From NCBI GenBank assembly GCA_033675265.1, contig JAUJYZ010001120.1, forward strand, positions 62,001-126,000: DNA of 64,000 nt, read 5' to 3'. The notes beneath the pieces are model-generated. The model did not search any database. It had not been told where the DNA came from and worked only from the letters and a program-made list of their open reading frames with translations. Source of the DNA: Actinostola sp. cb2023 (lineage: Eukaryota > Cnidaria > Anthozoa > Actiniaria > Actinostolidae). Both the position numbers and the translations under genes were made by a program. The first letter of the stretch is position 1. Each line of letters begins with the position of its first letter. This document shows, piece after piece, positions 1 through 64,000 of this stretch.

Positions 1-322
1 GTTGTTCTATATATGTCTGTCTCCATTGTTCTATATGTCTGTCTTCGTTGTTCTATATGTCTGTCTCCGTTGGTTCTATATGTCTGTCTCCGTTGTTCTA
101 TATGTCTGTCTCCGTTGTTCTATATGTCTGTCTCCGTTGTTCTATATGTCTGTCTCCGTTGTTCTATATGTCTGTCTCCGTTGTTCTATATGTCTGTCTC
201 CGTTGTTCTATATGTCTGTCTCCGTTGTTCTATATGTCTGTCTCCGTTGTTCTATATGTCTGTTTCCGTTGTTCTATATATGTCTGTCTCCGTTGTTCTA
301 TATGTCTGTCTCCGTTGTTCCA
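1..322. repeat. 22-bp satellite, CTGTCTCCGTTGTTCTATATGT type
   Basis: About 15 head-to-tail copies of a 21-23-bp unit reading TGTCTGTCTCCGTTGTTC plus TATA. A few units carry an extra TA or a C-to-T change. The array starts before the window edge. A second block in the same orientation lies at 2,322-2,509. The open frames across it are repeat artefacts. Confidence 0.95.
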
Positions 323-2321
323 TATCAAACTTATGTCCTGCATCATTGAACATTTGCTCCTGTTGGGATCCAGTATCACGCGGACAACGTTTTTTGTTAA
401 TGCTTTGTTAACTAATGCACGTGAGGCCCGATTGATCCAGCAATTTGTTCACTATGACCGCTAAATAAAGCAGATTCGTACGTGACTGGTTTATCATTTC
501 TGAATTCATATTTTTCCTTTGACAATGCGTAAATCAGGTAGCTAAAATATAAGAGAGGATGGAAAAGCTGCATATGTTTCCTCAACGGGAAAATATATCA
601 CAAATTCGAACTAACTTATTGATCTCGTGCGTGTAAATATTGGAAATTGCCTTCAAAAAACGTCCTTTCCGAGCCATAATTTATTTGCGAATTCGCCGGC
701 CTATGTAGCTTCTACATACAGACCGCGATACAGAGCACCAATATGATGTTCACAATTACCAAACAAAGAGTTTTAGATTTCATTTTGCCACCGCTTAATT
801 ACTCGGGCCCTTCCGAAGGAAGCCCGAGTTAGAAAATGCGTTTTTTCGGTAGTAGTAGTCGTAGTTTTGTTCGGCTAAAGAATGACGAAAGTATGCGACG
901 TATTTAATCGTATCGAGTTTCAAGATTACTCAGCAGATAAGAAAAAAACACACACACACAGGACTAAAGTAGATTTGAATCTTAGTTTTGAAAGCAGCTG
1001 TAGATCTTCAAGCTATTAAAAGGTCAGGATTCTAGTTCATCGTTCAATGACTAGAAGTGGTAAAAGGACTAGAAGCTCGCTTAAAATATATTTAATAAAA
1101 ACAAACGCGAGGGCGTTATCAGAACCATCTGACCTATGCAACCTCAAGACGTATCATGTTCGTACTCACCCGACTCATAGTCTCCCTCGTCACTCAACTG
1201 TCACTGATTGTCATGACGTCAGAGAAATGATATTGTATTGAAGAAGATGTCCTTGTTTTATATAGAACTGCCGCGTAGGCTATTTAAAACAGAATTTCCA
1301 CGCTCAAAACAGGTCAGTGAACGGCAAAAATACAATCGAAATCAAAACGTCCTTAGATTTTAGGGATCTATTGCAGAAGAAGACGCTCAGTGACAAGGGA
1401 GACTATTTCGGTCGGTGACTCATAGATAAAGATCTCCGACTCTTGAAAGTACGCTGTCATACGTATTTAAACGTATTTGAGGTCACTTGAGGTCACATCT
1501 TAAATCTAACAGAAGCAGCTTTTGATTTTTAATCGATAATTCCTTTCTGATTTCGAGATAAATCGAACAAGATTTTTTAATGTATAGGCAGAGACAGCAG
1601 ATTGGTCGAGCTTTGTCACATCATACTGAATCAACTGGATGTTTAAAAATACGAAGTTCTAACTCATGATGGATGTTTATTTTATTCCACGTTTGAAAAA
1701 TTCAGAAGGAAAGGGAATCGTAAAAATCGTACTTCAAAACTACATCAAAGCATTTAAGGCGAGCAAGGTCAATGTTCGTAAATCGAGATCGTACATATAG
1801 CCCTTCATCAGACATATAGTCTCCCTCGTCACGCAACTGTCAGTCATTGTCAGGTCTCTCCTCACGCATCTGACATTATCCTTTTCATAAGCCCGAGTGT
1901 ACGCTCATTGAGCGTCTTGTTAAGTTTAATATACATGTATTTTATATCAAAATGCGCGTACAATTACAGAGCATTAGAATCCGGCGGTAGGTTTTTGATT
2001 GACACAATTCCCAAAGAATTCAGAGGGATTTTGTGTGCAGCGTATGTCACGCTCTCCTATATCTCTTCAGAGATTTCAGTTCGATTGACTTTGAAGAAAC
2101 GGAAAATGCCACCTTCAAACCTCTTTATTTGTGCTTGAATTGCCAGCTTATTCATTCCTTACATATTCGTCTTTTATATTCCGTTGGTAGGTTTTTGATT
2201 TGTATTTTAACAATGCAGTAAAAAGCAAAAATGTATCAAAATCATGCTGTTTTTCGCCTAAACAAGACTCGCCTCATCTGCATATGTGAAACAATGACCT
2301 TTTGTATAACATAAGTTTGAT
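323..2321. other. Intergenic stretch without a recognised gene
   Basis: AT-rich sequence between the two blocks of the 22-bp satellite. No open frame here looks like a protein domain. The only structure seen is a short GC-rich inverted repeat at 801-829 (ACTCGGGC ... GCCCGAGT) and a fragment sharing the AAGCCCGAG word near 1,888. Confidence 0.6.
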
Positions 2322-2509
2322 ATGATATGTCTGTCTCCGTTGTTCTATATGTCTGTCTCCATTGTTCTATATATGTCTGTCTCCGTTGTTCTATATGTCT
2401 GTCTCCGTTGTTCTATATATGTCTGTCTCCATTGTTCTATATGTCTGTCTCCGTTGTTCTATATGTCTGTCTCCGTTGTTCTATATATGTCTGTCTCCGT
2501 TGTTCTATT
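2322..2509. repeat. Second block of the 22-bp satellite
   Basis: About eight copies of the same unit as at the left edge of the window (TGTCTGTCTCCGTTGTTC), same orientation, with some units carrying CATTG in place of CGTTG. Confidence 0.95.
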
Positions 2510-2556
2510 TCTATCTGACTATCTGTGTTTAAATGTCGATCTTAGTCGATCACTCT

Positions 2557-2720
2557 ATAGACCGAATGCAATAATGGCGTCCAATTTCAATTGCCATTGT
2601 TCTGGACTGACTAGCCTCTCATACAGGTGAAAATGCTTTTGTGTTTCCACATGAACACGAGGCTAGTCAGTCCAGAACAATGGCAATTGAAATTGGACGC
2701 CATTATTGCATTCGGTCTAT
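2557..2720. repeat. Perfect inverted repeat with 62-bp arms
   Basis: The arm 2557-2618 (beginning ATAGACCGAATGC, ending GACTAGCCTC) is the exact reverse complement of 2659-2720, with a loop of about 40 bases. Compatible with a young fold-back MITE or a long hairpin transcript. No target-site duplication is obvious. Confidence 0.92.
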
Positions 2721-2844
2721 CGATCTGTCCAATCCGTCCGTCCATCTATCCGTCTATCGATCTGCCGCCCGGCTATCTGTCTATCCGCATCTCAGTGCTC
2801 TAACAGGCCTACTATATAGCCGGCTCCGGATCCTAAAGTGGCAC

Positions 2845-3613
2845 AAAGTCGCATTAACTTTTAAGTTGGTCAATTCAACTTGATTTAGTTTAAGGTCTAA
2901 AGTCGCTCAAAATTGCCTGAAGTCGATTTTAATCGCATAAAGTCGCATTAAGTTTTAAGTTGGTCAATTCAACTTGATTTAGTTTAAGGTCTAAAGTCGC
3001 TCAAAATATTGCCTGAAGTCGATTTTAATCGCATAAAGTCGCATTAAGTTTTAAGTTGGTCAATTCAACTTGATTTAGTTTAAGGTCTAAAGTCGCTCAA
3101 AATGTTGCCTGAAGTCGATTTTAATCGCATAAAGTCGCATTAAGTTTTAAGTTGGTCAATTCAACTTGATTTAGTTTAAGGTCTGAAGTCGCTCAAAATT
3201 GCCTGAAGTCGATTTTAATCGCATAAAGTCGCATTAAGTTTTAAGTTGGTCAATTCAACTTGATTTAGTTTAAGGTCTAAAGTCGCTCAAAATATTGCCT
3301 GAAGTCGATTTTAATCGCATAAAGTCGCATTAAGTATTAAGTTGGTCAATTCAACTTGATTTAGTTTAAGGTCTAAAGTCGCTCAAAATTGCCTGAAGTC
3401 GATTTTAATCGCACAAAGTCGCATTAAGTTTTAAGTTGGTCAATTCAACTTGATTTAGTTTAAGGTCTAAAGTCGCTCAAAATATTGCCTGAAGTCGATT
3501 TTAATCGCATAAAGTCGCATTAAGTTTTAAGTTGGTCAATTCAACTTGATTTAGTTTAAGGTCTAAAGTCGCTCAAAATTGCCTGAAGTCGATTTTAATC
3601 GCATAAAATCGCA
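2845..3613. repeat. ~96-bp tandem satellite, eight copies
   Basis: Unit contains AAGTTGGTCAATTCAACTTG (itself a palindromic segment), then TTTAAGGTCTAAAGTCGCTC, GCCTGAAGTCGATTTTAATC and a GCATAAAGTCGCATTAAG junction. Copies start about every 95-98 bases from 2,863 on. Variants are single-base changes and ATT/ATGTT indels after CTCAAAA. Confidence 0.93.
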
Positions 3614-3622
3614 TTAATGTGC

Positions 3623-3850
3623 GGACACACGGTGCAATATTGCTGGCAATTTTGTTGCAGCGTGTGTCCAGCCATAAAACTGATTGCTCGCAATTGACTA
3701 GCGCACGCTAATACGACGTAATTTGTTGCTCGCAATGTTGCAGAAGTAGTAAGACTCGATTCTACTTCTGCAACATTGCGCGCAACATGTTGCAGAGGTG
3801 GACACACGCTGTAACAATACGTGTTGCGCGTAATGTTGCACCGTGTGTCC
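3623..3850. mobile_element. Fold-back element, GGACACACGGTGCAA family, copy 1
   Basis: Terminal inverted repeats GGACACACGGTGCAA ... TTGCACCGTGTGTCC. The interior is full of complementary GTTGCAGAAGTAG and GCGCGCAAC words. A second, shorter member with the same ends and interior words lies at 51,492-51,652. It abuts the ~96-bp satellite and is followed within 10 bases by a different MITE. Confidence 0.8.
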
Positions 3851-3857
3851 GACCCTT

Positions 3858-4060
3858 TAGAGTCGTAGTGGGAAACCTACGGTACGGAGTTCCGGTCACA
3901 ATATGGAATCGATCGCGAAGACATTCGACCAATCACAGCGCGCAAAATCATCACTCAACCAATCAGAATGCTTGGATACGGCATGATGATGGCGCGATAC
4001 GGTCACGGTACGGCACGAACCGTACTATAACTACTTCCCACTCATACGAAAACGATTCTA
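3858..4060. mobile_element. TA-flanked MITE 'GTGGGAA', copy 1
   Basis: Begins TAGAGTCGTAGTGGGAAACC and ends CCCACTCATACGAAAACGATTCTA. The internal sequence includes GACCAATCACAGCGCGCAAA and AACCAATCAGAATGCTTGGA and paired CGGTACGG words. Three further copies lie at 24,198-24,391, 36,770-36,968 and 38,418-38,631. TA at both ends fits the TA target duplication of Tc1/mariner-type non-autonomous elements. Confidence 0.85.
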
Positions 4061-5246
4061 AGTTTAGGCATAAGGTTACCTAGAAAACGTTACGGACCAG
4101 GAGTAAGGCCTTCCTGGTCTATCACCATGTCATCTAGTTCTCCGCTATATCTTTCAATCCTCAGTTGGTGTATTTTTTGTGTTTATTTTTTATATCTTTC
4201 ACGTATATGTTTTCTCAAAGCGTTAGTATGTTTTTTTCGGCTATAAACCCGCAATGTATAAGAAGATCCATCCCTAAATCATCAGCGATATTCCATCACC
4301 TCCAATATCAACAATCCTACGCTGCACTCACATATAATATCATTAATCTTAAGACTGGAGTGTTCGGTTTTCCTTTTGGTCTTTCCGTAAAGAAATATAA
4401 TTGAACGGCCTTTTAGTAATTTATCGCTCGTAAGTTATCCGACGTCTCATCGGTTTTCACTTTAAAGAAGCTTCGACTGAGCTCAAACGTTAATTAGGAG
4501 ACTTGCCGATTGTTGGAGGGAAAGGACAACCGATTGAAAACACTCACTATTTTTAATCAATGCAAGTCGATGAATTCAGTTTAGAGATGTTTTCCCCCTT
4601 TATTCAAAGATAAGAAGTATTCCAGAATTCTGTATAATTGCAGTAAGTAAACACACATCGTTATAAATCGGATTGCTGACGATAGCAAACGGTTTGTATT
4701 AAAAAACACATGGTTGAGTTTTAAAATACTCCGGGGCTCACATTTCAGTTCTGGCGACCGAATAAATGTAACGAATGAATTCCGGTCCATAAAGTAGCAT
4801 TAATAACCATCCAAAATCCCTTCTTTCACATCCGAGTAAATATATCTCTATTTACTTTGGTAGGAAATACGATTATGCAAATACGCGCCGTCAATTATTT
4901 GTGGTGGTAGTTCAGTTCCCTGTTCATTATTTTCGGCGAGAGAGGAATTAATTACTGCATGCCCCCTAGTCTGTGGTCCAGCTGCTTGTCACTTATCTCT
5001 CGATCGAATGTTCTTTCGCCTCTCTTTTCATTAGAAAACATTAAAAATCTTTCACCCAAAGCATCGTTATCAACACGTAGATAATAAAGGCGCGCACAAA
5101 GCCAACGCTTCGACTTCCAGTAGTTTACGTACCAAGAATTGTACTCAAATCTCGACGAGTTTACTTCCAGCTACAGTGATTACAATATTAATACGGATCT
5201 TCTTTCAAGAGCAGTAAATATATTCCCAAAAGGTTTAAGGAGATTG
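4061..5246. other. Intergenic, probable 3' flank of the K+ channel gene
   Basis: No recognisable coding segment on either strand. Part of it just left of 5,247 is probably the 3' untranslated region of the minus-strand channel gene. Confidence 0.5.
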
Positions 5247-6662
5247 TTAAATTTGGCTGATGTTACGCGAGGCGTTTCCTCCTTCGATCTCGTCCACTGG
5301 CTTCCTCTCCTCCTCGAGTTCGCGCCTCTCTTTATCTTGGTTGTAAAAATAACCAAAATTGGAGACAATAACGGGGACGGGTAGAGCTAGCGTCAAAACA
5401 CCTGCGATTGCACACATTGATCCGATGACTTTCCCCCATGTAGAAATGGGCGCCTTGTCGCCATAACCAACGGTTGTCATGGTAACGACGGAGAACCAGA
5501 AGGCTTCGGGTATACTTGAGAAGTGAGCGCTCTCAACGTAGAAAACAGCACTGGAGAAGATTATAACCCCCATAAGTAGAAAGAACGTTAGGAGTAGCAG
5601 CTCGCGCATACTTGCTTTCAGGGTTTTGCCGAGAACCTTGAGACCCCTGTAGTGACGTGAGAGCTTGAAGATGCGAAATACACGTATCAAGCGAAGTATA
5701 CGAAGAAAGGCGATGAGAGAACCGTTCTTTTTGGAATCAAATGAGCTGCCGATGCCAAGAATAATGTAATACGGCAAGACGGCCACGAAGTCGATGATGT
5801 TTAAAAACGAACGCACAAAGTCTAACTTTATGGGCGCAGCGATGAAGCGCACAATAAGTTCAAACGAAAACCAGATAACGCAGAAGATTTCGATCCTGTT
5901 GAGTGCAGAGTTACTGTCGTTGCGAGTTTTTCGTAGCTCGGGCAAAGTTTCGATGCAAAAAATGACAATTGATAATAGAATCACTCCAACGGACAAAACG
6001 GCCAAGATTTTCGCTGGAATGGAGGAGTGCGGATACTCGAATAGCTTCCACACGTTTCTCAGGATGACGTTGTTGGGCATCGGCGGAGGATCCTCCATCG
6101 AATCTAAACAGAATTCTTTGAGAAAATCTGGGGAAATTAAATCTTGTATTTCGAAAAATTCAATTTCCCCAAGGAAAGTTCGCTTGTCGAGATCCACCGG
6201 CCAGAGAAGGTTGCCGTTCGATTGGTAGAAGTATAAAATCGACTCGAAAGCCACACGATTGCGATCGAAGAAGTACTCGTTCTTGTTCGCGTCAAAGAAA
6301 TGAGCACGTTTTTCTGGGCTGCCTAGCAATGACGTCGGATATCGCGCCAACGTACTCTCCAAAGTTTCATAATACATCCCACTTATGTTGATTTTAACTC
6401 GCTTTTCTTTCTTCTTCGGAGTTTTGGGTTCTTTGTGGATGGTGATAGCGGCCGGGTGAGCGTTTCGGATTCCATGTTCAATGCTCTTACTGTCGTGTCG
6501 CTTCTCGTCGGCTTCCGCTGTTCTTTTCGAGGGAGAAAAACCGGGATAGCCACGCGAATCTGAAGGTCTTCTACATCTCCACGACCCATCGAAACCCTCG
6601 CCGGCTAAGCCATAGTTTTCATTCTGGAGAGCTTGGGCTCCTGATACCAACACGGCCTCCAT
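5247..6662 (-). CDS. Shaker-type voltage-gated potassium channel (Kv1-like), single exon, 471 aa
   Basis: Pore-forming alpha subunit of a delayed-rectifier or A-type K+ channel, acting as a tetramer in the plasma membrane. Seen: T1 tetramerisation domain at about residues 88-185 (KINISGMYYETLESTLARYP); S1 216-238; S2 257-276 with FELIVRF; S3 283-304; S4 317-338 with Arg or Lys every third position (LRILRLIRVFRIFKLSRHYR); S5 352-376; selectivity filter TVGYGD at 397-402; S6 with the PVP gate hinge at 428-430. The T1 and membrane core are complete and the length is typical. One exon carries everything, as reported for some cnidarian Shaker genes. The N-terminal 85 residues are polar, without an obvious inactivation ball. 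The end -SQI fits a class I PDZ ligand. Unusual pore-mouth residues are listed under findings. Family assignment is firm; the start codon is the first in-frame Met. Confidence 0.96.
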   Translation of the reverse strand: MEAVLVSGAQALQNENYGLAGEGFDGSWRCRRPSDSRGYPGFSPSKRTAEADEKRHDSKSIEHGIRNAHPAAITIHKEPKTPKKKEKRVKINISGMYYETLESTLARYPTSLLGSPEKRAHFFDANKNEYFFDRNRVAFESILYFYQSNGNLLWPVDLDKRTFLGEIEFFEIQDLISPDFLKEFCLDSMEDPPPMPNNVILRNVWKLFEYPHSSIPAKILAVLSVGVILLSIVIFCIETLPELRKTRNDSNSALNRIEIFCVIWFSFELIVRFIAAPIKLDFVRSFLNIIDFVAVLPYYIILGIGSSFDSKKNGSLIAFLRILRLIRVFRIFKLSRHYRGLKVLGKTLKASMRELLLLTFFLLMGVIIFSSAVFYVESAHFSSIPEAFWFSVVTMTTVGYGDKAPISTWGKVIGSMCAIAGVLTLALPVPVIVSNFGYFYNQDKERRELEEERKPVDEIEGGNASRNISQI

Positions 6663-9575
6663 GAAGATTCCAAACTTTCACTTTGTTGTTGATCATCCGC
6701 TGATTCGGCCGTCTTGCCAATTTTCTTGCAAAGACTACAACAGATCAAGTTGAAGAACTATAGATATCCGAGTGGTTTAGTATTGTCCACAATTTGCATA
6801 AAGACGCAGATGGAGCAGCAGACTCTACTGCCCACTGGGGATGACACTCGTCAACTGAGCAGCCAATTCTACGTGTCTCTGTAAGCGAAAGGAATAGTCA
6901 CTACATCCTGACACCGTATGTCCTCCCGAGGCGAAAGAACTGGAAGAACAGACTTGAGCAAAGTTACAGAGGAAATAGAATTACGCGAAGCTCACGTGAC
7001 CAGAGATCTTGAGCAGCTGGCGTGGCGATTGGCAAAAATACAATCGTGTATTCGTTTCTTAATTCTGTGAATAAAACGCGACTAATCGGAATCTTCCTAC
7101 TTTCTTCACCTCAAACGTCGCGGTCAAAAGGCCAGCGTCTTCTTCTGTTGTTATTGAGTGTAGGTCCTGATCCTCTAAAGCTTGTTTTATAACTGCAAGG
7201 GTGGGATTTCTTTTTGCGTAGATTATTCTCTGATGAAATACTATTTTAGTGTAAGTATACAGTGCAACATCTTGTCTTGATAGCTGCTTTGAATTTTTAA
7301 TGAGTTAGACCGCTGAGCAGCAGAAGTAATTCATTTCTTCCTACCAATTTGAAGGCCTTTGATATCAACACTTCATAATAATGTTATTAAATCAGTTTAA
7401 TAGAGCAATAGAGCAATTCCAAAGGTCAAACTTCCATCAAATTTCGCTGAATTTGGGTAAGAAAGGTTTTTAGGAAATAAACTCGTGATATCTTTTGACA
7501 TGAATTGCATTACCGTTGAGCATCTTCGACACCAACAACTCACTATGGAAACGAGAATTTAACTCAGTTTTTCAATTCCATTCGGTTAACTGATGACTGC
7601 CACACTGTCCTGAGTCATGCTTTAATATTTGATGTCTATCTTTCAAGCTTTGTGGAGTACGTAGTATACCGGCTAAAGCCCAATACATCCGTCTGCGAAG
7701 AGAATTATATCGAGTAAAGTTTATTTCGTTTTGTCTTTTATCCGATTCCACTTATTTGAAGACTATGTTGGTTTAGCACTACACAATGCTTCAAGCCTCA
7801 AGGCGAGCTTTATACAGTTAAAACCCTTTTTACAAATGAGAGTAGCGGTTAAAGTACTGAATACATGTATACGCCGCTAAAATAACGACCAACAGATAAT
7901 ATTCATTCGCCGACTGAACGAATAGAAATCAATTCATCTCAAATGTATTATCGCAAAGCCAGGCCACTATTTAAAAATTAAGTAATTTTAGCGATTTCCA
8001 TCTTTGCATGGCACACACATATATATCAAAAGCTCAGTCTTGAAAAGCCTTCAAACGAATTGTCTGTCATTTGCAATTTTACGCATTGGAAAAATAAAAA
8101 TTGGGGGAATTCTATGCAGAACGAATTGGGGAAGTTTCTCTTTTACTCAAGTAAAAAGATCGTTAATTTTTGTGTTGACTTCAGTAAATGAAAAATATAT
8201 TTTTTTAGCGACAATATGGCATGCAGTAGTGAGCCAATCCGAAAAAAGAACGTATGTATGTTATAGCAACGGTGAACTGAGAAACACGGTACACGCTGTT
8301 AGCATATGCTAAATAAATACTTACAAATGCGCGATGATGGCAAATGTTTTGACCGCGTAATTATTCAACGAGTAAAAGGTAAAACTACTGTCTCGTAAAA
8401 ATAAACTGAGCGTTGACCGTTGAAATGCTGGCCTATGCTGGATTATTATCGAGGTGCGAAGTGCATCATAGTAATTATACAATTGAATAACATAATTCCA
8501 CAGAAATGCAATTTATCAAAAAAAAACAAAAAAAAACTGCTCAATAAATTGGATTGTTTAAATAATTTTGTTATTATTACGTTACTGTTCTCTCTTTCGA
8601 TTTACTTTCGATTTAATTCCAAACATGCGCGCTTTTTCTGTTCTTCGCATCCGGAACGTAATCAGTTTCGCTTTGCTCCATGTGTGAGCTTATTTCCGTT
8701 CCCTGCAGCTATATACAGATGTTTGTTTGCAAACATATGAGTGATAGACGTTTTTATAATTAAAATTAGATGGTGTGTACAAATTTATGCGTATATATTT
8801 GAAAGTCCTTTTTCCTGGTGTTCAATTCATTTTCGCAACTTCGCACCAGCGAAGCACTTTGATTTTTTACAAAAAAATACCTAATCGCGCGCGCGGCTTT
8901 AAAGTCATCGAACAAGAAATAAAACACTTTTAACTCATGCATGGTCGGTTTATCTGCGAGTTTAAAGGTTAAGTGTTTCACCTGTTTCTTGATATAGAAT
9001 GAAAGGGAATATTTTAAAAGAAGAAAAGCAGTAAATATAGATTATAAAAATACAGAACGCTCACTGTTCAACTTAAGCTTCTACTCGACATATTTCTAGA
9101 AAGAAAGAATGAAAAATGACTGAATAAACTAATGAATAACTTGATTTCACAAAAACTCAAACACACTCGGCATAAACGCCATGATTTCCATGCCGTATCA
9201 ACAAACTTAATCTAGATACACAAACGACTAAACAAACGATGGTCGGGTTTGTTCTGTGATACTCTCTACTCGGCGTACAACTTGTTCTTGCGAATTAGGT
9301 TACCCAGGCAACGAAATCTCATACCAAACACCCCCTACCTCCATACCCATAGGTACTTACTGCACGAGGGGTGGGAGGTGGAGTTTACATATTACTCCTA
9401 TCGTCCAGAGTCCACTCGAGTTGTATCAGTTCTTCCTTTTCTTCAATACAATTGACCAATCTTAAAAATACACAAAATTCTGCTTAGCCTCGCATTCAGG
9501 ATCGGAGTCTAGCTTATTTTGTTATTCAATTTTTTTCTTTTGTTTTCGGCATCTTGGAAGTGAGCATGAGGCTAA
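6663..9575. other. Intergenic and upstream region of the K+ channel
   Basis: About 2.9 kb, mostly AT-rich. No domain-like open frame was recognised on either strand, nor any strong tandem repeat. The first few hundred bases right of 6,662 should contain the 5' UTR and promoter of the channel gene. Confidence 0.5.
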
Positions 9576-9795
9576 GGTTGCGTTCGATTGACCTTATTCC
9601 AGAATAGGAATACACAGAATAAAATCCCTAAATCGCTGTCACACAGCTACTGTCCACTGTAAAATGAAACAATTCGTTGTTGTATTATAATAAAGTTACA
9701 AGGAACAGTTTGGAATTTTAAATGTGCTGAAATAAAAGCATCCAAGTGTTTATTCCGTGTATTCCTATTCTGGAATAGGGTCAATCGAACGCACC
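9576..9795. mobile_element. 220-bp MITE, GGGTGCGTTCGATTGACC family, complete copy
   Basis: Left end GGTTGCGTTCGATTGACC, right end GGTCAATCGAACGCACC; the inverted repeats extend through the CCAGAATAGGAATACAC word. CTAA lies directly outside both ends. A left-half copy at 32,057-32,192 is preceded by TTAA, so the target may be TTAA (piggyBac-like), mutated here to CTAA. That class assignment is inference. Confidence 0.8.
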
Positions 9796-10491
9796 CTAAC
9801 CTGAATTTCAAGTAATTTTTAGATGGGTCAATTAGGGATATAACCGGACTGTTTTCTCAGCCATTCCACAAATCAAATCACAACGAAATAATCTATAATA
9901 TAGATTTTATTGCATGTTATATATACAAGGGTGAATATGAAAGTGGTTTATAAGTAAATATATATAATAATAATATATAATTGTTCTCTTATTTTCTATT
10001 GCTAATACTATAATCTAATATAAATAACATATACCGAATACTCTAGGATTTGGTTAAACTATAGCGACATTAAATTGCATGTATTTTGCGTCGTTTCAAA
10101 GTTTGACGTAACATTTAGGTGATGATTTCCGTACGAGCATCACATGATGCGTTGCGTTTGATAAATTGTTCTCCGTGTAAATAACGTACGTACGTACGTA
10201 ATCCGTGAACGTTTCCTACGTACGAGTACATGTACACTACGTAATCACATCTGCATGATTTATGGATATGTTACTGGCCTTACGTTTTCTTTGACGTGAT
10301 GTGTCGGAAGGCGCTTCTAAACCTTACGTTTTCTGTGACGTTTTGCGTTTCGTGAACTTATGTATGATATTTTAGGGTACTTGCGTTCTGTGTTACGTTC
10401 CATGACCTTGCGTTGTTTTACGTAAGCGCACACTACGTAACTGGTTCCCATCACGTTCTTTGTGTTACGCTAACGTAACCACCTGCTCGAA
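9796..10491. other. 3' flank of the MYLIP-like gene
   Basis: Probable 3' untranslated region of the minus-strand gene ending at 10,492. TTTATT at 9,906-9,911 is a minus-strand AATAAA. Includes ACGTACGTACGTACGT near 10,186 and several CTTACGTTTTCTTTGACG-like words. Confidence 0.4.
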
Positions 10492-13400
10492 CTAAGGATA
10501 TTTGACTGGCTTTACGCTGTCTACGTGCTCTTGGCAATCGCAACATCTCTCGCACGTAACCGCACAGCTCCAACACGTCACGACGTGTCCGCACGGAACA
10601 AAAGCGCACGTCTTGTAGTCTTTCTTGCAAAGTTTACACAGAAATCTTTCCTTGAAAATCTTCTGTTGTTGCTTGGCTAATGGAGTCATTCTCAAGTTGT
10701 TGGCTATGTCGGCGATGGGTGTTTCTTTGTCGTTTTCAGGACAAACAACTTCGCCGCCATCAGGTTGTTTGCGTGGACTCGATGATGGCGTCTTCGTAGG
10801 GGTTGAACTTGCTTCACTGGGCGTGGCAACTCTTTTTGGAGTTGGAGTACGATCTGGTACAGTAAGAAAACCACTACGAGGACTGAAATCTGGTTCGTCC
10901 ATCTTTCTTGGTAAATCTGGTTCAAATTTGAAAACCTGTTTGTCCAGTCGTGGAATAGTTCTTGGTGTAGTCGGTTCAAGTTTGAAAACATGTCTGTCCA
11001 GTCGTGGACTAGTTCTTTGTGTAACTGGTTCAAACTTGAAAACCGGTTGGTCCGGTCTTGGAGTTCTTGGTGTATCTGGGCCAAACTTGAAGACCAGTTT
11101 CTCTACGACTAGTCTAGGAGTCCTTGGAGTGGGGCCTGATCCAACTTTAAAAGCCTGTTTGTACAACATGGGCGTCCTTGGTTCGTCTAAAACTAGTTTC
11201 TCCAGTCTAGGAGTGCTTGGTGTGTCTGGTCCAAATTTGAAGAACTGCGTATCTGGTCTGGGAGTCCTTGGTGTTTGTATTCCACATCGTATTTGCATAG
11301 ATCTCGCCTTCTCGTCTGCTACCAGTCTCCACGCGTACTCAAATGACTCGACCACAGTCCTTATTACGTCATATTTATACAATTTTGGTGTCTTGTATTT
11401 TCTGTCTTTTCTGTGCTTGAGTAATGACGTCAAGGTCTTGAAGGCATTGGTCTTGTGTTTGGAGTCGCTGACCCAGTCACTTGCACACTCGTGAGTGTAA
11501 AAGGTGCAAAACTCGACCGTTGCGCGATGGAGATTTCTAGCAGTCATTCTGTTGTCCAGTTTGTAAGCTATCTTGTAGCATCGATAGTCTTCTTGGATTT
11601 CAATAAAGAAGTTCTTTCCTTTGTGCGAAGGGTATAAGCCTGATGCATAGTGATACCTAAAACACAACGAGCGTGAATAATATTAGAAAAGAAATAAATG
11701 AATGGATGAGTGAATGAATAAATGAATACATAAATGAATACATTATAAAGAAATGAGCGAATGAATGAAGAAATAAATGAAGAAGTGTATGAAGAAATAC
11801 ATGAATGAATGAATGAATGAATAAACAAATGAATGAATGAATGAATGAATGAATGAATGAATGAACAAATGAATGAATGAATGAATGAATAAACAAATGA
11901 ATGAATGAATGAATGAATAAACAAATGAATGAATGAATGAATGAACAAATGAATGAATGAATGAATGAACAAACTGAATGAATGAATGAATGGACAAATG
12001 AATGAATGAATGAACAACTGAATGAATGAACAAATGAATGAATGAATGAACAAATGAATGAACGAATGAATAAACAAATGAATAAATGAATGAATAAACA
12101 AATGAATGAATGAATAAACAAATGAATGAATGATGTAGGTTTTCTTCGATTGGTTTATCTCTAAACTTACTCGTCAATAAGAGCCTTGTCGCAGTTACCA
12201 AAGACCCGCACTGCATCTCTACACACTGCAATAATGACGTGTTCTTGAAAACTATTGGTGGCGTGAAACAGCTCGGACCCGTATGTCCGTTCAACTGTCT
12301 CCATCTCCGACAGCAACATATTTTCAGCTTCCTCGCTCGACACTCCCTTTAACCGCGCATGCTCGGCACGCAGTCCCTCGAGGGCCTCGAATTCGCGTGG
12401 AGCATTCCAATCTTCCATGATAAGTGGGTGGTTGGTGACAGCGGTCAATGCGTCCTCGCCATGCTCACTACGGAGCAACAGAGCATGGAAACGAGGTCGT
12501 CTGTCACGTGATAGGATGTATTTCCCTTGTAAGTGGTTTTGCTTCACGTTTAAGTAAAATTGATGCCTGAAATTTAACGTAGGAAAACGTTAATTTATAG
12601 AGGTTTTAGCAATTTCTCAAACAAATGTGGAGTCGCATCAACTACCAACACGTCTGTTTGATTGTTGCCCGGATTTTCGTAGAATATCGTCATTATTTTG
12701 ACCACCATCACATGTACGTATTATCCTATAATCATTAACACCAGCAGCACCTGTACTGTTATAATCATATAGCATACTAGGTAGATCAGCAGAACATCAC
12801 CATCAAACCATCGTCATCATCACCATTACCATCATACACACATACATAAATTGTATCACTACCATCTTCATCACCATCCGTTACCATCATCATCATCTTC
12901 ACCATCATCATTACCATCAACATCATACATACATACATAAATTATATCACTACCATCTTCATCACCATCCGTTACCATCATCATCATCTTCACCATCATC
13001 ATTACCATCAACATCATACATACATACATAAATTATATCACTATCATCTTCGTCATCATCATCATTATCTCCGTCATCATTATCATCACCACCACCAACA
13101 TTTGCTTCAGTTCATCTTCATCAGAAGTGTAACATCTGGTTAGATCAGGAGCATCGACATCACCGTCATCATATCATCACCATCATCACCATCATCACCA
13201 TCATCACCACTACCAACATTTGCTTCATTACATCTTCATCAGAAGTGTAACATCTGGTTAGATCAGGAGCATCGACATCACCGTCATCATATCATCACCA
13301 TCATCACCATCATCACCACCACCAACATTTGCTTCATTACATCTTCATCAGAAGTGTAACATCTAGTTAGATCAGGAGCATCAACATCGCCGTCATCATC

Positions 13401-13505
13401 ATCATCATCACCATCATCACCACCACCACCACCACCAACATTTGCTTCAGTTCATCTTCATCAGAAGTGTAACATCTAGTTAGATCAGGAGCATCAACAT
13501 CACCG

Positions 13506-13538
<33 letters not shown>

Positions 13539-14952
13539 CCACCACCAACATTTGCTTCATTACATCTTCATCAGAAGTGTAACATCTAGTTAGATCAGGA
13601 GCATCAACATCACCGTCACTGTCATCATCATCGTCGTCTACATACACACATACTACTTCCTTCGGTTATAATGATTGTACGGCTTCATGGTTCAGTGTTT
13701 CCACTAGCTGCATGTGGAACCATAAGCTCACCTTGTATTTTCTTGAATTATCTGGCTTTGATTTACAAAATACTTGACTCTAAGGTTAAATCGGTACATG
13801 TTGGACTTTCCCATCTGCATTCTGATCTCGTTGCGTAGGTTCAACCATGTTTCTTGTCCTGTTTTATTGCAGAACTTTAACCCAAAATAATCCATTTCTG
13901 CCGTAAGCTTTAGTCGACGACAAACCTTGATACAAAAAGAAATGTTTATTATTGTACAATTAATTGCTACAATTGAAATATTTTTAGAAAAAAAAAATTA
14001 AATTAATGCCGGAATTTTCGCTACAGATATTGTTGATTTGTAATCAATCCCTGGAGATCTAAAGTACAAACACGTAGCGGCCATGTTGGAGGTACAAACA
14101 AGAGAAGCTAACGAGGAAAGCTTTGTTATCGGGATCCAACATGGCCGCCATGACGTCACAAATGCATGCAAACCAGCAATATGCGGAGAAATTCCACTAT
14201 TTAATCCTATATTTCATCATTAAAATTTACCGACACTTTTGTTCAGATATTTTCGATTTCCATGTCTAACCTACTAGCCTCATTTTGATGTCCCGCATCA
14301 TGTCCCTGACCGTGTATCCGCCATGTTGAAATAGGGTGTATACCAGTTTAAACCGTGGTGCCGAGAACTCTTAGCCGGATAAAGTCCGCCGTTATTGTGG
14401 CATGAATTGATCCTATTTTGTACATAAATACTAGTTTTTACACAAGGCGTGACGATGAGTTCACTAACATAACACTTGAACTGCTTTGAAATGCATGTCT
14501 TGTTTACTGAAAAGCATAATCTACTTCGTTGTAAGTAGAGCTAAAGAGAAAGTGCAAGCACGCTTTCCTAACCGATACTCTTTGGCTGTTGGTACTGACA
14601 CACTGAAACAGAAAACTAATCTTTGTACTGAATTCGACCTATGTAATATCACTACAAGTTAAAATAAGGAAACTGCAAGACTACAAGAGCTACAAAACTA
14701 CAAGAGCTACAAAACTACACGACTATACAAGGCTACAAGACTACACGACTATACAAGACTACAAGACTACAAGACTACACGACTATACAAGGCTACAAGA
14801 CTACACGACTATACAAGACTACAAGACTACAAGACTACACGACTATACAAGGCTACACGACTTACTTCTTCAAGAAGCCATCTTCCTATAGCGTGTTTCG
14901 CAAGAGTAATGTTCTCCGTAGTTCCATCTAGTAAAATCACTGTACACAGCAT
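10492..14952 (-). CDS. MYLIP: MYLIP/IDOL-like E3 ubiquitin ligase (FERM + RING), four exons, ~613 aa
   Basis: Coding exons in transcript order: 14866-14952, 13732-13925, 12171-12566, 10492-11656. All have GT-AG borders and the phases join. In vertebrates MYLIP/IDOL uses its FERM domain to recognise membrane proteins such as LDL-receptor family members and its RING to ubiquitinate them. Seen: N-terminus MLCTVILLDGTTENITLAKH; F1 lobe with VCRRLKL, MDYFGLKFCNKTGQETWLNL and RVKYFV; F2/F3 across exons 3 and 4, with YASGLY and NLHRATVEFCTFYTHE near residues 262-282; RING at 566-600 (CKLC ... CGH ... CWSC ... CCDC). Human MYLIP is about 445 aa. The excess is a repeat and Ser/Thr-Pro-rich linker at about residues 353-530, placed between FERM and RING. 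The introns carry microsatellites. Identification rests on colinear FERM and RING motifs and is strong; the function is by homology. Confidence 0.93.
11695..12133. repeat. (AATG)n microsatellite in MYLIP intron 3
   Basis: Long run of GAATGAATGAAT interrupted by AACAAATGAATG and AATAAACAAATG units. The minus-strand frames over it translate into Ser/Phe/His/Ile strings and are not genes. Confidence 0.97.
12790..13640. repeat. CAT-rich microsatellite and ~115-bp minisatellite in MYLIP intron 2
   Basis: The left part is (CAT)n/(CATCAC)n with a duplicated block containing TACATACATAAATTATATCA. The right part has five copies of a unit combining CCACCAACATTTGCTTCA, CATCTTCATCAGAAGTGTAA, CATCTAGTTAGATCAGGAGC and a variable CAT/CAC run. 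Confidence 0.93.
14077..14149 (+). mobile_element. 73-bp element with GCGGCCATGTTGGA ends, copy 1 (MYLIP intron 1)
   Basis: GCGGCCATGTTGGA at the left is matched by TCCAACATGGCCGC at the right. The interior AACAAGAGAAGCTAACGAGG recurs inverted in the second copy at 40,087-40,158 inside PRMT5 intron 2. Confidence 0.7.
14690..14865. repeat. Short tandem repeat beside MYLIP exon 1
   Basis: Irregular repeats of CTACAAGACTACACGACTAT and ACAAGGCTACAAGACTACAC in MYLIP intron 1, reaching the splice donor of exon 1. Confidence 0.85.
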
Positions 14953-17094
14953 CTTGAAGAATCTCTGAGAATTGTTCAAACGTTTGCTTCAAGTCTGTTA
15001 GTGAGGTCTTTTCGCCTTAGCTGTAGCGAAGTAATGAAGACAGCGCTCTGGTGGAATCAAAGAGATTTCACTAGAGAATTCCCTAGAGGCTGGGTACAAT
15101 CATGACATTGCATTGTGCTATGAGTTCGTCATTAAGTTCGTTCCAATCGTACAATGGTAGTTTAATGGAGGAGAGTTGACAGAAGCACATGAATGTATGT
15201 TCATCACTTCGTGAGCACAATCATATCAAACAAGGCCGGGCTAATTTAAAAACTAAAAGCCAGATTCAACATTCATTCATGGAGAGAAGAGGAGTGGGTG
15301 TGGCCGACATCAACATATATGACACACGAAATTAATACGTATAAAAGCCGGTTTATGCAGCCATGAATTTAAAATAAGATTTATGGGAAAACAAAATAGA
15401 CTAAAAAGTAATAAAGGGTGAAATAGAAAGCTGAGAGATTGAAAAGGAAAAACGAGACCCCAGGTATGAGTCTAAAATGTTTCGACAATTTCATGACACT
15501 TTCGTCGCCATTGACTGATTGTACGACTAGTCGTAGAACCTTGGACGCTTGTAGCCTGTGTAACTAAGTGAAGCTCAGTCCAGACACTAATGCGTTTTCC
15601 TATTAAAAACGCACACATTTTGATGGTTTTGGCCTTGTGTCGACACACTAAACGATCGAACTTTTCAAAGTGAAGACATTCCGTTGAAACCGCTGGCACC
15701 ACGACTGAGTATCGATCTAGAATCTGATATTATGAAAATAATTTTGTTTTCAAGTTTGATTTCGGTCTTCGATGCTTGATTTACACGTATAGATAAAGAC
15801 AAACCATTTTCAAATCCAGTTCAACTTTGTAAGCTAGCTATAGGCAAATGAGCGTTTTCAAAGCGTATCAGCGGTTAGTGTGGACGGGCAAAAAAGCTGC
15901 AAGATCTCTAGTGTGGACGTTTCTGGAAACGCAAAACGCGTTTAGAAGACGTGCAAGTGTTGACGAGGCCTCACTCAGGTACTAGTGACAGCAATATCAA
16001 GACTTCTTTAATTAGGTTTCAAGTAATTAACAATAACTTGATCTGAAAACTGGTGGCGGCGGGAACTGTTCGTTTGTTTGGTCACCTACTGACACGCGAA
16101 TCCATCCAATACCAATAAATTTCAAATGAAAATTCCACATTTTATTTTTCCATACTTTATATTGAAATCAACCTCGTCCCAGGCCACATTTCTCTACTTG
16201 GCGGTTTTCAAGAGAAGTGATTGTGATACTGGGTACAAGGTTCAGAGCTGCTGGTTGGGAGTGTTTGCCGGTTGTGCCTATCCGAGACAGTGGTCTGAAA
16301 TAGTGAGAACTCGGTTTCCACGTTGCCGACTGTCGAGATTGTTGACATTGTAACCTAGCCTGTTTTTGCATACATGTGGCAGACGTTCTCTTTAACGTAT
16401 CTGAAATATATCTAGAACTGGAAATAACTCGTCCCGTGAACGGACGGAATTACCTCTAAAACTGGGTTGGCCAGGTTTAGATCCCGGGAGGAACTCAACA
16501 AAATTGGGAGGGGCTGTGCCTCCAGGTTTTTGAACCCTGACCTTGTTTTAGTGCAAACATTTCGATTTTCATACCCTGGTGAAACAACGCGTGGTGTTAC
16601 TTCGTTTTAATACCGTATTTCTGACTGACTTATCGTCATTTTTCAGTGTAAATTACCTAATTTGCTTTCCTGTTTCGGTGCGCGGTGGAAGGCTTGAAAA
16701 CCCGACCATGCGTCGTTCTAAAAGAGTGCCGCTACAAGAGCTTGATATAGTCGACGGGTATTCTATAATTGCTCCGAAACTGGTAGTGTTAAAGTTAGAT
16801 GAAATGTCTTCAAAGTGTCGGTCGGTCGGTGGATAAAGTTTATAATTGCATCAATAGTACCTGCTGTCTAACAAGCAGTATGTCTGCTAGACAAAGAATA
16901 ATACAGTTTGCCGCCTGTGAAATGGAGCTTTAAATGTAAAGGTACGTAGTTACACCAAAGAGTTTTTTTTTTTTCTGGACATTTTTACAAGTAACTGATA
17001 AAAAAACTTGTAAACTTGTAACACACATACAGTGAAATCATATCCAAACTTGAGGTTATTTCAACGTTCAGACAGGATTTCCCGTGTTTGTTTT
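14953..17094. other. Intergenic between MYLIP and the peptide genes
   Basis: Holds the 5' flank of MYLIP on its left. Several short open frames on both strands (for example around 15,500 and 16,150-16,370) show no recognisable domain and overlap each other on opposite strands. I annotate no gene. Confidence 0.5.
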
Positions 17095-17100
17095 AATGAA

Positions 17101-17250
17101 CCAATCAGATTTCGTCTTTATGGTGACGTTGTACTTCAAAACATAAGTCAGCCAATCAGATTTCGTCTTTATGGTGACGTTGTACTTCAGAACATAATCA
17201 GCCAATCAGATTTGGTTTTTGAGATGACGTAGTTACAAAGTACAATAAAA
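17101..17250 (+). promoter_or_regulatory. CCAAT/TGACG repeat promoter of peptide gene 1 (three units)
   Basis: Three units of about 50 bases begin CCAATCAGATTT at 17,101, 17,152 and 17,202. Each carries an inverted-free CCAAT box, and TGACGTTG (units 1 and 2) or TGACGTAG (unit 3) about 20 bases later. A possible TATA-like ACAATAAAAACC follows, about 55 bases before the start codon. NF-Y and CREB/ATF binding is inference from the words. Confidence 0.65.
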
Positions 17251-17299
17251 ACCGATTGAACACCAATACGACGTTATTACTTCAGTGAAAAGACTAAAC

Positions 17300-18437
17300 A
17301 TGAAGAACTTCCTCTTGGTTTTGTGTGTTGTAATGGTCGCTGCCTCTTGTTTCCAAACTACGATGGCAGGTAAGTGACCGCCTAAACTCGGCCCCATTTT
17401 TGTAACTATTCACCACCCCCTATACTACTTCTCTTGGCCGTCTCTTCAAGTGCAAAAATACCCTTCAAGAAGTTGGCCTCTTTGGTTCTTGTGAGCGAAT
17501 TTTAACTTGACAAAACAAAAATAAGACAAAACAACAACAACAAAAACAGCCGAATGTTCGACTAGTTTTCTAAAAGTATTTTTTTCGTGAGTACTGTTGT
17601 ACTTGTTGTAACTATTTTCTATTTATGTACAATACAATAAAAACCCGCATATAAGAAACTGCGGATTAAGAACCTCCAGGCTGAAATTTAGCCACTCAGC
17701 CTGACAAATGAAGCAGGTTCGGCTTATGAGAAAATGACTAAAGCTCAGAACACACCGGTACAGTTGGTGCTGAATACGCCGAGAAATATAATATTTACTA
17801 TACAGTTGGGTTGTTAATGTTTAGTGTGAATATTAGACCTTTCAGGGTCAATGTATACACCATATCAGGAACAATATTTATTTATTTTGCCCTGTAAATA
17901 AGAACCTGTTAAGAATTATATATATACATAAATATTTCCTTTTTATATGTATCTATTTTAAATGTAATTATGTCTTAATTAAGTGTCCCCGATTAGTGTA
18001 CCACTTGTGGTATGCTAGAAGTCTGACACGTTAATAAAGTTTATGTATGTAACCTATTCGGCCTGTTTTCTCACTAGACACCCAATATATAAGAACCATT
18101 TCAGCCTGACTTGAAAAAGTATGGGTTCTTTTATGCGGGTTTTTACTGTATATACACTGTATGTACCTATGTAATTCTCGATTTTAGCTTGACCATTGTA
18201 AATATATTGTAAAAACGTTTTCTAAAAATGTCCCTCTTTTCTAGATGGTAAGCTTACATATTTCCCTAAAACCCACTCTGTCTATTTTCTTTCCATTTTT
18301 CAGCGAAAAAAGAGGAGCAGTGTAAGTCAGATTACGACAGGGCATTCTGCGACAAGTCTTGCAATCGCGGTGATTGTCACAGTGTTGGGCAAAGAGATTG
18401 CAAAGATGGCTTGAAGTGTTGCATGTGTCCACAGTAA
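17300..18437 (+). CDS. Small secreted eight-cysteine peptide, gene 1 (67 aa)
   Basis: Coding exons 17300-17369 and 18304-18437. A third, noncoding exon starts at about 18,947 after a ...TTTGTAG acceptor and carries AATAAA at 19,033-19,038. Exon 1 encodes a hydrophobic signal peptide starting MKNFLLVLCVVMVAAS. Exon 2 encodes the mature chain with spacing C-x8-C-x3-C-x4-C-x7-C-x5-CC-x-C, ending -CCMCPQ. The mature N-terminus is Lys-rich (KKEEQ). Eight cysteines imply four disulfides and an extracellular role, such as an antimicrobial peptide, a small cysteine-rich coral peptide or a toxin-like peptide; I cannot choose among these. The signal and mature regions are on separate exons, as in many fast-evolving secreted peptides. 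The paralogue lies 2.36 kb downstream. Confidence 0.88.
17633..18150. mobile_element. ~518-bp TIR element inside intron 1 of peptide gene 1
   Basis: Ends TACAATAAAAACCCGCAT ... ATGCGGGTTTTTACTGTA are imperfect inverted repeats with TA at both borders; interior AAGAAC and CAGGCTGAA words are also paired. It is absent from intron 1 of the duplicate gene (265 bases against 934), so it probably arrived after the duplication. Confidence 0.75.
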
Positions 18438-18946
18438 AGCTATAGTGAAGGGTAAGGACAGTTCAGTTATTTGCGGTACCAGCTATAAAGAATATGTCAC
18501 TGGTCGTTTTCAAACAAGTTGAACTTCGAGATGAAATCGAGATGAAAACTTCAAACATGGCGACACAATTTTTTTTTTTTTTACATGGCGACACAACTTA
18601 GATTAATTGAATATCAACCACGTCATTTGCAATAAGAAAAACAATCCGCCTAGTTTCAGGCTTTCCCGATATTTACCAAAGAGATAAGAATAGAACTACT
18701 ATGACGTCACTTAAATGGCCGACGCACTAGTACTCAGGTCTCGCGCTTCGTACTCTGTCAGGGTAAAACGCCCTGGAACTAGCCGCTAGAAAACCACATT
18801 TCGTTATCTATTCTATCTGATCAAAATTAAACTGAGCCCTCTTCAATACAAGTAAGGGGGTTTTGGAACGGACTAATTTGCCTCTATTTCTTCACTGATT
18901 CCCAATAAGTCTACTGAATAAATCTCTGTTTTTGTTCTGTTTGTAG

Positions 18947-19052
18947 GTCCCTGGTGCTACTGTACAGCAGACACGCCCATGTTTACATAGATTTCAGTGT
19001 TGTTTGTAGTACTCTGTTATCACCTGCGACTGAATAAACAAGAAAACAAATC
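18947..19052 (+). other. Noncoding 3' exon of peptide gene 1
   Basis: Preceded by TTTTTGTTCTGTTTGTAG and nearly identical to 20,756-20,862 of the duplicate gene. AATAAA at 19,033-19,038. The splice donor after the stop codon (GGTAAGG at about 18,451) supports a spliced 3' UTR. Confidence 0.75.
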
Positions 19053-19410
19053 CCGTGTTCAGTGACATGTGTTCTGAATATATTAAATTGTAAATATATG
19101 GCATACACATTTTATAAGCCTCCCCCTCTCACCTCGATTAAGCGCCAAACCACTTCCTTCCCCTCTCACAAAAGACAAATACATACCAACACAAGACGCG
19201 GGGTTCTAGACAATCTACGTTCATAAGTGAAATCATTTTGAATATTGTCCAACTCGTAGCTTACAACTTTGGATGCGAAACAGCATTCTTAAAATACAGC
19301 GAAACCAAACTAGGTCATTTCAACTACATTCAACTACAAAAAAAAATGCTTTATTGAACCTATCAGATTACTTCTTTGTCGTGACGATGCGCACTAGAAA
19401 ATACTGCCAA

Positions 19411-19610
19411 CCAATCAGATTTTGTCTTTATGGTGACGTTGCACTTCAGAACATAATCAGCCAATCAGATTTCGTCTTTGTGGTGACGTTGCACTTCAGA
19501 ACATAATCAGCCAATCAGATTTCGTCTTTGTGGTGACGTTGTACTTCAGAACATAAGTCAGCCAATCAGATTTGGTTTTTGAGATGACGTAGTTACAAAG
19601 TACAATAAAA
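19411..19610 (+). promoter_or_regulatory. CCAAT/TGACG repeat promoter of peptide gene 2 (four units)
   Basis: Units begin CCAATCAGATTT at 19,411, 19,461, 19,511 and 19,562, each followed by GGTGACGTTG or GATGACGTAG. Same arrangement as upstream of gene 1 but with one more unit. It ends in the same ACAATAAAAACCGATTGAAC segment before the transcription start. Confidence 0.65.
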
Positions 19611-19659
19611 ACCGATTGAACACCAATACGACGTTATTACTTCAGTGAAAAGATTGAAC

Positions 19660-20125
19660 ATGAAGAACTTCCTCTTGGTTTTGTGTGTTGTAATGGTCGC
19701 TGCCTCTTGTTTCCAAACTACGATGACAGGTAAGTGTTTTAATCTTGTAGCCCATATAAGGTAATGAACACGCATAATTTCCAACCAGCTTAAGTGCAGA
19801 AACGCCTTGCAAGGCCCTTTTTAGTCCCTCTGAAGACGTACAAAACACGCAAGACAAAAACGTACAACACGAGCAGAAACCAAAAATATTTTCAGCCCAC
19901 AACCTGGACTTGAACGAAGCTGCCAAAATCATCTCTTTATCGGCCTCGGAACTTTCCTATCCCCTATTTACCTTCCTTGTTCTTCGTTTCTCAGCGCCAA
20001 ACGATGTTTGCGAGTCGGACGATGACATAGCATTCTGCGCCACGTCTTGTAACCGTGGCGATTGTACATCTGTTGGAGACAGGGATTGTAAAGACGGCTT
20101 GAAGTGTTGTATGTGTCCACAGTAA
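19660..20125 (+). CDS. Small secreted eight-cysteine peptide, gene 2 (66 aa)
   Basis: Coding exons 19660-19729 and 19995-20125. Noncoding third exon from 20,756, with AATAAA at 20,842-20,847. The signal-peptide exon is identical to gene 1 except for its last residue. The mature chain keeps the same cysteine spacing (x8, x3, x4, x7, x5, CC, x1) and the CNRGDC and DCKDGLKCCMCPQ segments, but its N-terminal part is acidic (ESDDD) where gene 1 is basic. A recent tandem duplication that includes promoter, exons and 3' UTR is seen directly. The function is unknown: secreted disulfide-rich defence, venom-like or structural peptide. Confidence 0.88.
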
Positions 20126-20755
20126 AGCTGAACGGTAAGGACAGCCGAGACCATGATTTTTTACGTCACTTTGAACACGTTTTCTATCTGGCAGTAGTTT
20201 GACACCATTAGATAGTTCAATTTGTTTCTAACTTTTAGCACTAAAAGAACTTTATAGCCAAAGTTAATATATGGAATAAAAGGGGGGTCACCGACTTCGT
20301 TGGGGTGTAGATTGAGGATTTTTTTTGTCACTTTATAGGGCAAAAACATGCGAATGAACATGATCTTGAACGAAACTTGATTTGGTAGGGACTAGAGTAG
20401 ATTAACATTCATTTTCGCTCCCCAAACGAAACGACATTTCTTCAGTCTAGATCATTCCAACATGAAAACCTCAAAAGTCGCTTACACTGTGGAACGCTTA
20501 CACTGCGGTGGAACAACGTTTTCAAAACTACTTTAGAAGACGCGAACTCTGATGACAAAAAGAGAAAAAATATTTTCTTCAGTCGCATATAATTTACCCC
20601 AAAATTAGATCAATCGGTCTTTTTTACTGAGTGAACCGTTTTTGTATCGAATTTGCCATTTCAATAATAATATATAATAATATATTAAAGGTTATTCTAA
20701 AACACACTGATTTCTGATAATAAAAGTCTAATAAATGTTTTTGTTCTGTTTGTAG

Positions 20756-20862
20756 GTCCCTGGTGCTACTATACAGTAAACACGCCCATGTTTACACATA
20801 TTTCAGTGTTGTTTGTAGTACTCTGTTATCACCTGCGACTGAATAAACAAGAAGACAAATCC
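20756..20862 (+). other. Noncoding 3' exon of peptide gene 2
   Basis: Starts GTCCCTGGTGCTACTATACA after a TTTGTAG acceptor. The polyadenylation signal is followed within about 55 bases by the first unit of the G-rich minisatellite. Confidence 0.72.
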
Positions 20863-20902
20863 AGTGTCGTGTCGTTTACATGCTTTGCTTGTACAGCACT
20901 CA

Positions 20903-22335
20903 GGTGGAACTCTATCCATAGCCTGCAAAACAGGTGTTCACAAGGGGGAGGGGAGGGAGGGTGGAACTCTATCCATAGCCTGCAAAACAGGTGTTCACAA
21001 GGGGGAGGGGAGGGCAGGTGGAACTCTATCCATAGCCTGCAAAACAGGTGTTCACAAGGGGGAGGGGAGGGCAGGTGGAACTCTATCCATAGCCTGCAAA
21101 ACAGGTGTTCACAAGGGGGAGGGGAGGGCAGGTGGAACTCTATCCATAGCCTGCAAAACAGGTGTTCACAAGGGGGAGGGGAGGGCAGGTGGGAGGGGAG
21201 GGGGAGGGGAGGGCAGGTGGAACTCTATCCATAGCCTGCAAAACAGGTGTTCACAAGGAGGGAGGGGAGGGCAGGTGGAACTCTATCCATAGCCTGCAAA
21301 ACAGGTGTTCACAAGGAGGGAGGGGAGGGCAGGTGGAACTCTATCCATAGCCTGCAAAACAGGTGTTCACAAGGGGGAGGGGAGGGCAGGTGGAACTCTA
21401 TCCATAGCCTGCAAAACAGGTGTTCACAAGGGGGAGGGGAGGGCAGGTGGAACTCTATCCATAGCCTGCAAAACAGGTGTTCACAAGGGGGAGGGGAGGG
21501 CAGGTGGAACTCTATCCATAGCCTGCAAAACAGGTGTTCACAAGGGGGAGGGGAGGGCAGGTGGAACTCTATCCATAGCCTGCAAAACAGGCGTTCACTA
21601 GGGGGAGGGGAGGGCAGGTGGAACTCTATTCATAGCCTGCAAAACAGGTGTTCACAAGGGGGAGGGGAGGGGAGGGCAGGTGGAACTCTATCCATAGCCT
21701 GCAAAACAGGTGTTCACAAGGGGGAGGGGAGGGGAGGGCAGGTGGAACTCTATTCATAGCCTGCAAAACAGGTGTTCACAAGGAGGGAGGGGAGGGCAGG
21801 TGGAACTCTATCCATAGCCTGCAAAACAGGCGTTCACAAGGAGGGAGGGGAGGGCAGGTGGAACTCTATCCATAGCCTGCAAAACAGGTGTTCACAAGGG
21901 GGAGGGGAGGGGAGGGCAATGGAACTCTATCCATAGCCTGCAAAACAGGTGTTCACAAGGGGGGAGGGGAAGGCAGGTGGAACTCTATCCATAGCCTGCA
22001 AAACAGGCGTTCACAAGGGGGGAGGGGAAGGCAGGTGGAACTCTATCCATAGCCTGCAAAACAGGTGTTCATAAGGGGCGAGGGGAGGGCAGGTGGAACT
22101 CTATCCATAGCCTGCAAAACAGGCATTCACAAGGGGGAGGGGAGGGCAGGTGGAACTCTATCCATAGCCTGCAAAACAGGCGTTCACAGGCGTTCACAAA
22201 GGGGGAGGGGAGGGGAGGGCAATGGAACTCTATCCATAGCCTGCAAAACAGGCGTTCACAAAGGGGAGGGGAGGGCTAATGGAACTCTATCCATAGCCTG
22301 CAAAACAGGCGTTCACAAGGGGGAGGGGAGGGCAA
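20903..22335. repeat. ~58-bp G-rich minisatellite, about 25 copies
   Basis: Unit: GGTGGAACTCTATCCATAGC, CTGCAAAACAGGTGTTCAC, AAGGGGGAGGGGAGGGCA. Most variation is in the number of GGGGA blocks and GTGTT/GCGTT. The GGGGGAGGGGAGGG part has G-quadruplex character on the plus strand. Confidence 0.97.
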
Positions 22336-22362
22336 AAATTGCCCCATTCCATAATTATGGGA

Positions 22363-22783
22363 CAATGAGGGTTTATCACGTAATTTCAAAACTCATAGGA
22401 CAAAAAATGATTATCATAGCTGGAAAGAGCTCGTTGAAATTAGTAAAAATGTGAAGTTTGGAAAAGATCGCTCCACAAATTACGAAGATATGAATTTTCA
22501 AAAATCGAAATTTTATATGAAAACCTTTGGAAATTACGCTTGGAGGCAACTCTTGCCTCCAACAAAGGTTTTCATACAAAATATCGATGTTTGAAAATTC
22601 ATATCTTCGTAATTTGTGGAGCGATCTTTTCCAAACTTCACATTTTTACTAATTTCAACGAGCTCTTTCCAGTTTAGCCTCCTTTGCAGCCGTTCTAAGA
22701 ACGGCTGCAAAGGAGGCTATTTCCAGCTATGATAATCATTTTTTTGTCCTATGAGTTTTGAAATTACATGATAAACCCTCATT
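22363..22783. mobile_element. ~420-bp fold-back element with ~200-bp arms
   Basis: Left arm from CAATGAGGGTTTATCACG (22,363), right arm ending ATGATAAACCCTCATTG (22,783); the centre is GGAGGCAACTCTTGCCTCC near 22,545. The arms match almost perfectly except for a 47-bp insertion with target duplication in the right arm (22,673-22,719). Confidence 0.9.
22673..22719. mobile_element. 45-bp palindromic micro-insertion with 7-bp target duplication
   Basis: The palindrome 22,675-22,719 (TAGCCTCCTTTGCAGCCG ... CGGCTGCAAAGGAGGCTA, single-base centre) sits between two copies of TTTCCAG (22,666-22,672 and 22,720-22,726). The uninterrupted left arm of the host fold-back element shows the empty site with a single copy. 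Confidence 0.8.
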
Positions 22784-22887
22784 GGCACAACAGCATATTT
22801 CTAATTCAGCATCAAATTAAGAGTCAAAGACAATATTCAATCAATTTAGTGTGATGTATACCGAGTCCAACACAACAAGTATTGTCG

Positions 22888-25800
22888 TTAAAGACCGATG
22901 ACGTAAGACCTTCCAGAGGGATTATGTATTGGTATAGGTGATGGGCGTGACATACACCATTCATACCAAACCTTCTGACGTGTACATTTACGCCACATGT
23001 GGACAGTGATTGTTGCATCTTTCTCAACGTAAACTGGATTCTGGGAGATAGAACAGAAGAGAAATAATGGTCAAATGGTAAGCGCGCTACCACAGGAATC
23101 CCATCTCAATTCGTTTCTATTTGCTTTACCACAGGAAGCCCATAATTTTTTTTTTTTTGTAGTATAAAAAAAAACAGCAGTGCAGCACAGCGCAGCGCAG
23201 ACTTCAAACTCAAACTTCAAACTCAACCCAGGGAATTCCTTTCTGTCCTCCGAAACCAAGATCAGGGTTTAGTAACATCCTGGTCCCAATAGAGGGTGAA
23301 CAGCACCGTCCGTTGGATAAATCATTATCCAGTGGATACATTTATTTAGATGACAACATCAACGTATCCACTGGATAAGGATCTATACAATGGATAGCGC
23401 TATCCACTCTTTAAACTGGAGTATCAGTCATGTGATTCTCACCTGAATAGGAAAGTAGAAAGGAAACCAACTAAACATGCCATCAGAGTGAGTCTTGGGA
23501 TGAATACCTAGAAATAGAAGCACAAGAATATCTCTAAGTCCTACGGAGACAGAGCATTCTCCGTTGCTGGCCCCAAGCTTTGGAACGCTCTACCCACCGA
23601 TTTAAGAACTGAACAATCACTAAGAACATTTAAAGACAAATTAAAGACTTATCTGTTTAAACAGTTTTTATCCTGATTGAGTATATATATATATATTTTT
23701 TGTTACCTACGCGTTTTTCATATATTTCTATACATATGCTTTATTTCACATCTTCTTTTATTGTATATATATATATTTTTCATCGTCTTTTCTTTATGTT
23801 CTTTATTGTAAAAAGCATAGAGACATTGTGTATGCGTTTTTAAGATATAAATTATTATTATTATTATTATTAGTACACAGGGAGCCCACATAGTTTTTCT
23901 TAGGTTTTGGTTTTTGCTCCCTGTGGTGAACTTAAAAATCTATATCTATCAATAATCACTTGTGGAATAAACACACTTTCACTTCGTTTATCGTTTTCTA
24001 AGAAAAACACAATACAATACAATACAATGCAATACAATGCAATGCAATACAATACAGTACAATACCATACAATACAATACAATACAATACAAATATATGT
24101 ACATGTAACACTATACATATGCACTGTACGCGATGATTCATCCATGGAGTGTTTGTGATCAAGAGCAACATTTTGTGTGACATAGGTCATTGTTAAGTAG
24201 AGTTGTTTTCGTATGAGTTGGAAACCTACAGTACGGAGTTACGGTCACATTGTATTCAACCAATCACAGTGCACAAAATCATTTTTCAACCAATCAGAAT
24301 GCTTGGATACCGCACGATGATGACGCGATATGGTCACGGTACGGCACGAACCGTACCGTAACTACTTCCCACTCATATGAAAATGACTCTATCGTGTCAA
24401 CCATAGAACGATTGGCTGATGAAATAAAGCAACTTTGCATGAGCTATTCTAATGAAGGTTGGCAAAATAACATTACAAAGCAAATGTTTATAAACAGTGA
24501 GTAGTGCTACAATGTATATACATGTATACAACTTACTAATTTTGACGTCATTAAAGAGGATTGCCTCAAAGTACCCAGCAAAACCATGAATCATTGCGCT
24601 CGTCTCGACTTCGTAGTTCAGTGTTATATAACGTGAATTGTCAATGATTTTATCTGAAAACAAATAGCACGTACAAGTTTACATGTACATTATACAGTAG
24701 TTGATTATTTGAGCATTGCATTACTATACTGTTGTTGTTGTTGTTATAAGGTGGTGATGATAGCGGTCGTGTACAACTGTACCTCTATTTGGATGTACAA
24801 ACGTAAAGCATGTCTGTGGTTTAGCCAACTTGTACACATTGTGAAGCCTAACGACGTAGGGAGTCTCATATGGTGCCTGAAATGAAATCATGGTAATTCA
24901 GAAGACGTACGGACAACACTAATGTGAAAGAGTAAGCAGTTTTATGCTGCAGCTGATTTTTATGAAAGGCTAGAAAATCGCCAAATTCACCAAGACTTAC
25001 TTGTTGCCACAAAAAATATGGGGTATGGCAGAAATTGGGGTATGGCAGAAATTGGACTTTGGAGTGATTTTTTTTTTTTTTTTTTTGGAGTTGGAGTGAT
25101 GCCGAGGTATGGCAATTTGGGCTTCTTGTGGCGATGACGTATTGCAGTTATTCAAAATATAAGCGTATTGGTTCACATACATTTGTAGAAGTTGAATGCC
25201 AATCTATATGCAGCACAGGAATCCCAAATGAATGATTGAAAGCACACTTTTAAGAAACCGCACATCTTCACCACAGGAAGCCCAATTACTGTGGTGCTCC
25301 GCACACTTTTAAGAAACCGCACATCTTCACCACAGGAAGCCCAATTACTGTGGTGCTCCACACACTTTTAAGAAACCGCACATCTTCACCACAGGAAGCC
25401 CAATTACTGTGGTGCTCCACACACTTTTAAGAAACCGCACATCTTCACAACAGGAAGCCCAATTACTGTGGTGCTCCACACACTTTTAAGAAACCGCACA
25501 TCTTCACAACAGGAAGCCCAATTACTGTGGTGCTCCACACACTTTTAAGAAACCGCACATCTTCACAACAGGAAGCCCAATTACTGTGGTGCTCCACACA
25601 CTTTTAAGAAACCGCACATCTTCACAACAGGAAGCCCAATTACTGTGGTGCTCCACACACTTTTAAGAAACCGCACATCTTCACCACAGGAAGCCCAATT
25701 ACTGTGGTGCTCCACACACTTTTAAGAAACCGCACATCTTCACAACAGGAAGCCCAATTACTGTGATGCTCCCCTGGTTCATGCAAAATGTACTCACATG

Positions 25801-28800
25801 TGGTCCTTTGTTGTCAATTTTACTTCCTTGAGCCAAATCGTAGTGTAGTTTTGGTGCACACAGAGGAGACAGGTATGATGTGTACTCACAAGGGATACTT
25901 ATACCATCATCTACATTATACAGAATATCAGTTAGACTAAACAAGGTTTACTGTATGATAATATATTATCATTGTATCATCAACATCATCACTACACCAT
26001 CACCATCATCACCAACACCATCTTCATCAGCAGCACCATCTTCAGCAGCAGCAGCAGCACCAGCACCATCATCATCATCAGCAGCAGCAGCAGCACCATC
26101 ATCAGCAGCAGCAGCAGCACAACCGGCATCACCATCAGCACCATCTTCATCATCAGCAGCACCATCATCATCATCAGCAGCAGCACCATCATCATCATCA
26201 GCAGCAGCACCATCATCATCATCAGCAGCAGCACCATCATCATCATCAGCAGCAGCACCATCATCATCATCAGCAGCAGCACCATCATCATCAGCAGCAG
26301 CAGCACCATCATCAGCAGCAGCAGCACAACCGGCATCACCATCATCTTCATCATCAGCAGCTGCAGCACCATCATCATCAGCAGCAGCACCATCATCATC
26401 ATCAGCAGCAGCAGCACCTTCATCAGCAGCAGCAGCAGCAGCACCATCATCATCATCAGCAGCAGCACCATCATCACCAGCAGCAGCACCATCACCATCA
26501 GCACCATCATCATCATCAGCAGCACCATCATCAGCAGCAGCACCATCAGCAGCAGCACCATCCATCAGCAGCAGCAGCACCATCACCATCAGCACAACCA
26601 ACACCATCAGCAGCAGCACAACCAACACCATCAGCAGCAGCACAACCAACATCATCAGCAGCAGCACAACCAACATCATCAGCACAACCAACACCATCAG
26701 CAGCAGCACAACCAACACCATCAGCAGCAGCACAACCAACACCATCAGCAGCAGCACAACCAACACCATCAGCAGCAGCACAACCAACACCATCAGCAGC
26801 AGCACAACCAACACCAACATCCGCAGCAGCACAACCAACACCATCAGCAGCAGCACAACCAACACCATCAGCAGCAGCACAACCAACACCATCAGCAGCA
26901 GCACAACCAACACCATCAGCAGCAGCACAACCAACACCATCAGCAGCAGCAGCACCAACACCAACATCCGCAGCAGCACAACCAACACCATCAGCAGCAG
27001 CACAACCAACACCATCAGCAGCAGCACAACCAACACCATCAGCAGCAGCACAACCATCACCATCAGCAGCACAACCAACACCATCAGCAGCAGCACAACC
27101 AACACCATCCGCAGCAGCACAACCAACACCATCAGCAGCAGCACAACCAACACCATCAGCAGCAGCACAACCAACACCATCAGCAGCAGCACAACCATCA
27201 CCATCAGCAGCACAACCAACACCATCAGCAGCAGCACAACCAACACCATCCGCAGCAGCACAACCAACACCATCAGCAGCAGCACAACCAACATCATCAG
27301 CAGCAGCACAACCAACACCATCAGCAGCAGCACAACCAACACCATCATCCGCAGCAGCACAACCAACACCATCAGCAGCAGCACAACCACACACCATCAG
27401 CAGCAGCACAACCAACACCATCAGCAGCAGCACAACCAACACCATCAGCAGCAGCACAACCAACACCATCAGCAGCAGCACAACCAGCAACACCATCAGC
27501 AGCAGCACAACCAACACCATCATCCGCAGCAGCACAACCAACACCATCAGCAGCAGCAGCAGCACAACCAACACCATCAGCAGCAGCACAACCAACACCA
27601 TCAGCAGCAGCACAACCAACACTATCAGCAGCAGCACAACCAACACCATCAGCAGCAGCACAACCAACACCATCAGCAGCAGCACAACCAACACCATCAG
27701 CAGCAGCACAACCAACACCATCAACAGCAGCACAACCAACATCATCAGCAGCAGCACAACCAACACCATCAGCAGCAGCACCATCACCATCATCAGCAGC
27801 AGCACAACCAACACCATCAGCAGCAGCACAACCAACACCATCAGCAGCAGCAGCACCATCACCATCATCAGCAGCAGCACAACCAACACCATCATCAGCA
27901 GCAGCACAACCAACACCATCAGCAGCAGCACAACCAACACCATCAGCAGCAGCACAACCAACACCAACACCATCAGCAGCAGCACAACCAACACCATCAG
28001 CAGCAGCAGCAGCACAACCAACACCATCAGCAGCAGCACAACCAACACCAACATCCGCAGCAGCACAACCAACACCATCAGCAGCAGCACAACCATCACC
28101 ATCAGCAGCAGCACAACCAACACCATCAGCAGCAGCACAACCAACACCATCATCCGCAGCAGCACAACCAACACCATCAGCAGCAGCAGCACAACCAACA
28201 CCACCAGCAGCAGCACAACCAACACCAACACCATCAGCAGCAGCACAACCAACACCATCAGCAGCAGCACAACCAACACCATCAGCAGCAGCACAACCAA
28301 CACCAACATCCGCAGCACAACCAACACCATCAGCAGCAGCACAACCAACACCATCAGCAGCAGCACAACCAACACCAACACCATCAGCAGCAGCACAACC
28401 AACACCATCAGCAGCAGCACAACACCAACACCATCAGCAGCAGCACAACCAACACCATCAGCAGCAGCACAACCAACACCATCAGCAGCAGCACAACCAA
28501 CACCATCAGCAGCAGCACAACCAACACCCAGCAGCAGCACACACCAACACCATCAGCAGCAGCACAACCAACACCATCAGCAGCAGCACAACCATCACCA
28601 TCAGCAGCAGCACAACCAACACCATCAGCAGCAGCACAACCAACACCATCAGCAGCAGCACAACCAACACCATCAGCAGCAGCACAACCAACACCATCAG
28701 CAGCAGCACAACCAACACCATCAGCAGCAGCACCATCACCATCATCAGCAGCACAACCAACACCATCAGCAGCAGCACAACCAACACCATCAGCAGCAGC

Positions 28801-31800
28801 AGCACAACCAACACCATCAGCAGCAGCACAACCAACACCATCAGCAGCAGCACAACCAACACCATCAGCAGCAGCACAACCAACACCATCAGCAGCAGCA
28901 CAACCAACACCATCATCCGCAGCAGCACAACCAACACCATCAGCAGCAGCACAACCAACACCATCAGCAGCAGCACAACCAACACCATCATCCGCAGCAG
29001 CACAACCAACACCATCAGCAGCAGCACAACCAACACCATCAGCAGCAGCACAACCAACACCATCATCAGCAGCACAACAAACACCATCAGCAGCAGCACA
29101 ACCAACACCATCACCAGCAGCACAGCACAACCAACACCATCATCCGCAGCAGCACAACCAACACCATCAGCAGCAGCACAACCAACACCATCAGCAGCAG
29201 CACAACCAACACCATCATCAGCAGCACAACCAACACCATCATCAGCAGCACCATCTTCATCAGTACCATCACTAGCAGCAGCACAACCATCACCATCAGC
29301 ACCATCACCATCAGCAGCACAGCCATCACCATCATCAGCACCATCTTCATCAGCAGCACCATCACTAGCAGCAGCACCATCATCAGCACCATCACCATCA
29401 CCAGCAGCAGCACAGCCATCACCATCAGCACCATCTTCATCAGCACTATCACTAGCAGCAGCACAACCAACACCACATCCGCACCATCATCAGCACCATC
29501 ACCATCATAAGCAGCAGTAGCACCATCATCAGCAGCAGCACAGCCATCACCATCATCAGCAGCACCATCTTCATCAGCACCATCACTAGCAGCAGCACAA
29601 CCAACACCACATCCGCACCATCATCAGCACCATCACCATCATAAGCAGCAGCAGCACCATCATCAGCAGCAGCACAGCCATCACCATCATCAGCAGCACC
29701 ATCTTCATCAGCACCATCACTAGCAGCAGCACAACCATCATTATAATAATGGTTTTGATGATAATGATGATCACAACGTACGATCATCAACATCATCATC
29801 AAAACCATTACTATCATCATAATTGTCAGTTAATGAACAAAGCATAATTTGATAGAAGTCCTACTAAAATACACAGTACAAACGTAGTATCTTACCTTTC
29901 AAGAATCGCTGCGCTCCATCAAGGCATTCTGGTGACAATTCATTGTCACCAAACGAACCTAACAACTCACTGACCAGAATATCGGCCTGCAAAACACAAC
30001 AAGAATGTGAGATCAATTGCTCTGTTAAATCATCTCAAGACTTTGTTCATGTCATAATCGTTACCTTTTCTGGAGGCTCACAGTCTCTCATGTCAGAGGA
30101 AATGACTGATACCCTGTCACCCCATTCCTCTTTCTTCAATGTCTCAAGTCTGCACAAAATAAGAACAGATTAGGAAAGATATTTAACTTACAGAGAAACA
30201 CGAAACCAAAGGTAATAAATAGGAAGCAAGGACAGCCAGAGGCAAGGAGGCAAGGAGGCAAGGAGGCAAGGAGGCAAGGAGGCAAGGAGGCAAGGAGGCA
30301 AGGAGGCAAGGAGAAAAGGAAGGAGGCAAGGAGGCAAGGAGGCAAGGAGGCAAGGAGGCAAGGAGGCAAGAAGGCAAGGAGAAAAGGAAGCAAGGAGGCA
30401 AGGAGGCAAGGAGAAAAGGAAGGAGGCAAAGAGGCAAGGAGACAAGGAGGCAAGGAGGCAAGAAAGCAAGGAGAAAAGGAAGGAGGCAAGGAGGCAAGGA
30501 GGCAAGGAGGCAAGGAAGCAGGGAAGCAGGGAAGCAAGGAGAAAAGGAAGGAGGCAAGGAGGCAAGGAGGCTAGGAAGCAAGGAAGCAAGGAGAAAAGGA
30601 AGCAAGGAGGCAAGGAGGCAAGGAGGCAAGGAAGCAGGGAAGCAGGGAAGCAAGGAGAAAAGGAAGGAGGCAAGGAGGCAAGGAGGCTAGGAAGCAAGGA
30701 AGCAAGGAGAAAAGGAAGCAAGGAGGCAAGGAGGCAAGGAGGCAAGGAAGCAAGGAGGCAAAGAGGCAAGGAAGTAGGGAAGCAAAGAAAGGAAGATAGG
30801 AAAACAAAGTACATGTACATGTACATATGTTTCCTATTTGTCACCCCTTTTCCCTTCCCTTCTATCCTTTCCCAAAAGAATATCTAATGACTTTCATCTC
30901 TTGTCCCAAATAACTTTAGCATTTGTTTAAATGTGATGACTTACGTGACTACAGCATTGGGATTCTTCTCCACAGCATATACACGCACTTTACGACCTGA
31001 TTCTTCACTGGCAGTCAAAGAGGCTCTAACTAACGGCCCACGTCCAGCACCCACTACCATAATGACCCTTAAATCAGGCATAGGAAATGTCAGTACATGA
31101 GCCCTTAATTCAAGGAACCTAAAAGTCATGTCCAAGCACAGTCTACACTGTATCTCTACACTGTATCTAATTGTACAAAGAGGACATACTGTACAGTCAA
31201 TGTCATTAACGTTGTCAGGCTAAAAAGAGATTAAGTAGCGTTCCGTGTAAGAACGATAGCATGAACGGCATAGGAATGTAAAAGGTGTTAATTTTCCATT
31301 CTTCTTTCTTGCAATTTCATTGGTTCAATAATTACTCATAAATTCAATAGAAACCCAACCAGGGAATACATTTCCATTAGATAACTTTTGAGAATTTAAT
31401 TCACTTTTAATCAAACTAACTTTGGTTTGATTTTAAAGAAAATTGTGTGTGAGGAAAGTTCTCAAATTTGTGATTCAAATATCCATTGTCTTCCCTCTTT
31501 TCTATTGGCTGCATAGCGTTCTCCTTCAGTTTTCACAGTAAAAATGGGCAACTGCACACAGTTTCCTTTATTTTCTCCTTCTAACTTTGATAGTTGGTAT
31601 CTGAGACAGCATGTTACACATATTCAAGCAAAATCGTGTGTGAGGCGAGCTCAATGCCGCAGTCTATTGTCTTTTGCTATCATTCTTACTCGGAACATCA
31701 CGTGTCTCATTCTATATTCTTTTCGCGCGCGTGGAATTTTAATTTCAAAAGCATAAATCACCTCTGCCTGTGAAAACGGGAATTGTTAACATTCTGTTCT

Positions 31801-34800
31801 CACACTGATGTGATGTTTGCTTTTGAAATTAAAATTCCATGCGTGCAAAACGAATATATTATGAGACACATGACATTTATTGTAGTGTCAATCTCTTTTT
31901 AGCTGGACAACATTAATGACATTGACTGTAGTGAGCACTGAGATACTTACGTCACAATTTCACTTTTCTTATCGTCAGGAACTCTATCCATGAGTGCTTC
32001 ATAAACAGCCTGGAAAACACAAAAATCAAAGTGAACAACTTGACGCTTATAATTAAGGGTGCATTCGATTGACCCTATTCCAGACTAGGAATACACGGAA
32101 TAAACACTTGAATGCTTTTATTTCAGCACATTTAAAATTCCAAACTGTTCTTTGTAACTTTATTAAAATACAACAAGGAATTGTCTCATTCTCTCTCCAC
32201 CCGTCTCAGCTGAGTTTTGTGAAAAAGTAGCAACTGTTTTGCAGTCTAGTCAGTACCCTGGACGATATAAATACCTCTTATTACCGAGCGCTCGGTCCGT
32301 ATGGGAAGTTATGGACCGAGTTTATCAGCACGGCCTTATGGCCCAAGTGCGTAGCGCGCGGGCCATAAAAAGTGGGGGGAAACGAGGATCCATAACTTCC
32401 CGTACGGACCGAGCAAGCGAGGTTAATAAGATGTTTATTATATAGCTTTTCCTTACATTTCTGTTTTCAGTGGGCCATACAGGAAGTTACGGCCCGCTAA
32501 TTGACCAATAAGAGTGCGCATAGTATCTGTGCTATATATAATAATTATTATTATTGTTACAAATGATAATTATAATACCTTTTGATACTCTGTGTACTTG
32601 ATAGGATCCCTCTCAAAGATCTCATAGGTCTGTGATTCAAGATTGTCTGAAAGAGGCTGAACACAACACATGTACAGTAAAATATAGTTACTATGGTTGT
32701 CCACCTAAAAGGAGTGTTCAATTCATCTCTCACCTGTAGAGGACACTGTAGGTAATCTTCATATCCCTTAGCAAATTGACTGACATTGTCTAAAGCTGGT
32801 TGACTCTGAAAGGAATCAATCAAACATATAATTATTATTCCTGCACGTTAGATAATGGATTTATAGCAAGTCACACACAAAAAATCCTTTTGACTGTTTC
32901 GCGAACCTAATTATCATCATAGTTATACAGAATTGAAAGGCAATTGTTTGACACATTTCCTCATGGGAATTTTGGAACAATAATCACAGTGATTGCATCA
33001 TTTGGGATTGTTTTATGTGCAAAAACCTTGTCAATCATGTAATAAGACAGTTACTGTGCTGCGCGTCGTACCGTTGCCACTTCGATAAAGTTTTAGATAA
33101 GATTTTGACTTCTTTTTGACAACTTTGATTTGTACTTTTACCGTTCACCAATAAGATTTTAGCTGCTTACTTTGATATAGCGATGGGCAGAGTTCGTAAT
33201 AACAAGCTAATTAGAAACTGTGCCTATCACTACATCAAAGTAAGCCGCTAAAATCTGATTGGTGAACGGTAAAAAGTACAATTCAAAGTTTTCAAAAACT
33301 TATGAAAAACTTTAATTATCTAAGTGGCAACGGTATGACGCGCAGCACAGTAATTATCTCGAATGTTGGCAATAAGCCCATACACCCCTCGGGCCTATGG
33401 CCCTCGGGATGTACAGTACAGCCTAGAAGTATGTTAACATGCCCACGCGCGGGTTTTGCGTGGGCTCCGTTAACGGACCCCACGCGTATGGACGGAGCCC
33501 GTCTTTGCTGTAAAACGGAGCCCGTCCGTACGCGTGGGCGTTTCTTTTGTTATACAGTTATTGTTATCGAGCAATTGACCATGAATTTGATTCACAAAGA
33601 ACAGCAGGATCCGTCCGTAAGCGCGGACCCCGTCCGTACGAGTGTGCCTGACTCAACCGGCGTTTCAAGAATGTTTTGGCTCTTTTTCGAAATCTGTTTT
33701 CTTACTTCACATTTGATGATACTATTTTAACTGTTTGAGGAAAGAAACGTTTTATCTACGAGAAGAATTATATTCGAAAAGTTTCAAGTTGTGAATGACT
33801 CGGAATGAATTCTCACGTGCAGCCGTGAACTGGTTCAAACCGGTCACGATGTGTGAAATGAGACTAACGACGCCAACAGATAATTACGATCTCTTTTAGC
33901 CATCCCAGCTTCTAGACTAGATGAAAAACTTATTTTACAAAAGCTTTTTAACAGTATTTGAATGTTATACATTAGTAAAGTGAGAGGTTTCCTTGAAGAC
34001 GTAAAAGCTTGACGGCTGATTAGATGTCAAAAGCGTTGTTGTGACAGCTCAGAGATCAAAATAATTTGCATACCGTTGCGTTGTCACTTTGCCGTTTTAG
34101 TGCTAGGAATGAAAAATAAGACCCTGTAAACTCTACATTTTCTACTTTTTCACTCTAAAACCATAGGAACATTTAATTATGAATCGAAACTTTCGTTTAA
34201 TATTGTGGTGCACTTCGAATGCGTTTTGAAGAACGACTCGTCACGCCACTTTGGGGAGACGTATAAACAACAATCGTGTTTCACACCAACTGAGAAACAC
34301 ATCGCTTCACGTTGAACCCGAAGATCACTCACAGATGGACTTTTCAGACTGTCTTATGAAGGCTGAATAATAGACTTTTAATGTAAAAGCTCGTATTGAG
34401 TAAAGAAACTTCTGTCAAATGGTTGTATTCACTGTGTGTGGTCGGCGGGTCACACACACGATCGAGCGTTCAACTCAGCAGATCCAACCGAAAACAATGA
34501 ATACTTGAGGTACATGTATTTCATCAGAGATTCAACCAGAAATATTTATTAATTTGTCAAGCGTTCACGTACATTGAAGTTTATAAATCACGATTCGGAT
34601 TGTCGGTGTAAACAACGAAACATTACGCTGAGTCGCGGATCGGCTGGTTCGTTCGAACTCATCATACAATCTTCGTGTTGAACTACATCACACCTTCTAA
34701 ACCCCTAGGGAAATCGTAGAAAGTTAATGAGCAGTTGTTCTGCGTGGGGTTTATTGATCAGCACACGCGTATGGACGGAGCACGTCCACACGGACGGAGC

Positions 34801-37800
34801 CCGTCCGTACGGAGTCCGTCCGTGTGGACGGGCCCACGCGAAACACACGCGTGTAATGTTAACATACTTCTAGGCTGTACTGTATGTGGCTTATTGCCTC
34901 CGTTCTCGGTAAAATTCATGTACTGACAAGAGTTCTGATGAGTATTAAGAATACCAACCTGGTAGAGATGCTCTAGATATTGGTAGTAAAATCCAATTCC
35001 CTGTTAGGACAACATGAATATACATTATCATGTATTCATTAATTATTCATGAGGAAAACACAATAGAAATCATATCCGTGGAAGAGCTTGTATTTTTGAT
35101 ACAAAATTGTCTTGATTTGCATAGACTAAATCTTTGATTTTCTCGGCCAAACTTACTGGTATCTTGAAAATTATAGTAGAACAAGATTTTATACATCTAT
35201 TGGATATGATAAGTCCGATACAATATTCGTGTCCGTGTTGTATGAGATCTACAATCACTCGCCTTCAGATCATGATTGTAAATCTCATACAACACGTCCG
35301 CTCATATTGTATCTATTACGTATGTTATTCATTAAAATATTACACGTACAGCACTTGAATTTAACTTTTTTGTTCGCTGGCAAAACTTTACTAACTTTTC
35401 TTGTGCTAGCAACACAAGCAAAACCACTAGCAATTTAGTAAGAATTTTAGTCAACCATTCATCAGAGGGAAAGACTTACTCACAAATGCTAATGCTAGTA
35501 GAAATTCTTCAACCTCGCAAGCTCAAAAGACTTGCATTTCGCACCATATAAAAGTGCTTATTTCAAGCTGTGCAGGAATAAAGTGTACCTTGTTTTTGTG
35601 TTTCGAACAACCAGTCAGAATCAGCTGAACATTTAACTGTGCATTCAAAATACAATATTAGTATAATACACTGATAAGAACTATGATATATGTATAGAAA
35701 TGAAAACTGATGGAGAATATACAGAACAAATGTTCGGAAAAAATCAGACGCCTCGAGCGGGATTCGAACCCACGACACCCCGATTTCATGACAGGTGCTC
35801 TACCCACTGAGCTACCGAGGCAACTACAGTAGCGTGGAGTTCAAATTAGCTCAAAGACGCTGATTTTAAATCAATAGAGCGAGTTGTACACCATCCGACA
35901 CATTACATATTACTATTATCATAATGAATTACTGATTAACAATGTTATTGTTTTCAATGCTGTACAGTTTGTACATGCAATCGACTATGACAGTACAACA
36001 TGTTGAATTTGCATACCTTGAACAACTGCCTCATAAATGCTTGATGAGCCTTTGAGAGAACTGGGAAACCTGAGAATAAATGAAGAATTAACAATACAAT
36101 TTAATTATCAATGAAATAAGTCAGTCAGAAATCAGTGCAACATCTCAAAACTTAAGTCTGGTCCTCACTAGCTAGTGACATAAGCACAAGCAACATACAT
36201 GTACGCAGACTCAGTAATGCATTGCTCATTAACGGTGCTTGTCTTTTGTCACACCTATTGGGTAAATGGTGTTCTGAGTCTGCGTATGTTGCTTGTGCTT
36301 ATTTCGCTAGTGTGAAACAGGCTTTATGAAATTAGTGACATGTACAAGTCATCAGCCTTTTTTCTTTTTGTTCCCATTTTTTTCTTTCCTTATGACAGTG
36401 TAAAAATGTGCAAATGACAACAAACCTTTTTTGTTGGTCATGAAGATGTTAGTAGAAATCAAGGCTGCCTTGATTGGCTCACCGCACCATCTTTGTATCT
36501 CAGCATCAGAAGGCAGTTCATTAGGGACTTCCAAGGCTAAAATAAATAAGGTGTAAGTACTGTACAAAATAGATGACCAGGTATTTTATACTATCATATT
36601 CATTAATAATAAATCCATGAGCAAAACACCACAAAAATCATAATCGTGTCAGAGCTCGTATTTCGATCCATACAAAATCTGTCTTCATTTGCATCAACTT
36701 TTACTTTTTCAGCCAAACTTACTGGTATCTTTGTTTACTCAGGCTGCTCCTCTTGTATTTAGAGTCGTTTTTGCATGAGTGGGAAGTAGATACGGTATGG
36801 TTTGTGCCGTGCGGCGACTGTGATGTAACAGTGTTGTATCCAAGCATTCTGATTGGTTGAGCAATGATTTTGCACACTGTGATTGATTGAATAGATGTCT
36901 TCGATTCCATACTATGACTGTAAAGTTCTCCATGCTGTAGGTTTCCCACTCATATGAAAACAACTCTATTACTAGCGATACATAAATGTATGAAACCCCA
37001 TCTGTGAGATACAGCTGTCTAAAGAAAAATACACAGCAGCTATGGAACTAATAAGCTGGGATCTACCTCATAATACAAGTTAAAGCCCGAGGGGTTCTCC
37101 CATATATAAAGTGGTTGGGATGCTCGTCGTACCTTTTAGGGGTCCAGATCCGCGATTTGGTACCTCTTAGGGTGTCACAAATCTAAAAGGACCACAAGAG
37201 ACTAAGCTCGTACCTTCTAGGGTTAGTAAATAAGATACTCGAGATAAGATAATGACAGCCGGAATGACAGTTGTACATGTAGCTTTTGTCACTTTAGAGT
37301 TGACCAGTACCTTTCAGGGGTAAAAATTATTTGTTGCCACGCCCACCTGGGCAAGACTCAGGTACCTTTTAGGGGTCATCTTCAAAATTTCCGACGAACA
37401 TCCCAATATGGGAGTCCCACTTCTGGGGTTAAAGCTTAACATACCCAGACCAGCCTTCTTGCTGTTATTACAGATACATCTGAAAGTGTTCCACCTGTAG
37501 AAAGTAAACGAGTGACAAAATATGAAATTTGTAGAATGCATTATTTAGAGCTGTAGTCACACACGTACTAGTAGCAGGGGTGGATTTAGGGTGGGGCGAA
37601 GGAGGAGCATGCCCCCCCCCCCCTCCCCCCTTTGAATTTCAAATACCTTTTTTCCAATTTTTTTTAATGATTTGACTGAAGCCAATGTCCAACCTGAATG
37701 CCCCCCCCCCCCCACCCCCCCCCTAAAAATCTCTGGATCCGCCCCTGAGTAGACATTCAATCCCATTTTGGTAAGGCAATCTTAGGTAAGACGGTGCAGC

Positions 37801-40800
37801 TTTTACATGGGTGCTTCCAGTGTTTTGCTCTTACCATTCCCAAGTATCAAGTTCTTTTGATTTCTCTTTCTTGCTATCCATCTACAAACAGGACATGGTA
37901 TTATTTACTCCGACAAAGGACTAACGTCCAAAACATCACTTCACACAGTGTTTCATTCTACACACCAGGGCAGTACATAACCCAAATTCCATGGTGGGGA
38001 GGGGGCAGTATTTTGCAAAAGATATTCGGCAGACATTTTTCGTATGGTTCTTATTATTTCATTTGTATTTTTTCACTTTGCTAGGGAGGGCAGCTGCCGC
38101 CCTGCCGCCCTGCCCCTATGGCTCTGCACACTTATTGACACCAATGCAGTCCCTACTTTGACCACTAGTCCCAATCAGCATAATTATTCACAGTCTGTAG
38201 GTTGCAATAATCAATGACAGACTCAACTTAAAACTGCTCAATGCTCAATATCTATTTCATGTAAATGTACAAGTGACAGACATATGAATGAAGTTACCTG
38301 TACCTGCTCATCTTCTTCCTCAAACAAACTCTTATCATACGACTCTTGCTGGGAAACCATTGGCATTTTTATCCACAACTAAGTCAAGTCAAAAATATAC
38401 CATGAATTGATTATATTTAGTATACGAGTGGGAAGTATATTGTAGTTACGGTACAGTTCGTGCCATGTGGTGACAGTGCCGTGCAGTGACCATGCCGTTT
38501 ACAAGCATTCTGATTGGTTGAGCAATGATTTTGCGCGCTGTGATTGGTTGAATAGATGTCTTCGATTCCGTACCGTAATGATACATGTAACTCCGTGCCA
38601 TGGGTTTCGCACTCTTACGAAGACAACTCTATTGAGTAAAGGCTCTGTACCACACCAACAAACAATAATATTATTTTATCTCTGATTAAAATCTAAATTC
38701 TCCTTCAGGTTCTTGGAATTTTAAAGGAGAATTTGGATTTTGATCACAAGTCATTTTACACTGTTTTTATGCACTGACCCCTTTAATACCAGAACTTTGT
38801 GTTAAAATAAATCACAGCAAGCCAGGCAAGCCAGAAGCTTGTTTTGGGTGATTTTCATAAATTCATTAGTAATTAAACTACAAAGAAACATTACCTGTTG
38901 AATGTGTGAATTGCTGAGTACATCGTTTATGAAATGGGCAAGGTTCATACAGTTATAGCTCTTTATAGGTAACATGACTGATGGAAGACCAAGGTGAATG
39001 GCATAACTGATCTCTTGTGTCAAAGCCTACAATGAAATATAAAACATTTGATAAAAAACCTAGCTACCTACATGTACATGTAACAGGGTAACTCTCACTA
39101 AAGCACACACCCAAGTCCACACTATCAAGAGCTGTATTTGGCAATGTCTTTGTAACTTTAGCCGACCAATGGATTCAGCTCTTGTCTGTAATAGTAGGGT
39201 GTCGGTAAGGTGAGGGTTGACTGTACATACATATGTACATGTATTGTTAAACAAATAGATTCCATTTAGCCGTGCGTCTGATGCATAGATGATGTCACAA
39301 TGTGGTGAGAACAAAACCGTACGCCATGAGACAAAGTCTCATCACATTTTGACGTCCTCTGTGCATCTATAAGAATACAGATGCAAGGCAAAATGGAATC
39401 TATTGATTTTATATAGTATTTTGAGAATTGAGTGATTTAGAAGTAACAATAACACATGACCAATCACAACACACGTAATATACATGTACCAATGACTATA
39501 TAAACACCTACATGTACATACATGTATAGACCACATTGTAAAGAGCTGTCAATGTCCTCACAGCAACAACAACAACAATGTTTTCACAACCTGGCATGTG
39601 CCATATACATGTACATTGCACATGTGTAAGTAATGTATAAATAATCTTACTTTTTCAGAGTTTTTTCGCACCACTTCATTTGTGGCATCTAAGTTGATCC
39701 AAGGAGATATTTTACCAACAACTAAACTACTCCAGTCTACATGAAGAAAGTAGAATGTGTCACTTTATAACTGAGATTATACATGATTATTATTAAACAC
39801 ATATTAAAAGAAAACTATTTGTAAACACATTTTGATGAATAAAACAACTTCTGTATTCCCTTTCATTTATTTTATTCTCATCCATTTGTTCATCATTCCA
39901 TTCCCATTCATCCATCAGTTTGCTAAGCTTTAATTAATATCATTGGTACGTACATGTAGTAGCTTAATTCTTAATGTACGTGTACATGTACATGTATCTA
40001 GATAGGCTCTTCTGGGGGAATTAGTTGGGTGACATGTTAATTTGCAAAGAACTTTATATTCTTCGAATGCATGTTTATATGTCATAGTCGCCATGTTGGT
40101 TCCCAAATACAAAGCATTCCTCATTAGCTTCTCTTGTTGGTTCATCCAACATGGCCGCTGCGTCTTTGTTGTTTATTTCTCAAGGGATTTTGGGTCACGT
40201 GGTTGCACACCAAGAATATAATAATAATAATGGTTCTTTTGTTATAAATGTACATGTACAAAACAGCTGTGTAGAATGCTATAATCTGTAATACAATAAT
40301 ACAATAATTTATTTAATGTCGATAATGTAAGGAGTGGTTACCCAATCTACCAAGCAGAGGCTCGTGTTAAAAACGCTCGACTAAACAGGAAAACACTAGA
40401 TACCAATGACCTAAACCAGGTCAAGATTTGAATAACAATAGGAACTATTGTTAGATATGCCTCGTTCTACAAAGGACATGTCTTTGTAGAACGAGGCAAC
40501 TATTGTTATTCAAATCTTGACCTGGTTTAGGTCATTGCTATCTAGTGTTTTCCGACTAAACAATAGGTAAATATAAGACTTACAATATAATAATAGTTGT
40601 TTGGCTTATGGTTTTCAATAGAAATAGAAAAATCAACGCTATACGACGTTTCGATGTCGCAGACATCATTATCAAGTGAAACTGGTACAAGAAGAATAAA
40701 TTAAATTAAGCAAAGTTGGAAACTGCAACTTTGCTTAATTTAATTTATTCTTCTTGTACCAGTTTCACTTGATAATGATGTCTGCGACATCGAAACGTCG

Positions 40801-41408
40801 TATAGCGTTGATTTTTCTATTTCTAATATAATAATAATAATCTGTAATAATATACAATAAGCTTATATCTACAGACTAGCCAAGTAGAAAAGTACTGGAA
40901 GATCTGTAGCATTCTTAGTAGTTCAGTGACTACATTACCTTGACTGTTTAACAGAAGATCAGCCCGAGTAAATGCCTTGCTTCGATCAGGCAGGGGATCT
41001 ACAAACTCTCTCTTGTACCGTGGATGACATATGGGCGCACAGATGAAGTCAAACCTAGTTTTAAGACATTAACAAAACTATCTGAGATACGGTTACTGAC
41101 ACCAATCCTATTTTAAAATGAGCTGTATAAGGTATAACTTTATTTAAACACGAAATTCATCGTTGAACTGGGATGCTCGTACTAGCGACAAAGACAGTTG
41201 ACACACGTGCAGTGTTCAATTTGACAGCTCAAATAAATGAATAATAAAATCATGAAAAGAACACAAATTTGTGCAATAAAGCTCTACAGAATTATCAAGT
41301 TGACATCCATCTTTCTTACCCGCTTTGTGAAGCCGAGTTAAGTGCCACGACCAAGTCAGGAATACAAGTTAAATCTCGACCACATGAAACTCTCCCACTG
41401 TCCGCCAT
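22888..41408 (-). CDS. PRMT5: Protein arginine methyltransferase 5, complete, 22 coding exons (~634 aa)
   Basis: Type II arginine methyltransferase making symmetric dimethylarginine on histones, Sm and other proteins, together with the WD40 partner MEP50/WDR77. Exons in transcript order: 41320-41408, 40939-41054, 39651-39736, 38895-39026, 38298-38378 (or 38304), 37835-37881, 37445-37494, 36426-36536, 36017-36069, 35589-35636, 34959-35000, 32734-32805, 32579-32656, 31951-32009, 30945-31067, 30065-30149, 29896-29986, 25798-25910, 24783-24876, 24537-24653, 23443-23507, 22888-23040. All borders are GT-AG and the phases are continuous; total 1,905 or 1,899 bases. Seen: N-terminal TIM-barrel ([31 protein letters not shown]); SAM motif [17 protein letters not shown]; double-E loop [35 protein letters not shown]-terminus [11 protein letters not shown]. 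The human protein is 637 aa. All catalytic motifs are intact. Confidence 0.97.
23305..23420. repeat. GGATAA-type inverted repeat in PRMT5 intron 21
   Basis: TTGGATAAATCATTATCCAG, ATCCACTGGATAAGG and GGATAGCGCTATCC form overlapping inverted repeats. MITE-like, borders uncertain. Confidence 0.5.
23530..23872 (+). mobile_element. 3' end of a non-LTR retrotransposon (CR1/L2-like LINE)
   Basis: The reading frame 23,539-23,676 encodes the typical reverse-transcriptase ORF tail [18 protein letters not shown] ... [16 protein letters not shown] and ends in TGA at 23,674. It is followed by an AT-rich 3' UTR and an (ATT)n tail at about 23,850-23,871. The body of the element is missing (5' truncation). 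It lies antisense in PRMT5 intron 20. Confidence 0.85.
24007..24095. repeat. (AATAC)n microsatellite
   Basis: CAATACAATACAATACAATG-type pentanucleotide run in PRMT5 intron 20. Confidence 0.95.
24198..24391. mobile_element. TA-flanked MITE 'GTGGGAA', copy 2
   Basis: TAGAGTTGTTTTCGTATGAG at the left, CCCACTCATATGAAAATG then ACTCTA at the right. Interior CCAATCAGAATGCTTGGATA as in copy 1. Lies in PRMT5 intron 20. Confidence 0.88.
25243..25768. repeat. ~60-bp tandem repeat in PRMT5 intron 18, nine copies
   Basis: Unit CACACTTTTAAGAAACCGCA, CATCTTCACAACAGGAAGCC, CAATTACTGTGGTGCTCCA. ACCACAGG alternates with ACAACAGG. Isolated CCACAGGAAGCCCA words also occur near 23,130 and 23,880. Confidence 0.95.
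25985..29745. repeat. 3.7-kb CAG/CAT/AAC array in PRMT5 intron 17
   Basis: Flanks of irregular CATCAT/CAGCAG tracts (25,985-26,590 and 29,250-29,745) surround a core of about 110 copies of a 24-bp unit (CACAACCAACACCATCAGCA plus GCAG). Because the array lacks stop triplets in most frames it produces open frames above 1,000 codons on both strands. It lies between PRMT5 exons 17 and 18, so it is intronic. Confidence 0.97.
30232..30790. repeat. ~560-bp purine-only tract in PRMT5 intron 15
   Basis: AGGAGGCAAGGAGGCAAGG and GGAGAAAAGGAAGG units, nearly all A/G apart from the C of GCAAGG. Blocks of about 130 bp (for example CAAGGAAGCAGGGAAGCAGG) repeat. Confidence 0.95.
31192..31930. mobile_element. 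735-bp TIR element in PRMT5 intron 14
   Basis: Ends TACAGTCAATGTCATTAACG ... ATTAATGACATTGACTGTA; the inverted repeats extend about 45 bases to the TAAAAAGAGATT word. TA at both borders and CAGT termini fit a Tc1/mariner-type non-autonomous element. A second inverted pair (TTTTGAAATTAAAATTCCA at about 31,820 and its partner at about 31,735) is inside. Confidence 0.8.
32057..32192. mobile_element. Truncated copy of the GGGTGCGTTCGATTGACC MITE
   Basis: Starts GGGTGCATTCGATTGACC directly after TTAA (32,053-32,056) and matches, inverted, the right half of the complete copy at 9,576-9,795, including AAAATTCCAAACTGTTC. Lies in PRMT5 intron 13. Confidence 0.75.
32264..32520. repeat. Inverted repeat with GGTCCGTATGGGAAGTTATGG arms
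   Basis: CGGTCCGTATGGGAAGTTAT (about 32,296) pairs with ATAACTTCCCGTACGGACCG (about 32,393). A related TGGGCCATACAGGAAGTTAC word follows. MITE-like, borders not resolved, PRMT5 intron 13. Confidence 0.6.
33052..33352. mobile_element. ~300-bp TA-flanked MITE in PRMT5 intron 11
   Basis: Left end TACTGTGCTGCGCGTC and right end GACGCGCAGCACAGTA, extending through CCGTTGCCACTT/AAGTGGCAACGG. The inner words CCGTTCACCAAT and ATTGGTGAACGG also pair. Confidence 0.82.
33367..34903. mobile_element. ~1.5-kb TIR element in PRMT5 intron 11
   Basis: Inverted ends share GGCAATAAGCC, CATACA and GTACAGCCTAGAAGTATGTT. The left copy is interrupted by about 29 GC-rich bases (CCCTCGGGCCTATGGCCCTC region). GGACGGAGCCCGTCCGTACG words occur next to both ends. 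No transposase-like frame seen; non-autonomous. Confidence 0.72.
35022..35310. repeat. Interspersed repeat, ATTATTCATGAGGAAAACACA family, copy 1
   Basis: Begins ATTAATTATTCATGAGGAAA. Contains the inverted pair GTGTTGTATGAGATCTACAATC / GATTGTAAATCTCATACAACAC. Related copies at about 36,592-36,735 and 43,256-43,510. Confidence 0.7.
35750..35821 (-). tRNA. tRNA-like gene, 72 nt, isotype uncertain (likely pseudogene or SINE head)
   Basis: Read on the minus strand it folds as a cloverleaf: acceptor GCCTCGG/TCGAGGC, D-stem GCTC/GAGC, T-arm GTGGGTTCGAATCCCGC, with A-box GGTAGCTCAGTGGG and B-box GGTTCGAATCC. The anticodon stem CCTGT/TCGGG has a T-T mismatch, and the loop CATGAAA lacks the usual U33; taken literally the anticodon would be TGA, but a serine tRNA should have a long variable arm. 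TTTTTT follows within a few bases of the 3' end, so Pol III transcription is possible. Sits in PRMT5 intron 9, same strand. Confidence 0.6.
36153..36325. mobile_element. MITE-like inverted repeat in PRMT5 intron 8
   Basis: TGACATAAGCACAAGCAACA near 36,176 pairs with TGTTGCTTGTGCTTATTTCG near 36,287; GCAGACTCAG/CTGAGTCTGC continues the arms inward. Confidence 0.7.
36592..36735. repeat. Interspersed repeat, ATTATTCATGAGGAAAACACA family, copy 2
   Basis: Shares ATTCATTAAT, ATCATAATCGTGTCAGAGCT-like and GCCAAACTTACTGGTATCTT with the copy at 35,022. Diverged, PRMT5 intron 7. Confidence 0.6.
36770..36968. mobile_element. TA-flanked MITE 'GTGGGAA', copy 3
   Basis: TAGAGTCGTTTTTGCATGAG ... TATGAAAACAACTCTA. 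Inverted relative to copies 1 and 2 by its interior TCCAAGCATTCTGATTGGTT. PRMT5 intron 7. Confidence 0.85.
37575..37747. mobile_element. MITE with CAGGGG(C/T)GGAT ends, 5-bp target duplication
   Basis: Left CAGGGGTGGATTTAGG, right CTCTGGATCCGCCCCTG, C-rich and G-rich runs inside the ends, flanked by AGTAG on both sides (37,570-37,574 and 37,748-37,752). Such ends are widespread in animal non-autonomous DNA transposons. PRMT5 intron 6. Confidence 0.82.
38418..38631. mobile_element. TA-flanked MITE 'GTGGGAA', copy 4
   Basis: Degenerate left end TAGTATACGAGTGGGAAG, right end GAAGACAACTCTA; interior ACAAGCATTCTGATTGGTTG. PRMT5 intron 4. Confidence 0.8.
39254..39404. mobile_element. ~150-bp MITE in PRMT5 intron 3
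   Basis: AATAGATTCCATTT ... AAATGGAATCTATT ends, with further imperfect pairing of GTGCGTCTGATGCAT and ATGAGACAAAGTCTCAT in the middle. Confidence 0.72.
40087..40158 (-). mobile_element. 73-bp element with GCGGCCATGTTGGA ends, copy 2 (PRMT5 intron 2)
   Basis: The reverse complement of this segment matches 14,077-14,149 along its length (GGCCATGTTGGAT, AACAAGAGAAGCTAA words). Confidence 0.7.
40388..40553. mobile_element. 166-bp near-perfect fold-back element
   Basis: GGAAAACACTAGATA... left and ...TATCTAGTGTTTTCC right. Arms of about 60 bases include CCTAAACCAGGTCAAGATTT; the inner hairpin is GCCTCGTTCTACAAAG/CTTTGTAGAACGAGGC. Confidence 0.85.
40620..40824. mobile_element. 205-bp near-perfect palindrome
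   Basis: Arms of about 100 bases: AGAAATAGAAAAATCAACGC ... GCGTTGATTTTTCTATTTCT, centred on AAGTTGGAAACTGCAACTT. Each arm has a small hairpin ending GACATCGAAACGTCG. Lies in PRMT5 intron 2. Confidence 0.9.
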
Positions 41409-41666
41409 TTTGGTTTTCCAATGAAGCGAGAGGGACTGGGCAACACAGCTGCGCGGGATTTTCGCGGGATAACACCACGTGACACGAGCTTGATACAATT
41501 ATTTAGCATTGTCCTTGTTATTAATGTTATCATTATTTAATTATCGATTAATTGTCTATATATTTTCCCAAAAATTAGTACATATTATTTTATCCGGTAC
41601 CTGTTTATATTATCATTGATGTTTTTCTAAGTATTGGGTTACCTGTGGTTTTGATGCAAATCCAAA
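41409..41666. promoter_or_regulatory. Shared divergent promoter of PRMT5 and PYURF
   Basis: Only 258 bases separate the start codons of the two genes, which are read in opposite directions. No TATA box is evident near either start. GC content is higher next to PRMT5 (GCGCGGGATTTTCGCGGGAT at about 41,450, an E2F-like TTTCGCGGG word). Both 5' UTRs must lie inside. Confidence 0.75.
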
Positions 41667-42866
41667 ATGGCGACAATCTGCAAGATTTGGCGAAAAATTT
41701 CACCTCAAGTCGCCTGTGATCGCAGACTTCTACTCGTTTCATTAAGAGGTCTAGCCGATGGAGACAAAAGCCAAGATACGAAATTGGAAAGTTTTGATGA
41801 AAAACTACTTGAAATATTGGCTTGTCCATTGACGAAGAAACCGCTTAGGTAGATCGTGATCTTTGTAGTTTCCCGGTGTACGCAATCGATGAAATCGTTA
41901 ATCGATGACAATCGATGACAATCGATATCAATCGATATCAATTAATCGATTGATATTGGAAATCGATGACCAATCGATGAAACAAAAATATGTGACCTTT
42001 GATCGATTGTCATCGATTGCCTTATGTTATGATTGATCGATTGTTATCGATTGCCCTAAAATAGATCGATTTTCATCGATTTTCATCGATTTTCATCGAT
42101 TGTTTTGTTTTGTTTTGTTATCAATTGATATTAAGTTCTATAGTTAGAAGTAAGGCTGAAGAAACTAGAGTAGGGAGTTTTTATTACATATAAGCTTAAG
42201 TCTTATATTTTAAGGAGAAACACTAGACAATGATATTAAACTACTACGTTTCGATGACATCCTGTCATCATTACGAAGTGAGATGAATAATGAGTAACAG
42301 ATAGTGTTCAATGTTCAATAGTTATAAAAGAGTTCAGTGTTATTTAAACAAATACTTTAGCACGGATGGAACATTGAACACTATTCTTATGTTCAAATTA
42401 TGTAAATTTCGTACGTAACTAATCTCTGTTAAGCTTACTCATTATGATGATAATGATCTTCGAAACGTAGCAGTTTAATATCACTAGTTTTTCTCCTCAC
42501 GAATAGTACAATAGAGGCCTTCTTTTTCTTGTACTGAACCTGATAACAATCGATCGATGATCGATTTTCATCGATTGTCATTTTTCTTGTGTGACTATCG
42601 ATTGGTGATCGATTGGCCAAAACCAATCGATATCAATCGATTAATTATATCGATTATGATCGATTGTTCGATTGGTTTTCCGATCATCGATTGTCATCGA
42701 TTGCGTACACCGGGGTAGTTTGTGTAGGGCTTGAAACACAGGTGTTGTTTGGTTGTATTTGCACCTTCAGGCCAATATACTGGTGGTGATAACACATTTA
42801 TTATATTTGATTAATGATCACATAAAAGCTTTATTAGAAATGCGCTCGAAAAACTGCTCAAACATG

Positions 42867-42905
<39 letters not shown>

Positions 42906-43784
42906 CTTTAGCTTTAATATTAAACAATTACATTGCAGCATGTAAAGCTGAATTGCGTACGGCTAGGTCTTCGTGTAGCTGCACAAATTTTCCTGGCTAT
43001 TGTTTATTATGTAAAAACAATACATAGTTTAACAACAATAGAACAATAGCCAGGACTTTTGTGCAGCTACACGGAGACCTGACCAAACAATGAGGGATCT
43101 TTGCAGAATTTCACGCCACAGTTAAGACTTAATGTTCTTTTGTCATTCATTAAAGTCAAACAGAACACAAAACATCACAATCTACCTCAAGAAAGTCACA
43201 CATGAGAAATCTTCATAAAATATTCCAGTTCTTTTATTCTGGAATTTGTATTTATTCAACTCGTGAATTATTCATGAGGAAAACACAAAAGAAATCATAA
43301 CCATGATGAGCATTATATTCTCTGTACTAACTTCAAAATGTTGGAGTTATCTGATTAAAGAGTTTGAAGGGTGTGTAAAACAGAAAGTTATACACCAGAC
43401 TGTGTTAAATAAATAGAATACAACATTCATGTCTGTGCGTATCAGATGTACAATCACGCACCTTCTGCTTCTGAATGAAAATCTGATACAACACAGCCGC
43501 TCACGTTGTAAACAATACACTTATATTACTTAGTAATCTGTATTTATAATTATTGAGCTGTGTCTTCCCAGATTAGTATGGCATGTTTGCCTGTCTTGAT
43601 GTTACAAGACATAAACACAGTTTTTGATTGATTGATTCTCAACAGATATGATGCCGCATCAAATCAGTTGATATCTGATGAGATAGGAGTTGCTTACCCT
43701 GTAGTCGATGGTATACCTAATTTAATACCCAGTGATGGCCATATTATAAACCCATCAACCAATGGAGACCAATCTCCCAATTAA
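41667..43784 (+). CDS. PYURF: PREY/PYURF-like mitochondrial Trm112-domain protein, two exons, 106 aa
   Basis: Exons 41667-41848 and 43646-43784, GT-AG intron, phases join (AG|A = Arg). Human PREY (PYURF) is a small mitochondrial chaperone for SAM-dependent methyltransferases that act in coenzyme Q synthesis and complex I assembly. Seen: an N-terminus rich in Arg, Lys, Ser and hydrophobic residues that suits a mitochondrial presequence (MATICKIWRKISPQ); the Trm112-like core LLEILACPLTKKPLR in exon 1, then YDAASNQLISDEIGVAYPVV and DGIPNLIP in exon 2. Human PREY is of similar length. Head to head with PRMT5. The intron contains an 843-bp transposon-like element. Confidence 0.93.
41872..42714. 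mobile_element. 843-bp TIR element made of ATCGATTG repeats, 7-bp target duplication
   Basis: Inverted ends CCCGGTGTACGCAATCGATG ... CATCGATTGCGTACACCGGG; direct repeats GTAGTTT at 41,865-41,871 and 42,715-42,721. Inside, both arms consist of degenerate ATCGATTG/CAATCGAT repeats. A separate fold-back segment (42,214-42,496) occupies the middle. Lies in the PYURF intron. Confidence 0.85.
42214..42496. mobile_element. 283-bp fold-back element nested in the ATCGATTG element
   Basis: GGAGAAACACTAGACAATGA left pairs imperfectly with CACTAGTTTTTCTCC right, continuing through TATTAAACTACTACGTTTCG / CGAAACGTAGCAGTTTAATA. The left arm also has the small hairpin ATGACA-GGA-TGTCAT. Confidence 0.7.
42869..42905. 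repeat. (GATA)n microsatellite
   Basis: Nine GATA units in the PYURF intron. Confidence 0.95.
42965..43080. mobile_element. ~116-bp MITE in the PYURF intron
   Basis: AGGTCTTCGTGTAGCTGCAC at the left pairs with GTGCAGCTACACGGAGACCT at the right; CCTGGCTATTGTT/AACAATAGCCAGG continues the arms. Confidence 0.82.
43256..43510. repeat. Interspersed repeat, ATTATTCATGAGGAAAACACA family, copy 3
   Basis: GAATTATTCATGAGGAAAAC at the left; CATGTCTGTGCGTATCAGAT and CTGATACAACACAGCCGCTC at the right correspond to the copy at 35,022-35,310. PYURF intron. Confidence 0.65.
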
Positions 43785-43824
43785 TGGAAATAAGAGAGAA
43801 ACAGGCATTTCTATATCAGGTAGG

Positions 43825-44840
43825 GATGGGTGTGGTTGGGTGAATGAGAGGATGGTCAGTGGATGATAGATGGATAGCAGGATGGGTGTATATGGTTGGG
43901 TGAATGAGAGGATGGGTGGGTGAATGGATGAGAGAATGGGTGGGTGAATGGATGAGAGGATGGGTGGGTGAATGGATGAGAGGATGGTCAGTGGATGATG
44001 GATGGATAGCAGGATGGGTGTATATGGTTGGGTGGATGAGAGGATGGGTGGGTGAATGGATGAGAGGATGGTCAGTGGATGATAGATGGATAGCAGGATG
44101 GGTGTATGTATGATTGGGTTAATGAATGGATGAGAGGATAGGTGGATGAATGTATAATAATTGGATGATAGTGTATGGATGGATAGGAGGATGGATATCT
44201 CTATACAGAGCCCTTCTGAAAATCAGCTCTGCTGACGTAGGCCGTCTGTCAAAAGATTTTATAAATAAAAATAAATAAATAAATAAAGATACATTGATGT
44301 GGATGGATGGAAGGATGATATGGGTGGGTTGGCAAATGGATAGGTAGGAGGATCATGTACGTTGCAGGTGGGTAGATGGATGGATTGGAGGGTGGATGCA
44401 GTATAGTAGGATGTATAGGTGGATGGATTACAGTATATCATTGGGTGGGTTGGTAAATGGGTAGACAGGAAGGTGGGCAGATAGATGGATAAGATGGGTG
44501 GGTGGTTAACTAGATGGATGGATAGGTGGGGTAGAAAGATGGATGGGCAAATGATATGGGTGGATTGACAAATGAAAAGGTAGGATGGATAAGAGAATGG
44601 CTTTGGTGGTTAAGTGGATAAATATGATGATGGGTACTAAGGTAATAAGTGGATGGATAGGAGGATAAATGGGTTGTCAGCTAGATGAATAGATAGGAGG
44701 AATGGTTGGATGGGTGACTGCATGTATAGGTAGGTGGTTGAGGAGATTAATAACTAGGAGGATGGGTTGTGTGTTAATGGATAGATTACATAGGATGGGT
44801 GGATGGATGGATAGAGGAATGGTTGGGTGATCAGATAACT
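43825..44840. repeat. GGATGG/GGGTGAAT-rich satellite downstream of PYURF
   Basis: Irregular GATGGATGGATAG, GGTGGGTGAATGGATGAGAG and TCAGTGGATGATGGATGG units, with a clean ~120-bp duplication at 43,860-44,105. It is interrupted at 44,205-44,290 by a segment ending in (AAAT)n that resembles a retrotransposon tail. Confidence 0.85.
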
Positions 44841-45431
44841 TTCTAAAAATTATTTCAAAAAGAAATCCTTATCTTATAATCTCAAAAATAAATTCAAATC
44901 TAATAAATAAATAAATAAAAGTTAATAAATAAATGCATTTAAAAGGATAAAGTGAGATCTCAGTGACTTTATTTTGTTTAATTCCTTTGGAATCTCAAGG
45001 TGCATCACAATAATAATAATATTATAATGTATATATACCATACTGTTAAATCAGTACTGGTAGCTATAAAGGGATTTACTGTACTGCCGATACACATGAA
45101 CTATATATACAAAAAATGTAAAAGTGATACTTACAGTCATGTGATATAATGTGTGATGCTGCAAATCTCGGTGACCGGGTGATGTCTTTAAAATCATGAT
45201 TATTAAAAATGTAAACATAAAAGTATCAATCATTGTCGCTCAACACAACCTTTTCTAATTTAATTTTATAACAATACTCTGAATCTGAAATTTTCCATAA
45301 ATGGAAATAACATCTTTAACTTTGACAAAAATAATCTGTTGTGATGACGTATTCTGATAATAAAGTTTAACTTCTTCATACTAAGTTTCTGCTTCAATAT
45401 ATTAATACATTTATTAATTTTTCAAATCATC

Positions 45432-46916
45432 TTATACTCCTTCTTTCTCATTATCCATCTCTAATACATCATCCAGGTGTGCTATGTAGTTGATTGCATA
45501 ACGAAGTATTTTAATCTTTGGTAGTTTAGTGTCGCACTGGTACCCGGGTATCAACTGACGAAGGTCTTGGTACGCACTGTTTAATTGTGCTACTCGTCGT
45601 CTTTCGTGCTCATTTGCTAGAAGTCTATTTAACTTTGTTCTCTGTCTAGAAATACTTTTGGTAATATTACCATACAGTTCCTTGTCCTTCTTTAACTTTG
45701 ATGACCCCTGATAGTCTTTGTCATATGAACGTGTTTTTGTCGAAGTGAGCCGTGTGTTATAATGTCGATGTTCTCTGTCGCTGTGAGATTCAGTAATGTT
45801 GTCATGGTGATTGTTTTGAACACTGGTACTACTGTCTTCGTAATCATATTCCTCTTTGTAATATTTCCCAGGCGAAGAACTTGTACTGGAATCACTATCT
45901 TCAATAATGTGTTCATCACTGTCTGTGTTCCCACTGTTCCACTGGTTTTCTCTTTCCTCTACTGGTGAAGAAAGCTGTTCATTTATTCTGTTATCTTCAT
46001 CATCTTGCACTACTGACACTATCTCATCTTCACTTTCTAATTTACATGTTCCTTCTATATTTTCTGTCTTGATAATTTTGCAAACAAACAGATGATCATC
46101 TTCTGATTTCCTCTTTCTATTTTGGATTTCACCGCATGATATACCGTGCTCTTTGTCAGGTAGATCCTTGCCTGTAGGGTTCTTGTCTTCATTGCATCTC
46201 TGTAATTGTTCTCGTACATCTGTTTTGATATCTGTACTTTCATTTTGTTCATTACTACTCTCGTTATTATTTGGATCCTTATCATGTTGAGGAAGCACGT
46301 CAGTCCTCACAGTTTCATGTCTATGTAGTACCTGTACACTATTCTTTAGCCTTGAATCCTTAGATATTCTGTTCACGCACTCCACACAGTGGCAATACTG
46401 TGGGTATTGTGGCCGGTTGACTGGTATACTCTCACATGTCACTCCATTGCAACATACTGCAGACTTGATTGACAGTTCTTTATCAGTTGGCCGAAGTACT
46501 GATGCGGCAGTGTGTTCAAATCTCAAACTCAAGCAACTCTGGCAGTTACAACTCAAAGATGCCGCCCTTTGTTGACAGAGCAAACAGAAGCACATCCCAT
46601 TGTATCTTGGCGGCACTTGTATAGGTGCATAAGTAATGCAGCCATTGGTCGGTGTTATCATGTTGCCATGGTGACATAGGTAACATGGTCCACTGTTGCC
46701 ATGGTGATTAGCTACACATGTTTTCCCGGATATATATTGAGGTATCGCTGGGTGGTACTGAATGAACAAAGTTTTAGATGGATGGCTGTCAAGGCCTTCT
46801 CTGCACTTGTAATGGAGTGGGTACCCTGTGGTGCTGCATGTTAGATGCTTATCTGTAGAGTTAATTAAAAGATATTCAGTTAGTAATGGAAATATTGGGC
46901 CAAATTTGTAGGACAT
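45432..46916 (-). CDS. bHLH transcription factor with Cys-rich N-terminal half, 494 aa
   Basis: Predicted nuclear DNA-binding dimer former. The bHLH domain is at about residues 434-485: basic region NEHERRR with the E-box-contacting Glu and Arg, helix 1 LNSAYQDLRQLIP, loop GYQCDTK, helix 2 LPKIKILRYAINYIAHLDDV. The KIKILRYAINYI segment is closest in memory to group A factors such as NSCL/HEN and Ptf1/Fer types, but I cannot assign a subfamily. Residues 20-200 contain many paired cysteines (CYLCHHGN, CFCLLCQQ, CNCQSC, CCNGVTC, YCHCVEC) unlike a standard zinc finger. Residues 210-400 are acidic and Ser-rich. One open frame, with the start taken at the first Met; an upstream exon is not excluded. 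A minus-strand AATAAA lies at 44,968-44,973. Confidence 0.85.
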   Translation of the reverse strand: MSYKFGPIFPLLTEYLLINSTDKHLTCSTTGYPLHYKCREGLDSHPSKTLFIQYHPAIPQYISGKTCVANHHGNSGPCYLCHHGNMITPTNGCITYAPIQVPPRYNGMCFCLLCQQRAASLSCNCQSCLSLRFEHTAASVLRPTDKELSIKSAVCCNGVTCESIPVNRPQYPQYCHCVECVNRISKDSRLKNSVQVLHRHETVRTDVLPQHDKDPNNNESSNEQNESTDIKTDVREQLQRCNEDKNPTGKDLPDKEHGISCGEIQNRKRKSEDDHLFVCKIIKTENIEGTCKLESEDEIVSVVQDDEDNRINEQLSSPVEERENQWNSGNTDSDEHIIEDSDSSTSSSPGKYYKEEYDYEDSSTSVQNNHHDNITESHSDREHRHYNTRLTSTKTRSYDKDYQGSSKLKKDKELYGNITKSISRQRTKLNRLLANEHERRRVAQLNSAYQDLRQLIPGYQCDTKLPKIKILRYAINYIAHLDDVLEMDNEKEGV

Positions 46917-49900
46917 CTTTTTTTAATTTTGAACACTCAGAATTCCTAAGCAATCCTACTCTATCCCTTTAACTGCAATCTTACTAAAATAAAAAGCACG
47001 GTACTATTATTATTGTTTTGTTTTTTACTGGTATGATTTGGTTTTGATTTCTTAGCATGTAGGAAAATGACAGGGAAAGAGAGATCTTATTCTGAATCTC
47101 GTTTCTCCGATTCACTCTTCTTAAACAAGAATTAAAAATTAAAAGAAAAAATCGCTGAAAAGAATTATCTTCAAGTCATAATTAAATAACATTGTCGCGC
47201 AAATGAAGGGCCGAGATAAGTACAATTTTGCGTAAAAACATTTATGCTGCCGTTAATTACACACGAAAACTTTATTTTCTCTCCTGTCATTTCGATTTGC
47301 TCGTAAATTCGTAACATTTCGAGTCCAATGTTGAAATGTTCTCTCTGCTCTTTTCTTGCTTGAAACAGACGTATTTAGCTTCAATCTAGGATGAATTGTA
47401 ATCTACTTATTACCTCGAAGTATTTCCTCCTTGTGGCAGATGTTTGAACGTACAATCATTGCTATTCATGAAGCTTAGTAACACACTGACAGTCTGCCCT
47501 TCTATCTTTGTTACTAGTTTTGAAGGTTGCTCAAAAGTGAGTGGATTTTGACTTGTACAATAAGAGTGGTATTTACCGTATGAACCCAATGTGGCTTTTC
47601 AAATTGATTCAAAGTGCACGCGAAGCGAATACACTATATGGAGATGAAAAAGTTCCACGAAAATTTGCAATTTCCCAAACACACTCTATTTTACGTTGAC
47701 AGTTGACGTTTTTGTGGAATGACCATTAATAAAGAGTTTATACTACACGAACTTATGTAAAAAAGAACTATTAATTCATCACAGAAGAGGAAGTATCATC
47801 AAGCGAAAGCTTGTGCTATGATATACTTGACTATTTGAAAAACTCGGTATTGTTTTTTCCTTAATTCCTCGAATCTGTTACTTTTTAAATCGATTCAAAA
47901 TGAAGAAGACGAAGAAAACACTCAGCTTTGCAAAACACATTAAGAACTATAACAGAGTACTTCCTTGCGAAATTAAGTAAAATAGAAAACAGTACAAAAT
48001 TATATACACCTGGAGAAGCTATCTGTATATCAAAACATCGTACATTACGCCAAGGCAAATTCAATATTTGGTGGTCATGTCAAGGTACCTTTTCGCTTTT
48101 GTGAAAACAGCGGCACGTGAACTGCGCTGGACATCTCTTTGATGGCTCCTGCATCTGCCGATTTCTTTAGCGAGTGTTGCATTTTCTCCACTGAGTTTGC
48201 GAGCGGCGAGAAAGTCAGTAAAACAGGAAAGATAAACCGGTTAAATGTGTTGGTATATACAGAGGTTCCGTACTAGCTCCAGTAAATATGCCCCAGCTGC
48301 CTGGCTAGCCGTATGTAATGAAGAGTTGCGAGTCGCGAAGTGCCGGCCAGACGAGCGCCACAGTAGGAATACATATACGATCTACAATGCTCAAATCATA
48401 AGCTTGACAGTAGTCATCCAAACACTTTCTTCTGAATAATTGATTTTCATGGGACATTTGAATAAAGTGACTACAGCGTGATAGTATCGGCACAAACTGT
48501 GCCATAATTATACAAATGAGCAGGCCAACAAACAATTAGATTGGAGATGAATGAAGGACAGACTCCACAGCTGTTCTCTGTGTTAGAGTGGTTTTGGGAC
48601 TTCCTTTGTCTCGAACTGACAAAACAAGAATTATGGACAAAAGATCAGAGGGTTGTTTTGTGCAATATAGTTCTAAAATTAAAATCTTCAATCTTCTATG
48701 ACATTTCCAAAGAACACTACTGCAATCTGAGCGACTAAAAATCTTCCTCTGAATCATCCTGCGCAGTGTTTTGGGTCTTGCGATCATCTTGAAAATTCAT
48801 GTTCCCCGAAACATTTGATTCAATAATTCATCTAGTAGTGAAGATAAAAAAAAACTACCCCCACTTAGTAAAACGCATCACTTCAAATGCTAAAAAGCAA
48901 TCTCGCGATAAAACCCTCAGGCTTGAAGTAAACCTTACTTAAAAACTATTCTAAGGCAAAGAATTTGACAGTTTAAAACACTTCTGTCGTGGCATATAGA
49001 TCATCATGGCAGTTTTATTACGAGGAGTATTGGCTGTCCAATATACTCAATTGTAAAAATGTAAAATAATATTCAAGTGAGGGACTTCTATGAAAGTCCC
49101 AGCTGGGCTCTTAGTGAATGAGACGTGGGGTTTATAGCTTCTATGATCGACTGTCAATGTGGGACATTTTAAAGACAGCTTGCATAGCCGCGTGACTCCT
49201 ATTTTATCCTATTTTTCGTTTTCAATTATTTGTGACCGTTCACTGTCAATACAGGTGCCGTAACATATAACAAAGCCAATGATCCTCGACCTCCCAGTGT
49301 CTAATAAAGTGGACAGAAAGATTGAAATTGTTTTGAGACAGAAAGCTTTTACTTTGGTCGTGAATTGTTAGGACAAAAAGGATGCTCTGCCTACTGTTTC
49401 ATGAACTGTGGACATTCATTATGAACCGTAATTGGAATGAGTATGTAGTAACACATGCTAGTAGCAGCCAAATGTATGATAACAAGATTAAACCAAATAT
49501 TATCAAGGATCTCGAAGCGATGGACACCCCCTGGGATTGTTTTATTGCCTTGAAAATCACCAAAAACAACCAGAATAAAAAATACCCAACACCCACACAC
49601 GTCTCACAAGTCTGATAAACATTAATAAAACACTCTAACTTAACGATTGGAAAAAACATCTGGATGTTTAGAAAACAGCAACGATCATTTAACGATTTCT
49701 CCTAACTCGAAAACCATAACATCAGGATATTGAAACGTGATTATTTTTCCCAAATGGATCTAAAATTATGCTAAGTGTTTTTATAATCTTTTCCATTAAA
49801 CGGTAAAAACGTGAGATGGTGATTTGGGGGGAGGGATAGTGGAGTTATGACTGGTAAATTACAAATGAAATGGGTGTTTCTGTCACTTTTCTTGTGGTCT

Positions 49901-51223
49901 TTCATAGTTTCTTTGATATTCTTTGACATTCAGAAATTCTGCTTATACGGACTTTTGTTTTTCCTTTTCAATGCTTCAGATTACTTCGTAGTTTTGTGTT
50001 GAGCCTGATTTTTTGCTGCTTTTTCTCGCATCATTTTTCCTGTCTGAAGTGATCACGTGCTACAAACGCACACACTTAAAGGAACGCTCTTGCAAGAGTC
50101 CTTTAGACAGTGCTCTTTGCCATTAAAAATTGTTAATCAAAAGGGTTTTATTCTCGCTACCATGCAGCTGTGACGAGCCTTTCTTGATAATGGAGATAAA
50201 ATGGCAGCAGCATCCTTCCTAGAGAATTGCACTAATGAAAAAAACTCGCAGTTGGGGGATCTTTATCACTCCAGAAACGTTGATGAATATGGATTATTAT
50301 AACTCCATAACTGAACTAAATGAGTAAATGAGATGAGGAGTAAATGCATGCACTTCCAAGGGGTCAATGGACATGTCTAATTTCTGGTTGATCTACCTTT
50401 GAAGTCTGTCGACTAATAACCCCTAAATACCCAGTCGAACGCCTCGAGGTATGAGAGACTTATAACAACATTATGCCTTACTTAAATAAGGCTAGCCAAA
50501 TCGACAAACATATAAACACTATCTTATATATACCGAAAAGTGCTTTTAGGCTTCCTCAAAAACCACTGCCGTTGCACTATGGGGCGTTTTCGAAATGGAA
50601 CTTATGGAGGGTTTCGTTTATTGGAACTGATCGGCCAATTAGGATTTTTGCAGAAGATGAACCACCGATTCGCATTTCTGTTTCCTCGATTAAAAGCCCT
50701 AAAATTACATCGCCTTTCCACTCTTAAGGTTTCTATTAAACTTGTGATGTTATTGATAAGATGACAGCGTTTCCAAGACCAATGTTTACTTGGCCTCCAC
50801 TTCCGACACAATTAGTAAGTTATCCGTTAAAACCTATAGACAATTACCATGGGCAGTGTGGCCTTAAAATCCATGAACCATTGCGCGTGAAATCATGTAG
50901 GTTTTGTTTACCGTAGAAAAAACATGCTGGAATAAATGTAATAAAGGTCGGAGATGTCCAGCTGGAATGGGAAAGACGTCAATTAATACCACTAATTCAT
51001 TGCGCGCGCGATCACTCTCTCACAGGTCTTAAGGTTTCTATTAAACTTGTGATGTTTGATAAGATCCTGTAAATGCATTATGTAAGTTTTTCTACTGAGT
51101 GTGGCCTTAAAATTATGCGGTGGTAGTTGATTAATTTTGGGTCGAATAGAGTCATTCGGAAATCGAATGAACGGATGCGCAGCGATTCCAATAACAGGTT
51201 ATCCTGTAAGCCCAATAATAATT
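46917..51223. other. Long intergenic stretch, no gene recognised
   Basis: About 4.3 kb of mostly unique sequence. The left part is the 5' flank of the bHLH gene. A 65-codon plus-strand frame at 48,541-48,738 looks moderately protein-like but has no known domain and no visible splice partners. A 36-bp word (AAGGTTTCTATTAAACTTGT...) occurs twice, near 50,726 and 51,030. Confidence 0.5.
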
Positions 51224-51409
<186 letters not shown>

Positions 51410-51491
51410 AATAAGTGTTTCATATTGTCGAAGGAACGGTTTCAAGCTTGGTGCGGGATGTTTTTGGAATTTCAGCAGTTCTTTCATTAAA

Positions 51492-51652
51492 GGCCCAGAC
51501 ACACGGTGCAACTTTTCTTGCAACGTTGCGCGCAACAGTTGCAGAAGTAGGATCGAGTTCTACTTCTGCAACTGTTGCGCGCAACGTTGCATCGTGTGAC
51601 ACCCAAAAAAAACCTCAACGTTGCAAGAAAAGTTGCATCGTGTGTCTGGGCC
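51492..51652. mobile_element. Fold-back element, ACACACGGTGCAA family, copy 2
   Basis: GGCCCAGACACACGGTGCAA ... TTGCATCGTGTGTCTGGGCC ends with a nested inner palindrome CAACGTTGCGCGCAAC / GTTGCGCGCAACGTTG around GTAGGATCGAGTTCTAC. TTAA-like bases flank both ends. Confidence 0.85.
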
Positions 51653-51715
51653 TTTTAAAAGTTCGCTGTTAAAATTCGAGGTTAAATAGACCAATTTGAA
51701 AGCACAATGAATGCT

Positions 51716-54700
51716 TGGCTTCTTCCACAGTCCTTCCACCTCGCGCCTCATCCCTCCTTGGCTTCTTCCACATTCCTTCCACCTTGCGCCTCATCCCTCC
51801 TTGGCTTCTTCTGCAGTCCTTCCACCTCGCACCTCATCCCTCCTTGGCTTCTTCTGCAGTCCATCCACCTTGTGCCTCATCCCTCCTTGGCTTCTTCCGC
51901 AGTCCTTCCACCTCGCACCTCATCCCTCCTTGGCTTCTTCCATAGTCCTTCCACCTCGCACCTCATCCCTCCTTGGCTTCTTCTGCAGTCCTTCCACCTC
52001 GCACCTCATCCCTCCTTGGCTTCTTCTGCAGTCCATCCACCTTGTGCCTCATCCCTCCTTGGCTTCTTCCGCAGTCCTTCCACCTCGCACCTCATCCCTC
52101 CTTGGCTTCTTCCACAGTCCTTCCACCTCGCAGCTCATCACTCCTTGGCTTCTTCTGCAGTCCTTCCATCTCGCACCTCATCCATCCTTGGCTTCTTCCA
52201 CAGTCCTTCCACCTCGCACCTCATCCTTCCTTGGCTTCTTTCCACAGTCCTTCCACCTCGCAGGTCATCCCTCCTTGGCTTCTTCTGCAGTCCTTCCACC
52301 TCGCACCTCATCCCTCCTTGGCTTCTTCCACAGTCCTTCCACCTCGCACCTTGGCTTCTTCCACAGTCCTTCCACCTCGTGCCTCATCCCTCCTTGGCTT
52401 CTTCTGCAGTCCTTCCACCTCGCACCTCATCCCTCCTTGGCTTCTTCCACAGTCCTTCCACCTCGCAGCTCATCACTCCTTGGCTTCTTCTGCAGTCCTT
52501 CCATCTCGCACCTCATCCATCCTTGGCTTCTTCCACAGTCCTTCCACCTCGCACCTCATCCTTCCTTGGCTTCTTCCACAGTCCTTCCACCTCGCAGGTC
52601 ATCCCTCCTTGGCTTCTTCTGCAGTCCTTCCACCTCGCACCTCATCCCTCCTTGGCTTCTTCCACAGTCCTTCCACCTCGCACCTTGGCTTCTTCCACAG
52701 TCCTTCCACCTCGTGCCTCATCCCTCCTTGGCTTCTTTCTGCAGTCCTTCCACCTCGCACCTCATCCCTCCTTGGCTTCTTCTGCAGTCCATCCACCTTG
52801 TGCCTCATCCCTCCTTGGCTTCTTCCACAGTCCTTCCACCTCGCAGCTCATCCTTCCTTGGCTTCTTCTGCAGTCCTTCCATCTCGCACCTCATCCATCC
52901 TTGGCTTCTTCCACAGTCCTTCCACCTCGCACCTCATCCTTCCTTGGTTTCTTCGACAGTCCTTCCACCTCGCAGGTCATCCCTCCTTGGCTTCTTCTGC
53001 AGTCCTTCCACCTCGCACCTCATCCCTCCTTGGCTTCTTCCACAGTCCTTCCACCTCGCACCTCATCCCTCCTTGGCTTCTTCCACAGTCCTTCCACCTC
53101 GTGCCTCATCCCTCCTTGGCTTCTTCCGCAGTCCTTCCACCTCAGACCTCATTCCTCCTTGGCTTCTTTCACAGTCCTTCCACTTCACGCTTCATCCCTC
53201 CTTGGCTTCTTCTGCAGTCTTTGCGCCTCATCCCTCTTTGGTTTCTTCCACAGTCCTCGCACCTCATCCATCCTAGGCTTCTTCCACAGTCCTTCCACCT
53301 CGTGCCTCATCCCTCCTTGGCTTCTTCTGCAGACCTTCCACCTCGCACCTCATTCCTCCTTGGCTTCTTCTGCAGTCCTTCCACCTCGCACCTCATCCCA
53401 CTTGGCTTATTCTGCAGTCCTTGTGCCTCATCCCTCCTTAGCTTCTTCCACAGTCCTTCCACCTCGCACCTCATCCCTCCTTGGCTTCTTCTGCAGTCCT
53501 TCCACCTCGCACCTCATCCCTCTTGGCTTCTTCTGCAGTCCTTGTGCCTCATCCCTCCTTAGCTTCTTCCACAGTCCTTCCACCTCGCACCTCTCATCCC
53601 TCCTTGGCTTCTTCTGCAGTCCTTCCACCTCGCACCTCATCCCTCCTTGGCTTCTTCCACACAGTCCTTCCACCTCGCACCTTGGCTTCTTCCACAGTCC
53701 TTCCACCTCGTGCCTCATCCCTCCTTGGCTTCTTCTGCAGTCCTTCCACCTCGCACCTCATCCCTCCTTGGCTTCTTCTGCAGTCCATCCACCTTGTGCC
53801 TCATCCCTCCTTGGCTTCTTCCACAGTCCTTCCACCTCGTGCCTCATCCCTCCTTGGCTTCTTCTGCAGTCCTTCCATCTCGCACCTCATCCATCCTTGG
53901 CTTCTTCCACAGTCCTTCCACCTCGCACCTCATCCCTCTTGGCTTCTTCTGCAGTCCTTGTGCCTCATCCCTCCTTAGCTTCTTCCACAGTCCTTCCACC
54001 TCGCACCTCATCCCTCCTTGGCTTCTTCTGCAGTCCTTCCACCTCGCACCTCATCCCTCCTTGGCTTCTTCCACAGTCCTTCCACCTCGCACCTTGGCTT
54101 CTTCCACAGTCCTTCCACCTCGTGCCTCATCCCTCCTTGGCTTCTTCTGCAGTCCTTCCACCTCGCACCTCATCCCTCCTTGGCTTCTTCTGCAGTCCAT
54201 CCACCTTGTGCCTCATCCCTCCTTGGCTTCTTCCACAGTCCTTCCACCTCGCAGCTCATCCCTCCTTGGCTTCTTCTGCAGTCCTTCCATCTCGCACCTC
54301 ATCCATCCTTGGCTTCTTCCACAGTCCTTCCACCTCGCACCTCATCCTTCCTTGGCTTCTTCCACAGTCCTTCCACCTCGCAGGTCATCCCTCCTTGGCT
54401 TCTTCTGCAGTCCTTCCACCTCGCACCTCATCCCACCTTGGCTTCTTCCACAGTCCTTCCACCTCGCACCTCATCCCTCCTTGGCTTCTTCCACAGTCCT
54501 TCCACCTCGTGCCTCATCCCTCCTTGGCTTCTTCCGCAGTCCTTCCACCTCAGACCTCATTCCTCCTTGGCTTCTTTCACAGTCCTTCCACTTCACGCTT
54601 CATCCCTCCTTGGCTTCTTCTGCAGTCTTTGCGCCTCATCCCTCTTTGGTTTCTTCCACAGTCCTCGCACCTCATCCATCCTAGGCTTCTTCCACAGTCC

Positions 54701-54960
54701 TTCCACCTCGTGCCTCATCCCTCCTTGGCTTCTTCTGCAGACCTCGCACCTCATTCCTCCTTGGCTTCTTCTGCAGTCCTTCCACCTCGCACCTCATCCC
54801 TCTTGGCTTCTTCTGCAGTCCTTGTGCCTCATCCCTCCTTAGCTTCTTCCACAGTCCTTCCACCTCGCACCTCATCCCTCCTTGGCTTCTTCCAAAGTCC
54901 TTCCACCTCGCACCTCATCCCTCTTGGCTTCTTCTGCAGTCCTTGTGCCTTGTGCCTCAT
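51716..54960. repeat. 3.2-kb minisatellite, ~42-45-bp unit with higher-order duplication
   Basis: About 75 copies of CCTTGGCTTCTTCTGCAGTC, CTTCCACCTCGCACCTCATC, CCT with variants CCACAG/CTGCAG and TCGCAC/TCGTGC. The block 53,000-53,480 recurs at 54,385-54,860 with the same private variants (CACTTCACGC, CAGTCTTTGCGCCTCATCCC). Three plus-strand frames stay open because the unit has no stop; not coding. Confidence 0.97.
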
Positions 54961-54976
54961 CCATCTTCGACTTTAA

Positions 54977-57900
54977 CTCCTCCTTATCCTTCACGTCCTA
55001 ATTTCAAGTCTTTCTTCAGTTTATTCCGAGACAATTACAGTATAGACTTATTCGAGCATGTCCATTTTCGTTTTATTAATATATGTGTCATGTCGCAACG
55101 GAAACACAAAACGTTACGAATTTATACCACGCAGTTTCGCCTGCACGAACCTGAACCATTGCTGTAACAATGTCCTACAGTACTTCACTAATCATTTCTT
55201 GTAATCTTTTCATTTAACGGTCTTTTTAGCTATGATTGTTGCATAAAATACCTGAGGGGTTGAACTATTTATTTGATTAAATGTTCAAAGGTTAGTTAAG
55301 ATTGAGACACAGCGCGTTTCTTACTGTTTATCACGCGTGTACAGAGTCGAGGAAGTGCGTTTCTACTGAAAATCAACTTTTGAAATTGGGCGGATTCACC
55401 GAGTTCGTGAAGGAATGAATGAGAGATTGGAGAGCGAATTACATTGGTACGTTAGGATAGTGCCGTTGACACGGTGCCGGACGAATTTCAGAGCGAGTTC
55501 GACCGGCTTTTTTAGTGTTTTAGCGCAGCCTAAGATAAATGTTTACGATATAGTGTCGGCATACAACACAATACAATCGGTATAATAGAAGGAATATCTT
55601 CACTTTGATTTTTCGCTAATCAGTTTAAGACAAATCTTCTCCATCACGCCGCCAATAAAACCTTTTCGCTCCTTCACTGTACGGATATTTGCTGTCTTGT
55701 GGTATTCAGTGTGGAGACGGCTCTGTATTGATTTGTCATCGGTAACCGCAGTTTAAGTTGGTAATGCCATGAACAGAGCAACGCATATAAACTTTATTCT
55801 GATTTCTTTTTCAGAATCAACCGAACTACGAATAAAGCTGAACAGAATGGGCAGTGTCAAGCAGTGTTGCCGGCATAATTGTGGATCAAAGACAAGTGTG
55901 CACAATAAGTTGACCACAGTTTTCTAATACCTGCGGAGTGAATCGTGTTTTCTTTGCAAGTGCACGAGAGAAGACGTACATGAACTAATACAGACAAAAA
56001 TGCACCTTCAATCTGTTTCATCCGTCGCTTTTGGCTCCCAGACGAAAAGGCTCGGGTGACCTTTGATATCAGAACCACAACTCTACAAAGCTTTGGCTAA
56101 CCTACAAAACGGCTGACCAAAGACAAGATATTCATTTATCGACATCTTGACATTTGACATGAGTTAAGTTTTATCTAAGGGAGCTCGAAGGCACTTGAAG
56201 CGACATCTATTGCTGGGTCTTTACTGATAAGTACTCTATACATAGCAGAATACACTGTATAAATAAGGACGTACCACTGGAGTAATGAATTGAGTGGAGT
56301 AAATTAAATATATGTGGGATTCGGGCATGAACGCAAGACATATAAAATGATCAACATATATTTTTCGTCGCTTTTCTCGAGCATATTTGGCATTTTAATG
56401 ACTTTAAAAAGTCTCTAAAATATCAAACAACATCTGGTTTTTTTTTAGCTAATTGAATGGAGCAAAAGCTTTCTGCGAATATTTGCTTCATGTCGGAACA
56501 GAAATGAAGTAAACAGTTTGTCCCGAAGGAAGCATACAGTTTTCATTTAAAGATTTCTATCAGTTCAATCAGTTTATTTTCAATTAATTATCGTATGTGG
56601 AAAAATTCACCGCCGATAACCTACCTACAAATAAAAACTCTGTATAGAGTTTTCTAACTATAGAATTTACATATTCTTTGCGTAGTCGTATTTACACTGA
56701 CATCACGGCCGTTAGAACAGTTTCGTGATATACAAGAATTAAAAGGGTTGGAACAAGTTTGCCATGAAAATGACTTCACAATAACTGGTTATAAAAATTT
56801 CAACGTTTCGCGTTTTCGGAGATGCATATTTTATTCTTTTTTCTTTTCCTGGCAGATCCAGAATTTTCATTTAAGCCCGACTCAATTCTTCTATTATCCA
56901 CGTCTTGCGTCAATGAGAAAGTGAATTTCCTTTTATGCCGAATTCAGCAGATTTGTATACAAGGTTTCCAAAAGAAATTGGTTTTGAGAATTTCTTATGT
57001 AATTAAACTTGCGTAGATCGTTGTGGCTGAGATATAGGGACGATAGTCTTTGCAGATCTACGTATATCAATACTCAGTTGTACACTACCAAAGTCGTATC
57101 GAGTGAGATTAGTAGTGAGATTCACTTAGATTTAATAAAAATAAAAATAAAAATAAATTAAAGAATTAAAGAAGAATATCGGTCATTTTCAGCAAAAGCA
57201 CATTAAACAAACTTTACCAAAAAGAAAGACATGTATTCTTATTCATTTCTGCCGCGAAAATGACACATTGCAACCTCATCGCAAACGTCGGAGAACATTC
57301 ACAAAGGTACTTTTATGTTCAACTGTAAAACAAAGTCAAATTACACATGAATGTGTCATTACTCCAAGTCAAAAGCGAAGTACAGGTGTCTGCAGTTAAT
57401 TTGCTGTTTAGCAACCAGCCAGCCAATCAGCGAACACCAATTCTCCGCACAAAATTCACCCGGCTTGCAGTAACCAATCAGAGGGGAGTTTCTGGGACGT
57501 CAGTGAAATGTTGTATTGGAGAATTGTTTAATCTGAATACTCGGTGCATTGTGTGATTCAGTTGTTCACTGAGTATAGCCAGCTTGACTAAGACAATGGA
57601 ATAAGACCAATAAAGCTGATATTTGACTGAGATCGTTGAATCGCACCGATCTCTTTGGAAATAGAATCCAGCATCGTTCGGTCAAAGAAACGGGCATAAA
57701 AATACACGTTAATATGTAATTATGAGCTCTAAATAAGACGGTTTAGATTAAATACCAGCATATGAGTGTCACCATAAATATCTAAATAACAAAACTTGAT
57801 GAAATTTAATCAACTTGGGATTCCCAATCCATCTCCATCAGAGAACATTGCGCCAAACTTATGAGCAATATTTTAGACAGTTTTGTAATTGGCGACGACT

Positions 57901-60359
57901 CGATTCTCAGGTCAATTTTTCACGGACATTTGGCCAAGATTGAAATATTAAATCTCAAAAAATAGAGACTTGTTTTCCGAATAAAAAGCAATCAAATACA
58001 GGCAGCTTTGAAACGAATTTGTTAAGCCTGAAGTGCAAATACCATTTCTGATGCTAATCAAACGCCTTTTTCCATTGTGTTTTATGCTGGAAATCTGAAA
58101 CTTCAACCTTTTAGATAATATTTGTTACTATATAAAACACACTATAATATAATTAAAGAAAGATTTTGCTATGTGATGCTTAAATGATCATGATTTTTCA
58201 ACACTTAATGACGCATTCGGTTTAATTTCCCAAGCGTTGAACGACAGCCTTTGGGACAGCCGGCGAAGTGAAAGTAAGCGAAATTCAATCTATTATTGGA
58301 AAAGTCTGTACAAGTCTTTAACACTTTATATCTCAAAATGGCTCAACATTTTGGACAACACTTTTCAGGGGAAACGTAAAAGCCGAGAAATAAATACAAG
58401 ACCCCCTTCCGAGCTGTGAAGATGTGGCCTGAGGTTTTGACAATTGGATCTGGGCCTGAGAAAACATAACTGACCACTCCGTAAGGAAAAAGGTTTCACA
58501 AAGATGTTTATTCAAACTAAAAGCATGGGATGAAGAGTCGTTTACCGTCGATCATAGAACCGTCTAGTTGGTCACGACTTGACTTGAAGAAATAAATAAC
58601 TTCGACGGGCCGGAAATACCAGGTGTCGGTGTGAGTCGCTCTCAATGGGAATCTAAGACGAACATGAATGTCTGCTTCGCTTCAAGAGAAGACACCGAAA
58701 ACCACTTCACAATTTTATACACAGTTTCATTGAACCCTCTCTCTCCAGCCTGAATTGGGGGAAGTTTTAAACAGAGTTTCATTGAGAACTGCTTAGCACC
58801 GAGGCAGATCAGTTTGGTTGTATGGACAATGCTATTGGCAAATGAAGATAGTCATCTGAGAAGGACAATCTTTTGCCCTGCTTGAACATCTGGATTCCCA
58901 GATGCTTACCAATGCACTTACCAAATGTCTTAATGTTAAAGAGCGGATTCAAAGGCTATCTTTAATGTTGTTGTACGGAGTTATTCTTGTACTGTACAAT
59001 ATAACTACAACATGCAAGTATTACTTTTGAAACGAGTTTTGACAGTCTTATACATATGATGACCCCGTATATACCGATGGTGTGATTTCATACACGAAGA
59101 TGTGACCCCGCCACACCGTATGCACACCCAATGCGTTCTAGCTTGTCTTTGAAATTACTTACACAAATAAAACTACAACAAAAAGTTATTGTATAATAAC
59201 AGTAGGCCTTAGAGACTGAAGCAGCCCTTCCCTCGCCATCTTCTGGGCGCAAATACCGGTCCCATCTGCTGAAGTTCAGGCTGAGAATAGCCCGCCAAAT
59301 GACATTACTAATTACATAGGGTTAACGCTAGTCCAGGCACGCATCAGCAGATCAAGCCGACGATCAGTTCACCAAAAAAATTCTACCATGTCACAGAGAT
59401 AAGGAAAAGTCTCAGGGTGCAATTACTATCGAGAAGAATTAAGATCACATTTTTTTTCAGACTTTTAAATATGCCAAGATGTGTGAACTTTTTCAATCCA
59501 AGATGGAAATCAAAATCTCCCTACTAAAATTAGGCTACATTAAGGCCTAAAGCCCTGCGCCAAATGAGTTGATTTGTTCGCTATTTCACCGACAGAGCGA
59601 ATAGGTAAGGTAAACGCTTCTAATTCGTAAAAAAAAACCCCAGAATGAATTAGAAAATTAGAAACGCAAACACCGTTTTGTATCCCAGATGGTTTCATTC
59701 AGAAACCATATCTGGTGTAGCTCTGCGTAATTTGTGAGACGGAAAGATTCTAAACTGTGTCTCATCAAAGATGCAAGAATAGTCTTTGAAAGTGCCGGTT
59801 GGCGCCAAATGCTTCGCCATCTGGCCCAGTATTAGTCCGCACTTGTCCAAGTTCGCTGATTGTCTCATCGCATAAACCAATCCTTTGAACCAAAATCCTC
59901 GTCCATCAACTCATCTCTGCTAGTAAGAGCATCAACCGAAAAAGATTCAATTTTTATCGCCGTAATTTGTTCTGCTAGCAGCTGGGAACATTACGTCCAT
60001 TACCTCTAATCTGTTTACAGAGCCGTTTTAATTTATGGCAAAAAATCTCTGCTACAGCTTTTTTGCCAAGGCCCACACGTAACTTTTTACATGTATAAGA
60101 ACACATCTTGAAAGTTTACGCTTTTAGCACACGTCCATTGGACGAAAAATGTTTTTTTGAGCTCAGGTTTTTGTACCACACAGCGGTGACTTGCGAATCG
60201 AAAGCAACCCGTTGCCCGGATGCTCCTCTTATGTAGACATCTGTTACAATAGCCCAGGTGTATGTATAATAAACTTTGGCTCTCATACATACATCCATGT
60301 GAATAGCGAAGCCAACAACATCCACACAAAACGAATTACGGAGAATCCTCAGAACTTAC
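54977..60359. other. Gene-poor stretch, candidate introns of the SNAG-type gene
   Basis: About 5.4 kb, mostly unique and AT-rich. No C2H2 zinc-finger-like frame is seen on the minus strand. A minus-strand frame ending at 59,695 (LDKCGLILGQMAKHLAP region) could be a terminal exon of the gene starting at 60,765, but its acceptor is weak. The CCAATCAG words near 57,420-57,480 are the only promoter-like signal noticed. Confidence 0.4.
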
Positions 60360-60765
60360 CTGGCAAAATACCTTGAAACAAATCACAAAGGTCGACGTGT
60401 GGAAAGTAAAATCCTAGAGAAAGGATCTCTCGCATTTTAAGAAATAAATTGACCGGGGTGATTATTTCGGTGTTCGCAAATAAATAGAATTTACATAAGC
60501 AACCTCAAGTAAATTTGGGAAATAATAACGAAGAGGAAAGTGCACTTTAATGATAGCTTAGGATTTTCCACTTCGGAGAAGGAACGAACTGGCTGGCACT
60601 AATGTTCAAAATTACACTAACATCGCAGCTAAAAACCGTATTTCCTTTCGCAGCTTTGCTACAACACGTGTGATACAAACCGACTGATATCTTACCGATT
60701 TGGCCTTCCTCAGTGAATTCCGACGAGTCGCTCTTTCTTCTCTTCACCAAAAACGACCGAGGCAT
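60360..60765 (-). CDS. 5' exons of a SNAG-motif protein (Snail/Gfi/Ovo-like N-terminus), partial
   Basis: Exon 1 60696-60765 starts MPRSFLVKRRKSDSSEF and ends at a GTAAGA donor. MPRSFLVK(R/K) at the extreme N-terminus is the SNAG repressor motif of Snail, Scratch, Gfi and Ovo zinc-finger factors; it recruits LSD1-CoREST-type complexes. A likely second exon, 60360-60413 (acceptor CTTTCTCTAG, donor GTAAGT), continues in phase and adds about 18 residues (FYFPHVDLCDLFQGILP). No zinc finger was found further left on this strand within the window, so the rest of the gene is unresolved. Exon 1 is well supported; exon 2 is inference from splice signals and phase. Confidence 0.6.
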
Positions 60766-61560
60766 TTCCAATTCACTTGTCAGTCAGAGTCGGAGCGACC
60801 ACTCAGCTAACGCAAAGCGCTAAAACTACGGTTCTCACAGACGGCCGTACATAAATAAATCCAATCAGCCTCGCTCTCGCCCCCTGATTATCGCTGTCAC
60901 TTCCGGTGCACTAGATTGGCTTTCCTCGCTTTGAATTTCTCGCGATAACGAAATTAAACATCGGTCTGTGTTTCTGCTTGTTTCTGATCCAGAAAGGCAT
61001 TTTGTAGAACATATAAATAAAAATGGCGATAAGGACCGGAAGTAACCGACATTTCGATATCCTTTGAGCGGAAGCGCTGTTAGGTCTACCATCATCCAAT
61101 TATTGCAAAATGATAGTATCTTGAGTATTTGAAGTGTGTTTTTGTTTACTTATTTCAAGTCAGGACAGACTTCAAACGGAAGCACAGATGGGATTATTGG
61201 AAGATCAAAAGGTCGTGTGTTTTTGTCGTTTTTAAAAACGTTTCACGGAGAAAAGACAAGTTTTGCTCCCAGGGCTCATGTTTTGTTTGTATGGCCGTTA
61301 TGCCCACCAAGATATCAATCCCCAATTGTAACAGACATTCTCTCCGCCCACATGGCTCCGCAACATAGGTACATAGGATAAGGTGCTTACATAAAAGTAC
61401 AAAACGTACAGTAACATGAACTAAAATAAAATACGCGAGTCATGCACATTCTATTCCCTCTGAGACTGCACGCAACTCCCACTTGGGTGCGTTTTATATG
61501 TAATTTAGTACTTCAATACAGAAACCTAACTCCCTACCCTCCTCTCACTCACTCACTCTC
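60766..61560. other. 5' flank of the SNAG-type gene, no gene recognised
   Basis: Should contain the promoter and 5' UTR of the minus-strand gene. Plus-strand frames at 61,129-61,381 overlap each other and show no domain. Confidence 0.45.
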
Positions 61561-61619
61561 CTCTCCATAGTATTACCTACATACATACCCTACATACATA
61601 CCTACCCATTATCCTATCC

Positions 61620-63055
61620 TTCCTACCCACCATACCTACCTATAATGACTACCCTTACCTACTTATCCTATCCTTCCTACCCACCATACCTACCTATAAT
61701 GACTACCCTTACCTACTTATCCTATCCTTCCTACCCACCATACCTACCTATAATGACTACCCTTACCTACTTACCCTATCCTTCCTACCCACCATACCTA
61801 CCTATAATGACTACCCTTACCTACTTATCCTATCCTTCCTACCCACCATACCTACCTATAATGACTACCCTTACCTACTTACCCTATCCTTCCTACCCAC
61901 CATACCTACCTATAATGACTACCCTTACCTACTTACCCTATCCTTCCTACCCACCATACCTACCTATAATGACTACCCTTACCTACTTACCCTATCCTTC
62001 CTACCCACCATACCTACCTACCTATAATGACTACCCTTACCTACTTACCCTATCCTTCCTACCCACCATACCTACCTATAATGACTACCCTTACCTACTT
62101 ACCCTATCCTTCCTACCCACCATACCTACCTATAATGACTACCCTTACCTACTTACCCTATCCTTCCTACCCACCATACCTACCTATAATGACTACCCTT
62201 ACCTACTTACCCTATCCTTCCTACCCACCATACCTACCTATAATGACTACTACCCTTACCCTACTTACCCTATCCTTCCTACCCACCATACCTACCTATA
62301 ATGACTACCCTTACCTACTTACCCTATCCTTCCTACCCACCATACCTACCTATAATGACTACCCTTACCTACTTACCCTATCCTTCCTACCCACCATACC
62401 TACCTATAATGACTACCCTTACCTACTTACCCTATCCTTCCTACCCACCATACCTACCTATAATGACTACCCTACCTACCTATAATGACTACCCTTACCT
62501 ACTTACCCTATCCTTCCTACCCACCCCATACCTACCTATAATGACTACCCTTACCTACTTACCCTATCCTTCCTACACCATACCTACCTATAATGACTAC
62601 CCTTACCTACTTACCCCACCATACCTACCTATAATGACTACCCTTACCTACTTACCCTATCCTTCCTACCCACCATACCTACCTATAATGACTACCCTTA
62701 CCTACTTACCCTATCCTTCCTACCCACCATACCTACCTATAATGACTACCCTTACCTACTTATCCTATCCTTCCTACCCACCATACCTACCTATAATGAC
62801 TACCCTTACCTACTTACCCTATCCTTCCTACCCACCATACCTACCTATAATGACTACCCTTACCTACTTACCCTATCCTTCCTACCCACCATACCTACCT
62901 ATAATGACTACCCTTACCTACTTATCCTATCCTTCCTACCCACCATACCTACCTATAATGACTACCCTTACCTACTTACCCTATCCTTCCTACCCACCAT
63001 ACCTACTTAATGACTACCCTTACCTACTACCCTATCCTTAAACCCCCATACTACC
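61620..63055. repeat. 54-bp pyrimidine-rich satellite, about 25 copies
   Basis: Unit ATAATGACTACCCTTACCTA, CTTACCCTATCCTTCCTACC, CACCATACCTACCT. Very homogeneous; a C/T difference in CTTAC/TCC and a few small deletions (for example near 62,470 and 62,575) are the only variation. The 54-bp period is a multiple of three, hence the long open frames. Confidence 0.97.
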
Positions 63056-64000
63056 TGAATGAATGACCTTTACTAACCCTATCCTTCCTACCCACCATAC
63101 CTACCTATAAAAGTCCCGGATGTCCTACGATTCTCGACTGTATTAGCCTGCGTAGCTCGGCGCTGGGGAGAAAAATAGAAAAAAGGAGGGGAACCTTACC
63201 TACTTACCCTATCCTTCCTGGGGACCTAGGGGAAAGGAGGACTAGGGGGATTTACCTAGGACCCGATCCTTCGTCTGCCATACCTACCTATTGACTTACG
63301 CGTTATCCGCCTCTCCGTCAACCCACCAAACCTATCCAATCTGGCAAACTACCCGTTTGCTGTCAAATCCTTCCTACCCACCTTACCTCACCTGAAATCT
63401 ACCCTACCTGTGGTACCCTATCCTTCCTACGGGCACATTACCTAGGAATCTAGACATAGATTTTACCTACTTACCCTATCCTTCCTACCCACCATACCTA
63501 CCGCTAGAATTTAAGAGTAGATACTTACCCTACTTCCTTCCTACCTACAGAGGTACTTGTGACTAGCTTAAGGTGATATCGGGATGACTGTCCTTTGATA
63601 CCTACCTGAATGTCCCTTACCTACTTACCCTATCCTTCCTACCCACCATACCTACCTAAATGACTACCCTCGTACCTATCCTTCCTAAACCGTAGCCTAC
63701 CTAAAATGACTACCCTTACCTACTTTGTCCTATCCTTCCTGGCACCATTCGGCAGAGCCATACAATCTTACCTACTTATCCTTTTCCTAGAAAGTATACC
63801 TATCTATAAACCAGTATCAATACCCTATCCTTCCACAAGCCGGAGAGAGAGGAAGCCGTTAGACGTAACGAGTGAACGATCCCTATACCCTAATCCTTAC
63901 CTACGCAGGCTATGGTTATGTTGTTCCTTGTACCCAATACCTACCTATAAGAGCTACTTAATCCTTACAACGTCCTAAATACCTGCTCGTGACTCACTCG
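63056..64000. repeat. Degenerate continuation of the 54-bp satellite
   Basis: Islands of CTTACCCTATCCTTCCTACC and CCATACCTACCTA alternate with unrelated, random-looking bases. This decline is abrupt after 63,020. Confidence 0.8.

Follow-up and report, generated by a model that had tools for sequence, protein, structure and literature searches.

A tandem pair of predicted eight-cysteine secreted-peptide genes with near-identical flanks and divergent mature exons in the sea anemone Actinostola sp.

SCRiPs, which have a signal peptide and a mature peptide of 40-48 residues with a net charge that is mostly low or negative (PMC10892658, PMC2652719), are described by the cysteine pattern Cx6-7Cx4-6CPx3-6Cx4-6Cx5-6CCC (PMC2652719), and all 24 tabulated members end in CCC (PMC10892658). 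CjTL8 of the sea anemone Cnidopus japonicus is a 39-residue peptide with six cysteines in the frame C8C3C11C5CC (PMC5673964). The disulfide bonds of Ueq 12-1 have been determined by NMR and are, in eight-cysteine numbering, the 1-6, 2-5 and 3-7 bonds of beta-defensins with an additional 4-8 bond (PMC5450702). The frame of the beta-defensins (trans) is CX5-7CX3-5CX8-11CX4-6CC and that of the CS-alpha-beta defensins (cis) is CX6-15CX3CX9-10CX4-7CXC (PMC9604261), in which CxxxC and CxC are the invariant motifs (PMC5234102). The cis/trans naming of PMC5234102 is used here; the names are the opposite in PMC9604261. At the gene level, concerted evolution has been described for anemone sodium-channel toxin genes such as Nv1 (PMC6802032). 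The locus described here contains two predicted genes for secreted peptides, which are compared with these systems below.

Gene models, promoter arrays and copy number

Two genes of three exons each are predicted at 17300-19058 (copy 1) and 19660-20867 (copy 2) of the window, which is the whole 64,000-nucleotide stretch of DNA that was analysed. Their ATG codons, at 17300 and 19660, are 2360 nt apart, their coding stops end at 18437 and 20125, and the predicted precursors have 67 and 66 residues. Both copies have eight mature cysteines in the frame C-x8-C-x3-C-x4-C-x7-C-x5-CC-x-C (gaps 8, 3, 4, 7, 5, 0 and 1). These results agree with an earlier note on this DNA, in which two genes 2.36 kb apart, precursors of 66-67 residues, a common cysteine frame, and a nearly identical signal-peptide exon and 3'UTR exon were described. 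The span given there, 17300-20125, contains both coding regions but ends upstream of the 3'UTR exon of copy 2. The parts of the two genes are as follows.

17094-17299, plus strand: copy 1 promoter/5'UTR block; 197 of 207 aligned columns identical to 19454-19659
17300-17369, plus strand: copy 1 exon 1, coding part, predicted signal peptide; donor CAG|GTAAGT
18304-18451, plus strand: copy 1 exon 2; encodes the mature domain with its eight cysteines as far as 18437, then enters the 3'UTR (14 nt)
18947-19058, plus strand: copy 1 3'UTR exon, AATAAA at 19033; 3' end approximate, placed at the end of the conserved block
19362-19659, plus strand: copy 2 promoter/5'UTR block, four CCAAT/TGACGT units and one decayed unit
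19660-19729, plus strand: copy 2 exon 1, coding part, predicted signal peptide; one replacement relative to copy 1, A23T
19995-20134, plus strand: copy 2 exon 2; encodes the mature domain with its eight cysteines as far as 20125, then enters the 3'UTR (9 nt)
20756-20867, plus strand: copy 2 3'UTR exon, AATAAA at 20842; 3' end approximate

The introns are predicted from splice signals and from conservation that ends at the predicted exon edges. All four have GT-AG ends, the last donor is located 14 nt (copy 1) and 9 nt (copy 2) past the stop codon, and both 3'UTR exons contain AATAAA. The coding part of exon 1 is 70 nt long, which places a phase-1 intron between the signal peptide and the mature part. 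The precursors have a hydrophobic leader, as judged by hydropathy alone, and the mature peptide has 43-44 residues if it is cleaved after residue 23. The signal peptide would be removed near this residue, and the mature domain would form a four-disulfide fold.

Units of about 50 bp are repeated upstream of each gene, and every unit contains CCAATCAGA and then TGACGT 23 bp downstream. Copy 1 has three units (17101, 17152 and 17202) and copy 2 has four (19411, 19461, 19511 and 19562) plus a decayed unit from 19359; the offset from CCAAT to TGACGT is 23 in all seven intact units of the two genes. The two motifs resemble NF-Y and CRE-type sites and presumably function as such. CCAAT sites are also present at 57423 and 57474, but a third gene copy elsewhere in the window is rejected, as exon 1 and the 3'UTR exon each match just twice in the window. 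Sequence containing CAACCAATCAGA is present on both strands at 3945-3967, 24276-24298, 36848-36870 and 38509-38531, and seems to be a dispersed repeat with no relation to the promoter units.

The assembly to which the window belongs (424 Mb, 1594 contigs) was searched by a procedure that scores the best candidates only. The precursor gives four matches at E <= 0.001, which are the two coding exons of each gene, and the mature part gives two matches at E <= 10, which are the two genes. Promoter plus exon 1 gives three matches, one of which falls within the promoter repeat at an offset, and the 3'UTR exon gives two, again the two genes. No third copy is therefore found in the assembly with these four queries among the best candidates scored, a search that paralogues sharing only the cysteine frame could escape.

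Cysteine frame and candidate folds

Searches of Pfam (E <= 10) and of the PDB sequences give no match. The protein database gives no candidate for copy 1 alone and three candidates, none at E <= 10, for the two-sequence alignment, and Foldseek gives no match for the mature-peptide model. Exact peptide words were not found in the literature, and the identical cysteine frame was not found in the portions of main text covered for PMC5793123, PMC11952004, PMC6627431 (including its ICK section), PMC11896702 and PMC10985097. The pair adds to the known anthozoan secreted peptides an eight-cysteine frame without a relative among the matches from Pfam, the PDB and the protein database. The earlier note had recognised no family in the cysteine pattern and had proposed SCRiPs for comparison; the three databases likewise name no family, and SCRiPs are a sensible comparison, but the pair does not fit their definition.

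The pair resembles SCRiPs in that it has eight cysteines in the same order, three of them clustered near the C-terminus, a predicted signal peptide, and a short mature peptide of similar length and charge (PMC10892658, PMC2652719). Unlike SCRiPs, both copies have CCxC in place of the CCC triplet near the C-terminus. When the gaps are compared with those of the 24 tabulated SCRiPs, by frame and not by sequence, gaps 1, 3 and 5 are inside the ranges, whereas gap 2 (3 residues; range 4-6) and gap 4 (7 residues; range 3-6) are outside. Judged from its predicted peptides, the pair is not SCRiP by definition, though the SCRiP cysteine order is kept. The frame is also similar to that of CjTL8 (again compared without regard to sequence), as the core C8C3C12C5CC agrees with it within one residue, C4 being located inside the long gap of a peptide of 43-44 instead of 39 residues (PMC5673964). 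Unlike CjTL8 with its six cysteines, the pair adds C4 and C8 (PMC5673964), and these two are the predicted extra bonded pair on the Ueq 12-1 model. In a post hoc count, the CjTL8 core is found in 5 of 40,000 random eight-cysteine frames. The last eight cysteines of Ueq 12-1 are in the same order as those of the pair, although Ueq 12-1 has ten cysteines, a CCC tail and other gaps (PMC5450702). By analogy with Ueq 12-1, the fold is most likely SCRiP/beta-defensin-like, with C1-C6, C2-C5, C3-C7 and C4-C8 bonds.

The centipede family SLPTX 16 has the same cysteine order as the pair, C-C-C-C-C-CC-C. Snake three-finger toxins also share it, but are rejected because the 36-residue cysteine core of the pair is too short for three fingers, given the length of these toxins. 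The BcsTx3-type ICK is rejected because its order, C-C-CC-C-C-C-C, is different.

When the pair is read as a beta-defensin frame (8, 3, 12, 5, CC), two gaps are one residue longer than the published ranges allow. Beta-defensins as a whole have a wider range of gaps, and the frame of the pair fits this range. The beta-defensin fold is a three-stranded sheet in which the six cysteines are bonded 1-5, 2-4 and 3-6. A CS-alpha-beta (cis-defensin-type) fold, in which a helical CxxxC is bonded to the C-terminal CxC, is possible but doubtful. C2-x3-C3 and C7-x1-C8 of the pair correspond to the two invariant motifs, and both AlphaFold models place a helix at or beside CxxxC: the helix spans both cysteines in one model, while in the other it spans C2 and stops before C3, and a two-strand hairpin follows. 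The models thus show a helix near CxxxC and not a plain beta-defensin sheet, but the confidence of both is low (pLDDT 57 and 58, poor). In addition, when the pair is read as a CS-alpha-beta frame (8, 3, 12, 6, CxC), the strict pattern is missed because the third gap, x12, is two residues longer than the published 9-10, the vicinal CC is outside the motif, and Arg (R54, with the fourth motif cysteine at C56) occupies the position, two ahead of that cysteine, where Gly is usual (PMC5234102). Among the 40,000 random frames, again counted post hoc, the wide beta-defensin core is found in 508, the wide CS-alpha-beta core in 898 and both in 22, the former range being general background and the latter our own choice; the strict CS-alpha-beta range, which the pair misses, accommodates 149.

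Uneven divergence between the two copies

The two copies form a mosaic, in which near-identical flanks surround divergent introns and a divergent mature exon. Exon 1 is identical at 69 of 70 nt, the single change, A23 to T, being located near the expected signal-peptidase site, and the 3'UTR exon is identical at 105 of 112 nt. Divergence in the flanking blocks (promoter/5'UTR, signal exon and 3'UTR exon) is 1-6% (d 0.014-0.065), and within the window the promoter/signal-exon blocks match each other at E 1.6e-129. In contrast, the coding part of exon 2 is identical in 102 of 135 columns. The number of silent changes is 0 in 14.7 silent sites for exon 1 and 14.5 in 23.7 sites for exon 2 (Fisher p 1.4e-4), giving a dS of 1.27 for exon 2, a figure that, like the others on divergence, rests on two sequences and about 24 silent sites in this exon without an outgroup. 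When the flank sites are pooled, with noncoding sites treated as silent, the difference from the silent sites of exon 2 has a Fisher p of 2e-11. Four of the eight cysteine codons differ silently between the copies, and no cysteine is lost.

Exon 2 has 18.5 replacement changes in 105.3 sites (dN 0.20), and dN/dS (omega) is 0.16, or 0.16 and 0.17 for two alternative gap placements. In a codon bootstrap, dS is at least 0.50 without an upper bound, and omega is 0.01-0.50 and reaches 1 or more in 3 of 5000 resamples. Purifying selection acts on the mature exon. The earlier note had proposed that the genes are recently duplicated venom or defence peptides with a fast-changing mature part, which implies diversifying selection. 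The near-identical leader and UTR agree with this proposal, as does the accumulation before residue 43 (C3) of 12 of the 18.5 replacement changes, with an omega of 0.44 up to residue 42. However, omega is 0.05 from C3 onward and 0.16 over the exon, the silent sites are close to saturated, and no alignment of the introns is possible, so that this explanation is highly improbable, and neither recent duplication nor a fast-changing mature part is supported. The unchanged silent sites of the signal exon, against 14.5 of 23.7 changed in the mature exon, argue for a mosaic history and not for diversifying selection. It is a general caution that an identical leader joined to a different mature part need not mean fast evolution; here, the silent sites and introns suggest an old, constrained mature part and a recently homogenised leader.

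The charge of the mature N-terminus also differs from the earlier account, in which the segment KKEEQ of copy 1 was considered basic and the charge inverted between the copies. The net charge of KKEEQ is 0. Between residue 24 and the second mature cysteine, the net charge is 0 in copy 1 (four positive, four negative) and -5 in copy 2 (none positive, five negative), indicating that charge is lost rather than inverted. The whole mature parts have net charges of +1 and -5. By analogy, the peptides may have an extracellular role, as venom components or as defence peptides of the mucus, and the copies would then differ mainly in the patch before C3.

No homology above the level of 200 shuffles is detected between the copies by local alignment of intron 1 or of the 3' intron. 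The best local score is reached by 56 of 200 shuffles for intron 1, 29 of 200 for intron 1 without a MITE-like element, and 60 of 200 for the 3' intron. In a simulation with one intron and an indel model of our own design, this test detects homology in all trials at d 0.3, in 19 at 0.5, in 4 at 0.7 and in none at 1.0, with 20 trials per distance. The MITE-like element, in intron 1 of copy 1 (17632-18151, 520 bp), has a 26-nt terminal inverted repeat that is 92% complementary, with 468 nt between the arms. The 3' intron of copy 2 contains a dispersed repeat at about 20212-20349, with 32 matches including itself, the 31 others being on other contigs, while the 3' intron of copy 1 is nearly all unique, with one short match elsewhere in the assembly. 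Insertion of repeats adds to the divergence and accounts for part of the intron difference; the remainder is mostly unrepeated and yet cannot be aligned.

The near-identical flanks contrast with the silent sites in the mature exon and with introns that defy alignment, which disfavours a uniform recent duplication. The explanation that we favour, and to which we give about an even chance, is that this is an old tandem pair for secreted four-disulfide peptides, whose flanks have been made alike, probably through gene conversion, on either side of a mature domain under constraint. Ectopic gene conversion would copy a promoter/signal block and a 3'UTR block from one gene to the other and would halt where the introns no longer match. 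The conserved blocks do stop near the exon edges, as expected if diverged introns break homology there. The mature exon would be exempt either because it has diverged too far or because it is selected. As in Nv1-type genes, paralogues of a secreted peptide family would be homogenised; highly conserved copies are described for those genes, whereas in the pair the mature exon and introns are exempt (PMC6802032).

The same mosaic of young flanks and an old middle is predicted if the pair is a young duplicate in which recombination later replaced the middle of one copy (intron 1, exon 2 and intron 2) with that of a remote paralogue, since lost or absent from the assembly. This is unlikely, as it needs both breakpoints at exon edges, and a lost donor must be assumed because the four queries find no third copy among the best candidates scored in the assembly. 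Extreme regulatory or RNA-level constraint might instead keep the promoter, signal exon and 3'UTR near-identical without conversion. The conserved blocks follow functional parts, and the promoter units contain plausible binding sites, but such constraint must hold nearly every base, with no silent change in exon 1 and almost unchanged UTR blocks while the silent sites of exon 2 are near saturation, and no Rfam family is found at 14000-24000. We consider this distinctly unlikely.

If gene conversion is the cause, its copying of the promoter/signal and 3'UTR blocks would place both genes under one regulatory programme, probably that of the CCAAT and TGACGT arrays in the same secretory cells. This would be a simple means of maintaining joint control over a pair of secreted peptides with distinct products. 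A more far-reaching proposal is that the peptide has the cysteine hallmarks of both defensin superfamilies, CxxxC with CxC as well as a vicinal CC, in a single CCxC tail. It would then be an intermediate between cis- and trans-defensins, or a scaffold that works in both directions, and exon-bounded conversion that leaves the mature exon untouched would hold the gene pair under common control. This combination is quite improbable; if its cis/trans part is true, one disulfide map would bear on the interconversion of the two superfamilies.

Neighbouring features in the window

A tandem array with units of about 57 bp is located directly 3' of copy 2 (20901-22317), and a fold-back structure with inverted arms of 110 nt (97%) and 50 nt (94%) is located at 22358-22789. 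Very long reading frames of low complexity are present in several frames of both strands at 25844-29520, which is probably a simple-repeat tract. A long reading frame on the minus strand at 45435-46922 has a helix-loop-helix DNA-binding domain near its C-terminus.

Two further genes are located upstream of the pair on the minus strand. The one at 10495-12589 has exons for a FERM middle domain above the Pfam cut-off, a RING finger scoring 27.8 bits against a cut-off of 27, and a match to the FERM C-terminal domain that stays below threshold, and is probably FERM-RING ubiquitin-ligase-like. The other, at 5247-6677, is an uninterrupted reading frame for a Shaker-type Kv channel (BTB_2, Ion_trans). 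Among the best 120 of 3944 matches at E <= 1e-50 to this frame (456 residues searched), the closest named protein is that of Exaiptasia diaphana (84% identical), a partial Nematostella protein is 70% identical, and two of the many matches listed without a name are 83% and 78% identical. This single gene suggests, short of proof, a sea anemone and not a coral as the source. The only stony coral named among these 120 is Montipora foliosa, whose protein is 53% identical and is perhaps a paralogue.
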